DNA of 64,000 bases from positions 1 to 64,000 of the forward strand of contig JAOAJH010000003.1 in the NCBI GenBank assembly GCA_026414305.1, written 5' to 3'. The position numbers and the translations under genes were made by a program. Source of the stretch: Candidatus Aenigmatarchaeota archaeon. GTDB taxonomy: Archaea; Aenigmatarchaeota; Aenigmatarchaeia; CG10238-14. The notes beneath the pieces were generated by a model that searched no databases, was not told the DNA's origin, and was given only the letters and a program-made list of their open reading frames with translations. Positions 1-64,000 of the stretch are shown piece by piece (positions within the stretch are counted from its first letter, which is position 1; the number at the start of each line of letters is the position of its first letter).

Positions 1-435
1 GACTACGTCCAAAGCGTTTGCTGGCGATGTTGCATTTATACCTATTCCAACTCGCCCAGTTGTGCTGTTAACAAACAAATGTGTGTCGCTATTGTTGCCC
101 ACTCTCAAAGTAGTGTTTGTCCCATTTACATGCAACCTTGCTGATGGTGCAGCGATGCCTATACCGACATTTGCTGTTGTGTTGAACAAAGAAGAAGCGG
201 ACATTGTCCAGCCTGGATCAGCAGTCCATGCGTTTCTGCAAACATTTGATATGCATACCAAGCTGGAATTTACGTTAGTAGCATTTATCCATGAAGCATT
301 AAGCACAGAACGATTGTTCATGTTTAGGTTTACATCTATTGGTGTAAGCTGTGACAAAGGGTGTGATTGCTGTGCTGAGACACATGAAGCAAAGAATAAA
401 GAAAGCAGAAATAAGAGTGTGATTGTTTTTATCAA
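1..435 (-). CDS. Secreted surface protein with tail-fibre-like repeats, N-terminal part only (runs off left edge)
   Basis: The minus strand is open from a TTG at 435 to the window edge (145 codons). The product starts with a hydrophobic signal peptide (about residues 1-20) and a plausible cleavage site after Val-Ser-Ala. It then has N-glycosylation-type sequons and repeat units of the form VGIG...PSARLHVNGT and VGIG...SPANALDV, with LRVGN and LFVN between them. Such repeats are typical of the shaft before endosialidase-chaperone (S74-like) ends of tail-fibre and adhesin proteins; the C-terminus is outside the window. TTG was chosen because it directly precedes the signal peptide and an in-frame stop lies 8 codons upstream. 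An overlapping plus-strand reading frame has no recognisable protein character. It is transcribed divergently from pheS. Role in surface structure or attachment is inferred. Confidence 0.7.
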   Translation of the reverse strand, partial: MIKTITLLFLLSLFFASCVSAQQSHPLSQLTPIDVNLNMNNRSVLNASWINATNVNSSLVCISNVCRNAWTADPGWTMSASSLFNTTANVGIGIAAPSARLHVNGTNTTLRVGNNSDTHLFVNSTTGRVGIGINATSPANALDVV

Positions 436-498
436 TTTATCAAAATATATATATTTTCAAGTAATAAAAACTATTTGTTTAGTTATATAGGCGATTTG
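436..498. promoter_or_regulatory. Divergent AT-rich promoter region between surface protein and pheS
   Basis: The spacer holds a near-symmetrical run of TA steps around 442-456 that could serve as TATA box in both directions. A GGCGAT ribosome site lies at 490-495, three bases before the pheS ATG. Transcription starts are inferred from spacing only. Confidence 0.4.
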
Positions 499-2001
499 AT
501 GCATGAAATACAATTGCACGAGCATGAAAAAAGGATAATAAAATTTCTTGAAAAAAACCCAAAGTCGTCTTATGAAACAATACAAAAAGAAACAAAATTA
601 AACAAAGATTCTGTTGAAAGAGCTGTGCTATGGTTAAAGCTAAAAGGCTTGGTGGAGATAAATGAAAAGTCAAAAGATTTTTATGTTCTAACATTAGAAG
701 GTGAAGAGTATCTAAAAACAGGGTTGCCTGAAAAAAGTCTTTTGAAAACAATTCAAAGTGGAATAAATTCGATTGACGAGTTGAAAAGCAAAGTTAGCTA
801 TTTTTCAATAGGTCTTGTATGGGCAAAAAAAAATGAATGGGTGGAAATTGTTGATGGAAAAATACAGATAACAAACAAAGGCAAAGAAGCTTTGTTCAAA
901 AAAACAAAAGATGAAATAACTTTGAATGATGTTTCAAAATCAAAAAGGGAATTAGACAAAGAGTCAATTGATGTTCTGGTGAAAAGAGGCCTTGTAAAAG
1001 TGAAGCAGGATGTCAAAAGGGATGTAAATCTAACAGAAAAAGGAAAGCAGTTAGCAAAAAACATAAAGCTAACAAAAGAAATATCGCAAATAACACCAGA
1101 AATAATCAAAAAGGGTGAATGGAAAAAAGCTGTTGTAAGGGCATATGATGTGAATTTGCCTGTGCCGAAAATCCATCCAGCAAAAAGGCATTACATGATG
1201 CAGATAATAGAATACATAAGAAAAATTTGGATTGAATTGGGTTTTAAGGAAATGACTGGTCCAATGGTTGACATATCTTTTTGGAATTTTGACGCACTTT
1301 TCCAACCTCAAGATCATCCTGCAAGAGATTTAGCAGACACATTTTACATGAAGCAGCCAGAATTTGGAAAATTACCAAATAGCGAAATAGTTCAAGCTGT
1401 AAAGTCAGCTCATGAAAACGGATGGACATGTAATTCAACAGGATGGCAGTATAAATGGGATGAAAAGATTGCAAGAAAATGCGTACTAAGAACGCATACA
1501 ACAATCCTTTCAGCTAGAACTTTGGCAAAACTCAGAGATGATATAGCCAAAGATGCGTTGCCTGCAAAATATTTTTCTGTCGGAAGGGTTTTTAGAAATG
1601 AAACTCTGGATTGGAAGCATCTTGCAGAGTTCTATCAGACAGACGGAATAGTTGTCGGTGAAGACGTCAACTTTAGGCATTTTCTCTTTTATCTTAAAAG
1701 ATTTTTTGCAAAACTCGGGTTTGAAAAAGCAAGATTCAGGCCTGCTTATTTCCCATACACAGAGTTGTCAACAGAAATTGAGGTGTGGCATCCTGAACAC
1801 AAATCATGGATCGAATTGGGCGGCGCCGGTATTTTCAGGCCAGAGGTTGTAAAGCCTTTGCTAGGCAAAGACATACCTGTCTTGGCATGGGGTCCGGGTT
1901 TTGATAGAATAGTTATGCTAAATTACAAAATAAAGGATATAAGAGAACTTTATTGGAATGATTTAAAACAGCTAAGAGAGGCAAAGTTGTGGTTGAAATG
2001 A
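499..2001 (+). CDS. pheS: Phenylalanine--tRNA ligase alpha subunit
   Basis: Catalytic subunit of the heterotetrameric phenylalanyl-tRNA synthetase, which charges tRNA-Phe in the cytoplasm. Of about 500 residues, the first 200 are winged-helix-like repeats, as in archaeal and eukaryotic PheS. The class II catalytic core follows: motif 2 with FRNETLDWKHLAEF and motif 3 with GAGIFRPEV and AWGPGFDRIVML. The reading frame is open from 475, but ATG 499 was chosen because GGCGAT lies three bases upstream, the spacing seen before other genes here. The stop overlaps the next gene (ATGA), and pheT follows one gene later, so this is a pheS-hydrolase-pheT operon. Confidence 0.95.
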   Translation: MHEIQLHEHEKRIIKFLEKNPKSSYETIQKETKLNKDSVERAVLWLKLKGLVEINEKSKDFYVLTLEGEEYLKTGLPEKSLLKTIQSGINSIDELKSKVSYFSIGLVWAKKNEWVEIVDGKIQITNKGKEALFKKTKDEITLNDVSKSKRELDKESIDVLVKRGLVKVKQDVKRDVNLTEKGKQLAKNIKLTKEISQITPEIIKKGEWKKAVVRAYDVNLPVPKIHPAKRHYMMQIIEYIRKIWIELGFKEMTGPMVDISFWNFDALFQPQDHPARDLADTFYMKQPEFGKLPNSEIVQAVKSAHENGWTCNSTGWQYKWDEKIARKCVLRTHTTILSARTLAKLRDDIAKDALPAKYFSVGRVFRNETLDWKHLAEFYQTDGIVVGEDVNFRHFLFYLKRFFAKLGFEKARFRPAYFPYTELSTEIEVWHPEHKSWIELGGAGIFRPEVVKPLLGKDIPVLAWGPGFDRIVMLNYKIKDIRELYWNDLKQLREAKLWLK

Positions 2002-3038
2002 AAATAAAGGCAATATTGTTTGATTTGGATGGTGTTCTCATTGACAGCCCTGATGCTATTTGGAAAGCGCATAACTTGGCTGCAAAAAAGCTTGGTTATC
2101 CGACATGCAAAAGAGAAGACATATACAGACTGATTGGGATGAAATGGGATGATTTGATAGCAGTCCTCATACCTGATGCTGACATTGAACTGTTCAAAAA
2201 AACTGCAAACGAAATATCAAGAAGAATATACAAAAATGTGAACCTTTTGGGTAATGCAAAAAATGTTTTGAAAAAATTGAAAAAAATGGGATTCAAAATC
2301 GGCCTTGTTTCAGGAAGCAACCGAATGTATTCAACAGAACAGCTAACAAGATTGAAAGTTGATTTGAACATTTTTGATGTAAGGATTAATGCAGAAGACA
2401 CAATAAAACACAAACCAGATCCTGATCCACTGTTGCTTGCCTTGAAAAAATTGAAAGTAAAGCCAGAGCAAGCAATTTATGTTGGAGACAGTCTACTTGA
2501 TTTTAGAGCTGCAAAGTCAGCCGGCGTCAATTTCATAGGCGCATTGTCAGGCGTTACTATGATTGAAGAGTTTTTAAGCAACAATGTAATTTACTTTATC
2601 AAAGACATAGGCGAGCTTCCTCAACATTTTAAAAAAGGCAGGCTCGTTTTTTCAAGAAAAAGCATAACAGCTATTGTGAAATATGATGGAAAGGTTTTGT
2701 TGATGAAAAGGTCTGACAAAGTCGCAACATATCCAAACCAATGGTCATTTGTTCATGGACGAATAGAAAACGGTGAAACACCTGAGAAAAGAGCTGAAAT
2801 TGAGATAAAGGAAGAAACTGGGTTGGATGTAGAGTTTGTGAAAAAATTCAAAGAAATTTCTTTTTATGATGAAAAGCTTGGCATAGAATGGCACATATTG
2901 CCTGTTTTGTTTAAAGCAAAATCATACAAGGTGAAGCTTAATTGGGAAAACACAGACTATTTGTGGGTCAGGCCTGAAGATGCTGAAAAATATAACAAAT
3001 ATTTTGCAAAATTCAAGAAAATACTGGAGGTAAGCTGA
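1998..3038 (+). CDS. HAD phosphatase-Nudix hydrolase fusion protein
   Basis: Two enzymes in one chain. Residues about 1-210 are a HAD-superfamily phosphatase with the nucleophile motif DLDGVLIDS near the N-terminus, the conserved Ser in VSGSNR, and the Asp pair in VGDSLLDF; it resembles the phosphoglycolate-phosphatase-like subgroup. Residues about 220-346 are a Nudix hydrolase with a recognisable Nudix box (GRIENGETPEKRAEIEIKEE, then TGL). Substrates cannot be read from the sequence; a house-cleaning role on phosphorylated or nucleotide by-products is inferred. ATG 1998 overlaps the pheS stop by ATGA, and pheT begins two bases after its stop, so it is translationally coupled inside the pheST operon. 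Confidence 0.85.
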   Translation: MKIKAILFDLDGVLIDSPDAIWKAHNLAAKKLGYPTCKREDIYRLIGMKWDDLIAVLIPDADIELFKKTANEISRRIYKNVNLLGNAKNVLKKLKKMGFKIGLVSGSNRMYSTEQLTRLKVDLNIFDVRINAEDTIKHKPDPDPLLLALKKLKVKPEQAIYVGDSLLDFRAAKSAGVNFIGALSGVTMIEEFLSNNVIYFIKDIGELPQHFKKGRLVFSRKSITAIVKYDGKVLLMKRSDKVATYPNQWSFVHGRIENGETPEKRAEIEIKEETGLDVEFVKKFKEISFYDEKLGIEWHILPVLFKAKSYKVKLNWENTDYLWVRPEDAEKYNKYFAKFKKILEVS

Positions 3039-3039
3039 A

Positions 3040-4704
3040 ATGCCAACAATAAAAGTTAATGCAAAAGAATTTTGCAGATTTGTTGGAAAAAATATGAGCA
3101 TCGAAGAAATTGCTGAAAGGATTCCTATGTTAGGCGTTGCATGGGAAGGCCATAGCAATGATGAGTTTGAAGTGGAGGTTTTTCCAAACAGACCTGACAT
3201 GCTTTCGGTCGAAGGCTTGGCAAGATCTTTCTCATCATTTCTTGGTTTGAAAAAAGGCTTGAAAAAATATGTGGCAGAGCAATCTGAATATATGATAACA
3301 GTTGACCAATCTTTGAGCAGCATAAGGCCGATAATTGTTTCTTGTGTTATCAAAGGATTGGATTTCAGCAACGAGTTAATAAAGTCATTGATGCAAATGC
3401 AGGAAAAGCTTATGCTTACGCACGGAAGAAAGAGAAAAAAAGTTGCAATAGGATTGCATGACCTTGACAAAATCAACTTTCCTCTTGTGTACACAACTAC
3501 AAAAGGAAATCAGAAATTTATTCCTCTTGAGTTTGACAAAGAAATGAGCATAAAAGAAATACTTGAAAGCCACCCAAAAGGAAAGGAATATTCAAACATT
3601 TTGGAAGGGGTTGAAGATTATCCTGTAATTGTTGATGCTGTTGACAGAATAATTTCATTTCCACCTATAATAAATTCAGAACATACGAAAATAAATGAAA
3701 CCACAAAAAACATTTTTGTTGACATAACTGCGATGGATGTCAAAGCTGCAATGGAAGTGCTCAACATTATTGCTACGAATTTTGCAGACAGAGGCGGGAA
3801 AATATTCAAAGTCAAAATTAAATACCCTGAAACTTTGGTATATACCCCTGACTTGTCAACAAAAGAGATAAATCTCGATCTTAAATATGCGAATAAAATG
3901 CTCGGATTAAGTTTGAGTGCTGAACAAGCAACAGAATTTTTGAAAAGAATGGGATATGATGCAATAGAAATAAGAAAAGATGTTTTAAAAGTTCAGATAC
4001 CTTGCTACAGGACTGACATAATGCATGAATTTGACATTGTTGAAGACATAGCCATAGCTTATGGATATGAAAATTTTGATGCTGAAATACCTGAAATCTC
4101 AACAATAGGTGGTGAAGATCAGTTAGAAGCTTTTTCAACAAAAATAAGATCAATGTTAATTGGTTTTGGTTTGCAAGAAGTCCTGACATTCATATTAAGC
4201 AACAAAAATGCTTTGTTTGAAAAGATGAACTTGGAAGAGCAGGATATTGCTGAAACCGCAAATTCGAAAACAAGCGAGTATAATGTTGTAAGAAACTGGT
4301 TGCTACCAAGCATGATGGATGTGCTTGCTAGAAACAAGCACAATGATTATCCACAAAACATTTTTGAAGTTGGCGATTGCGTCGAGCTAGTTGATAACGA
4401 AATAGGTGCTGAAACAGTGAAGAAGATGTGCGTTGTATTGTGTCATTCAAAGGCAAGCTTTTCAGAAATAAAATCCATTGTTGAAAGTTTCATGAGAAAT
4501 GTTGGATTGGAAGAATACAAAATAGAAGAAGCTGATCACAACAGTTTTATACCTGGGAGGGCAGCCAGGCTTGTTGTTAAAGGAAGAGATTTAGCAATTT
4601 TTGGCGAAATAAACCTTTCAGTCTTAGAAAAATGGGGACTTGAAATGCCTGTTGCTGCATGCGAAATGAATTTAAATTGGCTTTTTGAAGAAATGTTTAA
4701 ATAG
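3040..4704 (+). CDS. pheT: Phenylalanine--tRNA ligase beta subunit
   Basis: Structural and editing subunit of phenylalanyl-tRNA synthetase. At 554 residues it has the length usual for archaeal PheT, shorter than the bacterial form. Recognisable parts include the N-terminal EVEVFPNRPDMLSVEGLARS segment, the central B3/4 editing region, a B5 domain with a PCYRTDIMHEFDIVEDIAI stretch, and a C-terminal catalytic-like domain ending in FGEINLSVLEKWGLEMPVAA. A strong ribosome site, GGAGGT, lies just upstream inside the end of the preceding gene. It ends the operon. Confidence 0.95.
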   Translation: MPTIKVNAKEFCRFVGKNMSIEEIAERIPMLGVAWEGHSNDEFEVEVFPNRPDMLSVEGLARSFSSFLGLKKGLKKYVAEQSEYMITVDQSLSSIRPIIVSCVIKGLDFSNELIKSLMQMQEKLMLTHGRKRKKVAIGLHDLDKINFPLVYTTTKGNQKFIPLEFDKEMSIKEILESHPKGKEYSNILEGVEDYPVIVDAVDRIISFPPIINSEHTKINETTKNIFVDITAMDVKAAMEVLNIIATNFADRGGKIFKVKIKYPETLVYTPDLSTKEINLDLKYANKMLGLSLSAEQATEFLKRMGYDAIEIRKDVLKVQIPCYRTDIMHEFDIVEDIAIAYGYENFDAEIPEISTIGGEDQLEAFSTKIRSMLIGFGLQEVLTFILSNKNALFEKMNLEEQDIAETANSKTSEYNVVRNWLLPSMMDVLARNKHNDYPQNIFEVGDCVELVDNEIGAETVKKMCVVLCHSKASFSEIKSIVESFMRNVGLEEYKIEEADHNSFIPGRAARLVVKGRDLAIFGEINLSVLEKWGLEMPVAACEMNLNWLFEEMFK

Positions 4705-4862
4705 ATTTCTGTAATTATATCTTTTATGAAATCATTTTCAAATGTCATCATATCCTTTATTAGAGTTAACATTACCCTTTTGCCTTTGGGGCATTAGGGG
4801 ATGACTCTGCACTAAAGCAGATGACCTTTCTGGTGGTTTAAACGTGTAAAAGAATTAGCCTT

Positions 4863-5087
4863 ATGCGTGCAATCCAAATTGGTATACTCGAAGGATATGA
4901 TTTATATTTTCAAGGGACATGTATAGACCCTAAATCTGTATCATTACGTTTAGACTATTCAACAGAACAAAAAAGTTATCAGTTATTAGATCCTATAAAT
5001 GGAACATGGAGAAAAATATCAGAGGAAACATATAATAAATTGGTTTATGGCGAAAGAAAAAAATTTCCAGGAAGAAGAACTAAATAA
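4863..5087 (+). CDS. Small hypothetical protein, 74 residues
   Basis: No family is recognised. The product is soluble, has no membrane segment, and ends in a basic stretch (GERKKFPGRRTK). It contains a short beta-rich piece followed by NGTWRKISEETYNKLV. It is convergent with the MinD gene, whose stop is one base away. The 158 bp upstream contain no convincing gene. A real gene is likely because the frame fills the space cleanly, but nothing shows its function. Confidence 0.5.
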   Translation: MRAIQIGILEGYDLYFQGTCIDPKSVSLRLDYSTEQKSYQLLDPINGTWRKISEETYNKLVYGERKKFPGRRTK

Positions 5088-5088
5088 T

Positions 5089-5856
5089 TCATGAAAATAT
5101 TCTGAATATTCTCTCTAACAAGCTCTGTTTTTCAACCGGCGGATTGTATTTTCTGTTGGAAAGAAAGGCAGCTAGCTTTTTGATCTCAATCGCAGCTGGA
5201 GAATTTGGATACAATTCATAAATAATCTTTTTTTGGTTTATAGCTTTTTCTATGTTCGGATCTTCAGGAATTTCTGAAACAACAGGAATTTCAAGTATGC
5301 TTTCGACATCCTCTCTTGTCAACTCTGCACTTGTCTTTTTAACTCTGTTGAGAACAACTCCTATTGTTTTTATTTGGGTTTTTTGCGCAACTCTTAAAAG
5401 CCTCAATGCATCTGCAACTGCTGTTATTGTCGGATTTGTCACAAGCAAGATTTCATCTGATGAAGATAGAGCTGATATAGACTCTCTCCCCAATCCAGCC
5501 GCGCTGTCTATCAAGACATATTTGGCTTTGCCGAGCAAGCTGAAAGTTATTTCTGGCAGCCTTCCAACATCAACATTCAACATCTCATTCAATTTCATGC
5601 TTCCTGGTATTACTTTGAAGCCATAAGGATGCGAGTAAATAGCATATCTCAAAGGAAAGTCGCCCCTTAAAACATTGTGTATAGTCCTTGGCGCAAGATG
5701 CATTCCTGTATGCAAAGCCAAATTAGGCGTTGTTAAATTAGCATCCAATGCTATTGTAGTTTCACCAAAATCAGACAAAGCTGCAGCTAAATTGGAAACT
5801 ATGGTCGTTTTACCAACACCACCCTTGGCAGAAGTGCAGCAAATTAATCTTGTCAT
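5089..5856 (-). CDS. minD: MinD/ParA-family ATPase with C-terminal membrane-targeting helix
   Basis: A P-loop ATPase of the MinD group, which cycles between cytoplasm and membrane to position other machinery. The deviant Walker A motif KGGVGKTT is at residues 11-18, with an LDANLTTPNLALHTG switch region and LIDSAAGLG as Walker B. The last residues, SLLERIFRIFS, can form a short amphipathic helix like the MinD membrane-targeting sequence. No MinE or MinC is nearby. A second MinD-like gene lies at the right end of the window and shares the block YPNSPA followed by EIK.LAA near the C-terminus. Which structure it positions is unknown; in archaea MinD homologues position chemotaxis and motility machinery. 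Confidence 0.9.
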   Translation of the reverse strand: MTRLICCTSAKGGVGKTTIVSNLAAALSDFGETTIALDANLTTPNLALHTGMHLAPRTIHNVLRGDFPLRYAIYSHPYGFKVIPGSMKLNEMLNVDVGRLPEITFSLLGKAKYVLIDSAAGLGRESISALSSSDEILLVTNPTITAVADALRLLRVAQKTQIKTIGVVLNRVKKTSAELTREDVESILEIPVVSEIPEDPNIEKAINQKKIIYELYPNSPAAIEIKKLAAFLSNRKYNPPVEKQSLLERIFRIFS

Positions 5857-5997
5857 CTTAATCTTTTATTTAAATTTCTAAATAAAAAGGTTATTCAAGC
5901 AGTAATTAATTATGAAATGTGTGAAAATATAGAATTTTTGACTTTCAGAGCATAAAAAACAGAAAATTATTAATACTTTAATGTATCATTTAATGAA

Positions 5998-6270
5998 ATG
6001 GCACCAATATTGTACCAATTAATGCAAAACTATCTTGCATATGCTCAAAAGTCAGCAGAATTAGCATACGGTTATGCAAACAAATTGTTACAATTTTATT
6101 CAAACCATCCTGATCAACAACCTTTTGATGCCAGGCTAACAGATGGATGGCAAATAGCGCTTGCTTTAATAATTCCAATAGTAATAAGCAGTCTTGCGCT
6201 CTATTTAGACAGAGACACAAAAAATAAATTTGGCGATAAAAAAAACGATGATGACGTTTTCTATTTTTGA
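5998..6270 (+). CDS. Small single-pass membrane protein, 90 residues
   Basis: An amphipathic, Tyr-rich N-terminal half (about residues 1-45) is followed by one membrane segment around residues 51-69 and a charged tail rich in Lys and Asp. No family is recognised. The ATG is preceded by AT-rich DNA without a ribosome site, so it is probably leaderless. Its 3' end overlaps the convergent sufU gene by 10 bases. Function unknown. Confidence 0.6.
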   Translation: MAPILYQLMQNYLAYAQKSAELAYGYANKLLQFYSNHPDQQPFDARLTDGWQIALALIIPIVISSLALYLDRDTKNKFGDKKNDDDVFYF

Positions 6271-6647
6271 TCTTTAGATAAATGAGAATAAACAGCCATT
6301 TTCACTGCTTTCAAAGGAAGCAATGCACATTTCAGCCTCATTGGGCTCAGCTCTATTCCAAGCAATTTTAAAACGTCGTCTTTGCTAAGATTCTTTACAA
6401 ATTCAAAATTTTTCCCTTTAACAAATTCTGTAATCATTGAAGCTGATGCTTGAGATATAGCGCAACCATGACCAGTAAACTTGATCTCATTTATTTTTTT
6501 TCCTGAAAATTTAACATATACCTTTATTTCATCCCCGCACAAGGGGTTTGCATCAGAATAAATTGTATCAGGTTTGCTAATTTTTCCAAAATTCCTTGGC
6601 CTTTTGTAGTGCTCCATAATTAACTCTGTGTAAATCTCTTCTCTCAT
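6261..6647 (-). CDS. sufU: Iron-sulfur cluster scaffold protein, SufU/IscU type
   Basis: Accepts sulfur from the cysteine desulfurase during Fe-S cluster assembly. The three conserved Cys are visible: NPLCGDE (with the conserved Asp), GHGCAIS and RLKCALLP. The YTELIMEHYKRPRNFG opening is typical of the SufU/NifU-N family. ATG 6647 was chosen; a TTG at 6656 overlapping the sufS stop would add three residues. It is the last gene of the sufB-sufD-sufS-sufU operon and lies directly behind its sulfur donor. Confidence 0.9.
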   Translation of the reverse strand: MREEIYTELIMEHYKRPRNFGKISKPDTIYSDANPLCGDEIKVYVKFSGKKINEIKFTGHGCAISQASASMITEFVKGKNFEFVKNLSKDDVLKLLGIELSPMRLKCALLPLKAVKMAVYSHLSKDQK

Positions 6648-6652
6648 AAAAA

Positions 6653-7861
6653 TCAACTGAAAATTTTATTGATTTTTTCTAACGATTTAACAAGCAGGTC
6701 AATCTCGCTTTTTGTGTTATACAGATAAAAGCTTGCCCTTGCAGAAGCAGATATTTTTAGTTTTTCATGCAAAGGCATTGCACAATGATGGCCTGATCTT
6801 ATTGCTATGCCGTCCTGATTTAAAACAGCTGCTATGTCATGAGGATGTATATTGGTTAAATTAAATGCTATTAAACCGCTTCTATCTTCTGCTTTTTTAG
6901 GACCATATATTGTTGCTATTTTTCCAACTTTATTCAAGGCATATCTCGTCAGCTCAATGTCATGCTGTCTTACTTTGTTCATTCCTATTTGTGTTAAATA
7001 ATCAATCGCTGCTCCTAAACCAATCGCGCCTGCTATGTGTGATGTACCATACTCAAATTTGTATGGCAAATCATTCCACTCTGCATAAGTCAAGCTAACA
7101 CGCTTGATCATGTCGCTGCCGAACAAAACAGGCTGCATTTTTTCTAGCAATTCTTTTCTAGCATACAAAACACCTATGCCAGTTGGGCCAAGCATCTTGT
7201 GCCCTGAAAAGGCTAGCATGTCTATTTGCAGCTCTTGTACATCAACAGGCATGTGAGGAACTGACTGTGCGCCATCAACAACAATTATGCTGCCTGATTG
7301 TTTTGTTTTTTCTGCTATTTTTTTTATTGGATTAATTGTGCCGAGAACATTTGAAGCTTGAGTCACTGCAACAATTTTAGCATCGTTTATTTTTCTGTCT
7401 AACATCTTCATGTCCAAATATCCGTTTTTGTCAAAATCAACAAAATCAAGTTTGGCTTTTTTCATTTTTGCTAGTTGCTGCCATGGAATTAAATTGCTGT
7501 GATGCTCCATTGTTGTTGTCAATATTTTGTCATCTTTTTTTACTATATCTCTTAAACCAAAACTGGCAAAATTCAATGCTTCAGTTGTGTTGCGGACAAA
7601 AATTATTTCTTCTGTACTTTCAGCGTTTATGAAAGCCGCAACTTTTTCTCTTGCCTGCTCATATGCTATGGTTGCCTCCTCGCTTAATGTATGCAAAGCT
7701 CTGTGTATATTTGCATTGTGATTTGTGTAAAAGTCTGTAATTACTTTGATGACTTGAAAAGGTTTTTGGGATGTTGCGGCAGAATCAAGATAAACAAGTT
7801 TTTTTCCGTTCACCTTTCTTTTCAAAATTGGAAAATCCTTGATATATTTTTGCATGCTCAT
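6653..7861 (-). CDS. sufS: Cysteine desulfurase SufS
   Basis: PLP enzyme that removes sulfur from cysteine and passes it on as a persulfide. The PLP-binding Lys is in AFSGHKMLGPTG (Lys222) and the catalytic Cys is in IRSGHHCAMPLHEKL (Cys360), as in the class II, SufS-like group. Length (402 residues) is normal for the family. The start overlaps the sufD stop by ATGA, indicating coupled translation, and sufU follows immediately, giving a donor-scaffold pair. Confidence 0.95.
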   Translation of the reverse strand: MSMQKYIKDFPILKRKVNGKKLVYLDSAATSQKPFQVIKVITDFYTNHNANIHRALHTLSEEATIAYEQAREKVAAFINAESTEEIIFVRNTTEALNFASFGLRDIVKKDDKILTTTMEHHSNLIPWQQLAKMKKAKLDFVDFDKNGYLDMKMLDRKINDAKIVAVTQASNVLGTINPIKKIAEKTKQSGSIIVVDGAQSVPHMPVDVQELQIDMLAFSGHKMLGPTGIGVLYARKELLEKMQPVLFGSDMIKRVSLTYAEWNDLPYKFEYGTSHIAGAIGLGAAIDYLTQIGMNKVRQHDIELTRYALNKVGKIATIYGPKKAEDRSGLIAFNLTNIHPHDIAAVLNQDGIAIRSGHHCAMPLHEKLKISASARASFYLYNTKSEIDLLVKSLEKINKIFS

Positions 7862-8925
7862 TTAACCATCTTTTTTTCTAATAATTTTTGTATTTCCTTA
7901 TTATTATTCATTGTCTCATTGAAAAATGCATTCAGCACTAGGTATTCTGATTGTTTGCGTTCAATACCTCTTGACATCAAATAAAAAAGCTGCTCTTCAT
8001 CTAATTCAGTAACAGTTGCGCCGTGTGTTGCTCTCACATCATTTGCATCTATTTTCAGCGAGGGTATGCTGTTAGCTTTTGCATCTTCGCTTAAAAGCAG
8101 GACATGATCTGCTAAATAAGAATCTGCTTTTTGTGCTTCTTTTTTTATTTCAATTCCGCCATAATAGGATGAAGTCGCATAATCTTTTAATGCGCCTTTT
8201 ATTAGAATGTCGTTTACGCTTGATTGGGAAAGATGAATAGCAGACGTTGAAATGTTAAAGTGTTGGTTATTGCTGCCAAAAAACATGCCTTTTATTTTGC
8301 CGCTTGCGTTTTCCTTGATAAAATTTTCTATCTTTAATCTGTTTATGTTGCCGCCAAACAATGCAAAATTAAAAGATGCGTTAGAGCCTGCGTTCAAATA
8401 GCATTTTTTCTCATTTATTATGTTTGCTTTGCCTGAATTGTCAAGAATGTTGTATTGCAAGCTTGCATTTTCAGACAAGAATATATCTGTTTGTAAAATT
8501 GTAAAGTCGGATGTTGATGTGATCTCGTTAATGACAGCATTGCCTTCTACAATAAAAAATATTTTTGCAAGGTTTTGTTTTGTTATTTTCAAGTCTATTT
8601 TTGCATTAGCGTTTTTTGGTATGAAAAAAATAATGGAGGAGGAAAATAAAGCATCATTGAATAGTTCTATTTTATTTTTTCCTGGTTGCAAGTGCTTGGC
8701 AAGAAGATCATGATCTAATTTTTTCACACATCCTTCAGCTTTTATCTCAATAGAATTTTCAAAAGAAATTTTGTTGAAATCGATTGAAGACAAATCAGTA
8801 TATTTCCACTCATCATCTTTAGGCATATCTGTTTGAAGGAAACGATTCCATGATTCTTTTCTATATTTCAAAATTTCCAAAGGTTCTTTGTTGGATTTTG
8901 ATAGCTCTTCTATCTTATCAATCAT
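7858..8925 (-). CDS. sufD: Fe-S cluster assembly protein SufD
   Basis: Beta-helix partner of SufB in the SufBCD scaffold complex. The N-terminal part contains PKDDEWKYTDLSSIDF, the usual SufD signature (W.YT....). The C-terminal part matches the shared SufB/SufD core with RATHGATVTELDEEQLFYLM and SRGI, a block also present in SufB. At 355 residues it is somewhat short. It sits between sufB and sufS with ATGA overlaps on both sides. Confidence 0.92.
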   Translation of the reverse strand: MIDKIEELSKSNKEPLEILKYRKESWNRFLQTDMPKDDEWKYTDLSSIDFNKISFENSIEIKAEGCVKKLDHDLLAKHLQPGKNKIELFNDALFSSSIIFFIPKNANAKIDLKITKQNLAKIFFIVEGNAVINEITSTSDFTILQTDIFLSENASLQYNILDNSGKANIINEKKCYLNAGSNASFNFALFGGNINRLKIENFIKENASGKIKGMFFGSNNQHFNISTSAIHLSQSSVNDILIKGALKDYATSSYYGGIEIKKEAQKADSYLADHVLLLSEDAKANSIPSLKIDANDVRATHGATVTELDEEQLFYLMSRGIERKQSEYLVLNAFFNETMNNNKEIQKLLEKKMVK

Positions 8926-11384
8926 CCGACAGATCCCTCCATTTCAAGCTCTATCAGCCTATTTAATTCAACAGCAAATTCTAATGGTAATTCTTTTGCA
9001 ACAGGTTCAACAAAACCGCGGACAATTAATGCGTTTGCTTCTGCTTCGCTCAAGCCACGAGACATTAAATAGAAAAGCTGCTCTTCGCCAACTTTGCCAA
9101 CAGTTGCTTCATGTGTTATTGTTGCTTTTTCATTTATCTCCATGTAAGGAATAGTATCAGATGCTGATTTTTCGTCTAATATCAAAGCATCGCATCTCAC
9201 ATTTGACTTTGTGTGTTTTGCCCTTTTAGCAACTTTTACCAATCCCCTGTAGATTGTTCGTCCACCATCCTTGCTTATTGATTTTGAAGTTATCAAAGAG
9301 CTTGTGTTAGACGCTAAATGCACGACTTTGCCACCAGCATCCTGCTTTTGTCCTTTGCCTGCAAATGCTATTGATAAAATCTCGCCTCTTGCTCCTTCAC
9401 CTAGCATGAATATAGAAGGATATTTCATTGTTACCTTGCTGCCCAAGTTGCAGTCAACCCATTCAACAGTGGCGTTTTGATGTGCAAAAGCCCTTTTGGT
9501 GACAAGATTGTAGACATTGCTTGACCAGTTTTGAATTGTTGTATATCTTACTCTTGAACCTGGCAATGCTATTATCTCAACAACAGCTGCATGCAAGGAG
9601 TCAGAATTGTATACAGGTGCGGTGCAATTATGTACCGCAAAACCTTTAACAAGATATGTGTTTGGTTCATTTAAAACTTCAAAATTATATACATTGCCAT
9701 TATAAAATTTTTTATTTATTTTTTGTATTGGAACCAAAAAATATCCGTCTTTCTTTTTTACTTTGTTGAATTTTTTATTCAAAGCATGATATATAATATA
9801 TCTTTTTTTATGATATATTTCTCTGCCATCCTTTATTTTTTCTTTAAATGCTTCTCTTATATTGATAGATGCATATATACCTTGTCTTGACAACAATTGT
9901 TGTAGTTGATATGCTAATATTTTACTTGTGGTGCACGCTCGTATTTTTATTGATTTTTTCATAGATATACTGCCATCACCTGAGTAATAAGTCTTTAAAA
10001 GATTCATCTGTCTTTCAGGTGGAAGCATCATTATACTTTCATGAATCATTTTTTGATCTGAATGTTTGCCACAATATTTTTCACACAAACTAGCAAGCTC
10101 TGAAGAATATACGTAAACATTTATACTATGTTTTTTTTCTATTTTTACTTCACCTGCCTTTTTACCTATTAGTTTTCTTATAAGTGCTTTAAGATGATTT
10201 ATTTTTTCAATTTCTTTTAAATTAAATGAAAACACAACAGTGTCACATTTATTAGTTTCTGTTACAAAACCCTCAGATAGATAGTAACCTAAAAGTTCCA
10301 GCAATTCGTCGCTTATGCTTTCATCTTCTTTAACTACTTTTGATATTGGAAATATCAAGAAATCCCCTTTTTCTAACTTGCCTGCTTCAACAAATTCAGG
10401 TTTTGCATCAAGTAATTTCTTGTTATCAACATCATCCAAATTTCTATTTTTTCTTTTTATTCTTCTTACTTTAGATCTTTTTATAACTAGAACAGGGTGT
10501 TCTGGTGTAAGATAAAATCTATTACTAACTGATATAGGTATGATTTCTATTAATTCGCCTTTGTAGTGCCTTACCATTGTCTTTTTTACTAGTGTTTCTT
10601 CACCATTGCTATTTAAAACCTTCTGACCTTCTTTCACATCATTTATTTCGATCAGATTATTCGAAGTTAAAACCTCTTCACCTAAAGGAAGGCAACCTTC
10701 GATGTAATGCACAAAACTGCCTTCATCAGCTATTATCAATGTCCTCTCAAATTGACCCATGTTAGCAGCGTTTATTCTAAAATATGCTTGCAAAGGCATT
10801 TTGACATGAACATTTTTTGGCACATAAATGAAGCTGCCACCTGACCAAACAGCACTGTTTAAGGCTGCGAATTTGTTGTCATTTGGTGGAACTACTGTAC
10901 CAAAATATTTTTTGACTATGTCAGGATATTCTCTTACACCAGAATCCATGTCCAAAAATATGACGCCTTGTTTTGCAAGATCCTTTCGGATGTTATGATA
11001 AACAACTTCACTTTCATATTGGGCTCCTACTCCTGCTAGAAATTGCCTCTCAGCTTCAGGTATGCCAAGTTTTTCAAATGTTTTTAATATATCTGCAGGA
11101 AGCTCTTGCCAGCTTTTCACTTTTTGCTGTGTTGGCTTTACATAATAATGTATTGAATTAAAGTCTATTCCAGACAAATCTGGACCCCATGTTGGCATTT
11201 TTTTCTGTTTGAAGATTTCAAATGATTTTAGCCTAAACTGCCTCATCCATTGCGGCTCTTGTTTCATTTCAGAAATTTTTTCAACTATCTCATTTGTCAA
11301 GCCTTTTTCAGACTTGAATACATAATCTTCTGCTGATTTAAAGCCGTATTTTATGGCATAATCTACATTTATGTCAAGATTCAT
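8922..11384 (-). CDS. sufB: Fe-S cluster assembly protein SufB, interrupted by an intein
   Basis: Core scaffold of the SufBCD Fe-S assembly complex. The 820-residue precursor consists of a 230-residue N-terminal host part, a 356-residue intein and a 234-residue C-terminal host part. The spliced protein would be 464 residues, normal for SufB. The host halves join at HYIEG and CTAPVYNSDSLH. The C-terminal half has the conserved SKDGGRTIYRGLV and ITHEATVGKVGEEQLFYLMS blocks. It is the first gene of the suf operon. No sufC ATPase gene lies upstream or elsewhere in the window. The gene appears leaderless behind a TATA box, with a palindrome over the expected start of transcription. Confidence 0.95.
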   Translation of the reverse strand: MNLDINVDYAIKYGFKSAEDYVFKSEKGLTNEIVEKISEMKQEPQWMRQFRLKSFEIFKQKKMPTWGPDLSGIDFNSIHYYVKPTQQKVKSWQELPADILKTFEKLGIPEAERQFLAGVGAQYESEVVYHNIRKDLAKQGVIFLDMDSGVREYPDIVKKYFGTVVPPNDNKFAALNSAVWSGGSFIYVPKNVHVKMPLQAYFRINAANMGQFERTLIIADEGSFVHYIEGCLPLGEEVLTSNNLIEINDVKEGQKVLNSNGEETLVKKTMVRHYKGELIEIIPISVSNRFYLTPEHPVLVIKRSKVRRIKRKNRNLDDVDNKKLLDAKPEFVEAGKLEKGDFLIFPISKVVKEDESISDELLELLGYYLSEGFVTETNKCDTVVFSFNLKEIEKINHLKALIRKLIGKKAGEVKIEKKHSINVYVYSSELASLCEKYCGKHSDQKMIHESIMMLPPERQMNLLKTYYSGDGSISMKKSIKIRACTTSKILAYQLQQLLSRQGIYASINIREAFKEKIKDGREIYHKKRYIIYHALNKKFNKVKKKDGYFLVPIQKINKKFYNGNVYNFEVLNEPNTYLVKGFAVHNCTAPVYNSDSLHAAVVEIIALPGSRVRYTTIQNWSSNVYNLVTKRAFAHQNATVEWVDCNLGSKVTMKYPSIFMLGEGARGEILSIAFAGKGQKQDAGGKVVHLASNTSSLITSKSISKDGGRTIYRGLVKVAKRAKHTKSNVRCDALILDEKSASDTIPYMEINEKATITHEATVGKVGEEQLFYLMSRGLSEAEANALIVRGFVEPVAKELPLEFAVELNRLIELEMEGSVG
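9627..10694 (-). other. Intein with LAGLIDADG homing endonuclease inside SufB
   Basis: Residues 231-586 of the SufB precursor. It starts with Cys (CLPLGEEVL, block A), has a block B TPEH motif with the splicing His, and ends with FAVHN before Cys+1 (blocks F and G), so all splicing residues are present. The middle carries two dodecapeptide LAGLIDADG motifs, LLELLGYYLSEG and LLKTYYSGDG, each with its acidic residue, so the homing endonuclease looks intact. The frame is uninterrupted. SufB inteins at this conserved site are known from other organisms. Confidence 0.93.
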
Positions 11385-11389
11385 AATAA

Positions 11390-11413
11390 TATAACAGCGT
11401 TATAATATTTAAA
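11390..11413 (-). promoter_or_regulatory. suf operon promoter with TATAAC-N3-GTTATA operator
   Basis: On the minus strand a TTTAAATA TATA box (11413-11406) is followed by the palindrome TATAACGCTGTTATA (11404-11390, six-base arms, three-base centre), six bases before the sufB ATG. Normal TATA-to-start spacing puts transcription at or next to the ATG, so the palindrome lies between TATA box and start, a repressor-type position. The same palindrome occurs in the peroxiredoxin promoter at 22706-22720. Confidence 0.6.
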
Positions 11414-11493
11414 ATTTGAGATAGTTATTTATAGACTGAAGTATATAAATATTTTTAAATAATAAAATTTTATTACTACTAAAAGGTGATTAT

Positions 11494-12375
11494 GTGGGGT
11501 TTGAAATTGTTCATAAAATTTATGAAAATGGTCATAATAGAATGGGATTAACTGAAGCTTTAAAAGAGTCGGGTTTATATGGAGCTATTATATTGGATAA
11601 TGGACATCATGGTTATGGATATGTTAATGGTGAAATAAAAGATTTTGCTTCTGAAGAGATTCCATACAGAGAAATTATAGTTTCTGTTATCAAAAAAGAT
11701 AATGTACAGGATAATGGTAAAGGAGATAATGTTATTAAAATAGAAATAAACGACGGTTGTAAGATCATAGAAGCAATACCTATAATTGGAGAACATGGGA
11801 TAGCCGCAATATTATATACAACCAAAGAGCAAACAGGTTCAAACGAAGATATATTAAGATCAGCTATAACGTCACTAAAGATATATGATGAATTTAGAAA
11901 TAGTAAAGAAAGAGATCCAAAATTCGGTATATATAATAAAAATTATGTAATGGAATCAAAACACTCAAACCCATATGGTTTGTTGATGTTAGATTTAGAT
12001 AAATTCAAGTCAATAAACGATACATATGGACATGAAGCAGGTGACGAAGTATTAAAAGCCTTTGTTGAAATGATTAACGGTATTCTTCCTGAAGGTGCAA
12101 TTCTTGCTAGATATGGCGGTGAAGAATTTACAGTAGTTGTGGAAAATGCAAGCACCGATAAATTGTATGAATTAGCTAATAGAATTAATATAATCATGAG
12201 AAATTTGACTGTTCGATATAAAGACGAAGAAATCAAAGTAACAGTAAGCATAGGTGGAGGTGTATATAGCCCCAATACATCAATTAAAGATGCATTAGAA
12301 GACGCAGACAAGAGATTGTATGAATCAAAAAATGGTGGAAGGGATAGAGCCACAATAAATAGAACAATTATATAA
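11494..12375 (+). CDS. GGDEF-domain protein, predicted diguanylate cyclase
   Basis: Residues about 145-290 form a complete GGDEF domain. The signature is GGEEF (208-212), metal-binding Asp are in LMLDLDKFKSIND, and the C-terminal part has VSIGGGVYSP and ADKRLYESKNGGRD. These features predict synthesis of cyclic di-GMP from two GTP. The RxxD inhibitory site expected a few residues before the signature is absent. The N-terminal 140 residues look like a small sensor domain (possibly GAF-like) without membrane segments. GTG 11494 was chosen because AAAGGTGAT lies three bases upstream; the overlapping ATG at 11492 is in another frame that soon stops. It is transcribed divergently from suf. Confidence 0.85.
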   Translation: MGFEIVHKIYENGHNRMGLTEALKESGLYGAIILDNGHHGYGYVNGEIKDFASEEIPYREIIVSVIKKDNVQDNGKGDNVIKIEINDGCKIIEAIPIIGEHGIAAILYTTKEQTGSNEDILRSAITSLKIYDEFRNSKERDPKFGIYNKNYVMESKHSNPYGLLMLDLDKFKSINDTYGHEAGDEVLKAFVEMINGILPEGAILARYGGEEFTVVVENASTDKLYELANRINIIMRNLTVRYKDEEIKVTVSIGGGVYSPNTSIKDALEDADKRLYESKNGGRDRATINRTII

Positions 12376-12417
12376 ACAAAACATTTATAAATAAAAAATA
12401 CATCAATAATTAACGGA

Positions 12418-12427
12418 TTTAAATATC
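12418..12427 (+). promoter_or_regulatory. Probable TATA box of the 16S rRNA transcription unit
   Basis: TTTAAATATC lies about 155 bp before the mature 16S 5' end and upstream of the processing helix, preceded by a purine-containing BRE-like stretch (ACGGA). Placement is by motif only. Confidence 0.45.
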
Positions 12428-12502
12428 TTTTCGTATATTTAATATCTTGATGCAGAGCCTTAGATTTTAAGGTTCGAAGCGCTTATTGTGATGATCTTTC
12501 AT

Positions 12503-12539
12503 CATAAAATGAAGCCCTAATTGGTGAAATTTGTCAGTA
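12503..12539 (+). other. 5' arm of the pre-16S processing helix (BHB motif)
   Basis: This arm pairs with 14785-14820. In order the stem has CATAAAA/TTTTATG, AAGCCCTAATT/AATTAGGGCTT, a four-pair helix GGTG/CACC flanked by a three-base bulge on each strand (AAG at 14799-14801, AAA at 12527-12529), then TTTGTCAGTA/TACTGACAAA. This is a canonical bulge-helix-bulge, the substrate of the archaeal splicing endonuclease. Confidence 0.88.
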
Positions 12540-13516
12540 GAAACAAGGTGTGTAAAACCCAAACAACCTTGCCAATTCCGGTTGATCCTGCCGGAGGATA
12601 CTGCTATTCGGATCCGACTAAGCCATGCGAGTCGAGAGGGGTAAGCCCTCGGCGAACTGCTCAGTAATATGTAGCTAACCTACCCTTAGGACGGGGATAA
12701 CCTCGGGAAATGTTAGTCGTGTCAAAAGGTCGAAATCCTTTAAGATTTTCAACAATTCGAAAATTGTTTTTGAAAATATATGACTAACACCCGAAACTGA
12801 GTTCAATACCCGATAGGAATTTAGCTCTGGAATGACTAAATTCCCAAAGCTACGGCGCCTAAGGATGGGGCTACATCTCATCAGCCTGTTGGGGGTGTAA
12901 CGAACCCTCAAAGCTATAACGGGTACGGGCCGTGAGAGCGGAAGCCCGGAGATGGATTCTGAGACATGAATCCAGGTCCTACGGGACGCAGCAGGCGCGA
13001 AACCTTCGCAATGTGCTAACGCACGACGAGGGGATCCGAAGTGCTACAGCACTGCTGTAGCTTTTGTCGAGTCCAAACAGCTCGGCGAATAAGGGGTGGG
13101 TAAGACAGGTGCCAGCCGCCGCGGTAATACCTGCGCCCCAAGTGGTATCCAGTATTATTGGGCCTAAAGCGTCCGTAGCCGGTCTGACAAGTCTTCGGTG
13201 AAATTCACTAGTAGACTAGTGAGCTTGTCGGAGATACTGTCAGACTTGGGACCGGGAGAGGGTAGGGGTACTCCTAGGGGAGGGGTAAAATCCTATAATC
13301 CTAGGGGGACCACCGGTGGCGAAGGCGCCTACCTAGAACGGTTCCGACGGTGAGGAACGAAAGCTAGGGGAGCGATCGGGATTAGATACCCCGGTAGTCC
13401 TAGCCGTAAACGATGCCCGCTTGGTGTTGCAATCTTCTCGTGAGATTGCAGTGCCGGAATGTAGATGTTAAGCGGGCCGCCTGGGGAGTACGGCCGCAAG
13501 GTTGAAACTTAAGGGA

Positions 13517-14171
13517 AAGAAAGTATAACCCAAAAACACACTTAATTTTGTTAAAACATATAAAATACATGAAGATAAATGAAGAGATAGCATATCTTTT
13601 AGGAGCGTTAAGAGATGCCACAATAGATGTTAGAAAAAGAAAAAACTATGAAATAAAAATATCGCAAAAAAATAAAGAATGGCTAGAATTAATTCAAGAG
13701 ATTTTCAAGAAAAATTTTGAAAAGGATGGTAAATATCGAAATACAAAGAAAACACATGGATTCTAAGAATAAATAGTAAAAAAATAATAAAAGAAATCAT
13801 CAAAATATCAGAGATTATAATACCACAAGATAAATGGAATACACCTTCGATTATCAAAAAATCTTCAGTAAAAATGCAAAAAGCATATGTAAGAGGATTT
13901 TATGATGCAGAAGGTGGTTTACCTAGAAACCCACAAAATAAACAAAAATACATTAGCCTGAGTCAAAAAAACAAGGAATCTTTAGAATTTGTAAGAAATT
14001 TTATTTTAAAATTAGGAATGAATCCAACAAATATAACATTTTGTGGAAATGTTTGGGAATTTAGAATAACAAGAAAAAATGATATAGTTAATTTTATTGA
14101 AAAAATTGGTAGTTGGCATCCAGAAAAACGCAAAAAACTAGGGTTGTTAAAAACGGTTATACTTTCCCCGA
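13517..14171 (+). other. Archaeal rRNA intron in 16S rRNA (about E. coli position 918/919)
   Basis: The expected sequence AAACTTAARGGAATTGGCGG is split after AAACTTAAGGG and resumes as AATTGGCGGGGG. The ends pair: GAAAGTATAACC with GGTTATACTTTC, then GGG/CCC flanked by three-base bulges AAA and GAA, a BHB-like splice site. Boundaries are uncertain by about one base because of repeated A residues. The intron contains a broken homing endonuclease gene. Confidence 0.9.
13569..14170 (+). pseudogene. Frameshifted LAGLIDADG homing endonuclease in the 16S intron
   Basis: Two reading frames together make one LAGLIDADG endonuclease. The first, from ATG 13569, carries the first motif (AYLLGALRDATID) and stops at 13766. 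The second is open in another frame; from about 13758 it reads WILRINSKKIIKEIIK and later carries the second motif (AYVRGFYDAEGGL). The frames differ by one missing base (or two extra) near 13755, in A-rich DNA. The second frame has no stop inside the intron and runs into the 3' exon, ending at 14257. It is either inactivated or affected by a sequencing error. Confidence 0.8.
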
Positions 14172-14784
14172 ATTGGCGGGGGAGCACACAAGGGGTGGAG
14201 GCTGCGGTTCAATTGGATCCAACGCCGGAAATCTTACGGGGATCGACAGCAGAATGAAGGTCAGTCTAAAGGGCTTACCTGACAAGCTGAGAGGTATTGC
14301 ATGGCCATCGTCAGTTCGTACCGTGAGGCGTGCGGTTAAGTCCGTTAACGAACGAGACCGATGTCCTATGTTGCTACTTCGCAAGAAGGCACTCATAGGA
14401 GACCGCTGGTGATAAACCAGAGGAAGGAATCGGCGACGGTAGGTCAGTATGGTCCGAATTTCCCCGGCTACACGCGGCCTACAATGCTTGAGACAATGGG
14501 ATGCAACCCCGAGAGGGGAAGCCAAACCCCTAAACTCAAGCCTAGTACGGATCGAGGGTTGTAACTCACCCTCGTGAAGCTGGAATCCCTAGTAAACGAA
14601 CGTCACTATCGTTCGTTGAATCCGTCCCCGCTCCTTGCACACACCGCCCGTCAAGCCATCCGAGTGGATCTCAAACGAGGCCTTGCCCTAGTGGCCTGGT
14701 CGAGTTTGGTTTCTACAAGGGGGGCTAAGTCGCAACAAGGTAGCCGTACGGGAACGTGCGGCTGGATCACCTCCTTTTATATTT

Positions 14785-14820
14785 TACTGACAAACACCAA
14801 GAATTAGGGCTTGTTTTATG
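14785..14820 (+). other. 3' arm of the pre-16S processing helix (BHB motif)
   Basis: Pairs with 12503-12539 as described for the 5' arm. It begins ten bases after the mature 16S 3' end and is followed by an AT-rich spacer and tRNA-Ala. Confidence 0.88.
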
Positions 14821-14903
14821 ATTTTATCGAATTTTTATATTCCTTAAGCGAGATTTGAGAAAAATATATTAATATTCCTTTTAATTATTGTTAATGATTT
14901 AGT

Positions 14904-14976
14904 GGGCCGGTAGATCAATGGCTAGATCGCTTGCCCTGCAAGCAAGAGGCTCTGGGTTCAAGTCCCAGCCGGTCCA
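14904..14976 (+). tRNA. tRNA-Ala (TGC)
   Basis: Complete cloverleaf with acceptor stem GGGCCGG/CCGGTCC and discriminator A. It includes the alanine identity pair G3:U70. The anticodon arm is CTTGC-CCTGCAA-GCAAG with anticodon TGC, and the T arm has GGTTCAAGTCC. No intron, and CCA is not encoded. tRNA-Ala behind 16S is the usual archaeal arrangement, but here the following gene is protein coding instead of 23S. Confidence 0.97.
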
Positions 14977-15010
14977 TAAACTTAAATAGATTAAATTTAT
15001 TTAGAAATTC

Positions 15011-15922
15011 ATGACAGTTGAAACTAGAACTATTACTGGTTTCCGTGTTGCTCCTCAATCAAACCAACAAGTTGATTTTTCTCCGTCGAACCCAAAAAAT
15101 TATGGAATTTTAGAAGAAGTGGATGTTTTAGAAAATGAAATTCCAGAATTAAAAGGAGAGGAACTAAAAGTTGCTACAATGAGATTATTGAAAAGTATCT
15201 TATCTTATACAAGAAAATTATTTCCTGAAGCTGAAGAAGTAGTTCAAAATTGGGGTAATTTCATAATACCTTATCTGTATGGTGATAAAACTACCTGTAT
15301 CAAATTAGAAAATCAAAAATCATTAAAATTAATTTTGCATGGATATCCTACAACAATTTATTATTCAGAGAATGTTGTCATTCGAGATGGTTGGCATATG
15401 ACAGATTTCGTTGTCACTGGATTCGATCTAGAAAAACTTTTTATATACAATAATGAACAAATTGAACAAACTCCTCCTAAATTGTCACCTCTTATATTAT
15501 CTAGGAGACCGGCCGATATAAGATTTCTTGAATGGTTTGCAAACAATCTTGTTTTAGAAATTAAGTTTGAGTACGAAGAAAGTTCATCTAAAAACCAAAC
15601 CCAATGTATTGTTCAGGGACTGTTTGCTTTTTATGAACTTCCAGAGATAGCAAGAAAAATTCCAGGTAGATTTATGAATGATTTTGTTAATCACGTATAT
15701 GAAACATTAGAAAAAACTCGTAAAACATCAGGAAATTATGAAACATTAAGAAATTTTGTTGGAAATATTGACAATTCAGAAATTGGGCTACTACAAAGAT
15801 TATGTATTTGTACTTGGCCATTAACAGTTAAAATTGTTCAAATGCATTATTTAGATATCTTGAGAGAATTAAATTATTACTCGAATAAAAAACTTGTTCT
15901 TAGCTTAAAAGGTTATTTTTAA
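15011..15922 (+). CDS. Hypothetical protein, 303 residues
   Basis: No family is recognised. The product is soluble with mixed alpha/beta character and no signal or membrane segment. The N-terminal 25 residues look flexible. A central stretch, ILHGYPTTIYYSENVVIRDG, is followed by LSRRPADIRFLEWFANNLV. The start is leaderless-like, ATG 35 bases after tRNA-Ala. The next gene, a HerA-like ATPase, begins 18 bases after its stop on the same strand, so the two may be co-transcribed. Confidence 0.65.
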   Translation: MTVETRTITGFRVAPQSNQQVDFSPSNPKNYGILEEVDVLENEIPELKGEELKVATMRLLKSILSYTRKLFPEAEEVVQNWGNFIIPYLYGDKTTCIKLENQKSLKLILHGYPTTIYYSENVVIRDGWHMTDFVVTGFDLEKLFIYNNEQIEQTPPKLSPLILSRRPADIRFLEWFANNLVLEIKFEYEESSSKNQTQCIVQGLFAFYELPEIARKIPGRFMNDFVNHVYETLEKTRKTSGNYETLRNFVGNIDNSEIGLLQRLCICTWPLTVKIVQMHYLDILRELNYYSNKKLVLSLKGYF

Positions 15923-15940
15923 CAAAAACTAATTTTAATT

Positions 15941-17221
15941 ATGCCAAACGAGATTGTAGTGGGTAGATTAAAGGAAGATTTTGAAAAATTCGGCTCAGAG
16001 GCTACAGCTTATTTAGGAAAGCACATTGTAGGCAAGGGTGATGAAGCTTATTTGGCTAACAAAATAATGATGGATCTATTAAGGCCACATTTAATACTGA
16101 TATGTGGCAAGAGAGGTACAGGCAAAAGCTATTTTGGTGGTGTTATAGCAGAAGAAATAGCAATGCTACCTGAAAAACACAGAAACAATTTGACAACAGT
16201 AATGATAGATACAATGGGAATATATTGGTCAATGAAACTACCAAATGAAGAGCAAGTCGTCCTTCTCGATCAATGGGGATTAAAACCAACTGGATTGAAA
16301 GATAGAGTAAAAGTGTATGTACCTTTTCAGCAGAAAAAAGACTATGAAGACGCTGGTATACCTGTTGATTTTGGAATTTCCGTTCCACCTCATATGTTCT
16401 CAGCAGAAGAGTGGTCTACTGCTTTTAATTTGCCTCAAACAAATCCCTTGGCAATTGGTCTGCAAAAAGCTGTTAATTCTTTGCAAAAAAGGGATGAAAA
16501 ATTTTCAATAGATGATTTAATTTACAGAATAAAAGATGATTCATCAATAGACACTCACACTAAATCAGCTTTGGAAAGCATGCTTACAGTAGCAAACAGT
16601 TGGGGTGTTTTTGGTGATGAAGGTGTCAAAACAGAAGAGATAATGAAGCCAGGAATGATAAATGTTTTTGATGTTTCTAGACTAAGATCAACAGAAGCAT
16701 GGTCTGTAAGGAACTTGCTTGTTGCATTGATAGCTAAAGATGTTTATTATAAAAGAGTCATGGCGAGAAAGCAAGAAGAGCTAGCAAGAGTGGGTGAGAT
16801 AAAGTTAAAACAAAGATTTCCAATGGTGTGGATGCTGATAGATGAAGCTCATAATTTTATTCCTGCAGATAAAGAAACAGTTTCAACTGCACCTTTGCTA
16901 ACAATTGTCAAGCAAGGCAGAGAGCCCGGCGTCAGTCTTGTGCCGATGACACAAATGCCAAACAAGATTCATCCAGAAGTTGTTTCACAAGCTGACATGA
17001 TCATATCCCATAGACTAACATCTAAAAATGATTTGGATGCCTTGCACGCAAGCATGCAAACTTATCTAATGGAGGATGTTTGGAAGTATATAGAAGGTTT
17101 GCCCAAATGGAGAGGAAGCTCGATAATACTTGACGACAATTCTGAAAGGATATTTCAAATGCAGACTCGACCTAGACTAACATGGCATGCTGGCGAGTCG
17201 GCTAGTGCTGTAAGCACCTAA
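15941..17221 (+). CDS. HerA-like P-loop ATPase (archaeal DUF87-type)
   Basis: An FtsK/HerA-superfamily ATPase expected to form a hexameric ring that moves DNA or protein. Walker A is GKRGTGKS (56-63); Walker B with its Glu is WMLIDEAHNF; KQGREPGVSLVPMTQMP is the HerA sensor-like segment. No N-terminal HAS-barrel is evident, and the N-terminus before the P-loop is short (about 50 residues), so it is closer to the stand-alone archaeal HerA-like group than to HerA of the NurA-Mre11-Rad50 end-resection set. None of those partners is adjacent. Substrate unknown. Confidence 0.85.
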   Translation: MPNEIVVGRLKEDFEKFGSEATAYLGKHIVGKGDEAYLANKIMMDLLRPHLILICGKRGTGKSYFGGVIAEEIAMLPEKHRNNLTTVMIDTMGIYWSMKLPNEEQVVLLDQWGLKPTGLKDRVKVYVPFQQKKDYEDAGIPVDFGISVPPHMFSAEEWSTAFNLPQTNPLAIGLQKAVNSLQKRDEKFSIDDLIYRIKDDSSIDTHTKSALESMLTVANSWGVFGDEGVKTEEIMKPGMINVFDVSRLRSTEAWSVRNLLVALIAKDVYYKRVMARKQEELARVGEIKLKQRFPMVWMLIDEAHNFIPADKETVSTAPLLTIVKQGREPGVSLVPMTQMPNKIHPEVVSQADMIISHRLTSKNDLDALHASMQTYLMEDVWKYIEGLPKWRGSSIILDDNSERIFQMQTRPRLTWHAGESASAVST

Positions 17222-17277
17222 AAGTAACGAAATTTTTAAATATTAGGATTTCTATTTAATATTAAAAAGTGGTGAAA

Positions 17278-17496
17278 ATGAGAAAACCAGAACCTGGATT
17301 GTACATGCCAAAAGACAAAATAAAATGCTTAAGGACAACTCCTCATCTACCTCAATTAATACCAGGCAAAGTATATAGAATACAAATTGTGCAAAAATCA
17401 AAAGGAGTTTACATGATAATGACAGACAACCAAAGGCCTTTTAAAATAAGCTCAAGCATAGTAGAAGACATGAATTTTTTCAAAAAAGTAAATTAA
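17278..17496 (+). CDS. Small hypothetical protein, 72 residues
   Basis: ATG 17278 is chosen because a GGTGA ribosome site lies just upstream; two in-frame GTGs precede it. The product is basic, with a central VYRIQIVQKSKGVYMIMTD segment that reads as two beta strands, suggesting a small beta-barrel. No family is recognised. It is convergent with the next small gene, whose stop is 6 bases away. Confidence 0.6.
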   Translation: MRKPEPGLYMPKDKIKCLRTTPHLPQLIPGKVYRIQIVQKSKGVYMIMTDNQRPFKISSSIVEDMNFFKKVN

Positions 17497-17502
17497 AAAA
17501 AA

Positions 17503-17694
17503 TTAAACGAGGAAGAAATTCTTCCCCTTTTTTCCAACCTTTTTTGTTTCAATTAGGTATTCCAATGTTTTTTGATATCTTTCTGGATGAATGTTCATCA
17601 AACTTGCAATCTTTGCCAGCCTCAGTTCATCTGTAAAACCATTGATCTCACAGTCTTTCTTTATTAAACTTAACAGTATTTGTTCATCATTCAT
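17503..17694 (-). CDS. Small winged-helix-like protein, 63 residues
   Basis: The sequence is mostly helical, with KIASLMNIHPERYQKTLEYL followed by a short beta-hairpin ending KKGKNFFLV. That pattern (helix-turn-helix then wing) suggests a small winged-helix DNA- or RNA-binding protein. A strong ribosome site, GAGGAGAT, lies upstream of ATG 17694. It lies downstream of ftsZ on the same strand with 75 bases between. Confidence 0.6.
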   Translation of the reverse strand: MNDEQILLSLIKKDCEINGFTDELRLAKIASLMNIHPERYQKTLEYLIETKKVGKKGKNFFLV

Positions 17695-17769
17695 CTAATC
17701 TCCTCTTTGTTTTCCCCAAAAAAATAAAAAAGGGGGAAAAGGGTATAGGGGGTGACTCCAAAAGGAGCA

Positions 17770-18936
17770 TTATCTTAGGACATCAATGCCCAAGCCCAGG
17801 TCCACTTCTCTTGTTGTCGGTCTCTCTCTTGAAACACTTCCCAAGATGTAAGGTGATTGCACTCCTGTCACTATTGTTATTACTTGTATTTTGCTTCCAA
17901 ATTCTGGCACTATTCTAGCACCCCAAATTACTTGTGCTTGTGGGTCTAGATATTGTGCAACTGTTTCACCTATTTGGTTTACTTCGTCTAGTCTTAGATC
18001 TTCGCCGCCTGTTATGTGGATCAAAGCGCCTGTTGCACCTGTATAGTCCACATCCAACAGTGGGTTTGTCAAAGCTTTTGTTACTGAATCCAATGCTCTG
18101 TCACTACTGCTACTTTCACCGACACCCAAAGCAGCTACGCCTCCAGAATGCATTATTGCTTTTACATCTGCATAGTCTACATTTACAAGCGATGGCAAAG
18201 TAATTGTTTCTGTTATACCTTTTACCATGCTTGCTACAAGTTCATCTGCTACTGCAAAGGCTTGTTGCAAAGGCAAATTACCAGCATACTTTAGCAACCT
18301 ATCGTTTTCTATTACTATAACAGTGTCTGCAGCTGCTCTTAGCCTTGCCAAACCTTCTTCTGCTTTACCCATTCTTGCACCTTCTATTTTAAATGGCATT
18401 GTTGCAACACCAATTACAATTGCTCCCATTGATTTTGCAATTTCAGCCACAACTGGTGCAGATCCTGTACCTGTACCGCCACCTAGGCCGACTGTTACAA
18501 ACGCTAGGTCAACTCCTTCAAGTGCTGCTTTTATTTCATTTCTGCTTTCTTCAGCTGCTTTTCTACCAATTTCAGGATAACCACCTGCGCCTAGACCTCT
18601 TGTCAATTCTTTACCAATCAAAATTTTCTTGTCAGCTTTAGCAACAGCCAAGTGTTTAGCATCTGTGTTTACAGAAATAGTTATTGCACCCTGAACACCC
18701 ATTTCTGTCAACCTTGTTATTGTGTTTGTACCACCACCACCGCAACCAAAGCACACTATTCTGGCTTTTTTCACATCAAAGCCAAACTCTTCTGATGCAA
18801 CTTTAAAGTAATCTATGTTTTTGTGCGTTGCACCTGAAGCTGATTGCAATTTAAATCTTGTTGCTTGGTCAACTTCTTGGCTTGGTCCAAAGCTTCTTTT
18901 CAAAGCGTTCTGAACAAACGAATCCATTCTCCTCAT
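17770..18936 (-). CDS. ftsZ: Cell division protein FtsZ
   Basis: Tubulin-like GTPase that forms the division ring. The tubulin signature GGGTGTG is at residues 152-158, the N-terminal nucleotide loop is CFGCGGGGTNTITRL, and the T7-loop Asp is in NVDYADVKAIM. An N-terminal extension of about 55 residues precedes the GTPase domain, and the last residues are hydrophobic (DLGLGIDVLR), as in tail peptides that bind anchors. Two starts are possible: ATG 18936 directly behind GGAGG, or ATG 18927 behind GAGGATGAGGAG. Two arrays of short repeats lie upstream, between this gene and the transglycosylase-like gene. Confidence 0.96.
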   Translation of the reverse strand: MRRMDSFVQNALKRSFGPSQEVDQATRFKLQSASGATHKNIDYFKVASEEFGFDVKKARIVCFGCGGGGTNTITRLTEMGVQGAITISVNTDAKHLAVAKADKKILIGKELTRGLGAGGYPEIGRKAAEESRNEIKAALEGVDLAFVTVGLGGGTGTGSAPVVAEIAKSMGAIVIGVATMPFKIEGARMGKAEEGLARLRAAADTVIVIENDRLLKYAGNLPLQQAFAVADELVASMVKGITETITLPSLVNVDYADVKAIMHSGGVAALGVGESSSSDRALDSVTKALTNPLLDVDYTGATGALIHITGGEDLRLDEVNQIGETVAQYLDPQAQVIWGARIVPEFGSKIQVITIVTGVQSPYILGSVSRERPTTREVDLGLGIDVLR

Positions 18937-19028
18937 CCTCCTCCATATTTATTTTTTAATCTATATTTTGAGTTGCCGAAATCATTTTTAATTCAATCGC
19001 CCAACTTTTATTAGACATTTTCGAGAAT

Positions 19029-19089
19029 TAGTCCCAAACTCGAAATTGATCTAGTCCCAATCTAATAGTCCCGAAAGAATTAGTCCCAA
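19029..19089 (-). repeat. Four direct repeats TYGGGACTA upstream of ftsZ
   Basis: On the ftsZ strand the nonamer TTGGGACTA (one copy TCGGGACTA) occurs four times, at plus positions 19029-19037, 19052-19060, 19066-19074 and 19081-19089. The first copy sits in the loop of a TTTCGAG/CTCGAAA hairpin. The copies lie about 90-155 bases before the ftsZ start. They look like regulator binding sites; this is inference. Confidence 0.65.
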
Positions 19090-19141
19090 TTTATATTTTC
19101 TTAGATGTATTTAAAATATTTTCTACTCTATATAATATAAT

Positions 19142-19196
19142 TTTCATGTGGAATTTCATGTGGAGAAACCTTTATTTCTTGTGGATTTCATATGGA
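19142..19196 (-). repeat. Four repeats of TCCAYAWGAAA between the transglycosylase-like gene and ftsZ
   Basis: The 11-mer TCCACATGAAA and variants occur at plus positions 19142-19152, 19154-19164, 19175-19185 and 19186-19196 (minus-strand reading). The block starts two bases after the transglycosylase stop codon. It is a second short array, different in sequence from the TYGGGACTA array next to it. Confidence 0.6.
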
Positions 19197-19197
19197 A

Positions 19198-20223
19198 CTA
19201 ATCATACATTGTATATCTGCTAGCAACACCATTAACCAAATTAACATAATTTCTAGTTGCAATTGCAGCACTGCCTGTGCAATCTATGCCATCAGAAGTT
19301 CTGACACAGCAACCCCATCCATTGTATGCTCTTAAAGCCAAGTCCCAACCAGTATATGTTTCACGAAAATTATATCTTGAACAATCATAAACACAACTTA
19401 CACCACTTTCGCAACTATCAGTGCTAGTGCAATAAAATCCGCCGTGGCTTGCTATTTCTGCGGAAACACGACATTTGTGTTTAAGCAATCTTATACCGCA
19501 TTGAATGTTTCTATTTATGTCATAAGGATTGTCACAAGTACCTGGCATCAACTGCATCAATCCAACTGCACCTATTGAATTGACCTTAACCGTACCATCT
19601 GCTCTGCAATGGATAAGACTTGACTCTATAGTTGCTATTGCAATGGCAATGCTCGGCTTTACACCTTGTTTTCTTGCTTCTGCTGCTATTTTTTCTATAA
19701 CTTTGCTCGTATCTGTCTCACAATTGTCTAAAGGCAAATCATTCGGATCATAGCCCTGCATGTTATCCGGCTGTTCTAATTTTTCCAACTCGACATAACA
19801 TTCAGATTCAAAAGACCTTTCACAATTTCCTGATTTAATCGAAATCTTGTAAGAATTTTCATCGCAGTTTTTTATTTTTTCAAAGCAAAGAGTCTGGCTA
19901 TCTTTTATTTCAGCATCATCTATCTTTATGTCAGAATATATAAAAGCGGTTTTCTTTGAAATAGAGTCATATATTGATATTTTATTGTCTTCTGATCTAA
20001 GCTCATATTTTTTTATCATTGGTGAATACTCAAAATTAACATTACCTGAAGTCTGCTTTGATTTCTCAAGCAGGCTATATATGTCTATTTCAAACTCTTT
20101 TAGCAATTCACCCTGTGCCAACTTTTGCTGATAGCTGAAATAATTTCTTAGCTGCAGCAATAGAATAAATACTGACAGCAAAACGCCAATTGTTAATATT
20201 ATTTCTGAAACAGATGCTTTCAA
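19198..20223 (-). CDS. Membrane-anchored lytic transglycosylase-like (SLT) protein
   Basis: One N-terminal membrane segment (about residues 7-27) anchors an outward-facing protein. Residues about 170-335 form a lysozyme-like SLT domain: IATIESS with the putative catalytic Glu200, GAVGLMQLMPGTC, a GIRLL helix, and ALRAYNG near the end, the usual order of family motifs. The extracellular part is unusually rich in Cys, suggesting disulfides. Bacterial homologues cut peptidoglycan, which archaea lack. The start is TTG behind a GTGAT ribosome site. It lies upstream of ftsZ on the same strand. Confidence 0.85.
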   Translation of the reverse strand: MKASVSEIILTIGVLLSVFILLLQLRNYFSYQQKLAQGELLKEFEIDIYSLLEKSKQTSGNVNFEYSPMIKKYELRSEDNKISIYDSISKKTAFIYSDIKIDDAEIKDSQTLCFEKIKNCDENSYKISIKSGNCERSFESECYVELEKLEQPDNMQGYDPNDLPLDNCETDTSKVIEKIAAEARKQGVKPSIAIAIATIESSLIHCRADGTVKVNSIGAVGLMQLMPGTCDNPYDINRNIQCGIRLLKHKCRVSAEIASHGGFYCTSTDSCESGVSCVYDCSRYNFRETYTGWDLALRAYNGWGCCVRTSDGIDCTGSAAIATRNYVNLVNGVASRYTMYD

Positions 20224-20301
20224 ACAATCACTATAAATATATATCGAAAAATTTAGATAAAATATTTAAGCTTTAACATATGTTTTAAATAAATCAAAAA
20301 A

Positions 20302-20311
20302 TTTAAATATA
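20302..20311 (+). promoter_or_regulatory. TATA box of the LSm gene cluster
   Basis: TTTAAATATA lies 30-39 bases before the LSm ATG, the spacing expected for a short-leader archaeal transcript. Confidence 0.5.
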
Positions 20312-20340
20312 GATAAAATAAAAGTAAAGAGTGTGTTACA

Positions 20341-20559
20341 ATGAGTGATAGACCAATTGATGCATTGGATAAAGCAAAAGGGAAAAGGGTATATATAAGA
20401 TTGAAAAATGGCGAGGAAATAACAGGAATGCTAAAAGCTTTGGATTTGCATTTAAATCTATGGCTAGAGGATGTAGAAATAACAGCAGGGCAGACAAAAA
20501 GAAAATCAAATGTGTTGCTAATAAGAGGAGACAACATACTATACGCATCCCCAGTTTAA
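20341..20559 (+). CDS. Archaeal LSm (Sm-like) RNA-binding protein
   Basis: At 72 residues this is a minimal Sm fold. The Sm1 motif spans GKRVYIRLKNGEEITGMLKA and LDLHLNLWLEDV, and the Sm2 motif is NVLLIRGDNILYA. Archaeal LSm proteins form heptameric rings that bind U-rich RNA. It starts a plus-strand run with a phosphatase, L37e and a CoA-synthesis gene; LSm next to L37e is a common archaeal pairing. Confidence 0.95.
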   Translation: MSDRPIDALDKAKGKRVYIRLKNGEEITGMLKALDLHLNLWLEDVEITAGQTKRKSNVLLIRGDNILYASPV

Positions 20560-20583
20560 ACCCCCTTTCTTTAGGTGAATTTT

Positions 20584-21183
20584 ATGAAACTGTTTATAAT
20601 TAGACATGGCCAGACCGATGCAAATGCAAAAGAAATAATGCAAGGGTGGTTAGATTTAAAACTAAATAATAAAGGCATAAAGCAGGCTAAATTGCTGGCC
20701 AAAAGACTAAAAAAAGAAAAAATTGATGCTTTCTATTCAAGTGATCTTAAAAGAGCTGTTATGACTGCAGAAGAGGTTTTAAAGTATCACAACAAACGAC
20801 TTGTTAAAACAAGCCTTTTGAGGGAATTGAATTTTGGGTATTTGGAAGGTATTTCATATGAAAAATACATTGAAACTTTTAAATGTTATTGCCTAAAAAA
20901 GCATGAATTCAGAAACCCTAAAGGTGAATCGTACGAAGATCTTAAAAAAAGGGTTAACATTTTCTTAAAAGAGATATCAAGAAAGCATAAAAATCAAAAT
21001 GTTGCAATATTCGCACACGGCATAACAAACAGAGTAATGATTGCTGAATTGCTAAATTTGAGCCCTGAAAAGGCTGCTGAAATAAGACAAGAGAACACAT
21101 GTGTAAACATAATTGAAATTTCAAGCAAGCCAAAATTGATAGCGTTAAATGATTACTCGCACTTGAACGGTAATGCTTTTTAA
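20584..21183 (+). CDS. Histidine phosphatase family protein
   Basis: A phosphoglycerate-mutase-like phosphatase. The catalytic motif is IIRHGQTDAN near the N-terminus, the second conserved Arg is in SSDLKRAVMTAE, and the second His is in IFAHGITNR. The ELNFGYLEG segment is typical. Substrate unknown; related enzymes act on alpha-ribazole phosphate, sugar phosphates or phosphoproteins. ATG 20584 is chosen because GGTGA lies upstream; an in-frame GTG at 20575 is part of that site. Confidence 0.87.
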   Translation: MKLFIIRHGQTDANAKEIMQGWLDLKLNNKGIKQAKLLAKRLKKEKIDAFYSSDLKRAVMTAEEVLKYHNKRLVKTSLLRELNFGYLEGISYEKYIETFKCYCLKKHEFRNPKGESYEDLKKRVNIFLKEISRKHKNQNVAIFAHGITNRVMIAELLNLSPEKAAEIRQENTCVNIIEISSKPKLIALNDYSHLNGNAF

Positions 21184-21212
21184 TATATTACACGAATTAA
21201 TAAAGTGATTAT

Positions 21213-21401
21213 ATGGTTGGTAAAGGAACGCCATCAATGGGTAAAAAACAAAAAAGGTCTCATGTTTTGTGCAGGCGTTGCGGCAATAGGTCATACAATA
21301 TAAGACTAAGAAAGTGCGCAAAATGCGGTTATGGTGCTTCTGCCAAAATAAAAAGGTATGCATGGCAGAACAAAACATTGTCTGGCAAAAAAATCAAATA
21401 G
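21213..21401 (+). CDS. rpl37e: Large ribosomal subunit protein eL37 (L37e)
   Basis: The family opening [20 protein letters not shown] is clear. Four Cys form a zinc ribbon (CRRCGN and CAKCGY), followed by the basic tail [15 protein letters not shown]. Length is 62 residues, normal for archaeal L37e. The ATG follows a GTGATT ribosome site. Its usual partner LSm is two genes upstream. Confidence 0.95.
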
Positions 21402-21404
21402 AGG

Positions 21405-21929
21405 TTGTTTGTATTAAACAATTACAAATTGCCTGAAGAGTTGAGAAAAGAGTTTAAAATTGCATACGGCCAAATCTATTCCTCTGTTGAAACAGTAAAA
21501 AAACAGCTTGAAGGCAAAACAATCATATGTGTTGGCGACAGGATAAGTTATAATATTATTTCTCATGGAATAAAGCCTAAAATGATAATATTTGACAAAA
21601 AAGAGCAGAGAAAGGATACTGAGATAAAGATGAGAAGTGTTTTGGAAACTTTTAGCGGAAAAACAATAAAGGCAAAAAATCCGGCTTCACATATAACAGC
21701 AGAATTGTGGAATGCCGTGAAAAAAGGTTTTGAAGATGTTCAGCCTGTAAAAATAATGGTTGATGGTGAAGAAGATCTTGCATTTTTGCCTGTTGTAATG
21801 GAAGCTGAAGTCAATGATGTTGTGCTATATGGGTTTTTTGACAAAGGTTTTGTGCTAACAATTGTAGATAACAATTTAAAGAAAAGGTGTAAAGAATTAT
21901 TATCAAAATTTCAAGTATTGGGCTCGTAG
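21405..21929 (+). CDS. GTP-dependent dephospho-CoA kinase (DUF359 family)
   Basis: Performs the last step of archaeal coenzyme A synthesis. Family features are the ICVGDRISYNII loop, KPKMIIFDKKEQRKD and MVDGEEDLAFLPVVM. Length (174 residues) fits. The TTG start at 21405 follows GAGG directly with no spacer, so the exact start is uncertain. The last codons lie inside the tRNA-Lys gene: the stop TAG at 21927-21929 is part of the tRNA D-arm region. Confidence 0.88.
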   Translation: MFVLNNYKLPEELRKEFKIAYGQIYSSVETVKKQLEGKTIICVGDRISYNIISHGIKPKMIIFDKKEQRKDTEIKMRSVLETFSGKTIKAKNPASHITAELWNAVKKGFEDVQPVKIMVDGEEDLAFLPVVMEAEVNDVVLYGFFDKGFVLTIVDNNLKKRCKELLSKFQVLGS

Positions 21930-21993
21930 CTCAGCTTGGTAGAGCAGCTGGCTTTTAACCAGTTGGTCAAGGGTTCAAATCCCTTCGGGCCCA
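21920..21993 (+). tRNA. tRNA-Lys (TTT)
   Basis: Acceptor GGGCTCG/CGGGCCC with discriminator A; anticodon arm GCTGG-CTTTTAA-CCAGT with anticodon TTT; T arm GGGTTCAAATCCC. No intron. The first 10 bases overlap the end of the preceding CDS, and the last 19 overlap the end of the opposing DUF218 CDS. Confidence 0.97.
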
Positions 21994-22667
21994 TTTTTTA
22001 GTTTTTCTAATTTATCTAACATGTCTATTTCATATCTATATCTTCCTTTTTTATGTTCATCCCATTCTGGGTTTGGCATCAGTCTGTTTTTTCTGGATAA
22101 ATTTTGATAAAAAGTGTGCGCTGGATAAAAATGAAAACTTCCGAAAAAGCTGGCAAAAGCATCTATCAAATAAACAACAAAACCAATATATTCAGAATAG
22201 TCTGCATTACCGCAAGCATCTTTTATTATTTCATTGCTGCTTGGCAAGCCCTTGTATCTTTGTAAAAGAATTTTGTCAGACGAATACAATTTTGGATGTA
22301 ATCCGAAACATAAACACGCTAAAAAAGCACGCGGTAAGTGAAAAGAGTTTGTTACCAAATGCAAACTATAATCATCAAATGGTTCTAAATCATGTTTAAA
22401 ATCTTCTGCGTTCTCAAAAGTGTCTACTGCTCGGTCAACTTTTATTATTCTTTCTTTTGGTATGCCTTTATCAATCAGATAGCTTTCACCAGCAGCTGCT
22501 TCTGAAAATTGATAAACACCACCTGAAAGAATTATGAATTGGTTGTTTAATTGATGATACAATGCTAAAGCTGATAACAATCTAGATTTGTATCTTGGCT
22601 CTGGTTCTATTGAATTGTTGTATAAAACAGCTGCAGATCCTGGTACAAGAATGATGTTTGTTGTCAT
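21975..22667 (-). CDS. DUF218 / YdcF-like protein
   Basis: The DUF218 fold is recognisable: IILVPGSAAVLYNN at the start, IILSGGV, a conserved acidic patch with DTFENAEDFK, and LVTNSFHLPRAFLACL. Members are nucleotide-binding proteins of unclear function; in bacteria some act at the envelope. No signal or membrane anchor is seen. The C-terminal codons are read from the opposite strand of the tRNA-Lys T arm, so this gene ends inside the tRNA. Confidence 0.8.
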   Translation of the reverse strand: MTTNIILVPGSAAVLYNNSIEPEPRYKSRLLSALALYHQLNNQFIILSGGVYQFSEAAAGESYLIDKGIPKERIIKVDRAVDTFENAEDFKHDLEPFDDYSLHLVTNSFHLPRAFLACLCFGLHPKLYSSDKILLQRYKGLPSSNEIIKDACGNADYSEYIGFVVYLIDAFASFFGSFHFYPAHTFYQNLSRKNRLMPNPEWDEHKKGRYRYEIDMLDKLEKLKNGPEGI

Positions 22668-22685
22668 CGCAAAAATTAGTAATAG

Positions 22686-22720
22686 TTAAATATAAAAAAA
22701 CAAAATATAACAGTGTTATA
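22686..22720 (+). promoter_or_regulatory. Peroxiredoxin promoter with TATAAC-N3-GTTATA operator
   Basis: TATA box TTAAATATAA (22686-22695) is followed ten bases later by the palindrome TATAACAGTGTTATA (22706-22720), which covers the expected start of transcription. It differs from the suf palindrome only in the three-base centre. Confidence 0.62.
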
Positions 22721-22734
22721 AAAGAGGTGATTAG

Positions 22735-23193
22735 ATGAAAGTAGGTGACCCTGTGCCAGACATAAAAGTAAAAGACATGAACGGCAAAGACATAAGCTTG
22801 AAAGATTTCAAAGGAAAAAGGCTTGTTGTCTATTTTTACCCAAAAGATGATACGCCTGGCTGTACAGTTGAAGCTTGCAGTTTCAGAGACAATAACGAAA
22901 AGATAGAAAAAATGGGAGCAAAGGTTATTGGTATAAGTGCTGACAGCATTGACAGCCATAAAAAATTTTCGTCTAAACATAAGCTGTCTTTCATGCTATT
23001 GAGCGATAATGAGCATAAATTAGCAGAAGCATTTGGCGTATGGAAGCAAAAATCATTTATGGGCAAGAAATTCTTTGGCATTGAAAGAAGCACTTTTATA
23101 ATAGACGAAAAAGGGAAAATAGCATATATATTCCAAAAAGTAAAGCCACAAGGGCATGCAGAACAAGTTATCAAAGTCTTGGGAAGCTTGTAG
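22735..23193 (+). CDS. bcp: Thioredoxin-dependent peroxiredoxin, BCP/PrxQ type
   Basis: Reduces hydrogen peroxide and organic peroxides. The peroxidatic Cys43 is in DDTPGCTVEACSF, and a second Cys (Cys48) five residues later is the resolving Cys of the atypical two-Cys PrxQ group. The C-terminal ERSTFIIDEKGKIAYIF segment is conserved. Length is 152 residues. The ATG follows GAGGTGATT. The upstream palindrome shared with suf suggests control by the same regulator. Confidence 0.94.
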   Translation: MKVGDPVPDIKVKDMNGKDISLKDFKGKRLVVYFYPKDDTPGCTVEACSFRDNNEKIEKMGAKVIGISADSIDSHKKFSSKHKLSFMLLSDNEHKLAEAFGVWKQKSFMGKKFFGIERSTFIIDEKGKIAYIFQKVKPQGHAEQVIKVLGSL

Positions 23194-23204
23194 CAATAAA
23201 AAAA

Positions 23205-23240
23205 TTTTTTTATGGGTTGCTGCCTTTTTTTTCCTTTTTT
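23205..23240 (+). terminator. T-rich terminator downstream of peroxiredoxin
   Basis: Three T-tracts of 6-8 bases follow the stop codon (23205-23211, 23224-23232, 23235-23240). Poly-T runs are the usual archaeal intrinsic termination signal. No strong hairpin is seen. Confidence 0.5.
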
Positions 23241-23322
23241 ATCTAAATTAAAAAACTCTGAAAACGCTTTTTTTAAAAATAATTCTTAAAATTTAACTTT
23301 TAATCTAATTAAAGGCGATTTT

Positions 23323-24483
23323 TTGAAAAGAAAGATAGCTGTGTTTGGTGGCGGTGGCGGAATAAAGCCAATAATTGAAGGGCTGAAATACTTGTATGAC
23401 GTTGCTGCAATAGTTGCTGCGTCTGATGATGGCAAAAGCACTGGTATTTTGAAAAATCATTCTGGCGTAGCAGTAGGCGATTTCAGAAATGCTCTAATTT
23501 CCATGGCAGAGCAAGGGCCTGAAACAAGCATATTAGGGTATAGATTTAAAGAAATTGACATAGGTGTATATTATGCAACTTCAAGAAGCATAATATCGTC
23601 TGCGCTTGAAGAAGGCAGATATGGGAAAATTGAAAGAGAAAATGTAATTTCATCATTTGAGGAAAGATTCAAGGAACTGGGGCTTGACATTGATCAAGAG
23701 ATGAAAATACCAGTAACAACCAAGGGTCATCCTGTTGGCAATTTAATATTAACATGGTTAATTAGGCAAAACAAAGACTGGGTGAACTATGCCAATAAGT
23801 TAGCAAGATCGCAAGGTTTGGTATTACCAAACACATTGCAGTCATGTAACCTTTATGCGATTTATGATAGTGCCACACATCTAATCGGAGAGAATTATTT
23901 TGACAACCCAAATTTAAGAATACCACCAATACAAAAAATAGGGTTGTGGCCAAACGACAATTCGATCAAGGCTTATGAAAAAGCTCTTCAAGTAGTCAGA
24001 GAATCTGATATAATAATAATACCACCCGGCAGTTTTTATGCAAGTATAATAGCATCTGTATTACCTGAAGGATTTAAGCATGAATTGTCTGAAAAAAAAA
24101 TAATATGGTTTGCAAACTTTTTTTATGATTTAAATCAGACTTTGTATAGAATACCAAAGGACAAAGGCGAGGATATCATAGTCATTCCGCCTGAAAAGCA
24201 AATTGATATAATAGAAGAGTATTTTGGAAAAAAACCGGATTTGATTATAGCACAAAACCCAGAAAGTTTGCCAAAAGAGCCGGATTTGATGAAAAGATAT
24301 AACAAAGAACTTGGCACTGAAGATCCGATACCTGATTATAAAAGTTGCGGGCAAGTTTACTTGGCGGATTTGGCTTTTATTGACTACATAGAGTCACAAG
24401 GCAGGCAAATATATGTTTTAAGGCACAACCCAAGAAAAGTCGAAGAAACATTTAGATATGTTTTATCTGAATATAATTTATGA
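23323..24483 (+). CDS. CofD/YvcK-family (UPF0052-like) protein
   Basis: The N-terminal FGGGGGIKPIIEGL loop, AIVAASDDGKSTGIL and GVAVGDFRNALISM are hallmarks of the CofD/YvcK superfamily, which binds nucleotide-linked substrates. CofD makes the lactyl-phospho-guanosine step of coenzyme F420; YvcK proteins bind UDP-sugars and affect carbon use and cell shape. The context (DNA repair and CutA downstream) does not decide between them, and no other F420 gene is in the window. The TTG start follows GGCGAT. Its stop overlaps the start of the next gene by four bases. Confidence 0.75.
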   Translation: MKRKIAVFGGGGGIKPIIEGLKYLYDVAAIVAASDDGKSTGILKNHSGVAVGDFRNALISMAEQGPETSILGYRFKEIDIGVYYATSRSIISSALEEGRYGKIERENVISSFEERFKELGLDIDQEMKIPVTTKGHPVGNLILTWLIRQNKDWVNYANKLARSQGLVLPNTLQSCNLYAIYDSATHLIGENYFDNPNLRIPPIQKIGLWPNDNSIKAYEKALQVVRESDIIIIPPGSFYASIIASVLPEGFKHELSEKKIIWFANFFYDLNQTLYRIPKDKGEDIIVIPPEKQIDIIEEYFGKKPDLIIAQNPESLPKEPDLMKRYNKELGTEDPIPDYKSCGQVYLADLAFIDYIESQGRQIYVLRHNPRKVEETFRYVLSEYNL

Positions 24484-25175
24484 AATTTGCTGAAATTTAT
24501 GAAAGACTGTTTGATGAGTTTGGCGAGCAGCATTGGTGGCCAGGGGAGACTGAATTTGAAGTAATAGTTGGTGCTATATTGACACAGCAAGCATCATGGA
24601 AAAATGTTGAAGCGGCAATAAAAAACTTGAAAAAAAACAAGGTATTGGATGAAAGAATTATTTACAACATTGAACTGAAAAAATTAGAAGAGCTTGTAAA
24701 GCCTTCTGGTTTTTATAGGATAAAGGCTAAAAGGCTGAAGAATTTTGTGAATTTTCTTTTTGAGAAATATGACGGTAGTCTTGAAAAGCTATTCAAATTA
24801 GAAAAAAACGAATTAAGAAAAGTGTTGTTGTCTGTAAACGGGATTGGTAAAGAAACAGCTGATTCCATTGTGCTTTATGCAGCTAACAAGCCTAGCTTTG
24901 TCATAGATGCTTATACAATAAGGATATTCACTAGGCTTGGCGTTTTGAAAGAAAAAGAATATGATAAAGTCAAAGCAGCATTTGAAAACAGCCTGCCGCA
25001 AGATGTTCAACTGTATAAAGAATATCATGCTTTAATAGTCCATTTAGGAAAAAATATTTGTAAGACCAAGCCTTTGTGTGGTATGTGTCCGCTAAAGGGG
25101 ATGTGCGAATATGCAGCTGTTAATAACAACCATACCAAAGAAAAAAGTAAAAGAAATGAAAAACGCTTTAAGTGA
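24480..25175 (+). CDS. Endonuclease III-family DNA glycosylase with Fe-S cluster
   Basis: HhH-GPD base-excision repair protein. The helix-hairpin-helix is VNGIGKETADSI (about 119-130), the catalytic Asp is Asp143 in VIDAYTIRIF, and four C-terminal Cys (C-x5-C-x2-C-x5-C) bind a 4Fe-4S cluster. The position of the EndoIII lyase Lys is Glu125 here, so it is probably a monofunctional glycosylase of the EndoIII-related group; the base it removes is unknown. ATG overlaps the preceding stop. The last 65 bases overlap the start of cutA in another frame. Confidence 0.85.
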   Translation: MKFAEIYERLFDEFGEQHWWPGETEFEVIVGAILTQQASWKNVEAAIKNLKKNKVLDERIIYNIELKKLEELVKPSGFYRIKAKRLKNFVNFLFEKYDGSLEKLFKLEKNELRKVLLSVNGIGKETADSIVLYAANKPSFVIDAYTIRIFTRLGVLKEKEYDKVKAAFENSLPQDVQLYKEYHALIVHLGKNICKTKPLCGMCPLKGMCEYAAVNNNHTKEKSKRNEKRFK

Positions 25176-25407
25176 AAAACTGGCAGCATGCATACTTGAG
25201 ATTGAATCTAACAGCAGTTTTTTATGGCAAGGCAAAATAGAGGAGGAAAAAGAAAGCATTCTTATCTTTAAAACAACTGATGAAAAAATTGAAGAGCTCA
25301 AGAGTTATGTGGAAAAAAATCATCCTTACACTACACCTTTCATAGCTTGCTTTGATCTAAAAGATGTGAATGAAAAATACATAAAATGGCTGAAAGATGT
25401 ACTATAA
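25111..25407 (+). CDS. cutA: CutA1 family protein
   Basis: A small trimeric ferredoxin-like-fold protein linked to divalent metal tolerance. Family blocks are LITTIPKKK at the start, SEKLAACI, FLWQGKIEEEKESILIFKTT, HPYTTPFI and YIKWL. ATG 25111 matches the normal family N-terminus, so the 65-base overlap with the glycosylase gene is probably real. Length is 98 residues, typical. Confidence 0.9.
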   Translation: MQLLITTIPKKKVKEMKNALSEKLAACILEIESNSSFLWQGKIEEEKESILIFKTTDEKIEELKSYVEKNHPYTTPFIACFDLKDVNEKYIKWLKDVL

Positions 25408-25432
25408 ATTTTTCCTTTACAATTTTTATTAA

Positions 25433-25870
25433 ATGTACGATGAAAACAAGATGGTTGTGGCAGCTGATGTTATAATAGAGCACAAAGGCAAGATTCTGAT
25501 TATAAAAAGAGGAAATGATCCGTTCAAGGGGATGCCTGCATTGCCAGGAGGTAGGCATGAAAAGGATGAAACAATCGAGCAGACAGCCAAAAGGGAGATA
25601 AAAGAAGAAACTGGTCTTGATGTAGAGCTAACAGACATATTGGGTGTTTATTCTGATAAAAATCGCGACCCAAGAGAACATACTTTATCTGTTGTTTTTA
25701 TTGCTAAACCTAGAAACGATAATGCAAAACCGTCTAGCGATGCTGCCGGCATTGAATGGATAGAGCCTGAGAAGATTGAGTTAGACAGGCTTGCATTTGA
25801 TCATGGAAAGATAATCAAAGACTATTTGGAGTGGTGCGACAAGAAGGATACTTTTTGGTCAAGCAAGTGA
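25433..25870 (+). CDS. Nudix hydrolase, ADP-ribose pyrophosphatase-like
   Basis: The Nudix box is complete (GGRHEKDETIEQTAKREIKE, then ETGL) around residues 40-62. The pattern PALPGGR before it and the spacing after it resemble archaeal ADP-ribose pyrophosphatases, but the substrate is not proven. The gene is probably leaderless. It is followed by tRNA-Lys(CTT). Confidence 0.85.
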   Translation: MYDENKMVVAADVIIEHKGKILIIKRGNDPFKGMPALPGGRHEKDETIEQTAKREIKEETGLDVELTDILGVYSDKNRDPREHTLSVVFIAKPRNDNAKPSSDAAGIEWIEPEKIELDRLAFDHGKIIKDYLEWCDKKDTFWSSK

Positions 25871-25917
25871 ATATATAAAAGTTAAATTATCCTTAACAAT
25901 AATTATTTTGAACTCCT

Positions 25918-25991
25918 GGGCCCGTAGCTCAGCTTGGTAGAGCAGGTGGCTCTTAACCACAAGGTCGTGGGTTCAAATCCCTCCGGGCCCA
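25918..25991 (+). tRNA. tRNA-Lys (CTT)
   Basis: Acceptor GGGCCCG/CGGGCCC with discriminator A; D arm TAGCTCAGCTTGGTAGAGCA; anticodon arm GGTGG-CTCTTAA-CCACA with anticodon CTT. It is closely similar to tRNA-Lys(TTT) at 21920. No intron. The opposing antiporter gene ends one base beyond it. Confidence 0.97.
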
Positions 25992-25992
25992 T

Positions 25993-27282
25993 CTAGAATT
26001 TGACAACCCTTTTTCTTAAAGTTCTTCCCTTTAGCCTTGCCTCTTCCAAATGAATTCTTAGCCTGCTAATGATGTCAAGACGCGATATGACCTTTTTCTT
26101 TTGTTTTTCAAACTCTTCTATTGTCTTTGCATTTGTATAAGGTGTCAACGCATAAAAGAATATTAAAGGTGGTAAGAATGATGTTATTATTGTCATCACA
26201 ATTATTGATGAAAATATTTCAGGTTGTATAACTCCTATACCAAGCCCGATTTGAGCTGTTATTAGCGCAACCTCGCCTCTTGGTATCATTCCTAATCCCA
26301 CTATGGTTGCGTCTAGCTGATCCATTCCATATTTTCTTGCCGCAAAAAAGCAACCTGCATATTTTGTTATGATTGCTATTATCGCAAGCATTATTCCTAT
26401 TAGAAAACCGCTTTTTAGCTGATCAAATGTTACAAGCAATCCGAGATTGAGAAAAAACAAAGGTGAAAAAAGCAGCACCAATGGATCAATCATATGCTCA
26501 AACTTCTTTTCTTCGCTTTCAAATCCAGATTCTGTTACCATTAATCCAGCTAGAAATGCGCCTACTATGCCAGATAGGCCAATATCCTCTGCTAATGCTC
26601 CAGACAAGAGCACAAATGAAAATAGCACAAGATAAATAACTGCTTTGTCGACTTTGTATTTTTTTATAAACCTCATTATTGAAAGTAGTTTGATGCCAAA
26701 AACAACAGAAAATACAATTATAGCCAAAGTTATGACTATTTTCTTCAATATTTCAACCGAATTTATTGATCCAGAAGCGGCAAATGTTGTAGCTATGGAC
26801 AATGCAAACAAACCAAGTATGTCATCTGCAATAGCCGCACCTAAAATCGTCTTTGCAAATCTCTTGTTCAATACATTCATTTGGTTTAATATTGAAACAG
26901 TTATGCCAACACTAGTTGCTGTAAGTATAACGCCGACAAAAAATGACTCGGCTATGCTATAGTTAAACATCCACATAAAAACAAATCCGCCAATCCATGG
27001 AAAGAGCAGACCTAAAAAACCGACAAAAAATGATTCCTTTGATCGCAATAGCTGTATGTCACTTTCCAAACCTATTTTGAACATAAGAAACATCAGGCCT
27101 ATGTGAGCCAAAAAATCAGTTATTTCACTCTGCTTAACCAATCCAAGAAATGCAGGTCCAAACAACAAACCTGTCAAAATCAAGCCAACAGAGCTGGGCA
27201 GCTTTAAACGGTTTGATAATTGAATTCCCAAAGCAGCTGTTACAAGTGTTGCCACAAACCCCAATGTGTTGAAAGACGTCAA
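25993..27282 (-). CDS. Cation:proton antiporter, CPA2 family
   Basis: A multi-pass membrane protein with about 12-13 hydrophobic segments over residues 1-385. The double-Asp ion site AAIADDILGL is present, pointing to electrogenic Na+/H+ exchange as in NapA-type proteins rather than K+ efflux. No TrkA-N regulatory domain follows; the chain ends in a basic, coiled cytoplasmic tail of about 45 residues. GGTGAT lies directly against the TTG at 27282 with no spacer, so the true start is uncertain. Confidence 0.88.
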   Translation of the reverse strand: MTSFNTLGFVATLVTAALGIQLSNRLKLPSSVGLILTGLLFGPAFLGLVKQSEITDFLAHIGLMFLMFKIGLESDIQLLRSKESFFVGFLGLLFPWIGGFVFMWMFNYSIAESFFVGVILTATSVGITVSILNQMNVLNKRFAKTILGAAIADDILGLFALSIATTFAASGSINSVEILKKIVITLAIIVFSVVFGIKLLSIMRFIKKYKVDKAVIYLVLFSFVLLSGALAEDIGLSGIVGAFLAGLMVTESGFESEEKKFEHMIDPLVLLFSPLFFLNLGLLVTFDQLKSGFLIGIMLAIIAIITKYAGCFFAARKYGMDQLDATIVGLGMIPRGEVALITAQIGLGIGVIQPEIFSSIIVMTIITSFLPPLIFFYALTPYTNAKTIEEFEKQKKKVISRLDIISRLRIHLEEARLKGRTLRKRVVKF

Positions 27283-27332
27283 ATCACCTAGGCGAATAAT
27301 AATTTAAATTATGTTTCTATAAATAGATTATA

Positions 27333-27557
27333 ATGTCTTGGATAAATGATACTATAGCAAACATAGGTATCTACCTTTTTATGGCAACCGTCATAATTCT
27401 AGTTTTAGCATTTGGTTTTTGGATATGGTCGATAATAGATTGCCTAAAGTCAAAGAGAAAATCAAAATGGTTTTGGCTTATAGCCATATTGCTCTTGTTC
27501 TTTGCCGGTTCATTGCTTTATCTTTTGCTTGAAAAGCGAAAATTTTCTAAAAAATAG
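27333..27557 (+). CDS. Small two-span membrane protein with PLDc_N-like domain
   Basis: Two membrane segments (about residues 13-35 and 46-65) are joined by SIIDCLKSKRKSKWFW, ending in GSLLYLLLEKRK. The pattern matches the short phospholipase-D-N-terminal-like (PLDc_N) domain often found alone. No catalytic motif is present. Leaderless-type start. The 3' end overlaps the convergent permease gene by 40 bases. Confidence 0.65.
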   Translation: MSWINDTIANIGIYLFMATVIILVLAFGFWIWSIIDCLKSKRKSKWFWLIAILLLFFAGSLLYLLLEKRKFSKK

Positions 27558-28768
27558 AACAAAATTCCTGAAATTATAGAAAATAAAAGAAATACAACAA
27601 CTTGAATTCCCATGTACAAAAGCATCAAAAATGATAGGAAAAATATCACAAATGCTAATATCCTGTTTTCAATTATGTTGTGTTTTATCAGCTTTAACGA
27701 AGCTATGGTGCATGCAAAATATATGAAAATGACAAGAGATATTGAAAAAACGGCAAGAAATTCTATGTCTGATATTATAAGCATGACCAATAAAGCTGAA
27801 ACAATCTGGAACAAAATAGAATAATCCGGCGCTTTTTTTGAATTAAGATGATCAAAAAAGTTTGGAAGCATGCTGTCTCTTGCCATTGAAAAAGATATTC
27901 TTGAAGACCCAACTATCAGGGCATTTATGCTTGTGATAACAGAAATTATGCCGCCGATCAAAACAACATAGCTGACCAAAGGGTTTATCTCATAATAAAG
28001 GTCAAAAAGCGTATTGTAGCTGCCATAGCTTTGCCAGTCTTTTACGCCTATAATGGCAATAATGCTCAAAATGAAAAAAACAGAGGACAATGTTATTGCA
28101 GTCATCATTGACCTTCTTATTATCTTCCTTGCATTTTTTATCTCCTCTTCAGGAACAGTCACTATTTCAAACCCAGTATAAGCATACATGGATATCAGGG
28201 TTGAATAAAAAATAAGTTGCATGGGATTTCCCGAAGGTATGTGTTTCATGTGAGTTAAATCAAACTTTTGAAATGAAAAGAAAATTATTGTTAAAATAGC
28301 CAGCACTTTGATGACTGTCAGTATATTTTCAACCTTGCCTGACAATTTCATGCCAAGCAAGTTCAAAATAGCCATTAAAATCGAGATTGAAAGCGCTACA
28401 ATTAAACTGTGAATTGGAAAGAAAAAATCAAAAAACAATTTTAATATCATCATCTCTACAGAAAGAGAGAAAACATATGACAGCCAAAAAATCCAACCTG
28501 AAACAAATCCGATTTTTAGGCCAAAAGCCTTGTTCAGGTATGCATATGGTCCGCCTTCTTTTGGGTATTTTATAGCCAACTCTGACAAAAGCAATGCTAC
28601 AACAAAAGCATACACAGCCCCCAAAATCCAACCTATTATGCTTAGCGGTCCAGCATCCCTTGCTGTGATCAATGGAAAGACAAAAACACTAGATCCTATT
28701 ATAAGGCTCAGGGCAATAGAAATTGATTCTATAAAACCAATGGATTTTGCAATTCTCACTCTTTTCAT
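27518..28768 (-). CDS. APC-superfamily amino acid permease
   Basis: About 12 membrane segments. The N-terminal substrate-binding helix IALSLIIGSSVFVFPLI and the ELAIKYPKEGGPYAYLNKAF loop are typical of amino acid-polyamine-organocation transporters. YAYTGFEIVTVPEEEIKNA matches the helix 6 region. Length (416 residues) is normal. The transported compound is not predictable. Confidence 0.87.
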   Translation of the reverse strand: MKRVRIAKSIGFIESISIALSLIIGSSVFVFPLITARDAGPLSIIGWILGAVYAFVVALLLSELAIKYPKEGGPYAYLNKAFGLKIGFVSGWIFWLSYVFSLSVEMMILKLFFDFFFPIHSLIVALSISILMAILNLLGMKLSGKVENILTVIKVLAILTIIFFSFQKFDLTHMKHIPSGNPMQLIFYSTLISMYAYTGFEIVTVPEEEIKNARKIIRRSMMTAITLSSVFFILSIIAIIGVKDWQSYGSYNTLFDLYYEINPLVSYVVLIGGIISVITSINALIVGSSRISFSMARDSMLPNFFDHLNSKKAPDYSILFQIVSALLVMLIISDIEFLAVFSISLVIFIYFACTIASLKLIKHNIIENRILAFVIFFLSFLMLLYMGIQVVVFLLFSIISGILFYFLENFRFSSKR

Positions 28769-28795
28769 TGTTTAATATTATTTGTTTTTAATTAA

Positions 28796-28987
28796 TTAAT
28801 CCACAAACAAGGCATACTTTCCAGGAACAGTTATGCCCAATGTTTTGGCAATTTCGCTATCATTTGGATCATTTATTACAATCAACCCTTTCCAGCTGGC
28901 TGACAATGCAGTTGACTTGCAAATAGGGCACTCTTTATCTGTTGTGAATCTTTTGCACTTTCTGCAAACATATGTTCTCTTTGCCAT
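28796..28987 (-). CDS. spt4: RNA polymerase subunit E'' / elongation factor Spt4
   Basis: A 63-residue zinc protein. The four-Cys site is CRKCKRF and CPICKST, followed by WKGLIVINDPNDSEIAKTLG, the Spt4 signature. It binds Spt5 to form the universal elongation factor. The ATG follows GTGATG. It sits directly behind rpo7, the normal archaeal order. Confidence 0.95.
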   Translation of the reverse strand: MAKRTYVCRKCKRFTTDKECPICKSTALSASWKGLIVINDPNDSEIAKTLGITVPGKYALFVD

Positions 28988-28993
28988 AAAACA

Positions 28994-29557
28994 TCACTTT
29001 TTCGCAGCCTTGGCTGCTGCTTTCTTTTCCTCTTCAATCCAATGCAATGCACCCAAACCAGGCTGTCTCATTGTCAATCCTATTTTATTTTCCTTTCCAC
29101 CAGACATGTTTACTGAAATTACTCTAGACAAAACAGAATCGCCTTCTTTCAAGCTTCTTTTGCTTTCCTTTCCAATAAACATTGAATTCTTTTCGTCATA
29201 GCTTACAAAATCATCCAAGAGTTGGGAAACATGTACTAATCCATCCATTGGACCAAGTCTGACAAATGCACCAAATTCTGTGTTGTCTATGACATCACCG
29301 ACAAGCACTTCATGTAATTCTGGTTTGAATGACAGCATTTCAAACATCACTGGATAATGGATTGATGCATCTTCTGGCACTATCTTACCTTCACCTATTT
29401 CCTCTATTTCAGTTATAACAAGTCCTATGCCAAATCTTCTGTCAAGCATGCCTTCATATTTCTCTGCTATACTCTCTCTTATAGCCTGTTTTAATGGCAT
29501 GTTAAACCTAGCTGGCGGAACTTTGACTTTTGTTTTAATTTTTACAATTCTATACAT
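28994..29557 (-). CDS. rpo7: DNA-directed RNA polymerase subunit Rpo7 (E')
   Basis: Stalk subunit of archaeal RNA polymerase. The N-terminal RNP-like domain (residues 1-80) is followed by an S1 RNA-binding domain from about residue 82 with GDVIDNTEFGAFVRLGPMDG and LVHVSQL. The tail is Ala/Lys-rich. It forms a complex with Rpo4, which is not in the window. Directly followed by spt4 and preceded by pyrophosphatase. Confidence 0.95.
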   Translation of the reverse strand: MYRIVKIKTKVKVPPARFNMPLKQAIRESIAEKYEGMLDRRFGIGLVITEIEEIGEGKIVPEDASIHYPVMFEMLSFKPELHEVLVGDVIDNTEFGAFVRLGPMDGLVHVSQLLDDFVSYDEKNSMFIGKESKRSLKEGDSVLSRVISVNMSGGKENKIGLTMRQPGLGALHWIEEEKKAAAKAAKK

Positions 29558-29561
29558 ATCA

Positions 29562-30068
29562 TCACTTTGCTGATTTTTTAATCATCTCCTTTGCATCATT
29601 AGCACTTTTCCAATTTTTAAGCTTTACCCATTTTCCTGGCTCTAAATCTTTGTAATGCTCAAAGAAATGCTTTATCCTGTTTTTGAAAAAGTCTGGCAAC
29701 TCAGACACGTCTTTATAATTGCCAAATATCGGATCAATTTTGGCTGTTGGCACTGCTATTATCTTTGTGTCTATGCCTTCTTCATCCTCCATCTCCAGCA
29801 AACCTATAGGTTGAGATGGCAATATTGATCCTGGTTGGACAGGGTGGGATGACAAAACTATAACATCAAGCGGATCTCCATCCTCTCCTTTTGTACCGCA
29901 TATAAAGCCATAATTGAATGGATAATTCATTGAAGTGTACAAAAATCTGTCTACAAACAAATGGCCTTCTTCATTCATTTCATATTTTATTTGTCCGCCT
30001 TGTGGTATCTCAATCAAGACATTTACCTTGTTTGGTGCGTCCTTGCCTATAGTCAATTTAGAAGCCAA
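29562..30068 (-). CDS. ppa: Inorganic pyrophosphatase
   Basis: Family I soluble pyrophosphatase. Active-site features are the [11 protein letters not shown] start, [20 protein letters not shown] with the metal-binding Asp cluster, and [12 protein letters not shown]. Length (168 residues) fits prokaryotic hexameric enzymes. The TTG start is supported by GAGGTGAT three bases upstream. First of a ppa-rpo7-spt4 run. Confidence 0.95.
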
Positions 30069-30128
30069 ACAATCACCTCAAACAATTTTATTATTGGTTT
30101 AAGTTAATATAAATATAGGCAGATTTTT

Positions 30129-30752
30129 ATGGTTTTCGAATATAAAGGCGTCAAGCTGCATTGGCTTGGGCACGACTGCTTTAGAATAGAAGGAAGCAAG
30201 ACATTAATAATAGACCCTTTCAAGATTGAAAGGCAAGAAGTTGATATTGTTCTTGTAACGCATGATCATTTTGATCATTGCAGTGTTGAGGATATAAAGA
30301 AAATAGAGTACAAAACACTGATAGCTTCTGTTGCTTGCAAGCAGCTGAAAGCAAAATTTGTCAAGCCTGGAGATGTAGTTGATGTTGATAATGTAAAGAT
30401 AAAGGCTGTTCCTGCTTACAATATTGACAAATTCAGATCGCCTGGCCAGGTTTTTCATCCCAAGCAACTGAATCATGTAGGATTTGTTATTGAAATAGAT
30501 AATGTAAGCATATATCATGCTGGTGATACTGATTTCATACCTGAAATGAAGGATGTAAAGGCTGATATAGCTTTATTGCCAGTGAGTGGAACCTATGTCA
30601 TGACTGCTGAGGAAGCTACAAAGGCCGTTGAGGTTATCAGGCCAGAAATAGCAATACCAATGCATTTTGGCAGCATTGTTGGCAGCAAACAGGACGCTGA
30701 AAAGTTTAAAAAATTGGCAAAAAGCAAGGTTGTTATGCTGGAATTATCTTAA
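30129..30752 (+). CDS. Metallo-beta-lactamase-fold hydrolase (UPF0173/UlaG-like)
   Basis: The metal-binding motif THDHFDHC is present, with further His in the IYHAGDTDF and IPMHFGSIVGS segments. The short form (207 residues) with LHWLGHDCFRIEG at the start resembles the UlaG/UPF0173 group of metal-dependent hydrolases. Substrate unknown. Leaderless start behind a TATA-like sequence. Confidence 0.87.
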   Translation: MVFEYKGVKLHWLGHDCFRIEGSKTLIIDPFKIERQEVDIVLVTHDHFDHCSVEDIKKIEYKTLIASVACKQLKAKFVKPGDVVDVDNVKIKAVPAYNIDKFRSPGQVFHPKQLNHVGFVIEIDNVSIYHAGDTDFIPEMKDVKADIALLPVSGTYVMTAEEATKAVEVIRPEIAIPMHFGSIVGSKQDAEKFKKLAKSKVVMLELS

Positions 30753-30977
30753 AAAATGTTGCAGGTATGTTCCTATCTGATTTGTAATTTGTGTCACTCT
30801 GTTGTAAACTTCTGGGCTTGACAAAGCCAAATACAAAATAATAAAGCCTGCGACATACATACCAGCAGCTAACGACAACAATCCTCTCCTGTCTTCATTT
30901 GTTGGTCCTATTTGTCTATAAACATCTTCTATATTACTTACTTTCAATCCTCTAAGTGTTTTATCTTGTTCTGACAT
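30744..30977 (-). CDS. Small single-pass membrane protein, 77 residues
   Basis: A soluble N-terminal half (about residues 1-32) precedes one membrane segment (about residues 33-53) and a short amphipathic tail. No family is recognised. Its last 9 bases overlap the end of the convergent hydrolase gene. Function unknown. Confidence 0.6.
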   Translation of the reverse strand: MSEQDKTLRGLKVSNIEDVYRQIGPTNEDRRGLLSLAAGMYVAGFIILYLALSSPEVYNRVTQITNQIGTYLQHFLR

Positions 30978-31023
30978 GATTTTATCTTGCTATTTTATGT
31001 ATTTAAATATTACTATTTGGTAG

Positions 31024-31389
31024 TTAATATATCTCAAACTTGTTTTTTTGCCTAAGCACAAACACTGTCTTGCCGAGTTTTTTCAACCTTTTTGCTAAAT
31101 CCAAATCATTTGTAGCTATAGCATAGCCATCTATTTTTTCAAAAACCTTGTCTGGATACCCATCATAATCCAAAATTGCGAGATTTTTTGAACTTATTAA
31201 TGCAAGGGCTGTTCTTGCCTGCAAAGACTTTTTGCCTGTTGATCTTGACATGGATTTTAATTCTGTGACGACACTTTTTAAGGTGAAAAAATTGCACTTT
31301 TCGTTGGTTAATCTTTCTATTTCAGAAAATATGTCGACCTTGAATTTCTCTGAGAGCATAAGAATGTTTGTGTCTAGCAATACTTTCAT
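31024..31389 (-). CDS. PIN-domain ribonuclease-like protein
   Basis: A 121-residue PIN fold. Acidic active-site residues are visible: LLDTN (Asp6), VTELKSM (Glu43) and ATNDLDLAKRL near the C-terminus. The form resembles the conserved archaeal Fcf1/UTP23-like PIN proteins rather than VapC toxins, and no antitoxin gene is adjacent, so an RNA-processing role is more likely. It follows the membrane-protein gene upstream by two bases. Confidence 0.8.
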   Translation of the reverse strand: MKVLLDTNILMLSEKFKVDIFSEIERLTNEKCNFFTLKSVVTELKSMSRSTGKKSLQARTALALISSKNLAILDYDGYPDKVFEKIDGYAIATNDLDLAKRLKKLGKTVFVLRQKNKFEIY

Positions 31390-31391
31390 AA

Positions 31392-32294
31392 TTACATATT
31401 TTCTCTCCTAGTATAAATAAAGAGATTTAATAAAATGCGTTTTTCGTCTTCTGACAAATTTAAATCTGACAAAGTTTCTAATCCACGTGCAAAATCTCTA
31501 ATATTTTTCGATTTCAAAAGTTCTTTCACTCTAGGGTTTTGAAGCACTTCTTCTTGTCTTGTTTTTCCTTCTGAAATATCCGCATTAACTTTGGATCTTT
31601 CAACTATCTGAATTGGTGTTCCAACTATTCTTTCTCTGTTTTCTGACATTTTGTTTTTTTTACCTGTTTTATATTCATAAAATTCATGGATTTTAATAAA
31701 AAATTTACCTATATTATAAATTGTTGTATCTATAGTATCTCCAAACATATCTGCAAAGAAACCTGCTAAGTATGCAATTCCAATTAATGACATAAAGTTA
31801 ACGGTTGCGTTTCCGAAATCAGGAGCCTCGAATATACTTTGATAAATAGCATTGTACATATTATTACCTACAAATAAACTATAACCTAAAAACGACAAAG
31901 CTATTAAACCATATCCTACTGTGTCACCAAAAGAACCTTTTTTTATTTCATCATATATACTTTTTACAGACAACTTTGCATTTCTAAATGCATCTGGTTT
32001 TCTAAATGCCCAATCTTTTATTGCAGCAGAATATGATAACACATATGACCCTATCTTATCAAAATTATATGAAGCGACAATAGAACCTATATACAAAATT
32101 AAAGCGGAAATTGCCTTCATTTGATCGTCTGAAAATTGCTCGATTGGTATATTTGACAAAATCGGAAAAATGAGACATGTACTAGCAGCATATGTTGCAG
32201 CACCAACACCTGTTCTTGTGTAACTAGGTGCATCGTAAACCTTATCTTTGACAAAATTAACTGTATCATTAACAAAATTTTTTAATTTATACAT
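31392..32294 (-). CDS. Hypothetical multi-pass membrane protein, 300 residues
   Basis: Four membrane segments are seen, around residues 30-48, 62-78, 126-146 and 168-188. A soluble C-terminal region of about 95 residues follows with helical, charged sequence (EDEKRILLNLFIYTR at the end). No family is recognised. Probably co-transcribed with the PIN-domain gene two bases downstream. It is divergent from the next gene, another unknown membrane protein. Confidence 0.65.
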   Translation of the reverse strand: MYKLKNFVNDTVNFVKDKVYDAPSYTRTGVGAATYAASTCLIFPILSNIPIEQFSDDQMKAISALILYIGSIVASYNFDKIGSYVLSYSAAIKDWAFRKPDAFRNAKLSVKSIYDEIKKGSFGDTVGYGLIALSFLGYSLFVGNNMYNAIYQSIFEAPDFGNATVNFMSLIGIAYLAGFFADMFGDTIDTTIYNIGKFFIKIHEFYEYKTGKKNKMSENRERIVGTPIQIVERSKVNADISEGKTRQEEVLQNPRVKELLKSKNIRDFARGLETLSDLNLSEDEKRILLNLFIYTRRENM

Positions 32295-32368
32295 TAAAAA
32301 TTGGTTTAAAATTAAACTTTAAATTCTTTTTGATTTGTATAAGTATTAAAAGATTGGTGCTTCAGTAT

Positions 32369-33127
32369 ATGAACGAAGAAAATATTTTGATGATAAAAAA
32401 TCCTGAAAATTCGAAAGAGTTTGAACAATTTATTGAAATTTTATCACAAGCTTTGGGAATCGGGGTTGATGAAATAGGGATTGTTGATGACAGAAGACAA
32501 ATATCTGTTATTCCTACAAAAGAAGCTTTATCGATAATACCTGAATCATATGATTATCCTATAACCACAGAACATGATATTCAAAAATCTGAAGTATCTG
32601 CAGAATCAAATAAGCTTAGTGAAATTCAAAAAAATCCTCTATTTATTGGTTTTGGAACGATTGATGTCAAAACAGGTGAAATTCAAATTCACAGACAAAA
32701 CACAACAATAAACGACAGCAGACAATTACATGTTACTAACAAAAGGCAAATTTCATTGTATAGAATCGGGAAAGTTTTAGGAAATAACGCTACTGAAATA
32801 GGTCAAATCAGAATAGATGGGATAAATTATAATTCACCTGGAGGAATAGCCGGAAGAAATATAAAAACTGGTCATTATGCCCCAAACACACAAGTTGGAG
32901 ATAACAGCATGGTTGCATTCGGAGACATATACATAACAAACATCTATTCAGATAGCAATAGTAATTATAAAAGATTTTTAGAGTTAAAAAACAGAAGTTA
33001 TACAGGACAAATGCAAGAAGTTAGACCATATAATCTGAACAGTGCTATAATAGGCATTTTGGGTGCATTAGCAGCAGGTGCAATAATTTACATTATTGTA
33101 TCAAACTATTCATCTTTAATAAAATAA
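32369..33127 (+). CDS. Hypothetical C-tail-anchored protein, about 250 residues
   Basis: Most of the protein is soluble: an N-terminal helical part, then a beta-rich stretch (IGFGTIDVKTGEIQIHRQN and later RIDGINYNSPGGIAG). It ends with one membrane segment (SAIIGILGALAAGAIIYIIV) in the last 30 residues, typical of tail-anchored proteins facing the cytoplasm. ATG 32369 is preferred; the frame is open further upstream but without a convincing start. No family is recognised. Confidence 0.62.
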   Translation: MNEENILMIKNPENSKEFEQFIEILSQALGIGVDEIGIVDDRRQISVIPTKEALSIIPESYDYPITTEHDIQKSEVSAESNKLSEIQKNPLFIGFGTIDVKTGEIQIHRQNTTINDSRQLHVTNKRQISLYRIGKVLGNNATEIGQIRIDGINYNSPGGIAGRNIKTGHYAPNTQVGDNSMVAFGDIYITNIYSDSNSNYKRFLELKNRSYTGQMQEVRPYNLNSAIIGILGALAAGAIIYIIVSNYSSLIK

Positions 33128-33177
33128 AAAATAGATTTTATTATAATTTATTTTAAAAAAATTCAAAAATAAAAATT

Positions 33178-33270
33178 CTATCTCACGCCTACTCTTCTTC
33201 TACCGTCACCTGTGACTGCTCTATTAAATCCGCCAAATGTTGTTTTTAGAAAACTTTTTTCATTTTTCAC
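33178..33270 (-). CDS. Possible very small basic protein, 30 residues
   Basis: A GTG-started frame 13 bases after the glycosyltransferase stop encodes a 30-residue peptide ending in VTGDGRRRVGVR. Base composition here is richer in G+C than the flanking DNA, which suggests it is coding or a gene remnant. No family is recognised and the call is weak. Confidence 0.25.
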   Translation of the reverse strand: MKNEKSFLKTTFGGFNRAVTGDGRRRVGVR

Positions 33271-33283
33271 ATATTATTCAAAA

Positions 33284-34468
33284 TTAGATTTTATTTTCAT
33301 TATAAATTTCATTATAAATTCTAATATATTCTCTTGCCATTTTTTCTGAACTAAACATATTTGCTCTTTCTCTACAATTTTTAGGCGGAATTGAATTGAT
33401 TCGACTCAAATAGTCAAGAAAATAATTTGAAGTTTGTAATACAAATTCTGAATCATAAGGTTCTTTGTTTAAATCGTTTAATTCTTCCGAGTCTGAAGGA
33501 ATATTCACAAGAAAGCCGTTTTTTTCGTGATTTATTATTTCTGCAATACCACCTATCTTAGATCCGATTACAGGTGTTCCTGCTACCAAAGATTCTACAA
33601 CAACAAGTCCAAATGGTTCTATAAACAAACTGGGCACAAGGGTAACAATAGCATTTGCATAAAGCGGATATTTTTGATTATTGTTAACCTCGCCTGTATA
33701 AACTATTCTTCCCCTGCCTCTACCTAAATTCATATATGCGCTCATCTTGTCATTTTCACTTGTTATTTCATGAGTAACATACGGCTGTATGTATTTTGAA
33801 TAATATTTTTTATCACCAATTATACCAGAAAAAACCAGATCAAAACCGCTTTGTTTGGCAACATTGATGGCAACATGCAAACCCTTGTGCGGGCTTATTA
33901 CTCCTATCCAATACAAGTAATCTAACTTGTTTTGATTGAAAGGTATTTCATCAATATTGATTCCATTATAGACAACGTCTCTTATTTTCCATCCTTTTTT
34001 TTCATACTCTCTTTTTATATGATGGCTTATTGCAATCAAATTTAGTTTGCTATTCAATATATCTGGATGTAATTCGGGGTTCCAAAAATTATCCGGATCT
34101 GCATGTAAAGTTAATAGACTGTTTGGGTAAAGTCGCATAAAAGGAAGGAAGTTGTCATCATGTACATGAATTATGTCAGGTTTAATTCCTTCTATAGCCT
34201 TTATTGACGATGATATGTGTTCAAACCTTAGATTAATTGTATCATAATTAGAAATCCTGTCTCCGTAAATGTCAAAAACACCAATTGGTTTGCAAATAGT
34301 TTTTATATTTGCAAATTCAGAACCATTTGGAGCTGCTAAATAAACCTGAATGTTTGGGTCTACTTTTTTAAGATTATCATATAAAGATGCTACTACTCTT
34401 TCTGAACCACCATAGCCAATATCTTTCCTTAATGGAAGAAAAGGTGTAGATATTAACATTAACTTCAA
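33284..34468 (-). CDS. Glycosyltransferase, GT4 family
   Basis: Retaining GT-B glycosyltransferase. The N-terminal part has STPFLPLRKDIGYGGSERVV and DIIHVHDDNF. The C-terminal half has the donor-binding block EPFGLVVVESLVAGTPVIGS and GGIAEII, including the conserved Glu pair. It should transfer a sugar from a nucleotide donor in surface glycan or glycolipid synthesis. TTG 34468, four bases after GGTGAT, is chosen; an ATG at 34459 and a GTG at 34477 are alternatives. It begins just after the stop of the upstream gene. Confidence 0.87.
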   Translation of the reverse strand: MKLMLISTPFLPLRKDIGYGGSERVVASLYDNLKKVDPNIQVYLAAPNGSEFANIKTICKPIGVFDIYGDRISNYDTINLRFEHISSSIKAIEGIKPDIIHVHDDNFLPFMRLYPNSLLTLHADPDNFWNPELHPDILNSKLNLIAISHHIKREYEKKGWKIRDVVYNGINIDEIPFNQNKLDYLYWIGVISPHKGLHVAINVAKQSGFDLVFSGIIGDKKYYSKYIQPYVTHEITSENDKMSAYMNLGRGRGRIVYTGEVNNNQKYPLYANAIVTLVPSLFIEPFGLVVVESLVAGTPVIGSKIGGIAEIINHEKNGFLVNIPSDSEELNDLNKEPYDSEFVLQTSNYFLDYLSRINSIPPKNCRERANMFSSEKMAREYIRIYNEIYNENKI

Positions 34469-34473
34469 CCAAA

Positions 34474-35349
34474 TCACCTTATTCTTCTGATAGGAAGCCC
34501 ACGTTGTTTTATTTCTTTTGTTTCCTGTAAAATATCAGGCCATAATTTTACAAGTTCTGAAAAAGCAGACATTTCTTGAGATATTATTCCGTTTATTCTT
34601 TTTTCCAATCTTTCTGGATTAAATTCACAGAATTCATACAAAATATCATTAACAAATTGGTGATAATATTCTGACCATTCTGGTTTTTCTTTCACTAATC
34701 TTTGTGCCTTTTCATAAAAAACTTTATTCCTATCTATAATTTCACCTACATATTTAGGGCTTGTCCTAATTTCACTTTCATCCATAGTTATGTTCAATCC
34801 ATTTGCGTTTATTTTTGACAAAAGCGCTATTTTTAAAAATGCCGTAATTTCCTCATTAAGTAAATTATGAGCCAAAGATGCCCTATTGTATGGATTTCTT
34901 TTATGTGTCAAAATTGCATTGACATGTGCAGACGCGTATTCTGGCGATTTGTATAAAAACACTCTATTACTATAATCTTCAAATCTTAAAATTGTTGGTA
35001 TGTTTGGTGGTAAACCATTTGTGTTATCATAACCTGCAACTCCACAATCAAATCTCCAATTCTCCTTTGTTATGAAAGGTCTGTAAGCGTTAATAACATA
35101 AAACCTCGAGGCGTCATTTTCCATGACAAGTATTGGGTTCAAGAAAAATTCTTCAGAATAGTCCTTTGCATCTATATCTGGAGATCCTGTCCTGAAAGCT
35201 TGTACCATCAAAATAACTGTTTCACGAGGAATTATACCAGGATTGACTTTGACATAGTTTCCATTAACCTTCAGTATATTTTCTTTTGTGTTATTTGTCA
35301 ATGGGTCCATCATACTGTCGACCGCATTTATTCCAACCAAAAAATTCAA
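34474..35349 (-). CDS. Glycosyltransferase-like protein, apparently lacking its proper start
   Basis: From TTG 35349 the frame encodes 291 residues, but upstream codons to about 35468 continue a plausible GT2-like N-terminus: KVSFILLASENDFVYLND, then VIQAYLDV, leading into NFLVGINAVDS. No start codon fits that extended protein, and an in-frame TAA lies immediately before it, so the gene looks cut at its 5' end. Downstream there are no clear DxD or other diagnostic motifs, and the C-terminal 100 residues are helical. It is coupled to the GT4 gene. Family assignment is tentative. Confidence 0.5.
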   Translation of the reverse strand: MNFLVGINAVDSMMDPLTNNTKENILKVNGNYVKVNPGIIPRETVILMVQAFRTGSPDIDAKDYSEEFFLNPILVMENDASRFYVINAYRPFITKENWRFDCGVAGYDNTNGLPPNIPTILRFEDYSNRVFLYKSPEYASAHVNAILTHKRNPYNRASLAHNLLNEEITAFLKIALLSKINANGLNITMDESEIRTSPKYVGEIIDRNKVFYEKAQRLVKEKPEWSEYYHQFVNDILYEFCEFNPERLEKRINGIISQEMSAFSELVKLWPDILQETKEIKQRGLPIRRIR

Positions 35350-35407
35350 TTCAGAAACTTTCTTACCGAGAACATCTAAATATGCTTGTATAACATCATT
35401 TAAATAA

Positions 35408-35701
35408 ACAAAATCATTTTCAGAAGCCAGAAGAATAAATGATACTTTAGATTGCCGAGAATGCGAATATTATTTGGTTGGGAGTGACGATTTTAATACA
35501 TACAAAAACCTTGTACATGAATTAAATCATCTTTTTGATTCTTTTGGTGATGTAATAGAGGGATTTGCTCTTTTAGTCGAATACATGCTATTAGGGATTT
35601 TTCCATTTGAAGAGTCATTAAGAGGTTTGCAAAGTTATTATAAATTATATGAAATGAGAAGAAATGGAATCGAATATGTTGTTGGTTTTTTCCCAAAATG
35701 A
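35408..35701 (+). pseudogene. Gene fragment with a HExxH-type motif
   Basis: The plus frame is open from 35408 and encodes CRECEYY, then NLVHELNHLFDSFGD, where HELNH fits a zinc-peptidase HExxH motif. The only start codon is a TTG at 35474. Its left end is antisense to the 5' end of the glycosyltransferase-like gene, and its right end is antisense to the end of the methyltransferase fragment. It therefore looks like a piece of another gene caught between two truncated genes. A short intact gene cannot be excluded. Confidence 0.4.
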
Positions 35702-36651
35702 ATTCTATATTTTTTATACAAAGTATATTTATTTCCATTTTTAACAACCTCAATATCATCATTTTCTAAGAGTTTTTTACAATTTTCAAAACTATTTCTC
35801 CATACTCCTTCTTCCCCAAATTTATTTATTGGAATTATTTTTTTCCATCCTTTTTTCTCTTCCAAAGATAATTCAAGTGTTTTTTCGTTTATATAAAATG
35901 GAAAAAATTGTGTAGGTCTATCTTTTCTTCTTGAAGCGAAACCACTCTTTTGTAAAGGTATTCTTTTATAAAAAGATTTACCATCATTATACAAAAAATT
36001 ATGATTATCGTCTTCAGAAATAGGTAAATTTTGGATTTCTACATTTTTAATATTTTTAGCATAAAATAAATAATATTCATGAGTAGTTGATAAATATTTA
36101 CTAAAAGTTCTGCCTTGAGGATTATGTTCTACGCAAACAATACCAATTCTATTATTCTCCCCAAAAATCTCATCTAAAAGTAAACCTATTGCAAACAACT
36201 CATTATCATCAATAGTACAAATAAGAACGCCATCTTGTTTTAATAAATTCTTAGCTAACTTTAACCTCTTTTCCATCATACTTAACCATTTGCTGTGTCT
36301 CCATTGATCATTCATATCAACATAATCGTTGTTATATTTCCAATCTCTTGCACCAGTATTATATGGCGGATCAATGTAAATAACATCAATCTTCCCTTTA
36401 TGTGTATAATTCAAAACAGATAAAGCGTGATAATTATCTCCTTCAATTAGTATATTTGTCGGCTTGTCTTTATCTGTTATTATTTCTTTACTTTTCTCCT
36501 CTGTTAAGATAGGCAATTTTTCCTTACACATCAAAGCTACTTGCTCGGGTTTATCTTCCCAAACAATACCGTATTTCTTTTGTTTCTTGAATTTTTCCAA
36601 TTCTTTTATTAAATCTTCTTTTGTCCACTTGCTATAATCTTTTTTAGCCAT
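35638..36651 (-). CDS. DNA methyltransferase (type III Mod-like), C-terminally truncated
   Basis: An N6-adenine/N4-cytosine methyltransferase of the beta class. The catalytic motif IDPPYNTG is followed by a Mod-type segment (DWKYNNDYVDMNDQWRHSKW) and later by TYSIPFLL. Full Mod proteins are usually 550 residues or more, with the SAM-binding FxGxG motif after the catalytic motif; here the chain stops at 337 residues soon after FGKKPTTY and before that motif. No res gene is adjacent. Probably an inactive remnant. Confidence 0.78.
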   Translation of the reverse strand: MAKKDYSKWTKEDLIKELEKFKKQKKYGIVWEDKPEQVALMCKEKLPILTEEKSKEIITDKDKPTNILIEGDNYHALSVLNYTHKGKIDVIYIDPPYNTGARDWKYNNDYVDMNDQWRHSKWLSMMEKRLKLAKNLLKQDGVLICTIDDNELFAIGLLLDEIFGENNRIGIVCVEHNPQGRTFSKYLSTTHEYYLFYAKNIKNVEIQNLPISEDDNHNFLYNDGKSFYKRIPLQKSGFASRRKDRPTQFFPFYINEKTLELSLEEKKGWKKIIPINKFGEEGVWRNSFENCKKLLENDDIEVVKNGNKYTLYKKYRIHFGKKPTTYSIPFLLISYNL

Positions 36652-36767
36652 AATTATTCAGTATATATCTAAAAATAAATTAGTAATATTGATTACTATG
36701 GTAGAAATTATTAGGCAAATGCCCATTTTGTGGTAAAGAAGGAATAAAATTAACATATTATCCACCT

Positions 36768-36998
36768 GTGTTAAAATCTAAAACAAGCAGAACATCATCA
36801 AATTCAAAAACTGTTTTCTATAAAACCAAAGAAAAATATGAAGTTTCTTCTGAATGTTCTAATTGTGGAAAGAAAGCTAAAGAAATACAAAAAGCGTTGA
36901 ACGAAGGTAAAAAAGATCCAGAAAAAGAGAAAGAAATACTAAAACGCTTGGAAGAGCAAGGTTTGATAAAAGGCGAAATAAAAACAAAAATAAGGTAA
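36768..36998 (+). CDS. Zinc-ribbon protein, probably with a disrupted start
   Basis: From GTG 36768 the frame gives 76 residues, including CSNCGKKAKEIQKAL and a charged helical tail. Upstream in the same frame, codons from 36705 read KCPFCGKEGIKLTYYPP, which supplies the other half of a four-Cys zinc site, but a TAG lies at 36702 and no start fits. An ATG at 36698 in another frame would join if one base were removed. The intact protein would be about 100 residues. Function unknown; similar zinc-ribbon proteins are seen in archaeal accessory regions. Confidence 0.55.
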   Translation: MLKSKTSRTSSNSKTVFYKTKEKYEVSSECSNCGKKAKEIQKALNEGKKDPEKEKEILKRLEEQGLIKGEIKTKIR

Positions 36999-37017
36999 AA
37001 CCACAATATATTTCTAT

Positions 37018-37326
37018 ATGGTAGAAATAGAGGAAATCGAGAAGGTATCGCAGATATTCGCCTCACCCAAGAGGCTGATGCTGCTGCATTTCCTTACCAA
37101 CGAGCCTATGGGTTATGGCTCTATAAGGAGGAAGTTCAGGGAGATAGAGATACCATTCAATTCCTCTGAAATCTACAAGTCATTGAAAGTTCTGGTTGAT
37201 AGCGGCTGCGTCATAAAGAAAGAGACGAAGTATGTGATAACGGCGAGAGGGATGAAGGCTGTCGAGCTTTCAAGGCAGGTTCTTAATGAAGAGCCGAAGG
37301 AGCCTAGGATGAGGATGGAATTTTAG
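37018..37326 (+). CDS. Winged-helix transcriptional regulator, ArsR-like
   Basis: A 102-residue winged helix: KVSQIFASPKRLMLLHFLTN opens the fold, SSEIYKSLKVLVDSGCV is the recognition region, and KYVITARGMKAVEL is the wing and dimer helix. Its codons are clearly richer in G and C than the surrounding genes, suggesting recent transfer. The start codon lies in a TATATGGTAGAAAT sequence similar to one before the zinc-ribbon gene, so it may bind its own start region (inference). Confidence 0.8.
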   Translation: MVEIEEIEKVSQIFASPKRLMLLHFLTNEPMGYGSIRRKFREIEIPFNSSEIYKSLKVLVDSGCVIKKETKYVITARGMKAVELSRQVLNEEPKEPRMRMEF

Positions 37327-37342
37327 CAATATTTCTTTATAT

Positions 37343-37395
37343 TTACTATAGAAATTTTTCATCATTCACAAGTCGTGTATTTTTTCCTATAGTAA
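37343..37395. repeat. Inverted repeat TTACTATAG/CTATAGTAA between convergent genes
   Basis: Nine-base perfect arms at 37343-37351 and 37387-37395, extended by A/T-rich near matches, face each other across a 35-base loop. The right arm overlaps the end of the convergent small gene. It could be a bidirectional terminator or a binding site for the nearby winged-helix protein. Confidence 0.5.
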
Positions 37396-37592
37396 TATAT
37401 TATACCAACAAGCCTGATAGGAACAATAACCGAATTTCCGTAAGAATCCCTGAACTTTATCGCCGTCTCTTCGTTGCCATTGAATTTTTTCACAAAACAC
37501 GCATCCCTCCCTCCGTCCTTGAACCACTGCGACACCCTGATCCATTTCTTCGGGAATTTCAAATAACCCAATCTCCATGCTATAGTCCACAC
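37362..37592 (-). CDS. Hypothetical protein of foreign base composition, 76 residues or fragment
   Basis: The frame reads coherently (KFPKKWIRVSQWFKDGGRDA, then NEETAIKFRDSYGNSVIVP) and uses G+C-rich codons like the adjacent winged-helix gene. GTG 37592 is the first usable start, but the frame is open about 12 codons further, so it may be the 3' part of a longer gene. No family is recognised. Confidence 0.45.
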   Translation of the reverse strand: MWTIAWRLGYLKFPKKWIRVSQWFKDGGRDACFVKKFNGNEETAIKFRDSYGNSVIVPIRLVGIIYYYRKKYTTCE

Positions 37593-37690
37593 TATCGGCT
37601 GCTTTAGTGCTTGATCAGCTGGTATGTCTTATCTCGGAAATAATAAGCCTGCCAATATAGACCAAAAATCAGTGCATTTAGAAAGCAACA

Positions 37691-37785
37691 TGCTCCCGCC
37701 GGGATTTGAACCCGGGTCTCAAGCTCGAGAGGCTTGCATCCTTGACCGGTTTGTCCTTGGTTTTACCAATCTAGACTACGGGAGC
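37691..37785 (-). tRNA. tRNA-Glu (CTC) with a 20-base insertion in the D-loop
   Basis: Acceptor GCTCCCG/CGGGAGC with discriminator A, anticodon arm CAAGC-CTCTCGA-GCTTG (anticodon CTC), T arm CCGGG-TTCAAAT-CCCGG. Between the conserved GG of the D-loop and TCAAGGAT lie 20 extra bases (TAAAACCAAGGACAAACCGG). Removing them leaves a 75-base tRNA whose D-arm aligns position by position with typical archaeal tRNA-Glu. The insertion is flanked by a GGT repeat, so its exact ends are ambiguous. Confidence 0.88.
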
Positions 37786-37841
37786 CAAGCTTGCAAATAA
37801 TTAATATTTGAAAATATCTTTAAAATTAATTGGTTTTCGCT

Positions 37842-38597
37842 ATGATGGACACTCACTGCCACTTGACATATAAAGGCCTTGACGAAATAAAGGATCAAGT
37901 TATAGCAGAAGCAAGAAAAGATATGTTTGGCATAGTTACATGCGGCTTGCCTGAAGATGCTGACAAAGCATTGCATCTGTCAGCAAAATATCCTGATTTT
38001 GTTCATGTCACTCTAGGTTTGCATCCAACAGATGTTTTGCACATGAGCGATGAGCAGATAGAAAGCTACAAACAGTTCATAACAAAAAACAAAGCCAAAA
38101 TAATAGCAATAGGCGAAATAGGATTAGACTATCACTGGATAAAGGACGAAAAGGATATAAAAAAGACAAAGATTGTTTTTGTTGATTTTATATATCTTGC
38201 CAAGCAGCTCAACCTGCCTATAATTTTGCATTCAAGAAAGGCAGAAGAAGATGTACTTAAGATAATTGTTGACAATGATGTAAGAAATGCCACTTTTCAT
38301 TCATACACAGGCAACATCACTTTGGCTAGGCAAATAATTGAAGAAGGTTATTACATATCAATAAACACAAACATAATTAACTCAAAAAACAGCAAAAAAA
38401 TAGCCAAGTCGTTACCGCTGGAAATGCTGCTCACAGAAACAGATTCACCTTTTCTCTCGCCTTTTCCTGGAAAGCCTAATGTGCCTCAGAATGTTAAGCT
38501 CGTCGTTGAAACAATAGCAAAGTTAAGAGGGGAAAGATTTGATGAAGTAAATCAAACCCTTTTGGAAAACTGCAAGACTTTTTTCAACATTGAGTAA
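37842..38597 (+). CDS. tatD: TatD-family metal-dependent hydrolase
   Basis: A TIM-barrel deoxyribonuclease-type enzyme. Metal ligands are visible in MDTHCHL, IGEIGLDYHW, LHSRKAEEDV, FHSYTGN and TETDSPFLSPFPG. Length fits the family (about 250 residues). It probably acts in DNA degradation or repair. ATG 37842 or 37845 is the start; an in-frame TTG lies slightly upstream. Its 3' end overlaps the next, convergent gene by 46 bases. Confidence 0.9.
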   Translation: MMDTHCHLTYKGLDEIKDQVIAEARKDMFGIVTCGLPEDADKALHLSAKYPDFVHVTLGLHPTDVLHMSDEQIESYKQFITKNKAKIIAIGEIGLDYHWIKDEKDIKKTKIVFVDFIYLAKQLNLPIILHSRKAEEDVLKIIVDNDVRNATFHSYTGNITLARQIIEEGYYISINTNIINSKNSKKIAKSLPLEMLLTETDSPFLSPFPGKPNVPQNVKLVVETIAKLRGERFDEVNQTLLENCKTFFNIE

Positions 38598-39178
38598 ATC
38601 CTGTCTTTTAGAAGCATTAATGATGCCAAGATTATGATTATTAAAGTAAATGATATGGAAGCTGATGACATGCTTGGCGATATTGCTCTTGCTGTCAGTT
38701 CTTGATTGCTTGCAAAGAATGCTAATAGAGGCAGAGAAATGGCTAAAGATGCTATGGCATAAGTTTTGTTTTTTCGAAGAACATTTAACAACCTCTTTTC
38801 AAGCTGATCAGCATACTCCCTTGTTCCATCAATTCTTGTCAAAAATTTTTCAGGATTTTCTTCATCTTTCAGCTTATCCAAAATTTGTCTTTGTGTATAA
38901 ACTCCTTGCTTTATATCATCAGTTCTAAATCCCAAATTATTACCGTATCTATCTAGCCCTTCAGATAATTTAGATTGAAGTACATACAACCCGGTTAAAA
39001 ATGCTTTCATATATTCAGGTTTTATTTCTTTTTTTTGCCTGTAAAGCTGTTCTAAATGTTCTGTTAATTCTCTTATGCCTTTGCTTAGATCATACAAATC
39101 TTGAACATAATTACCTGTTCTATCTATTTGCAAAGAATTTAGCTGCTTAAATCTATTATAAACTTCATTAGCGTCCAT
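38552..39178 (-). CDS. Hypothetical membrane protein, 208 residues
   Basis: The first 135 residues are helical and charged. Two membrane segments follow, around residues 141-157 and 173-192, and the end is basic. No family is recognised. It is divergent from the S6e gene and overlaps tatD at its 3' end. Function unknown. Confidence 0.62.
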   Translation of the reverse strand: MDANEVYNRFKQLNSLQIDRTGNYVQDLYDLSKGIRELTEHLEQLYRQKKEIKPEYMKAFLTGLYVLQSKLSEGLDRYGNNLGFRTDDIKQGVYTQRQILDKLKDEENPEKFLTRIDGTREYADQLEKRLLNVLRKNKTYAIASLAISLPLLAFFASNQELTARAISPSMSSASISFTLIIIILASLMLLKDRIYSMLKKVLQFSKRV

Positions 39179-39262
39179 AATTAATTATTGCCAGCCTAAT
39201 TTAAAAACCAAACACAAATAATTTAAATATATTAAGAATAAACAATAGAAAGGTGAAATTCA

Positions 39263-39661
39263 ATGGCTGATTTCAAATTCGTCATTTCAGATCCAAAAAC
39301 AAAACAATCATACCCGCTTGTAATCAATCAGGATAAAGCAATTATGCTGCTTAACAAAAAAATAGGAGACAAGTTTGACGGTTCTATTATAGGCTTGAAT
39401 GGATATGAGCTTGAGATAACAGGCGGTACTGACAAGGATGGCTTTCCAATGCTGGCAAGCATACAAGGTGCTGTCAAGAAAAAAATAGTTCTTTCAGGCA
39501 AGCCTGGCTACAAGCCGATTTTAAAAGGACAGAGAAAAAGAAAAACTGTTAGGGGAAACACAATATCAGTTGACACTGCACAAATAAACACAAAAATAGT
39601 CAAATATGGTTCTACTCCTCTTGATCAAGTTTTCAAGAAAGAAGAAAAGGCTGAGGGGTGA
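39263..39661 (+). CDS. rps6e: Small ribosomal subunit protein eS6 (S6e)
   Basis: The family core GSIIGLNGYELEITGGTDKD, GFPM and KGQRKRKTVRGNTIS is present. At 132 residues it is the short archaeal form without the eukaryotic tail. The ATG follows AAAGGTGAAAT. Its stop overlaps the GTG start of aIF2-gamma, a standard archaeal gene pair. Confidence 0.95.
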   Translation: MADFKFVISDPKTKQSYPLVINQDKAIMLLNKKIGDKFDGSIIGLNGYELEITGGTDKDGFPMLASIQGAVKKKIVLSGKPGYKPILKGQRKRKTVRGNTISVDTAQINTKIVKYGSTPLDQVFKKEEKAEG

Positions 39662-40890
39662 TTAATTTCGAAAAACAAGACCCTAGGTTCATACCAGAAA
39701 TAAACATAGGTATGCTTGGGCATGTAGATCATGGAAAGACCACTTTGGTAGAAGCATTAACAGGCAAGTGGACTGACACACATTCTGAGGAGATGGAAAG
39801 AGGTATCACAATCAGGCTGGGTTATGCCGATGTTACTTTTTACAAATGCAAAAAATGCGGAAGCTATTCTGCCATGAACAAATGCATAAAATGCATGTCT
39901 GAGGCAGAGCCAACAAGAACTGTTTCATTTGTAGATGCGCCAGGTCATGAAAGCCTCATGGCTACTGTTTTAACAGCTTCTTCATTGATGGATGGAGCTG
40001 TGCTAGTCATATCAGCAACAGAAAAATGCCCGCTGCCGCAAACAAGAGAGCATCTCACAGCTCTTGAGTTAGTAGGAATAAACAAGATTGTAGTTGTGCA
40101 AAACAAGATTGATCTAGTAAGCAAGGAAAGGGTGATAGAAAGCTACAATGAGATAAAGTCATTTCTCAAAGGAACTATAGCTGAAAAGGCTCCGATAATA
40201 CCAATATCAGCCCAGCAAAAGATAAACATAGAATATGTCATCGAAGCAATAGAAGAGAATATACCAACTCCAAAAAGGGATACAGAAAAGCCGCCAAAAA
40301 TGTTTGTTGCAAGAAGTTTTGACATAAACAAACCTGGCTCAGAGATTGAAAAGCTTGTGGGCGGCATATTAGGCGGTTCTGTTGTTCAAGGCATCCTAGA
40401 AGTAGGGCAAGAAGTGGAGATTGTTCCTGGTATAAGAATAGACGGGCAGTATAGAAAGATAAAGACAAAAATTGTGTCGCTTGAAAAGGCAGGGAAAAAG
40501 CTCAAGCAAGCAGGCCCAGGAGGGTTGCTAGGTGTCATGACAGATCTTGATCCTTATTTGACAAAGGCAGATTCTTTAGCTGGCAACATATTAAGCTTGC
40601 CAGGAAGATATCCAAAAGAGAGATATGAAGTGATGCTTGAAACAAAATTGCTTGAAAGGGTTGTTGGCACAAAAGAGATGGAGGGAATGCAAGACATAAA
40701 GCAGAATGAAGTGCTTATGCTAAACGTCGGTTCATGCAGATCTGTCGGCACTGTGTCAATGGTAAAGGGAAATAAAATAAAACTTCAGCTGAAAATACCG
40801 GTTTATGCCGACAAAGGGGAGAGAGCTGTCATATCAAGGCAGATATTGGGTAGATGGAGACTAATTGGTTATGGCAACATTGCTGATTGA
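39658..40890 (+). CDS. eif2g: Translation initiation factor aIF2 gamma subunit
   Basis: GTPase that brings initiator tRNA to the ribosome. G1 is GHVDHGKT (21-28), G3 is DAPGHE and G4 is QNKIDLV. A four-Cys zinc knuckle (CKKCGS and CIKCMS) sits between G1 and G3, as in aIF2-gamma but not EF-1-alpha. GTG start overlaps the S6e stop. Length (410 residues) is normal. Confidence 0.96.
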   Translation: MINFEKQDPRFIPEINIGMLGHVDHGKTTLVEALTGKWTDTHSEEMERGITIRLGYADVTFYKCKKCGSYSAMNKCIKCMSEAEPTRTVSFVDAPGHESLMATVLTASSLMDGAVLVISATEKCPLPQTREHLTALELVGINKIVVVQNKIDLVSKERVIESYNEIKSFLKGTIAEKAPIIPISAQQKINIEYVIEAIEENIPTPKRDTEKPPKMFVARSFDINKPGSEIEKLVGGILGGSVVQGILEVGQEVEIVPGIRIDGQYRKIKTKIVSLEKAGKKLKQAGPGGLLGVMTDLDPYLTKADSLAGNILSLPGRYPKERYEVMLETKLLERVVGTKEMEGMQDIKQNEVLMLNVGSCRSVGTVSMVKGNKIKLQLKIPVYADKGERAVISRQILGRWRLIGYGNIAD

Positions 40891-40891
40891 G

Positions 40892-41107
40892 ATGATCATT
40901 AAAGCAAGAATTTATCCTAATTCAAAACAAAGCAAGGTTGTTGATGGTGAAACAGTCAAAATTTATGTAACCAAGCCCGCTGAAGATGGCAAGGCAAATC
41001 AAGCTGTGATTGAAATTCTGGCTGATTTTTATAATGTCAGCAAAAGCTGCATAAAAATAGTAAAAGGGATGAAAACAAGGGAAAAGCTAATTGAAATAAA
41101 TGCTTAA
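40892..41107 (+). CDS. DUF167 (YggU-type) family protein
   Basis: A 71-residue alpha/beta protein with the family block KIYVTKPAEDGKANQAVIEI and a preceding beta strand, ending in KGMKTREKLIEI. Molecular role is not established for the family. ATG 40892 lies one base after the aIF2-gamma stop and gives the normal family N-terminus (MIIKARIYPNSKQ). Confidence 0.87.
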   Translation: MIIKARIYPNSKQSKVVDGETVKIYVTKPAEDGKANQAVIEILADFYNVSKSCIKIVKGMKTREKLIEINA

Positions 41108-41132
41108 ATAAGATTACTCTAATTTTTAATTC

Positions 41133-41972
41133 ATGCAAGAGCATATAACAAACAGGTTTCCTAGCAATGTTGAAAGATTTGAAGATGCAGAAGTAGTTGT
41201 ATTTGGCGTTCCATTTGATTCAACTGTTGATTTTCTTGTCGGCACTAGGTTTGGGCCGAAAATAATAAGGGAGGCAGCATGCTTTATAGAGCCGTTTGAT
41301 GTTCAGCTTGAGAAGAATTTGCTTGATGAGGTGAAAATATTTGATGCAGGCGATATTGAGCCTGTGAGAGGCAGTTCTGAGGATACAATAAAAAGGGTTG
41401 AGCAGCAGTTTAAGCAGATAATTGATGCTAAAAAATTTCCTTTGATGCTGGGAGGCGAGCATAGCACAAGTCTAGGTGCTGTTAAGGTTTTGCCTAAAAA
41501 TACAAAGATTGTATGTTTTGATGCGCATTATGATTTGAAAGAAAGATGGGAGGGATCTGAATATACGCACAACACATGGCTGAGGAGGGCTGCTGAATTG
41601 ATAGGGGAGAAGAACATATGCTTGATTGGTGTAAGAACAGGCGACGAGTTTGAGCATGAATTTGGCAAAAATCTTTTGGTTAACCCAACAATAGAGGAGT
41701 TGACTGAGTTTGTTAAAGGCAGCAGCATCTATCTTACAATAGATATGGATGTGTTTGATCCTGCTTATGCACCTGGCGTAGGGACGCCAGAACCTTTTGG
41801 AATGATGCCTGAGTTTGTATTATCGCTAATTGAGTTGATAGCTAAAGCTGGCAAAGTTTTAGGAATGGATGTTGTTGAAACCAGACCATTGGAAGACAGG
41901 AAGACAGAGATATTGGCTGCTAGGTTAATTTTCAAGGTATTAATGTATAGAAAATTAACTATTAAAAAATAG
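41133..41972 (+). CDS. speB: Agmatinase / ureohydrolase
   Basis: Manganese ureohydrolase that converts agmatine to putrescine and urea. Metal-binding motifs are GGEHS, FDAHYDLK and TIDMDVFDPAYAPG. Length is 279 residues. In archaea polyamine synthesis commonly runs through agmatine, and this family often lies near translation factors (aIF5A, aIF2); here it is next to aIF2-gamma. Substrate choice among ureohydrolases is inferred from overall resemblance. Confidence 0.88.
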   Translation: MQEHITNRFPSNVERFEDAEVVVFGVPFDSTVDFLVGTRFGPKIIREAACFIEPFDVQLEKNLLDEVKIFDAGDIEPVRGSSEDTIKRVEQQFKQIIDAKKFPLMLGGEHSTSLGAVKVLPKNTKIVCFDAHYDLKERWEGSEYTHNTWLRRAAELIGEKNICLIGVRTGDEFEHEFGKNLLVNPTIEELTEFVKGSSIYLTIDMDVFDPAYAPGVGTPEPFGMMPEFVLSLIELIAKAGKVLGMDVVETRPLEDRKTEILAARLIFKVLMYRKLTIKK

Positions 41973-42005
41973 TAATATTTAAATATTTAAGTTTTTTTTA
42001 GTTTT

Positions 42006-42494
42006 ATGCAACAAATAAGCACATATATACCAGATAATATGCCAGATGTTTCTGTATTATATACACGTATGAATGAGGCAAAAGTAAAAGGTGATGAGGA
42101 AGAAATAAAAGAATGTATTGCATGTGGCATTAGATTAGGACATTACGATGTAATTGAACATGGATATCAAAGTCTGGAAATAACAAAAAGAGTAAAAAAT
42201 GGAGAAATTGACCCAAAAGATAGATTTACTTTATGGAAATTAGAAAAAATCAAACCCCCAATACCCGAAGAAGATTTAAAAAAAGCCTTTCCTAATGCAT
42301 ACAGAATAAGAGGTTGTGATTTTTTACATATACAATATACGTCTATAAGCAAGATTTACCGTGGACTTTATGGTGAAGATTTTAATAACTACTGTTTGAA
42401 TGGAAAACCTTATTATCTTTTAGATGAAGATGAAAAAAGAATAGTTAATGAGTATTTAATTAGGGAAAAATTATCTTTGCTTGGTTATCAATAG
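42006..42494 (+). CDS. Hypothetical protein, 162 residues
   Basis: A soluble, mostly helical protein. It contains a helical hairpin around residues 20-60 with two Cys (ECIACGIRLG) and a C-terminal half with CDFLHIQYTSISKIYRGLYG. No family is recognised. The ATG is leaderless behind a TATA-like AAATATTTAA. Its 3' end overlaps the convergent MFS gene by 24 bases. Confidence 0.6.
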   Translation: MQQISTYIPDNMPDVSVLYTRMNEAKVKGDEEEIKECIACGIRLGHYDVIEHGYQSLEITKRVKNGEIDPKDRFTLWKLEKIKPPIPEEDLKKAFPNAYRIRGCDFLHIQYTSISKIYRGLYGEDFNNYCLNGKPYYLLDEDEKRIVNEYLIREKLSLLGYQ

Positions 42495-43643
42495 AGCCAA
42501 TAATCCAAACAAACATGAAACCAAAAACGGCATATAAACAGTTGTATGTTCAAACAAAAATCCTGCTATTAATGGCGAAATTATCATTGTCAAGCTTATG
42601 TAAGATGACAATATGCCCAGATATTTGCCGTAATTTTTGACATTTTTTGTCAACACAGCCCTTATCACTGGATTAAAGATGCCGCTTGAAAAAGCTATTA
42701 GTGTTATTCCCACTGAAAGCAAAAGAGATTTAATGTAAAGTTCTGTGATGAACATGTGCTGCTCAAGGGAAATAAAAGGAAGTAATGAGAGTATTACAAA
42801 GCCTGCAATACTGGCTAATATAGATATCTTCAAAAGTTGGTTGTCATTGAATTTCTTTTCCATTTTTCTCAAAACAACAAGCTGCATTATAACAGCTACA
42901 AGTCCTATATAGCCGAAAAGCAAGCCATTTTCCCTTTCCTGAAATTTGAGCTGATCAAGGGTGTATAATGCTAAAACAGATTGCATTGATGCAAAACCCA
43001 TGCTGAAAAGAAAGGCTGTTGCAAATATGGAAAACATAAAATCATTTTTCAAAACAGTGAACATTTCTTTAAACTTGAATGGATCTGAATATTTATGCCT
43101 TCTTGCTTCAGGCAGTTTGAAAAAGACAAGTAATGAAGCTGACAATGCGGCTAAAGCTGCAAATATGCCTGGCAGAATTATGTTTATGTGTCCAAGCAAT
43201 CCGCCAATAGTAGGGCCTAAGATGAAACCTAAACCAAAAGCAGCGCCGACAATACCAAATGCCTTTTTTCTGTCTTTTTTGCTGCTTACATCAGATATAT
43301 AGGCTTGAGCTGTTGAGATGTTGCCCCCTGTTATTCCGTCAATTATTCTTGAGGCAAATAGTATGTAAATGCTTGAGGCAAATGCCAACATAAAATAGCC
43401 TATGGCCGAACCAATCTGGCTGATTATCAATATAGGTCTTCTACCATATTTATCAGACAAATGGCCTAATATAGGCGCAAACACAAACTGCATTAAAGAA
43501 TAAGCTGAAACTAGCATTGTTATTGTAAATGCGCTTGCTGTGAACTTTTCTGCATAAAAAGGCAAAAGCGGCAATATTAATCCGGCGCCAAAAAGATCAA
43601 GAAATATTATTATGAATATTATAGTGTATTTTGAATTTTTCAT
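42471..43643 (-). CDS. Major facilitator superfamily transporter (TetA-like)
   Basis: Twelve membrane segments. The MFS motif A, GHLSDKYGRRPILI, sits between helices 2 and 3, and ISDVSSKKDRKKAFG lies between helices 4 and 5, as in drug:H+ antiporters of the tetracycline-efflux group. Cargo cannot be inferred. ATG 43643 is chosen over an in-frame TTG at 43661, which overlaps the upstream gene's end. Confidence 0.88.
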   Translation of the reverse strand: MKNSKYTIIFIIIFLDLFGAGLILPLLPFYAEKFTASAFTITMLVSAYSLMQFVFAPILGHLSDKYGRRPILIISQIGSAIGYFMLAFASSIYILFASRIIDGITGGNISTAQAYISDVSSKKDRKKAFGIVGAAFGLGFILGPTIGGLLGHINIILPGIFAALAALSASLLVFFKLPEARRHKYSDPFKFKEMFTVLKNDFMFSIFATAFLFSMGFASMQSVLALYTLDQLKFQERENGLLFGYIGLVAVIMQLVVLRKMEKKFNDNQLLKISILASIAGFVILSLLPFISLEQHMFITELYIKSLLLSVGITLIAFSSGIFNPVIRAVLTKNVKNYGKYLGILSSYISLTMIISPLIAGFLFEHTTVYMPFLVSCLFGLLALLITKQR

Positions 43644-43661
43644 AGCCAAATATATTAACAA

Positions 43662-44249
43662 CTATTTTTTATAAACCTTTCTGAACTTTACAAATTTCAA
43701 GTAAAAGATCAACGCCAAAACTGCTATAATCAAAACCTTAACCCAGTCAAGCTTAAAGTAAATCAAACCTATTGTAAAAGAGTGAATCAACACAAGCAGC
43801 AAAGCCAAATAGATCAAAGCATGTAGCTTCTTCCATTTCTTGCCTAGCTTTTTAACCGAATAATTGTTTGATGTTATTGCAAGCAGCATCAATATAACAA
43901 GTGCTAAACTGCCTAAAAACAAAAACACTTTGTTTGGATGATTTAAAAGCTTGTTAATGTCCCATCCGAAAAAGAAATTGTACACGAGCAGCATATGCGT
44001 CAATGCTAGCAAAAATGTATATATACCAATCCATCTTCTTTCAGCCATCAAGAATGTTGTGAATCTTGTATTTTTCATCTTCACAAGCACTGGAATTGAT
44101 ATAACAAAAATTATTGAAAGCAATGAGAGAAAGCCGAATGTGCTGACGTAAAACACTATTTGCCTTTGAGGATCAACAAAAGATTTAACTGAAAAATACA
44201 CCAGTAAAAACAAGGTAATGAAAAATGCGTGTGTTTTGATGTTTGACAT
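43662..44249 (-). CDS. Ferric reductase-like / MsrQ-like heme membrane protein
   Basis: Five to six membrane segments with paired His in the expected helices: ERRWIGIYTFLLALTHMLLV and KKLHALIYLALLLVLIHSF. That pattern matches the ferric-reductase-like transmembrane domain (YedZ/MsrQ type), which holds heme b and passes electrons across the membrane. No MsrP partner or flavin domain is nearby. Located directly upstream of the MFS gene on the same strand. Confidence 0.75.
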   Translation of the reverse strand: MSNIKTHAFFITLFLLVYFSVKSFVDPQRQIVFYVSTFGFLSLLSIIFVISIPVLVKMKNTRFTTFLMAERRWIGIYTFLLALTHMLLVYNFFFGWDINKLLNHPNKVFLFLGSLALVILMLLAITSNNYSVKKLGKKWKKLHALIYLALLLVLIHSFTIGLIYFKLDWVKVLIIAVLALIFYLKFVKFRKVYKK

Positions 44250-44298
44250 TCAAGATTATTTGTGAATTTATTTTTATAAACCTTCTTCAGAGTTATAT

Positions 44299-44925
44299 TC
44301 ATTTGAAAATTTCTCCTGTTTGTCTGTAAAAGAAGACAAAGTCAAGCTCATCCATTGGTATTTCAATTTTTTCTGAAAACTCTTTCATCTTTTTTTCAAT
44401 TTCAATGTATTTTTTTGGTGTAAGCGATTTTGGCACTTCATCAATTACTTTGAAATCAGCAAGGCAACGCAAGACATGACGATCAAGGATTGCCAAATCC
44501 TTTGCTAGACCGATGTTTCTCAAGAAATGTGTCGCTTCTTTATAACCAAACCCCTTTACATTTTCAACAAGCCATTCTCTTGCCTTTTCAGCAGGCATTG
44601 AAAAGATTTTTTCTTTTAATAAAAAAACATTATTCTTGAAAAATTTTTCTCTTGCTTCAACAATATACCTTGATTTGTTTTCATGAAATCTTATTTTGTT
44701 AAGAAAAGGTTGAATATGTCTTTCACTGCCATTAAAAAGAAGTCCGTTTGTCATAAGCAATCTAACAGCCTTGTCGCATTCAACTGCCTTGCTTTGAGGC
44801 GTGCACAAGCAGAATGCTAGCTCTGAAAAAAGTTCTCTGTCATTCCTTATAGACTTGAACTCTTCCAATCTTTTCCTTATTTCATGTTTTTTTTCTTCGT
44901 GAATTTTCTTCAATTCATCATACAT
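44299..44925 (-). CDS. ogg2: 8-oxoguanine DNA glycosylase/AP lyase, Ogg2 family
   Basis: Archaeal Ogg2, which removes 8-oxoguanine and cuts the strand. The HhH is VKGFGYKEATHFLRNIG with catalytic Lys129, and the catalytic Asp148 is in ILDRHVLR. Length (208 residues) and the C-terminal Lys in this family's shorter fold fit. It shares the HhH-GPD fold with the gene at 24480 but keeps its lyase Lys. Confidence 0.92.
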   Translation of the reverse strand: MYDELKKIHEEKKHEIRKRLEEFKSIRNDRELFSELAFCLCTPQSKAVECDKAVRLLMTNGLLFNGSERHIQPFLNKIRFHENKSRYIVEAREKFFKNNVFLLKEKIFSMPAEKAREWLVENVKGFGYKEATHFLRNIGLAKDLAILDRHVLRCLADFKVIDEVPKSLTPKKYIEIEKKMKEFSEKIEIPMDELDFVFFYRQTGEIFK

Positions 44926-44958
44926 TTAACTTTTTAATAAATTCCAAATATTAATAGC

Positions 44959-45453
44959 TTACAAAATTTTCAATTCTGTGACTTGCAACTTGATGCTTAC
45001 TTCTGCTATTGCATCAGCACCAAAATCAGAATCCTCGCCTCTTATTCTTAGCTTTAGCTTTGAAAAATCTGTGAACATGTTAACAGGGATTTTGATTGTT
45101 TGCATGGTTGAATAATCAAATGGACCTATTTCTTTGTATTGATCGCCAAAACTGTAACCTATGTAAATGTTGCTTGCGCCTGTGTCCTTGTAAATTTTCC
45201 AATCAAATTCTGCATAAGCGTTGGTAATAATTGATTTTGGTTTGAAGCTGCTGACCTCAACATAGCCATAGGGATTTGCTTTCAAAGATACCATTTCATA
45301 ACCGCTCTCAATGTTTTTTATTATATCTGCAGCATCAGTGCCATCAGAATCTTTTGCATTTTGCGGCTTCAAATAATATGTCTCTTTTTTTGCTGTTAAA
45401 AAAACTATAAGCAATAAAATCATTATCAAGCCAAACAAATATGCTATTTTCAT
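44959..45453 (-). CDS. Small secreted or membrane-anchored protein, 164 residues
   Basis: One N-terminal hydrophobic segment (residues 3-20) is followed by DSDGTDAADI and a beta-rich domain ending in KLRIRGEDSDFGADA. The last motif, and the DSDG opening, recur in both domain copies of the 766-residue protein at 55583. It lies four bases downstream of the giant surface protein and is probably in its operon. Start ATG behind AAGGTGAAT. Confidence 0.7.
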   Translation of the reverse strand: MKIAYLFGLIMILLLIVFLTAKKETYYLKPQNAKDSDGTDAADIIKNIESGYEMVSLKANPYGYVEVSSFKPKSIITNAYAEFDWKIYKDTGASNIYIGYSFGDQYKEIGPFDYSTMQTIKIPVNMFTDFSKLKLRIRGEDSDFGADAIAEVSIKLQVTELKIL

Positions 45454-45457
45454 ACAT

Positions 45458-48400
45458 TCACCTTAGATAAAAATAGTAAAATATATAGCCGCTGTCAGAA
45501 TTAAAGTTATCAAAACTGTCAAAAGCAGTTATTTTATAATTTATCAACTTCACACATATCAATCCAGCTATAATTTTACAACCTCTCAAGTCTTTCAAAT
45601 CATCTTTTTCAAATGCATATTTTATGTCATTTCCATAAATTGTGTGGTTTCTGAAAAAACCTAAAGAATTTTCTGTAACGATTGATCTTGTTATAGGAGA
45701 ACATCTGTCATTCCAAAGAGATTCAATCACAAATGTTTGATTTACAAATTTGACTCGAGTATAAACATTTTCAGGAGGTTTATTATCCTTTATGACAAAG
45801 TTAATTGATTTTTGACCAGCTGTCCAATTCATGCCTCCTGATGAAGAATAGTTGAATGTATGATTGACCGACAAGGATTTGAAAGATAAAGTGATGTTGC
45901 TTCCGTAAAATTCATGAGTTGAGTTTGAAAGCTTGTAGATTACATCGATGTCGCCTTTATTTGCTTCATAAGCATTAATCTTAACATTTGATGGACAATA
46001 CTCGTCATATTTTGCATTCAATTCCATTTTAGGTGTGGCTTTAAATACGAAGACAAATAATGTTGATGGAATGTATGTGTAATTCTGATCATCATTTTTA
46101 ATGCAAGTATAATTCCACACACCAGCTGGAAGAGATGAATTGTCCACTAATGGAATTAAAGTGTTGTTCCTGTACAAATGATCGCCATTGCAAAAAACAT
46201 TGACTTTGTCAGGATATGTGACATTTTCAACTGTAAAATTCATGTTGACGTCAGCCTTGCTTATTATCAAATAATATTCTTCTGTTGAATTCCAGTTATT
46301 CAAATAATCCTTTGCATAGCTCTTCCATTTGTAAACGCCTGCTGGTAAATCTTTCAAGCTTGCATCAGTTTGATTAATCAACACGCCTGTAAAATTGTTT
46401 TCAAACAGAATTATTTCAACACCAGATTCATCTGTCCAGTTTAAAACAAAATTATATTCAGCTCCTTTTCTGTAAGTGAATTGGGTTGATTGATTGCCGT
46501 GCCATTGTGGCGGCTTTTTGTCAGTTTCTCCTTCAATGAAGCCTTGGATGAAATTGCTATTGTTGTATTCGTCAAATACTTTTATATCAAAATAAACACC
46601 CTTTGAATAAAACGTAAAATTAACCCAGTCATGAGTTCCTTTCAATTTTACAAAATGATTACTGCTATAACCAGTTGAGTTTTCTGAAATTATTGCATAA
46701 TCAAGATTTGAAAATCTCTCCTTCCACAAAGTAGAAACAGTATTGCTCTGATTGTCTATTTCAAAATAAACCAGTTCTGGCTCAGCATTGTCAAATATTC
46801 TTGTCCTTCTTTCATTGCCGCCAAAGACAGACCATGCTGGTGGATCAAGAGAATATTGATATCTGTCGAGAGAACCGAACACAAAATCATTTGTGCCGTC
46901 TGAATTTATGTCAGCTATTGCAGGTGATGAAAAGATGTATGCATTTACCTTGTAACTCCAAATAACATTTCCATTCAAACCATTTAACGCATAAATTCTT
47001 GAATCAGAACATCCAACCAAAACATCATTTACGCCGTCAAAATTCAAATCAATTATTGATGGTGATGACTGTATTCTACCGCCTGTTGAAATTGCAAAAG
47101 TCCAATTTAATGTACCATCTGAATTCAAGCTGTAAACTTTTGAGTCATGTGAAGCTATGATAACTTTTTTCTGTCCTGCAATGTTTGCTATGACAGGTGA
47201 TGATGTTATCCAATTTCCTGTGGTATAGCTCCATATTAGCTGTCCATTTGTTGCATTGACAAGATATGTTTTGTTGTCATAAGAACCAACAGCAATCTCA
47301 TAATTTCCATCACCATCCAAATCATCTATAGCAGGTGATGATTCAATCTTGTCTTGCATTGAAAATTGCCATAAAAGATCGCCGGTTGAATTTAATGCAT
47401 ATAGTTTTCCGTCATGAGATCCGACTGATATTATTACATCGCCGTTATAGCTTACGACAGAAGGTGATGATATGATTCTGTTACCAGTTGTATAATTCCA
47501 TATCTTTTCTCCATTTGTTGAATTCAAAACATATATATTCCTGTCATAAGAACCTATGATTATTTCTGGTATGTTGTCGTTGTTTATGTCATATATTGCA
47601 GGGGATGAAAATATCAAGCCTCCTGTAGTGAAATTCCACATCCTGCTGCCGCTACTACCATTAACAGCATAAACATTCCCATCATAGCTTGCTGTTATTA
47701 TTTTCATGTAAGATTCTTGTGTTGTCAACAAAGATGGTGATGAGGCTATGCTATTGTTTGTCAAGAATTCAAACAGTTTCGTCCCATTATAACCAATTAA
47801 TGCATACAATTTTCTATCATAAGAAGTAAAAACAACATCTATATTGCCGTCACCGTCAACATCGCCTATTGCTGGGGAAGAATAAATAAAACCATTTGTC
47901 AAAAATTTCCATATCTCGCTAGCATTGACTGCAAACATCATTGTGTCTGTATAATTTTCATTGCCAGTTGTATCGTTTGCATGTATTCTCCATGCTATGA
48001 CAGTTCCAGCTGGAATTGATGAGTTTGACCATGAAAAATTTGACCATGTTTGGCCGCTTGTCAAATTTATGTCAACATATGATTGTGTCTTCCAAACACC
48101 TGTTTCATTTGTCTCAAGCCATGCATAATCCAAGTCATAATTGTCTGACCAGTTTGCAGCTAACAATATTGAATGGCCGACACCAATCCAGCTATTGTTT
48201 TGAATTGAAAATGTGTAATAAGGCGACGAAAAATCTTCTGCTGTCAAAAATAATGTTTTTGATGAATATGTGTAGTTTTCATTCCCAAGAAATTCTGCAG
48301 TAACATTATACTTGCCTTTTACTATTAGCTGAGTTATGTTTTCAACTACACCTATACCTTCTTGTGTCTGCCAACCCGTAAGGTTTGAATGTACCTTGAT

Positions 48401-51400
48401 TAAACCATTCATGTCAATATATGCAGTTATGTTAACGAAAGATTGCAAAGGCAATGTAATGTCAGATTCGCTGTTGTTTATGTAAAGTCTTATTTGTGTG
48501 GAATTCCTTTCTACAATGTAAACCCATTGATCTGTTTTATTCCAATTATCAGCTGAATCATTTGCATAAAATCTGAAAACATAATTTGCAGGTTTTAGGT
48601 TGTTTGTAACATAATAATACTCATTGCCATTTGCAATGACGCTATCATTCTGAAGAGTTCCTGTGAAATTATTTTCTATAGACACATAAGAAACTTGATT
48701 TTCATCTTGCCATGTTATATTGAAAGTATAACTCCTTTGATTGTATTGTATCGCTGACAAAGGTGATGAAATGTTGTTTGACCATTGAGGTGATTTTGTG
48801 TCTATACGCACATAATATAATCCAGTGTAATTCCAATTTTCATTTTGATCTTTTGCAAATATTCTATAGCTATACAAACCATCCAAAAGAGATGATTTGT
48901 TTATAAACCAAAAACCATTGAAGCTCATGCTTTCATTTAAACCCATCCATTCAATTAAAACATCTGTTGCATCTGCACTTAGGTTTACATAAACCCAATT
49001 TTTGTTAATCATGCTGTTGTTTAAAGGTGTTGGAGCGTGGAACGTGATATATGGCGGCAAAGTATCAACTGTAAATGTTAAATTGGTTTTATTGGAATTA
49101 CCAGCTTTGTCATAAGACAAAACTTCTATGAAATTTGTGCCTTCATTGAAATTTATGTAAACTTCACCTTGATATTCAATATAACCAGAAGAATTCCACT
49201 TGTAAAATGTTTTGTTCAGATTTTTGTCTTGAGTTGTTATGTTAAGCAAAAGTAAGTTATAATTGTACGTCTTATTTGTTGGATTGTTTATTGATATAAA
49301 GGGTTGAGTAAAATCTATTTCAACGTTTGAATAACCAGTTGAATTAGAGTTGACGGACAAATCATATGCAATTGAATAAAAGCTATAGTTCTGTTCATTC
49401 AAATCAGTTACATTGAAAAATGCTGTTGAGTTATACATTTCATCATCGTATATCAAATGATTGCTTTGATTGAAAACAAAAATGTCAATGTAATTCATGT
49501 TTGCATCTATTGCTGTAACATTTACTTCAATAAATGTTTTGTTAATTATAGTGTTGTTTTGTGGTGTCGGATGGACAAAAAAAACCAATGGCTTTGTATT
49601 GTCAATTACAAAATAGCTTGACATGGTATAATTGTTTTTCAATCTTTGCTGCGTTTGGTTTTCATAAACATCTATTCTCAAAAGATAATTTCCATCGCTG
49701 ATAGAATGAGTGCTCCAAATATAGTAGTTTGTTGAAGCATCACCATATTCTGTTGTTATCGTTGCGTTGACAGTTTGATCCAAGTTTAGCAATGTAATGT
49801 TGTATCTTAAAGTATCGTTGTTGAAATCATAAACATCTGACCAAACAATTGTTATTGTGTTTCCAACTATCATTCCAGGATAAGGTTCTAAAATAAATGG
49901 CTGTGTTGGCGGCATATTTAAATAAAAAGATGTAAAGTTTGTCTTTTCTGTGTTGTTTACTGCGCCAAGAGTATCATTTACAAAAAATGTAATGTTGTGC
50001 AAACCCTGAAGTTCGGCATGATATAAAGCAAAAAGAAAGTTGTTGGTTTGAACTGTAAAGTTATCAAAAGTAACATTAATGCTGCCCCATTTTGGATAAG
50101 CACTTTCAGCTTCCAATCCAATAAAAACAATTCTTGGAAAAACAAAATTTCCAGATGCTTCAAGCTGCCATTGAGACTGATTCCATATATAAAATTCAAA
50201 ATTATTGCCAGATCTTTTTATTCTAAATTTGCCTGATGTGTCGTTTGCAGGCTTTGTTTCCAAATAATCAGAAAAAGTGCCATTGTTGACATAGATCTCA
50301 TAATTTCTGCCCAAACCAGACCACTCTGAAAGGGAAATAAACATGTAAATAGGTGATTCTGAAGAGCTGTTTCTTGGTAAAATCACAAAGTTCACAGCAC
50401 TGTCAATATCGCTATAATTTGTCACATTAAAATCAATGCTTATATCAAAATCGCTGTCAATGCCTCTTTTAGATATCAATGTGCATGTAGTGTCTTTCAG
50501 CAATGTCCCGTTGCCTTGAATTGACAAAAATGCTTTGCCATCAAAGTATGATGTACAGTTTTGCTGTCCATCGATCGTTTCTTCTAAAAACCAATTCATA
50601 CCATTATCAAAACTGTCATTTGAAATAGCATAATCTAAATTCAAATTTTCAATTGTACCATTAGGCAATGTTATTTCAGCTATGGCCTTGTCAATTCCGT
50701 TAATGTCGGTAGCATTTATAGATATTGGTGCACACTGGCCACAATAAGTTTGATTTTTAGGAGAATTTATTATTACAGACGGCGGCTTGTTTAAAATAAA
50801 ATACCCTAGCAATGTAAAGCTGTTGCTATATCTTTCAGCCGTCTCGTTCTCATAAACTGTTATTCTAATCGAATAATTGCCTTCAGGAATAGACAAGGTA
50901 TTCCAAAAATAGAAGTTGGTTGTGGAGTTTCCATAATCTTCAACTATTGTTTGGTTTACAGTATAATCTGGATTCAACAATGTAATGTTGTATCTCATTT
51001 TATCATTTTCATAATCAAACACATCAGACCATGTTATCTTGTATATTCCGCTTACAATTTCATTTGGTGATGGCCTAAGCAAAAATGGTACAGACGGTCT
51101 GTCATTTGAAAATTGGATCGTAAAGTTTGTGGTTTCGCTGTCGTTTACTGCGTCAAAGTTATCTATAGCTATAACATTAACTTGATATTCGCCGTTAATT
51201 TCAGTTGAATTGAAAAATGCTACAGAAAAGTTTTTTGCATTGACATTGAAATCATCCCATGTTGCATTTACAAGACCCCATGATGGATAGGAAGTCTCAG
51301 ACTCAAATGCAATGTACAATGTTTCTGGAAAATCTAAAGTTGATGAAGTTTCTAGCAACCATGCAGTTTGATTCCATGTATAAAATTCAAAATTATTTCC

Positions 51401-54400
51401 AGATCTTTTTATTCTAAATTTGCCTGATGTGTCGTTTGATTCTCTGAAAGTTAAATATCCTTCTGTCAAGCCATCATTGACATATACCTCATATCCTTTG
51501 TTATAACCAGTCCAGTTTGAAAGTGAAATAAATGCTAGTTTTGAAGCATAGGAAGATGACGGTATATCCATTATTTGAAAGTTGATTGCATAATCTTTGC
51601 CAAGTTCTTGCATAATTTCAAAAGAAATGTTTATATCAAAATCACCATAAACGATTGATTTGGAAACAGCTGAGCAAAGAAATGCAGTCATTTCAGTGTT
51701 AGGCTGTCCGCTGCCGCTTATACCAGTAAATGCTTTTCCTGAATATTCTTGATTTATATTAAAAACACAAATTCTGCTGTCAAAATTATCGCCTTCTTTT
51801 TTCCAGTAATAACTGCTGCTGAAATCATCACTTGGTTGTGTATTAATAAAGTCTTCATATATCAATGAGTGGTTTGGTGTTAACACTCTTACATAAGATG
51901 TTTTTATGCCGTCTGGATCTGTTATATTTGCTATTATTGGAACTGTATAATGCTCGTCAAAACTTTCAAAAATTGGGTGTTCTATTTTGGCAAAAGGTGG
52001 TGTTCCTAAGTTGAAATGTCTTTGTTCGCTTGAATTATACATTTCGCCGTCAGTACAATTTACAAACCATGTATGATTGCCAAAAGGTATATTATATAAA
52101 TCAATACTTGCAAATGTGTTGTTTTCTACTTGCATGCTGCTTTCATTGCTACCATCCAAATAAAGACTACATGTCATTTGTTGAGTAAAATCATCTATGA
52201 CCGTAAAATTAAATGATATGTCTTGATTTCTTAATCTTGCATTATTTATAGGATCATACAAAAATATTTGTGGCGGCAATGTTTCCATTGAATTTGTATA
52301 AAACTGTACATAATCTTCTCTTATTGTACTGTATATATCATCTGAAGTTGATTCTATTTTCACTCTTGCTATGCCAGAAGAAATATAATTGTTGGGATTT
52401 AGTGTGACATTACATGAAATCAAATAAAAATTATTCTGTAAGGCTGAAACGTTTTGGCAAAAACTTGAATCCCATTTATTTTCTGCAAAATTGAATATAG
52501 ACATGTTATAAACGCCGTTTGTTGTTGAAGAGAAATTTATTGATGCGTTAACGCTTATCAATGAACCTGGAAAAGATATAGAAGAGTTATGTTCTATTTC
52601 TAATTTGTAAAAAGTCCTGTTTATCTGGGTATAAACAGCTGAAATGTTTATTTCATCTGAATAGAATTCTGCAGTATCAAGCCAAACACCTCTTAATCTA
52701 ATTAACCTGTTTGATGATAACAACCAAGCGTTCAGTATTGACGGGTCATTTGCATTCACAGTGCAATTGTAAGCATTTGAAACAGGTAAATTGCTGCTTA
52801 ATCCATGCAAATTACAATAATAATTTCCTACAAAATGCGTTCCGTTCCAAAACGAAACTTCTATGTCAGGCCTATTGTTGCTGTTAAAGCTTGAATTAGA
52901 AGCAGTTGGATTGTAATATGATACTGTCAAAATAGCTGAAATAGATTTTATGCTTGAATAATCATCGCCTGAAAAGCTATATTGATACCAGCTTGTATTT
53001 CTCTCACTAATGCCTGTATAGTTGTAAGTAAAGTGGGCTAAAGCATTATACCATCTTGTCACTGCAGTTGCTGTTCCAGATCCTGCTATTATTTGATAGC
53101 TGCCAGAAGAAGTAACATTGTCAGTAACATCGTCCCAGCATGTATCATATCTGTTTTCTCCTGTGTTCCTAAAATAGCATGATTGTACTACTCTACCTGG
53201 CCTGTTTATACTAGAGTTCAACAATATATTTGCAGCAGTTACATAGCCTGTATAGCCTTTTACGTCAATGTATGCTTGCCTTACGTATGGGTTTTCTTCA
53301 GGCATTGAAAAGGAAAAATTTAGTAAAGCAGACAAATTCAAAGCACTCTTGAATGTCTCGTCTGCAAAATAGCTTACAGTTTTTATTCGGCTTGGTGATG
53401 AGTATATATAAGTTAACGTCAACTCACATCCTCTTGCTGATGTGTAAAAACTTGTGTTTATTGCCTGACTAAAAAGTGTGCATAAAACAGTCGAGCCATC
53501 TGTCAAACTATACAAACCTGTTGCATTATAAAGAATTGTTGATGTGCTAACTTGCTCATCTCTTAATCCTAATGTATATGATGTTTGCGGTGTTGACTGA
53601 CCTTGAACTGATGAGTTCACGCCTATGGTTGTAGTATAAGCTGCTGTGCCTGCACCGCTTGCATATGCTATTGAAAATCTCGCTTTGTTATAAGCTGATA
53701 TTATGCCCGTCGAATTAGGTATATTTATCATTCTAGAAAAAGTAATAGTGTTTGAAGCTGTGTATATACTTGGATCTTGCCCAATCAAATATTTTATTGT
53801 TTTAAGCTGAGACGGTGAATTAGCATCATATTCATATGTTAATGTAAGTTCAGTGCCAACTGTATCAATAGCATAGCCTGCTGTTGGTTGAAAATTGAGA
53901 GTGTGTGCTGTGTTTGTATCAAAAATATTTTTGTATAAAAAGAAATAGTCAATTGTAGTTGTACCTGCATTATCTATTGGTGTACCAGATATTGCATTAT
54001 TACCGTCCAAATTTATATTTATATTCTCGTCCACAGTGCCCAATGGTTGTAAATGAATGTAAGTTTCAAAAAAACTATCCCTTATTTGAATGTTTCTTTC
54101 AGGTAAGTTTAATGGTGGTATTTGAAAATTTGTCGATGAACCTACAGCCAAAGGTGATGTAAGTTGTCCTACAAAAAATTTGACTGTTTTTATTTGTCTG
54201 GGTGAGTCAGAATCATACTCATATGTCAAAACAAGTTTTGCAGATTCCCCCTGCCTTATAGCATTTAGCCTTGTAAAAAGATTGAATGTATATTGACCAG
54301 GTGAGTTTATAAAAGCTAAAGCTGGTGTAGCGTTTGCAGTTATAACATAAACCATCTGTTCACCAGTTGCAGCAAAACCAGCACTAGTTGTCAGTAATGT

Positions 54401-55480
54401 TGTATTTTGTGTACCATTCCAAATTATTATTGTCTGTCCAGCAGTTATCTGTGTGTTGTAAATTATGTTTTTCACTTCAACATAAGCACTTTTTATTTGT
54501 GGGTTTTTTTCTGGGATGTAAATTGTAAATGTTCCATTCAAATCTGTGTTTGCTGAACGCTGAGTCATATCCTGATAAATGTAATATTCCAATGTTTTCT
54601 GCTCTCGAGATGAATGTTTTAACTGTAAAACATCCGAAATCTGATTATCAGACGTCAAGCTTATTTCATAAGGGGATTCGCTAACATCCCAAGTTAACCC
54701 ATCATTAAAATTCAAGTAAGAGTTTATCAAGACCTGATTAACAGTTGAAGCATTACCAGTTATGTTTTTTGTTTGAGTCTGATTAAACTGCAAAACAGGG
54801 TCACCTCCTCCACCACCAGAAAAATGATCAAGATAAATCACTGTTGATGAATTTTCTATTTTAAAGCAAGGCTCTATACCACATTTGTCAATGAAGTAGC
54901 AAAAAGGGTTATCCATATCGCCTTCGCAGTAAAAAACTTTGTTATAGACGCTTGGTAAATGAATTTTTCCCTTAAAATTTGAAAAATCAGATGCCTCAAC
55001 CCATACCATGTCTCTCACTTGTAGCCTGTTCTCAGATGCAAATCTATAGACATTGAAGCTGTCAAAAACTTCTATGTTTTCGTCGCCTGAAACTTCATCA
55101 GTTTCTATCTCAACTTTTTTGTTTGATTTTTTTACGGAGATCTTGTACTTTTCCCCATCAAAAGTAGCGTCAATTCCCCTAATTTTGAATTTTTCTATAT
55201 GCTCATCTTTGTAAAAATCTTCTATTTCTAAACTTTCATTTCCATTTATCAAATACCATTTGTATTTTGCATTGCCTTTCAGTTCATCCAAATAAACACG
55301 GTAGCCGTTTCCATACTTTTCAGAAGTATAATTCTGCCCATGAATTTCAAGAATAGCACCTTTTGCGTTTTCAGCGTAAATAATGAACTCTTTGTCATTT
55401 ACAGATGTCCTTATGAACGTGATTGAATAAACAACTGGTATCAACAATAAAATTAATATCAAAAGCCTGTTTAAAACCAT
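45458..55480 (-). CDS. Giant secreted surface protein, 3340 residues, with beta-propeller and Ig-like modules
   Basis: Signal peptide (residues 1-19) and no obvious C-terminal membrane anchor. Residues about 20-215 form a unique N-terminal region ending in a Gly-rich linker (SGGGGGD near 220). Residues about 230-1000 hold repeated beta-sandwich units with TYEYDS.SPRQIKTVKFF-like joints. Two super-modules of about 397 residues each (starting near 1130 and 1530) contain a lectin-like segment with FRIKRSGNNFEFY. Ig-like/cadherin-like repeats follow. Residues about 2519-2895 contain eight repeats with ..SSPAI.D.DGDG motifs, a PQQ/FG-GAP-type beta-propeller, then more Ig-like units. N-x-S/T sequons are abundant throughout. 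Predicted to be an S-layer-associated or adhesive surface structure; family unknown. Confidence 0.9.
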   Translation of the reverse strand: MVLNRLLILILLLIPVVYSITFIRTSVNDKEFIIYAENAKGAILEIHGQNYTSEKYGNGYRVYLDELKGNAKYKWYLINGNESLEIEDFYKDEHIEKFKIRGIDATFDGEKYKISVKKSNKKVEIETDEVSGDENIEVFDSFNVYRFASENRLQVRDMVWVEASDFSNFKGKIHLPSVYNKVFYCEGDMDNPFCYFIDKCGIEPCFKIENSSTVIYLDHFSGGGGGDPVLQFNQTQTKNITGNASTVNQVLINSYLNFNDGLTWDVSESPYEISLTSDNQISDVLQLKHSSREQKTLEYYIYQDMTQRSANTDLNGTFTIYIPEKNPQIKSAYVEVKNIIYNTQITAGQTIIIWNGTQNTTLLTTSAGFAATGEQMVYVITANATPALAFINSPGQYTFNLFTRLNAIRQGESAKLVLTYEYDSDSPRQIKTVKFFVGQLTSPLAVGSSTNFQIPPLNLPERNIQIRDSFFETYIHLQPLGTVDENININLDGNNAISGTPIDNAGTTTIDYFFLYKNIFDTNTAHTLNFQPTAGYAIDTVGTELTLTYEYDANSPSQLKTIKYLIGQDPSIYTASNTITFSRMINIPNSTGIISAYNKARFSIAYASGAGTAAYTTTIGVNSSVQGQSTPQTSYTLGLRDEQVSTSTILYNATGLYSLTDGSTVLCTLFSQAINTSFYTSARGCELTLTYIYSSPSRIKTVSYFADETFKSALNLSALLNFSFSMPEENPYVRQAYIDVKGYTGYVTAANILLNSSINRPGRVVQSCYFRNTGENRYDTCWDDVTDNVTSSGSYQIIAGSGTATAVTRWYNALAHFTYNYTGISERNTSWYQYSFSGDDYSSIKSISAILTVSYYNPTASNSSFNSNNRPDIEVSFWNGTHFVGNYYCNLHGLSSNLPVSNAYNCTVNANDPSILNAWLLSSNRLIRLRGVWLDTAEFYSDEINISAVYTQINRTFYKLEIEHNSSISFPGSLISVNASINFSSTTNGVYNMSIFNFAENKWDSSFCQNVSALQNNFYLISCNVTLNPNNYISSGIARVKIESTSDDIYSTIREDYVQFYTNSMETLPPQIFLYDPINNARLRNQDISFNFTVIDDFTQQMTCSLYLDGSNESSMQVENNTFASIDLYNIPFGNHTWFVNCTDGEMYNSSEQRHFNLGTPPFAKIEHPIFESFDEHYTVPIIANITDPDGIKTSYVRVLTPNHSLIYEDFINTQPSDDFSSSYYWKKEGDNFDSRICVFNINQEYSGKAFTGISGSGQPNTEMTAFLCSAVSKSIVYGDFDINISFEIMQELGKDYAINFQIMDIPSSSYASKLAFISLSNWTGYNKGYEVYVNDGLTEGYLTFRESNDTSGKFRIKRSGNNFEFYTWNQTAWLLETSSTLDFPETLYIAFESETSYPSWGLVNATWDDFNVNAKNFSVAFFNSTEINGEYQVNVIAIDNFDAVNDSETTNFTIQFSNDRPSVPFLLRPSPNEIVSGIYKITWSDVFDYENDKMRYNITLLNPDYTVNQTIVEDYGNSTTNFYFWNTLSIPEGNYSIRITVYENETAERYSNSFTLLGYFILNKPPSVIINSPKNQTYCGQCAPISINATDINGIDKAIAEITLPNGTIENLNLDYAISNDSFDNGMNWFLEETIDGQQNCTSYFDGKAFLSIQGNGTLLKDTTCTLISKRGIDSDFDISIDFNVTNYSDIDSAVNFVILPRNSSSESPIYMFISLSEWSGLGRNYEIYVNNGTFSDYLETKPANDTSGKFRIKRSGNNFEFYIWNQSQWQLEASGNFVFPRIVFIGLEAESAYPKWGSINVTFDNFTVQTNNFLFALYHAELQGLHNITFFVNDTLGAVNNTEKTNFTSFYLNMPPTQPFILEPYPGMIVGNTITIVWSDVYDFNNDTLRYNITLLNLDQTVNATITTEYGDASTNYYIWSTHSISDGNYLLRIDVYENQTQQRLKNNYTMSSYFVIDNTKPLVFFVHPTPQNNTIINKTFIEVNVTAIDANMNYIDIFVFNQSNHLIYDDEMYNSTAFFNVTDLNEQNYSFYSIAYDLSVNSNSTGYSNVEIDFTQPFISINNPTNKTYNYNLLLLNITTQDKNLNKTFYKWNSSGYIEYQGEVYINFNEGTNFIEVLSYDKAGNSNKTNLTFTVDTLPPYITFHAPTPLNNSMINKNWVYVNLSADATDVLIEWMGLNESMSFNGFWFINKSSLLDGLYSYRIFAKDQNENWNYTGLYYVRIDTKSPQWSNNISSPLSAIQYNQRSYTFNITWQDENQVSYVSIENNFTGTLQNDSVIANGNEYYYVTNNLKPANYVFRFYANDSADNWNKTDQWVYIVERNSTQIRLYINNSESDITLPLQSFVNITAYIDMNGLIKVHSNLTGWQTQEGIGVVENITQLIVKGKYNVTAEFLGNENYTYSSKTLFLTAEDFSSPYYTFSIQNNSWIGVGHSILLAANWSDNYDLDYAWLETNETGVWKTQSYVDINLTSGQTWSNFSWSNSSIPAGTVIAWRIHANDTTGNENYTDTMMFAVNASEIWKFLTNGFIYSSPAIGDVDGDGNIDVVFTSYDRKLYALIGYNGTKLFEFLTNNSIASSPSLLTTQESYMKIITASYDGNVYAVNGSSGSRMWNFTTGGLIFSSPAIYDINNDNIPEIIIGSYDRNIYVLNSTNGEKIWNYTTGNRIISSPSVVSYNGDVIISVGSHDGKLYALNSTGDLLWQFSMQDKIESSPAIDDLDGDGNYEIAVGSYDNKTYLVNATNGQLIWSYTTGNWITSSPVIANIAGQKKVIIASHDSKVYSLNSDGTLNWTFAISTGGRIQSSPSIIDLNFDGVNDVLVGCSDSRIYALNGLNGNVIWSYKVNAYIFSSPAIADINSDGTNDFVFGSLDRYQYSLDPPAWSVFGGNERRTRIFDNAEPELVYFEIDNQSNTVSTLWKERFSNLDYAIISENSTGYSSNHFVKLKGTHDWVNFTFYSKGVYFDIKVFDEYNNSNFIQGFIEGETDKKPPQWHGNQSTQFTYRKGAEYNFVLNWTDESGVEIILFENNFTGVLINQTDASLKDLPAGVYKWKSYAKDYLNNWNSTEEYYLIISKADVNMNFTVENVTYPDKVNVFCNGDHLYRNNTLIPLVDNSSLPAGVWNYTCIKNDDQNYTYIPSTLFVFVFKATPKMELNAKYDEYCPSNVKINAYEANKGDIDVIYKLSNSTHEFYGSNITLSFKSLSVNHTFNYSSSGGMNWTAGQKSINFVIKDNKPPENVYTRVKFVNQTFVIESLWNDRCSPITRSIVTENSLGFFRNHTIYGNDIKYAFEKDDLKDLRGCKIIAGLICVKLINYKITAFDSFDNFNSDSGYIFYYFYLR
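50179..51438 (-). repeat. Recent internal duplication within the giant surface gene
   Basis: Segments 50179-50247 and 51370-51438 match at 68 of 70 positions and are 1191 bases (397 codons) apart. The flanking modules are also related at protein level (FRIKRSGNNFEFY, TWSDV.D..ND..RYNITLLN). The near identity of DNA suggests a recent duplication or gene conversion of this module. Confidence 0.8.
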
Positions 55481-55582
55481 AGAAAATACCTTTTAATTTA
55501 TTGTAAATAAAAATATTTATCTTATCTATCTAAAATCTATGCTTTATTCAAAATAAAAAGTTTAATTGAAATATAATAATAG

Positions 55583-57883
55583 ATGTCCAGATTTGTTAAA
55601 TGCTTCATTTTGATCTTATTGAGTTTGAATACTGTAAAAGCATTTTCGCCTTATCTTTGTAGCGATTCTGACGGGGATTGTAATATAGCTCTAGTGAATC
55701 AAACTGATGGAAATTTTGAGATAGTTGATTTGCTTACATACCCGTTCGGTTTTATTCAAGCTAATTTTAATATAAGTTTGCAAAATCAAGAGGAAATAGA
55801 TGATGGCATTATATCCGTAACATGGTATAGTGACGTTGGTTTTGGTGCTAATAACATCAAAATAGATTATTGGAACGGAAGCAGTTGGATAAACTGTATA
55901 TCTGGTTTGACAGAATCGGCAACTATAAGGCAAGATGAATGTAATATAACAGGACTTACCAAACAACAGATAACAAATATTGCTGCAAGAATAAGAGGTG
56001 AAGATAACGATGGCATGCCTAATGCGTTTATGTACATTGATAGTATTTTGCTTAAGCTAAACTATTCTTCGCCACCATTATGGAGAAATCAATTTTCTAG
56101 CAGCGAACGTATATTTTCTGATCAAAGTGTTAATTTGAGTGTGGAATTATTCGATGACATAGGGCTGTCTCATGCATGGTTGGAAACCAATCAAAGCGGG
56201 CAATTGGAAAACTATAGCATCATTAGCATGAATGGAATTGGAAATACATGGACACAAATAAACTTCACATGGCAAAATTTGACATCTGGTTTTGTATCAT
56301 GGCGTATACATTTCAATGATACTACAGGCAAACAAAATTCAACAGATTTTATGTATTTTTTTGTGCAGTTTAGAAGATTGCCGATTTATTGTGCTGATTC
56401 TGATGGCGATTGTGACTTGCAAAGAATAAACAAAAGCGATGATTTGTTTGAAGCAGTTGACCTGCTTACATTTCCTTTTGGCTGGATTGAAGCAAGCGAC
56501 TGGAATTATGATGTACAAAGTGATAAAGAAATTAAAAATGCTTTCGCTGTAATAGATTGGTATAGTGATGTTGGCTTTGGTGCTACCAACATCAAAATAG
56601 ACTATTGGAACGGAAGCAGCTGGATAGAATGTCAGAATCCACCTGTATCTTCAATATTAATAAAGAGCTACTGTAACATATCATTTCTTGATGTCTACAA
56701 GTTCAACAATATAAAAATTAGGATGAGGGGTGAAGACAATGACGGAATGCCTAACGCTTTCATGTACATAGATCAAATTTACATAGAAGCAAACTTTACA
56801 GATGATTCAACTCCCCCTTTATATTATCTAAATCAAACAAATTCTACAATTGCAGGCAGAGCTGTTTTGTTTTCAGTTTTTTGGCAGGACAACATAAACC
56901 TAACAAGTGGCAAGTGGCAAGGTTGGATAGACAATTGTACCGGCTATTTTGTGAATGTTACGCCTATTAATAATTTTGAATATTCACCAGCATGGTCAAA
57001 CTTTTCTACTGTTGTAAATGAAACAAAAGGATGTACCATAAGATGGTTTGTGAATGCTAGCGATAAAATGGGAAACTGGAATAATACAGCCGTATTCGAA
57101 CCTTTCGAATTCAATACAACATCATCTGCATATCTTGAAGTTAGACTTGTAAAACCGCCTGGAAACTTTAACATAGCTCAAAACAAGACATTTTTTGTAA
57201 ATGCAACTGTTTTCTGCAGAGAAGATGATTGTGGTGTTGTAAATGCTACAATAAGGTACAATTCATCATCAATTTATCCTGACACACCAATTAGTGAAGT
57301 ATACGGAGATGTTCCTTTGTTCATAAATGAGTCTATACCTTTTTCAACCAAGGAGTGTCCATATCTTTCAAAAGATCAATTTTGTAACATAACGTGGATT
57401 GTAAATGCTTCAGGTGACCTGCAAACAAGTTGGAGTATTGGTGTGTTATTCATGTCCGAGTCTTTAGAGAATCACACAAAAAATATTAGTTTGTCAATAT
57501 ATGACTGTGCAATAGACATAACATTAAGTTGGAATGAAATAGAGTTTGGTGAGATTTTGCCAAATACATTTGGGAATGAGGCTTTGGGAAATTCAGAATC
57601 TGCCTACAACATAACTTTGTCCAGCGGAAGCTGCGACAGCAACATATGGATAAAAGGAACCGACATAATCGGTGCTGGTATTATCAAAGTAGGCAATTTA
57701 ACATGGGGATTGGAAAGAAATTACACAAATTCATCAAGGATGGATAATGTTTTCAAGCTTGTGAAGGAGAATGCAAAACAGAATGATGTAATAACGACAT
57801 TTTATTGGATTGACGCTCCGATTATTTATGCCGGAAAGTATTCAGGTAATGTAACCATATTAGCAAACGAAACAGGTGTTTGA
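55583..57883 (+). CDS. Secreted surface protein with two copies of a DSDGDC...RGEDNDG domain
   Basis: Signal peptide (residues 1-20). Two tandem domains, about residues 24-160 and 268-405, share CSDSDGDC/CADSDGDC, TWYSDVGFGA.NIKIDYWNGS and IRGEDNDGMPNAFMYID. Ig-like repeats and a Cys-containing C-terminal part follow, with many glycosylation sequons. DSDGDC and DNDG suggest calcium binding. It is divergent from the giant surface gene across about 100 AT-rich bases and appears to form an operon with the next two genes. A surface role is inferred. Confidence 0.85.
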   Translation: MSRFVKCFILILLSLNTVKAFSPYLCSDSDGDCNIALVNQTDGNFEIVDLLTYPFGFIQANFNISLQNQEEIDDGIISVTWYSDVGFGANNIKIDYWNGSSWINCISGLTESATIRQDECNITGLTKQQITNIAARIRGEDNDGMPNAFMYIDSILLKLNYSSPPLWRNQFSSSERIFSDQSVNLSVELFDDIGLSHAWLETNQSGQLENYSIISMNGIGNTWTQINFTWQNLTSGFVSWRIHFNDTTGKQNSTDFMYFFVQFRRLPIYCADSDGDCDLQRINKSDDLFEAVDLLTFPFGWIEASDWNYDVQSDKEIKNAFAVIDWYSDVGFGATNIKIDYWNGSSWIECQNPPVSSILIKSYCNISFLDVYKFNNIKIRMRGEDNDGMPNAFMYIDQIYIEANFTDDSTPPLYYLNQTNSTIAGRAVLFSVFWQDNINLTSGKWQGWIDNCTGYFVNVTPINNFEYSPAWSNFSTVVNETKGCTIRWFVNASDKMGNWNNTAVFEPFEFNTTSSAYLEVRLVKPPGNFNIAQNKTFFVNATVFCREDDCGVVNATIRYNSSSIYPDTPISEVYGDVPLFINESIPFSTKECPYLSKDQFCNITWIVNASGDLQTSWSIGVLFMSESLENHTKNISLSIYDCAIDITLSWNEIEFGEILPNTFGNEALGNSESAYNITLSSGSCDSNIWIKGTDIIGAGIIKVGNLTWGLERNYTNSSRMDNVFKLVKENAKQNDVITTFYWIDAPIIYAGKYSGNVTILANETGV

Positions 57884-57884
57884 A

Positions 57885-58424
57885 TTGAAAAAATTTTTGA
57901 TTGCAATTTTTATTGCATTGTCAAACGTAAATGCACTTGGTGTTCTTGATAACAATAATTATATTAGTATTGAACCAGGCGGCTCGGAAATATACAGCAT
58001 ACTTATATGGGACAAAGAAAACACTAGAATTCGTGTTGAAACAGTTGAAAAGCCTGATTTTTTTTATGTAATTATAAAACAAAACGATTTTTATCTTAAT
58101 TCCAGCTCAGAAAACTATGTATTTGTGGAAAATGATTATTTGCCGACAACAAGACTCGATATTTTGATAAGAGCAGATGAAAAAGCAGCTCCAGGTAATT
58201 ATTTATTAAAATTCAAGTTGACATCTGAAAGTGAAAGTAAGGGACTGTCTGTTTTTCAGGAAAGAATATTTTCAGCAAAAGTAAGCGTTAGTGGCAGCAA
58301 TGAGATTATTACAAGGCCAACACAAACTGAAAAAAATGATTCAATAAAATTGGATGAAAACGTTGCGAAAGTTTTAATAATACTGATAGCTGTCATAATT
58401 GCTGCAATAGTCGTGCTTAAATAA
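57885..58424 (+). CDS. Membrane-anchored surface protein, 179 residues
   Basis: A signal peptide (about residues 3-18) leads to an extracellular beta-domain of about 115 residues, then a membrane segment (VLIILIAVIIAAIVVLK) at the very C-terminus. The middle resembles a beta-sandwich carrier domain. No family is recognised. TTG 57885 begins right after the preceding stop; a GTG at 57876 is an alternative. It probably anchors or assembles with the preceding secreted protein. Confidence 0.68.
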   Translation: MKKFLIAIFIALSNVNALGVLDNNNYISIEPGGSEIYSILIWDKENTRIRVETVEKPDFFYVIIKQNDFYLNSSSENYVFVENDYLPTTRLDILIRADEKAAPGNYLLKFKLTSESESKGLSVFQERIFSAKVSVSGSNEIITRPTQTEKNDSIKLDENVAKVLIILIAVIIAAIVVLK

Positions 58425-58457
58425 AAGTTAAAATCTCATTTTTGTAATAAATGTTTA

Positions 58458-59690
58458 ATGGAAAAGAAAACAATTTTTTTGATAGCATTGATATTATTAA
58501 CCATAATCGTCAAAATTTTTTATAGCAAAATAACGGGTTTTTTTACAGATGTTGTTGACATATTTTTGAGCAACGCCGAGTATGATGATGTTTGTGTTTA
58601 TGTCCTAAAATCACCCGAACAGATAGTTATGCAGAGGGGCCAAATAAACATGACTATGGAGATTGTAAATTGCGGTAGCACGACTATAGACATATGGCAA
58701 GAAGTTGGTATTTTGAACGAAGATGGTTTTTACATGGCAAAGTTCAACCATACAAAATACAGTCAGGTCAAACCAGGTCAAAGAAACGTTTTTCTGTTTT
58801 CATGGATAATGAATAACCCTGGTGTAAACTACATAATAACAAAAACATATTATGCAGACAAGTATTATCAACATAATTTCAGCGTGCTTGTTACAAGAGC
58901 GCCAGAAAAGCCTATTGAATCCTATCCGGTAAGCCAGCTTTCAGGTATATCTCCATTCAGCCCTGGATATAAAATGGTTGTAGAATTTCAAAAAAATATA
59001 AACATAACACAGGATGAAGAGTACATTCTACCAATAAAAATAAGCAACTTTGGTGATTCTGATCTAAATAACATTTATGTTGTCTTGTCTTCAAGAGACT
59101 TGGAAACAAGAGTTATTTACCCTGGAAATTTAGATTTTCTAAAGCCAGGGGAATCCACAATTTTCATTGGATTGATTAAAGCCCCTGTATGGCTTCCTGA
59201 AGGAAATTATAAAGTAAACATTGATGTTGTTTCAAGCAATACAAAGTTCAATGATACTTTGAATGTAAAGGTGAATGTTTTGAATTTAAAAGAAAAGGCT
59301 AAAGAGCTCATAAGCTATTATTCAAACCTTATTGATCAGCTTGAGAATGAAATCAATCTAATTGAAAAAGAGAAAAATGTCACGATAGCAAGGGAATATC
59401 TAAATGAAGCGAAAAAAGCGCTTGAGGATGCAAAGGACTACTACAAGCTAGGCTGGTTTAAAGATTCTATTGATCAAATGAATGTTGTCAAAGACAAAAT
59501 CGAAAAAACTATAATAGCTATTTCAAAGGCAGAGAAATATCCAAAAATAATTGAAATGCCTGCAATAGGATACAACTATCTAATTATATTCTTGTTAACT
59601 ACATGCATATCGCTCATATTGTTTATAATATACAGAAAAAGAAAGAAGGAAAGAGAACTTATGCCGATAAAAAGATGGTCGTTTATTTAG
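58458..59690 (+). CDS. Bitopic membrane protein with Ig-like domains and a coiled coil
   Basis: Membrane segments lie near both ends (about residues 4-22 and 373-391). The outer part has two beta-sandwich (NEW3/CARDB-like) domains with the motif GLIKAPVWLPEGNYKVNIDV, then a coiled coil (about 283-355). A basic cytoplasmic tail (RKRKKERELMPIKRWSF) ends the protein. It could link the surface structure to the cell interior. Convergent with the coiled-coil operon, overlapping by eight bases. Confidence 0.68.
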   Translation: MEKKTIFLIALILLTIIVKIFYSKITGFFTDVVDIFLSNAEYDDVCVYVLKSPEQIVMQRGQINMTMEIVNCGSTTIDIWQEVGILNEDGFYMAKFNHTKYSQVKPGQRNVFLFSWIMNNPGVNYIITKTYYADKYYQHNFSVLVTRAPEKPIESYPVSQLSGISPFSPGYKMVVEFQKNINITQDEEYILPIKISNFGDSDLNNIYVVLSSRDLETRVIYPGNLDFLKPGESTIFIGLIKAPVWLPEGNYKVNIDVVSSNTKFNDTLNVKVNVLNLKEKAKELISYYSNLIDQLENEINLIEKEKNVTIAREYLNEAKKALEDAKDYYKLGWFKDSIDQMNVVKDKIEKTIIAISKAEKYPKIIEMPAIGYNYLIIFLLTTCISLILFIIYRKRKKERELMPIKRWSFI

Positions 59691-60501
59691 GTTTTCTTAT
59701 TTCTTTGATTTCATCTTCAAGCATATACAAAAGATCTTCTATTTCCTTAAGCTTTAGGTTTATGTTCTCCTTTACATCGTATATTTTGTCGTTTATCACT
59801 TGCTTTTCTTTTCTTACCATATCTATCCTTTTTTCATTAGCCAAAAGCGTGTTTTCAAATTTCTCAAGCCTTGATTCTATGTTTTTTATTCGTTTGTGAA
59901 AACTTTCAAGAATTTGCGAAAATGAATGAATTTTTCTTGCATCCTTTTTCAATTCATTTGATATTTCCATAGAATCCTCATATCTTTGCTTGAATTTTTC
60001 AAATCTTTTTTCATACTCTATATTGGCTGAATTAATGTGAAGAACAACATAATTCTTAAAGTCCCTCATCGAATCATTGATTTCCTTTAATGTTTTTTCT
60101 TGCCTTTCTTGCCTTTCTTCTATCTTTCTCAACCTTTCTTTGATTGAAGATATTTCATTATGAAGATTTTCGTTTATTTTATTCTGCCTTTCAAATCTTG
60201 AGTATAATTCTCTTTTTTCTTGATCAAGTTGCTTGTCAAATTTTTCAATCAAGTCTATTTTTTTGCTGGCTGTTTTATAGAACTCTTCAACAAATTCGGC
60301 CATTTCATCAATCTTCTTTTGTAATTTTTCATGCTCGGTCTTGTCATTTTTTACTAGATCCTCCGCCTTTTTAGCTTCATTTATAGCGGTTTGAATGGAT
60401 GAAGCATAATTGTTTACCAAATCCTGATATTTTTGAATCCACTCATCTCTTTCTTTTTTGATTTTGTTTATACCCTTGACTGTTTTGTTTACAAGGTTCA
60501 T
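59683..60501 (-). CDS. Coiled-coil protein C, 272 residues
   Basis: Nearly the whole chain is predicted heptad repeat rich in Glu, Lys and Leu, with no membrane segment. A short Met-rich start is followed by INKIKKERDEWIQKYQDLVN. The start ATG overlaps the previous gene's stop by ATGA. Last gene in a three-gene coiled-coil run. No family is recognised; intermediate-filament-like or SMC-like roles are possible but unproved. Confidence 0.7.
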   Translation of the reverse strand: MNLVNKTVKGINKIKKERDEWIQKYQDLVNNYASSIQTAINEAKKAEDLVKNDKTEHEKLQKKIDEMAEFVEEFYKTASKKIDLIEKFDKQLDQEKRELYSRFERQNKINENLHNEISSIKERLRKIEERQERQEKTLKEINDSMRDFKNYVVLHINSANIEYEKRFEKFKQRYEDSMEISNELKKDARKIHSFSQILESFHKRIKNIESRLEKFENTLLANEKRIDMVRKEKQVINDKIYDVKENINLKLKEIEDLLYMLEDEIKEIRKPK

Positions 60502-62432
60502 TCAAAATCAACTTCCTGTGCAATTCTGCCTAATTGAAGTTTGTACCTCTCCTTCCAAACTTCAACCTGTTTAGAAAGCTCTAATATTGTTTTTTCCATC
60601 TTGTCAATTCTTTTTTCCATGTCCTTTATATCCTTGTCTGCTATGATTATTTTGTTGTCATGTGATTTTTGTTTGGTTTCAATGTCTCTTACGATCTTAT
60701 TTACATCTGCGACTATCTCCTTTCTGAAAGAGTTTTTCATTTCATTGAACTTATTTATGTAAGACGAGAGAACATCTATCTTAGCCTCTATTGATGCTTT
60801 TTTCTCGTATAGCTCTTTAAGCAAATTATTGAGTTTTTCAACCCTGTGATCCTCTCTTGATTTTTTGTCCCTGTTAAACTCTTCTATTTTCTTGTTCAAA
60901 TCTTTGATATTTTTATCCATATATTCAAAAGATTTTTTCTGCTCATTATTAACATAAGAAAACAGATCCTTTTGATTTGTTGAAATTGATTTTTCCAGCA
61001 TGTTTATGTGGTCTATTAGTTTTTTATTTCTATCTTCCATGTTGTTCTTGAAAACATCGTTATCATCTATGAGTCTCCTGAAGCTTAAATTCAAATCTTC
61101 TAATCTTTCCTGAAGCATCAATCTTTTGTCAACCTCGTCTTTAACCGAATTATCCAAAGACAGGGTAAAGTCTCTTATATAGTTCATGTCTTTTTTCAAT
61201 GTGTCATAAAAATTGTTTGAGTTTTTGGCCAAAAGGTTAAAGCTTACTTCCATCTGCTTAAGTTTTTGATTTATCAGTAAATTTTCATTTACAAGCTCTT
61301 GAGTTGATTTTTCTATTTCTTTTTTTGAAACCCTTCTTGCGTCCTCCAAAACCCTTTTTTCAGAAAGTATTAGCTCATTATTCAATTTTTCATATTCCTT
61401 CTCTATGTCAGAATACTTCTTTTCCAAAATTTTTATTTTGTCCAAATTCAAAGCTATGTCTTTTTTCTCTTTCCATATGTCATTTAAAATTTCTTTTTTA
61501 AGTTCTGAAATTTGAAGCTTTATGCTGCTTTCCAAGTTATTTTTCATTTTTTCCATATGTTCATTTTGGATGTTTTTATTCTGTCTGATTTCATTTTCTA
61601 TATCATCTATACTGTTTTTTAGCTTCTGCAGGTATGATTTTATGTCTTCGATTTCCTTGCTTTCACCTACCAAGACTCTCTTTAGATCATCATCAGATGA
61701 TTTTGCCGCTTTTTCTAAAACCTTAATCTTTTCGTTTATTTTGCTTTCAAGATCGATTATATAATCCTCATATTTTTTCATAATTTGGTTGAAGTTAGAG
61801 TCTGCCTTCAAAAGGGCCTCGAAGCGCGACGCATTCAACTGTTTTAACTTTTCATTCTCTTTGATAATCTCACTTATTTGACTTTTTTGGTCTTTTATTT
61901 CTTTCCTGATTTCATTCAAGTTTTGAGAAATTTTGTCAAAATATTCTCCTGTCTTTTCAGAAACAAAGTTTTGCTGCTTTTTATCTTCCTGTTTTATTAA
62001 TGAGTCTATTTCCTTTCTGAAATCTGAAATAATTTTTTGGTTTTCATGTATTTTTTTCTCGAGCTGTTTTTGAAAATTCAAAATATCACTGATTTTTTTG
62101 TCAGTGTCCTTCAATGCTTCCAAGTCTTTTATTTTTTCTTTGATTTTTTCTGCGTCAATTCTTTTGATTATATCCTCAAATTTTTCATCAACCAAGCTTT
62201 CAACATCATCAAGAATCTGTCTATATTTTTCCAAATCTTTGTTAAGCTGGCTGCTATATTTCTCGCTCTCTTTTTGCTTTAAGCTGATGTCATTGATCTT
62301 TTGAAGCAGAAAGTTGTATTTTTCAATCAAATCAAGTTTTTCCAAGTTAAGTTTTTCTATTGTTTTATTTTGATCATCAATCTTTTTTTTCAATTCAAGC
62401 AATGCACTGCTTAAAATATCAAGATCGTCCAT
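60498..62432 (-). CDS. Coiled-coil protein B, 644 residues
   Basis: An almost uninterrupted coiled coil, rich in Lys, Glu, Asp, Ile and Leu, without Walker motifs or a hinge, so it is not an SMC ATPase. It has no signal or membrane segment. It is placed between proteins A and C with one-base and four-base overlaps, implying balanced production of the three. Likely a structural or scaffold protein. Confidence 0.72.
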   Translation of the reverse strand: MDDLDILSSALLELKKKIDDQNKTIEKLNLEKLDLIEKYNFLLQKINDISLKQKESEKYSSQLNKDLEKYRQILDDVESLVDEKFEDIIKRIDAEKIKEKIKDLEALKDTDKKISDILNFQKQLEKKIHENQKIISDFRKEIDSLIKQEDKKQQNFVSEKTGEYFDKISQNLNEIRKEIKDQKSQISEIIKENEKLKQLNASRFEALLKADSNFNQIMKKYEDYIIDLESKINEKIKVLEKAAKSSDDDLKRVLVGESKEIEDIKSYLQKLKNSIDDIENEIRQNKNIQNEHMEKMKNNLESSIKLQISELKKEILNDIWKEKKDIALNLDKIKILEKKYSDIEKEYEKLNNELILSEKRVLEDARRVSKKEIEKSTQELVNENLLINQKLKQMEVSFNLLAKNSNNFYDTLKKDMNYIRDFTLSLDNSVKDEVDKRLMLQERLEDLNLSFRRLIDDNDVFKNNMEDRNKKLIDHINMLEKSISTNQKDLFSYVNNEQKKSFEYMDKNIKDLNKKIEEFNRDKKSREDHRVEKLNNLLKELYEKKASIEAKIDVLSSYINKFNEMKNSFRKEIVADVNKIVRDIETKQKSHDNKIIIADKDIKDMEKRIDKMEKTILELSKQVEVWKERYKLQLGRIAQEVDFE

Positions 62433-63697
62433 TATTTTCTCAACTCCTTCAATATATTAACTATTTTTTGTTTTCTATAATCAATTGCTTTTTCCAAACC
62501 TTTCTTTTCGTCCGCAACTATTTTTATGAGATCATTGTTCCTCGTCAACCCGTCATTTATTGTTTTCTCTATGCTTTTCAACTGTTCTTCGGTTTTCTTG
62601 TTAAGAGATGACATATTTTGCATCATTATCTGGTTGTTCTTGTCCAAATATCTATACAAGTCCTTCAATGATCTATTGCTTTCGTCAGAAATCTTTTTCA
62701 TGCTGTGATTTATCTCCTTTATTTCCTTTTCTGAAATTCTTGACAAAATCCTGACGTTGTCTTCAAGCTCCTTTATTCTTTCATTTTGCTTTCTCAAAAT
62801 CTCTTTTATTTCCTTCACTTCAGAACTAATGCTTTCAGTGTTTTTTTCAGCATTGACAGATTTTATCAGGTTGTCTGAAACAGATTTGCTTAATTCGTTG
62901 TAATATCTATCTCTATCCTCGATCACTGCATTCAAAAATTTCACAAGTGTTTCAAGCCTTGATCCTATATCATCATAATAGTCTTTCTGTTTGTCGTAAA
63001 CTCTCTGTAAATCTGACCTGAACTCATTTATTTTGTGTTTTAAATCATTTATCTCCTTGAAGGCTACTCTGAAATTGTCTATTACATTTTTTTGTGGTAT
63101 CATTTCATCGATAGAAGATAAAATGTTTTCGAGTTTTTGTATGTCGCTTGAATCTATCAAACCCTGCGCTTTGACGCCATTTCTTATTATATCCATTTGC
63201 TCTTTCAACCCAGAAAGGCTTTGATTTATTTCAGAAACATTTCTTTTTATAGACTCTATCTCATAATTAGGACTGTGTGTGTCAACTACCTGCTTGTTTT
63301 GCTTGTCTTTGCCTTCATCTTCCTTTTTTTCATTTATGGTTTCAATCGCATCTAAAGTTTTTAACCTGTCTTCAATTGTATTCAGTCTAGGCTCCAAAGT
63401 TTTTTTGAACTCTTCGACAAGGGTTGATATCTCCTCTTTTGACTTGCCTCTACCAGCTTTCTTTTCAATGTTGTCAAGAACTGTTTTTATATCTTGAAAT
63501 TTAAGCTCGAATTTTTCATTCATTTCTTTTAGTTTTGTATCTATCAAATTTTCAACTTCAGGCAAGCCGTTTTTGTCAACATTACTCGACAATTCTTCAA
63601 TTATATCAACAAGACTGTCAACTTTTTTCTTTAATTGCTCTTCTGTTTCCTTGCCTTTAACCTCCTTTTCAACTGGTTGAGCTGCTTTTTTGGCCAT
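62432..63697 (-). CDS. Coiled-coil protein A, 421 residues
   Basis: A short Lys/Ala/Pro-containing N-terminus (MAKKAAQPVEKEVKGKETEE) precedes a long coiled coil with a few breaks around residues 75-130. No enzymatic motif or membrane segment is visible. ATG follows AGGTG. It is separated from the MinD-like gene upstream by 58 bases containing a TATA-like sequence, so the trio may be co-transcribed with that ATPase or have its own promoter. Confidence 0.72.
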   Translation of the reverse strand: MAKKAAQPVEKEVKGKETEEQLKKKVDSLVDIIEELSSNVDKNGLPEVENLIDTKLKEMNEKFELKFQDIKTVLDNIEKKAGRGKSKEEISTLVEEFKKTLEPRLNTIEDRLKTLDAIETINEKKEDEGKDKQNKQVVDTHSPNYEIESIKRNVSEINQSLSGLKEQMDIIRNGVKAQGLIDSSDIQKLENILSSIDEMIPQKNVIDNFRVAFKEINDLKHKINEFRSDLQRVYDKQKDYYDDIGSRLETLVKFLNAVIEDRDRYYNELSKSVSDNLIKSVNAEKNTESISSEVKEIKEILRKQNERIKELEDNVRILSRISEKEIKEINHSMKKISDESNRSLKDLYRYLDKNNQIMMQNMSSLNKKTEEQLKSIEKTINDGLTRNNDLIKIVADEKKGLEKAIDYRKQKIVNILKELRK

Positions 63698-63755
63698 TGA
63701 TACACCTAATGCTAAAACTAATTTTGATATCTTGAAATAAATATTTAATTAAGTT

Positions 63756-64000
63756 TTACCAAAATTTTAATCTGCTTATAAAGCTAGAAACAGGATTTTG
63801 TTTTTCGTAATATTCGCCTATTAGCATTGCAGCTAGAGATTTTATTTCTTTTGACGCTGGTGAGTTTGGATACAACACAACTGTTGGCACCTTTGCAGAT
63901 AGACTTCTTGGGACATTTTTATCGTCTGGTATTACAGATATTACTGGAAGTTCAGAAAGCTTTTCGACTTCATCCTTTGATAACTCGTATTTTTCCCTTT
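63756..64000 (-). CDS. minD: Second MinD/ParA-family ATPase, C-terminal 81 residues only (runs off right edge)
   Basis: The reading frame, open to the window edge, ends at a TAA at 63756. The visible part reads LPVISVIPDDKNVPRSLSAK, then VVLYPNSPASKEIKSLAAML, and closes with FISRLKFW, an amphipathic tail. It aligns clearly with the C-terminus of the MinD at 5089-5856 (IPVVSEIPEDPNIEKAI, YPNSPAAIEIKKLAAFL). The ATPase motifs lie outside the window. It is immediately upstream of the coiled-coil trio. Confidence 0.8.
   Translation of the reverse strand, partial: REKYELSKDEVEKLSELPVISVIPDDKNVPRSLSAKVPTVVLYPNSPASKEIKSLAAMLIGEYYEKQNPVSSFISRLKFW

Follow-up and report, generated by a model that had tools for sequence, protein, structure and literature searches.

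To date, Haloferax is the only organism in which the function of archaeal MinD proteins has been studied. In this organism MinD4 and MinD2 position the archaellum and the chemoreceptors, and the introduction of the same work describes MinD as being encoded only by Euryarchaeota (PMC11588486). The Ted loci comprise a VirB4/HerA-type translocation system together with a VirC1-like ATPase of the MinD/ParA kind (PMC9905601). A search of the open-access literature returned no description of an operon composed of MinD and three coiled-coil genes, nor of an archaeal giant surface protein fused to a HerA domain. Here we describe both for a member of the Candidatus Aenigmatarchaeota, an archaeal phylum of small genomes in which several MinDs occur, beyond what the Euryarchaeota-only statement covers. 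The genome size of 0.82 Mb and archaeal genes such as that for eIF2 gamma point to a DPANN-type archaeon. One of these MinDs has conserved coiled-coil partners of its own and is tied to giant surface proteins, which such cells may use to touch others.

The locus lies at the end of the window, by which we mean the whole stretch of 64,000 nucleotides that was analysed. The first-pass annotation had reported three consecutive genes there, here named A, B and C, which encode 421, 644 and 272 residues, overlap by one and four bases and follow a MinD gene. Coordinates and lengths proved exact:

63756 to the window end (63998-64000), minus strand: MinD-family ATPase, last 80 codons, with the amphipathic C-terminal tail NPVSSFISRLKFW
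62432-63697, minus strand: A, 421 aa, coiled coil, putative CC1 orthologue (see below), with about 100 N-terminal and about 35 C-terminal residues conserved
60498-62432, minus strand: B, 644 aa, coiled coil, putative CC2 orthologue, with about 60 N-terminal and about 40 C-terminal residues conserved and a rod that varies in length and sequence
59683-60501, minus strand: C, 272 aa, coiled coil, putative CC3 orthologue, with about 40 N-terminal residues conserved

A and B share one base in the junction TAATG, B and C share the four bases ATGA, and a gap of 58 nt separates A from MinD. All three proteins had been called nearly pure coiled coils, which agrees with a 3.5-residue hydrophobic periodicity far above that of shuffled sequences (z 11 for A, 11 for B and 19 for C); the same periodicity is absent from MinD (z 0). 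Single-sequence AlphaFold2 predicts nothing but helices both for C, which has three long ones (mean pLDDT 76), and for A (pLDDT 62, with the first half at low confidence). Profile searches, suggested as a check at first pass, assigned A, B or C to no Pfam or NCBIfam model at its cut-off and hence to no characterised unrelated family, and the earlier remark that no named system has this set of genes is in line with this and with the literature search. The matches of A-C to SMC, Rad50, tropomyosin and FlaC_arch all stay below cut-off and were set aside as the similarity that coiled coils generally share, and an 82% DNA match of gene C on contig C13 was discounted as it is 39 bp long.

The full MinD has 257 aa, and its gene runs on to contig position 64529 when the contig is read past the window. 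With 225.5 bits it exceeds the curated cut-off (201.75) of the archaeal MinD model TIGR01969, its deviant Walker A motif KGGVGKTT is intact and invariant across the MinD alignment, and the nearest solved structures are the archaeal MinDs 1hyq, 1g3q and 1ion of Archaeoglobus and Pyrococcus. The amphipathic tail noticed at first pass was recovered as well: the C-terminus is amphipathic and basic, with a helical moment of 0.38-0.52 in the genus compared to 0.48 for the tail of Escherichia coli MinD. Hydrophobic/basic tails of the MinD type are found by sequence in the genus and in all module MinDs inspected, and the C-terminal amphipathic helix is a predicted membrane-binding element. The genome encodes four MinD-type genes. 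The flanks of the paralogues at C10:97331, at window positions 5089-5856 and at C12:136317 were read and hold no neighbours that resemble the coiled-coil trio; the second of these paralogues lies within the window itself, without coiled-coil neighbours. Upstream of the module MinD, C12:64593-65033 encodes a multi-TM protein of 146 aa with a HELGH motif, which looks M50-like by eye and gave no match in Pfam; ORFs resembling it occupy the same place in other genomes of the genus.

Following the gene order in relatives, the second check suggested at first pass, revealed MinD-A-B-C in the genus and far beyond it. Within the genus three other genomes were compared, and the order is found in this genome (G000), in G003, in G001 and in G002, where the copy ends inside A at the end of the contig. 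Identities amount to 75-90% for MinD, 53-72% for A, 40-64% for B and 51-72% for C. Both gene overlaps (A/B and B/C) are retained in the two complete copies, G001 and G003, and each time a convergent gene for a membrane protein of 410 aa, S, stands behind C. Conservation of all three coiled-coil proteins peaks at their termini, and the rods differ in length and sequence. In the B protein of G001 (L050:9753-12029) the conserved N-terminal segment is present twice in tandem, a partial internal duplication. Other genera of the same family are devoid of A-B-C, which makes the distribution patchy.

A plain sequence search with A and B gives matches in the genus only, plus one weak match of B in G019 (E 3.6e-4). 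A module restricted to the genus was rejected and a wider one recognised, because tracing MinD through the class and comparing the protein ends showed distant orthologues. This comparison covered 156 genomes of the class, which is the whole phylum among the genomes compared. Related MinDs elsewhere in the class are 53-63% identical. In the families f9 and f15 MinD is followed by a single-TM protein of about 90 aa and then by three coiled-coil proteins that we designate CC1 (about 630-850 aa), CC2 (about 640-1390 aa) and CC3 (about 400-1130 aa in complete copies), whereas f32 differs in that the coiled-coil genes are divergent from MinD.

When profiles of the ends of CC1, CC2 and CC3, built without the genus, were searched against 2,351 ORFs including about 129 coiled-coil-like ones, A, B and C of the genus came out at or near the top among the non-members, and at the matching termini. 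With the N-terminal profile of CC3, the best matches beyond the CC3 family itself are the C proteins of all three genomes (ranks 7-9, E 6e-5 to 3e-4; next 0.05), and with the C-terminal profile of CC2 the best such match is B of G001 (rank 8, E 2e-4; next 0.14). The C-terminal profile of CC1 finds the C-termini of A from G003 (E 0.0015) and from G000 (E 0.009), with one unrelated ORF ranking just above. In the reverse direction, the N-terminus of the genus B finds CC2 of G133 (E 5e-6) and that of the genus A finds CC1 of G140 (E 9e-5); the C-terminal profile of the genus A did not recover CC1 in the reciprocal search. Since the matches fall at matching protein ends and are in accord with the gene order, we take A, B and C as very divergent but recognisable orthologues of CC1, CC2 and CC3, respectively. 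This link is drawn from short terminal segments and gene order, and homology statistics carry less weight for coiled coils than they do for globular proteins. A wider contig search with the MinD profile, in which 25-39% of the matches were MinDs and the P-loop pattern was dominant, led to four archaeal loci that were read and that showed no comparable coiled-coil trio.

The N-terminal profile of B/CC2 occurs in 18 of the 156 genomes at E <= 1e-4, and because it is restricted to these, MinD-A-B-C is an accessory system and no general cytoskeleton. A MinD of this group (E <= 1e-72) is located within 5 kb of B in 14 of the 16 genomes whose contigs allow a verdict, the exceptions being G111 and G120, where B is about 355 kb and about 40 kb away from this MinD, respectively. 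If genes are simply placed at random, with common descent left out of account, such closeness would arise by chance about once in 1e20, and co-occurrence statistics of this kind are inflated by the relatedness of the genomes. Of the 70 MinDs with readable surroundings, 43 belong to this half of the tree and 27 to the other; at least two coiled-coil neighbours accompany 15 of the former and 0 of the latter.

This distribution bears on two other ways to understand the module. A-B-C could be a self-assembling cytoskeletal or cell-shape system, made of filaments or a submembrane cage, to which MinD serves as membrane linker and the surface genes are mere neighbours. A-C are indeed long coiled coils without enzymatic motifs, and MinD2 affects the cell shape of Haloferax (PMC11588486), but the accessory spread (18/156) and the linkage to giant surface and HerA genes, which is repeated in three families and described below, do not fit what one would expect if cell shape in general depended on it, and we therefore regard this as unlikely. 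Alternatively, MinD and the coiled coils could position FtsZ and thereby place the division site in a Min- or PomXYZ-like manner. The protein belongs to the MinD family, PomX, PomY and PomZ unite a ParA/MinD ATPase and its partners in one complex (PMC7993993, PMC13170346), and FtsZ is encoded in the window (17770-18936). However, FtsZ is 41 kb apart from the module, B is missing from 138 of the 156 relatives, the scanned neighbours of the module include no MinC- or MinE-like match, and Haloferax divides unaffected when all four of its MinDs are deleted (PMC11588486), which leaves a role in division very improbable.

On the other side of C, the module is bordered by genes for surface proteins:

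58458-59690, plus strand: S, 410 aa, with an N-terminal anchor, a beta-rich and helical extracellular part, a C-terminal TM segment and a basic cytoplasmic tail ending in PIKRWSFI
57876-58424, plus strand: T, 182 aa, secreted or membrane protein, partner of S in relatives, with a homologue beside S and MinD in G020
55583-57883, plus strand: V, 766 aa, secreted and beta-rich, with homologues that accompany S, T and MinD in G060, G071 and G100, and S in G028
45458-55480, minus strand: giant surface protein, 3340 aa, with FG-GAP/beta-propeller domains, candidate cargo

S is convergent with C and overlaps it by 8 bp. A neighbouring surface protein with a basic cytoplasmic tail had already been pointed out at first pass, and S is real and conserved: its tail ends in PIKRWSF(I) in all three genomes with an intact S, an ending absent from all other ORFs compared in that search. 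Proteins of the S, T and V types recur beside related MinDs in G020, G028, G032, G060 and G071, and G003 and G001 have a giant surface ORF in the place of the 3340-aa protein. Giant or S-type surface proteins are regular neighbours of MinD-A-B-C. Coiled-coil proteins near surface structures in a DPANN-type genome (PMC11291902) also bring to mind the type-IV-pilus-linked CCP loci of DPANN archaea described by Hamm et al. (2024). Those loci are defined by CpaF, TadC or pilin genes beside the CCP, but none was recognised next to MinD-A-B-C in the relatives read or, here, among the neighbouring ORFs, which were listed and the larger ones scanned; that A-C belong to these loci is thus extremely unlikely.

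Three further features of the window were recorded at other positions. A gene of the SufB/SufD family (8922-11384) is split by an intein-like insert with a LAGLIDADG domain, a protein with a lytic-transglycosylase-like (SLT) domain is encoded at 19198-20223 close to FtsZ in this archaeal genome, and at 37691-37785 ARAGORN calls a tRNA-like gene whose two-base anticodon it leaves undetermined.

The linkage to surface proteins extends to a larger locus, found in members of f9, f15 and f32. In G038, G051, G112, G113, G144 and G146 a giant surface::HerA gene, the coiled-coil gene ccF and the gene of a giant S-type protein of 1,971-2,104 aa directly precede the module, and in G122 (f32) the giant S-type gene, ccF, surface::HerA and the module genes are likewise together in another orientation. 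The surface::HerA giant is extracellular for most of its length, crosses the membrane and ends in a HerA-type ATPase in the cytoplasm, and this domain matches Pfam DUF87 with E 1.7e-8 and 35.3 bits (cut-off 23.2). Nearly all ccF genes across the class are directly behind a surface::HerA gene or one gene away. In f9, f15 and f32 a protein of 220 aa, F, is encoded just upstream of MinD, and F is present in 18 of 18 genomes with B versus 6 of the 138 others. In the genus the HerA-fused giant and ccF are not adjacent to MinD-A-B-C, and in the genome analysed here they and F lie 15-52 kb from it, outside the window:

C12:115927-116637: F homologue, 1.5 kb from the ORF of 11,248 aa
C12:80684-114430: surface::HerA giant ORF, 11,248 codons, with N-terminal hydrophobic segments, a TM segment near residue 10,850 and a P-loop at 10,934
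C12:79250-80638: ccF, coiled coil, next after the 11,248-aa ORF; MinD-A-B-C starts about 15 kb further

The 11,248-aa ORF contains 523 N-glycosylation sequons, one late TM segment and the C-terminal HerA-type ATPase. A second protein of the surface::HerA kind, with 2,204 aa, is encoded at C16:3688-10302 and has a ccF gene of its own. Behind the first ccF, three proteins were recognised by reading C12:76695-79249: one PAS/histidine kinase-like, one membrane protein and one response-regulator receiver. A short motif of the type LLKSLEDEY..G.IS...Y.E.K..N is common to this ccF (C12:79250-80638) and to the cytoplasmic tail of the S-type giant of G030 (L052:5282-9223), and it is possibly a shared docking element. 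As to the extent of the module, the first-pass proposal of MinD-A-B-C with a link to surface proteins stands, but it drew the set too small, since the surface::HerA giant, ccF and F have to be added. The two outcomes that had been named at first pass as refuting it, a gene order lost in relatives and clear homology of the coiled coils to a characterised unrelated family, were both looked for, and each check favoured the idea. A-B-C are not required for the giant::HerA-ccF loci, because many such loci in the phylum have no A-B-C nearby.

The HerA domain on the linked giant, with its DUF87 match and a weak match to CedD, also lends some weight to a function in DNA or chromosome handling, either by a ParA-type ATPase with SMC-like coiled coils or by a VirC1-like MinD that feeds DNA to a HerA-type translocase as in Ced or Ted, all the more as Ted loci pair a VirB4-like ATPase with MinD/ParA (PMC9905601). 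Yet the MinDs of the module have predicted membrane-binding tails and belong to the MinD type, not to ParA, the matches to CedD and SMC fall far short of their cut-offs, and an unsystematic reading around the module recognised neither a CedA channel nor a pilin. Such a function appears quite unlikely to us.

We lean towards the reading that MinD-A-B-C is associated with the membrane and serves to position and anchor giant proteins of the cell surface, and consider its prospects slightly better than even. For localisation, docking and cargo we infer the following course. MinD would act as an ATP-switched dimer that binds the inner face of the membrane via its C-terminal amphipathic helix. A, B and C would be cytoplasmic rods, whose conserved ends may dock to one another, to MinD and to those parts of the surface apparatus that reach into the cytoplasm, and whose rods may serve as length-tolerant spacers. 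The apparatus would comprise the giant extracellular proteins, including the one with TM segment and cytoplasmic HerA-type domain, ccF, and the S-type proteins with their basic cytoplasmic tails, and cycling of MinD could bring the complex to a pole or to a site of contact, or hold it clustered. More tentatively, and as a possibility that we rate well below the positioning and anchoring role as such, the parts could form an envelope-spanning machine in which the giants, one of them fused to a HerA pump, stand on a MinD-controlled base of ccF, A, B and C with F as accessory, and which possibly takes up or passes on macromolecules at sites of contact with a host or partner. If the link of MinD-A-B-C to the giant surface proteins is right, it would provide named and testable parts for the way in which a machine for contact or transport is brought to its place in minimal archaea.

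Among the described systems, MinD4 and MinD2 of Haloferax are alike in being archaeal MinD-type ATPases that place surface machines and not division (PMC11588486). They differ in that for Haloferax no operon dedicated to three coiled-coil proteins has been described, and in the link to giant surface and HerA genes that MinD shows here. Ted and Ced share the co-encoding of a MinD/ParA-family ATPase with a membrane ATPase of the HerA/VirB4 superfamily (PMC9905601), but in the present system the HerA domain is part of a fusion with a giant extracellular protein, and three coiled-coil genes are added. In the DPANN CCP loci coiled-coil proteins adjoin predicted host-interaction structures (PMC11291902). 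However, these are type-IV-pilus loci with CpaF and TadC, the main text makes no mention of MinD, and MinD-A-B-C is distinct from the published locus by its defining neighbours (PMC11291902). PomXYZ of Myxococcus also combines a ParA/MinD ATPase with partner proteins that form one large cluster (PMC7993993). PomZ associates with the nucleoid, and it is FtsZ that the complex positions, whereas here MinD has a membrane-type tail and surface-protein neighbours; homology to PomXYZ was not found when A-C were scored against Pfam and NCBIfam, where no family was above cut-off. The logic of the module therefore seems comparable to that of MinD4 and the archaellum, of VirC1/Ted and of PomXYZ, and it is probably set apart from them by homology, by its partners or by the preference for membrane or nucleoid, wherever these were compared.
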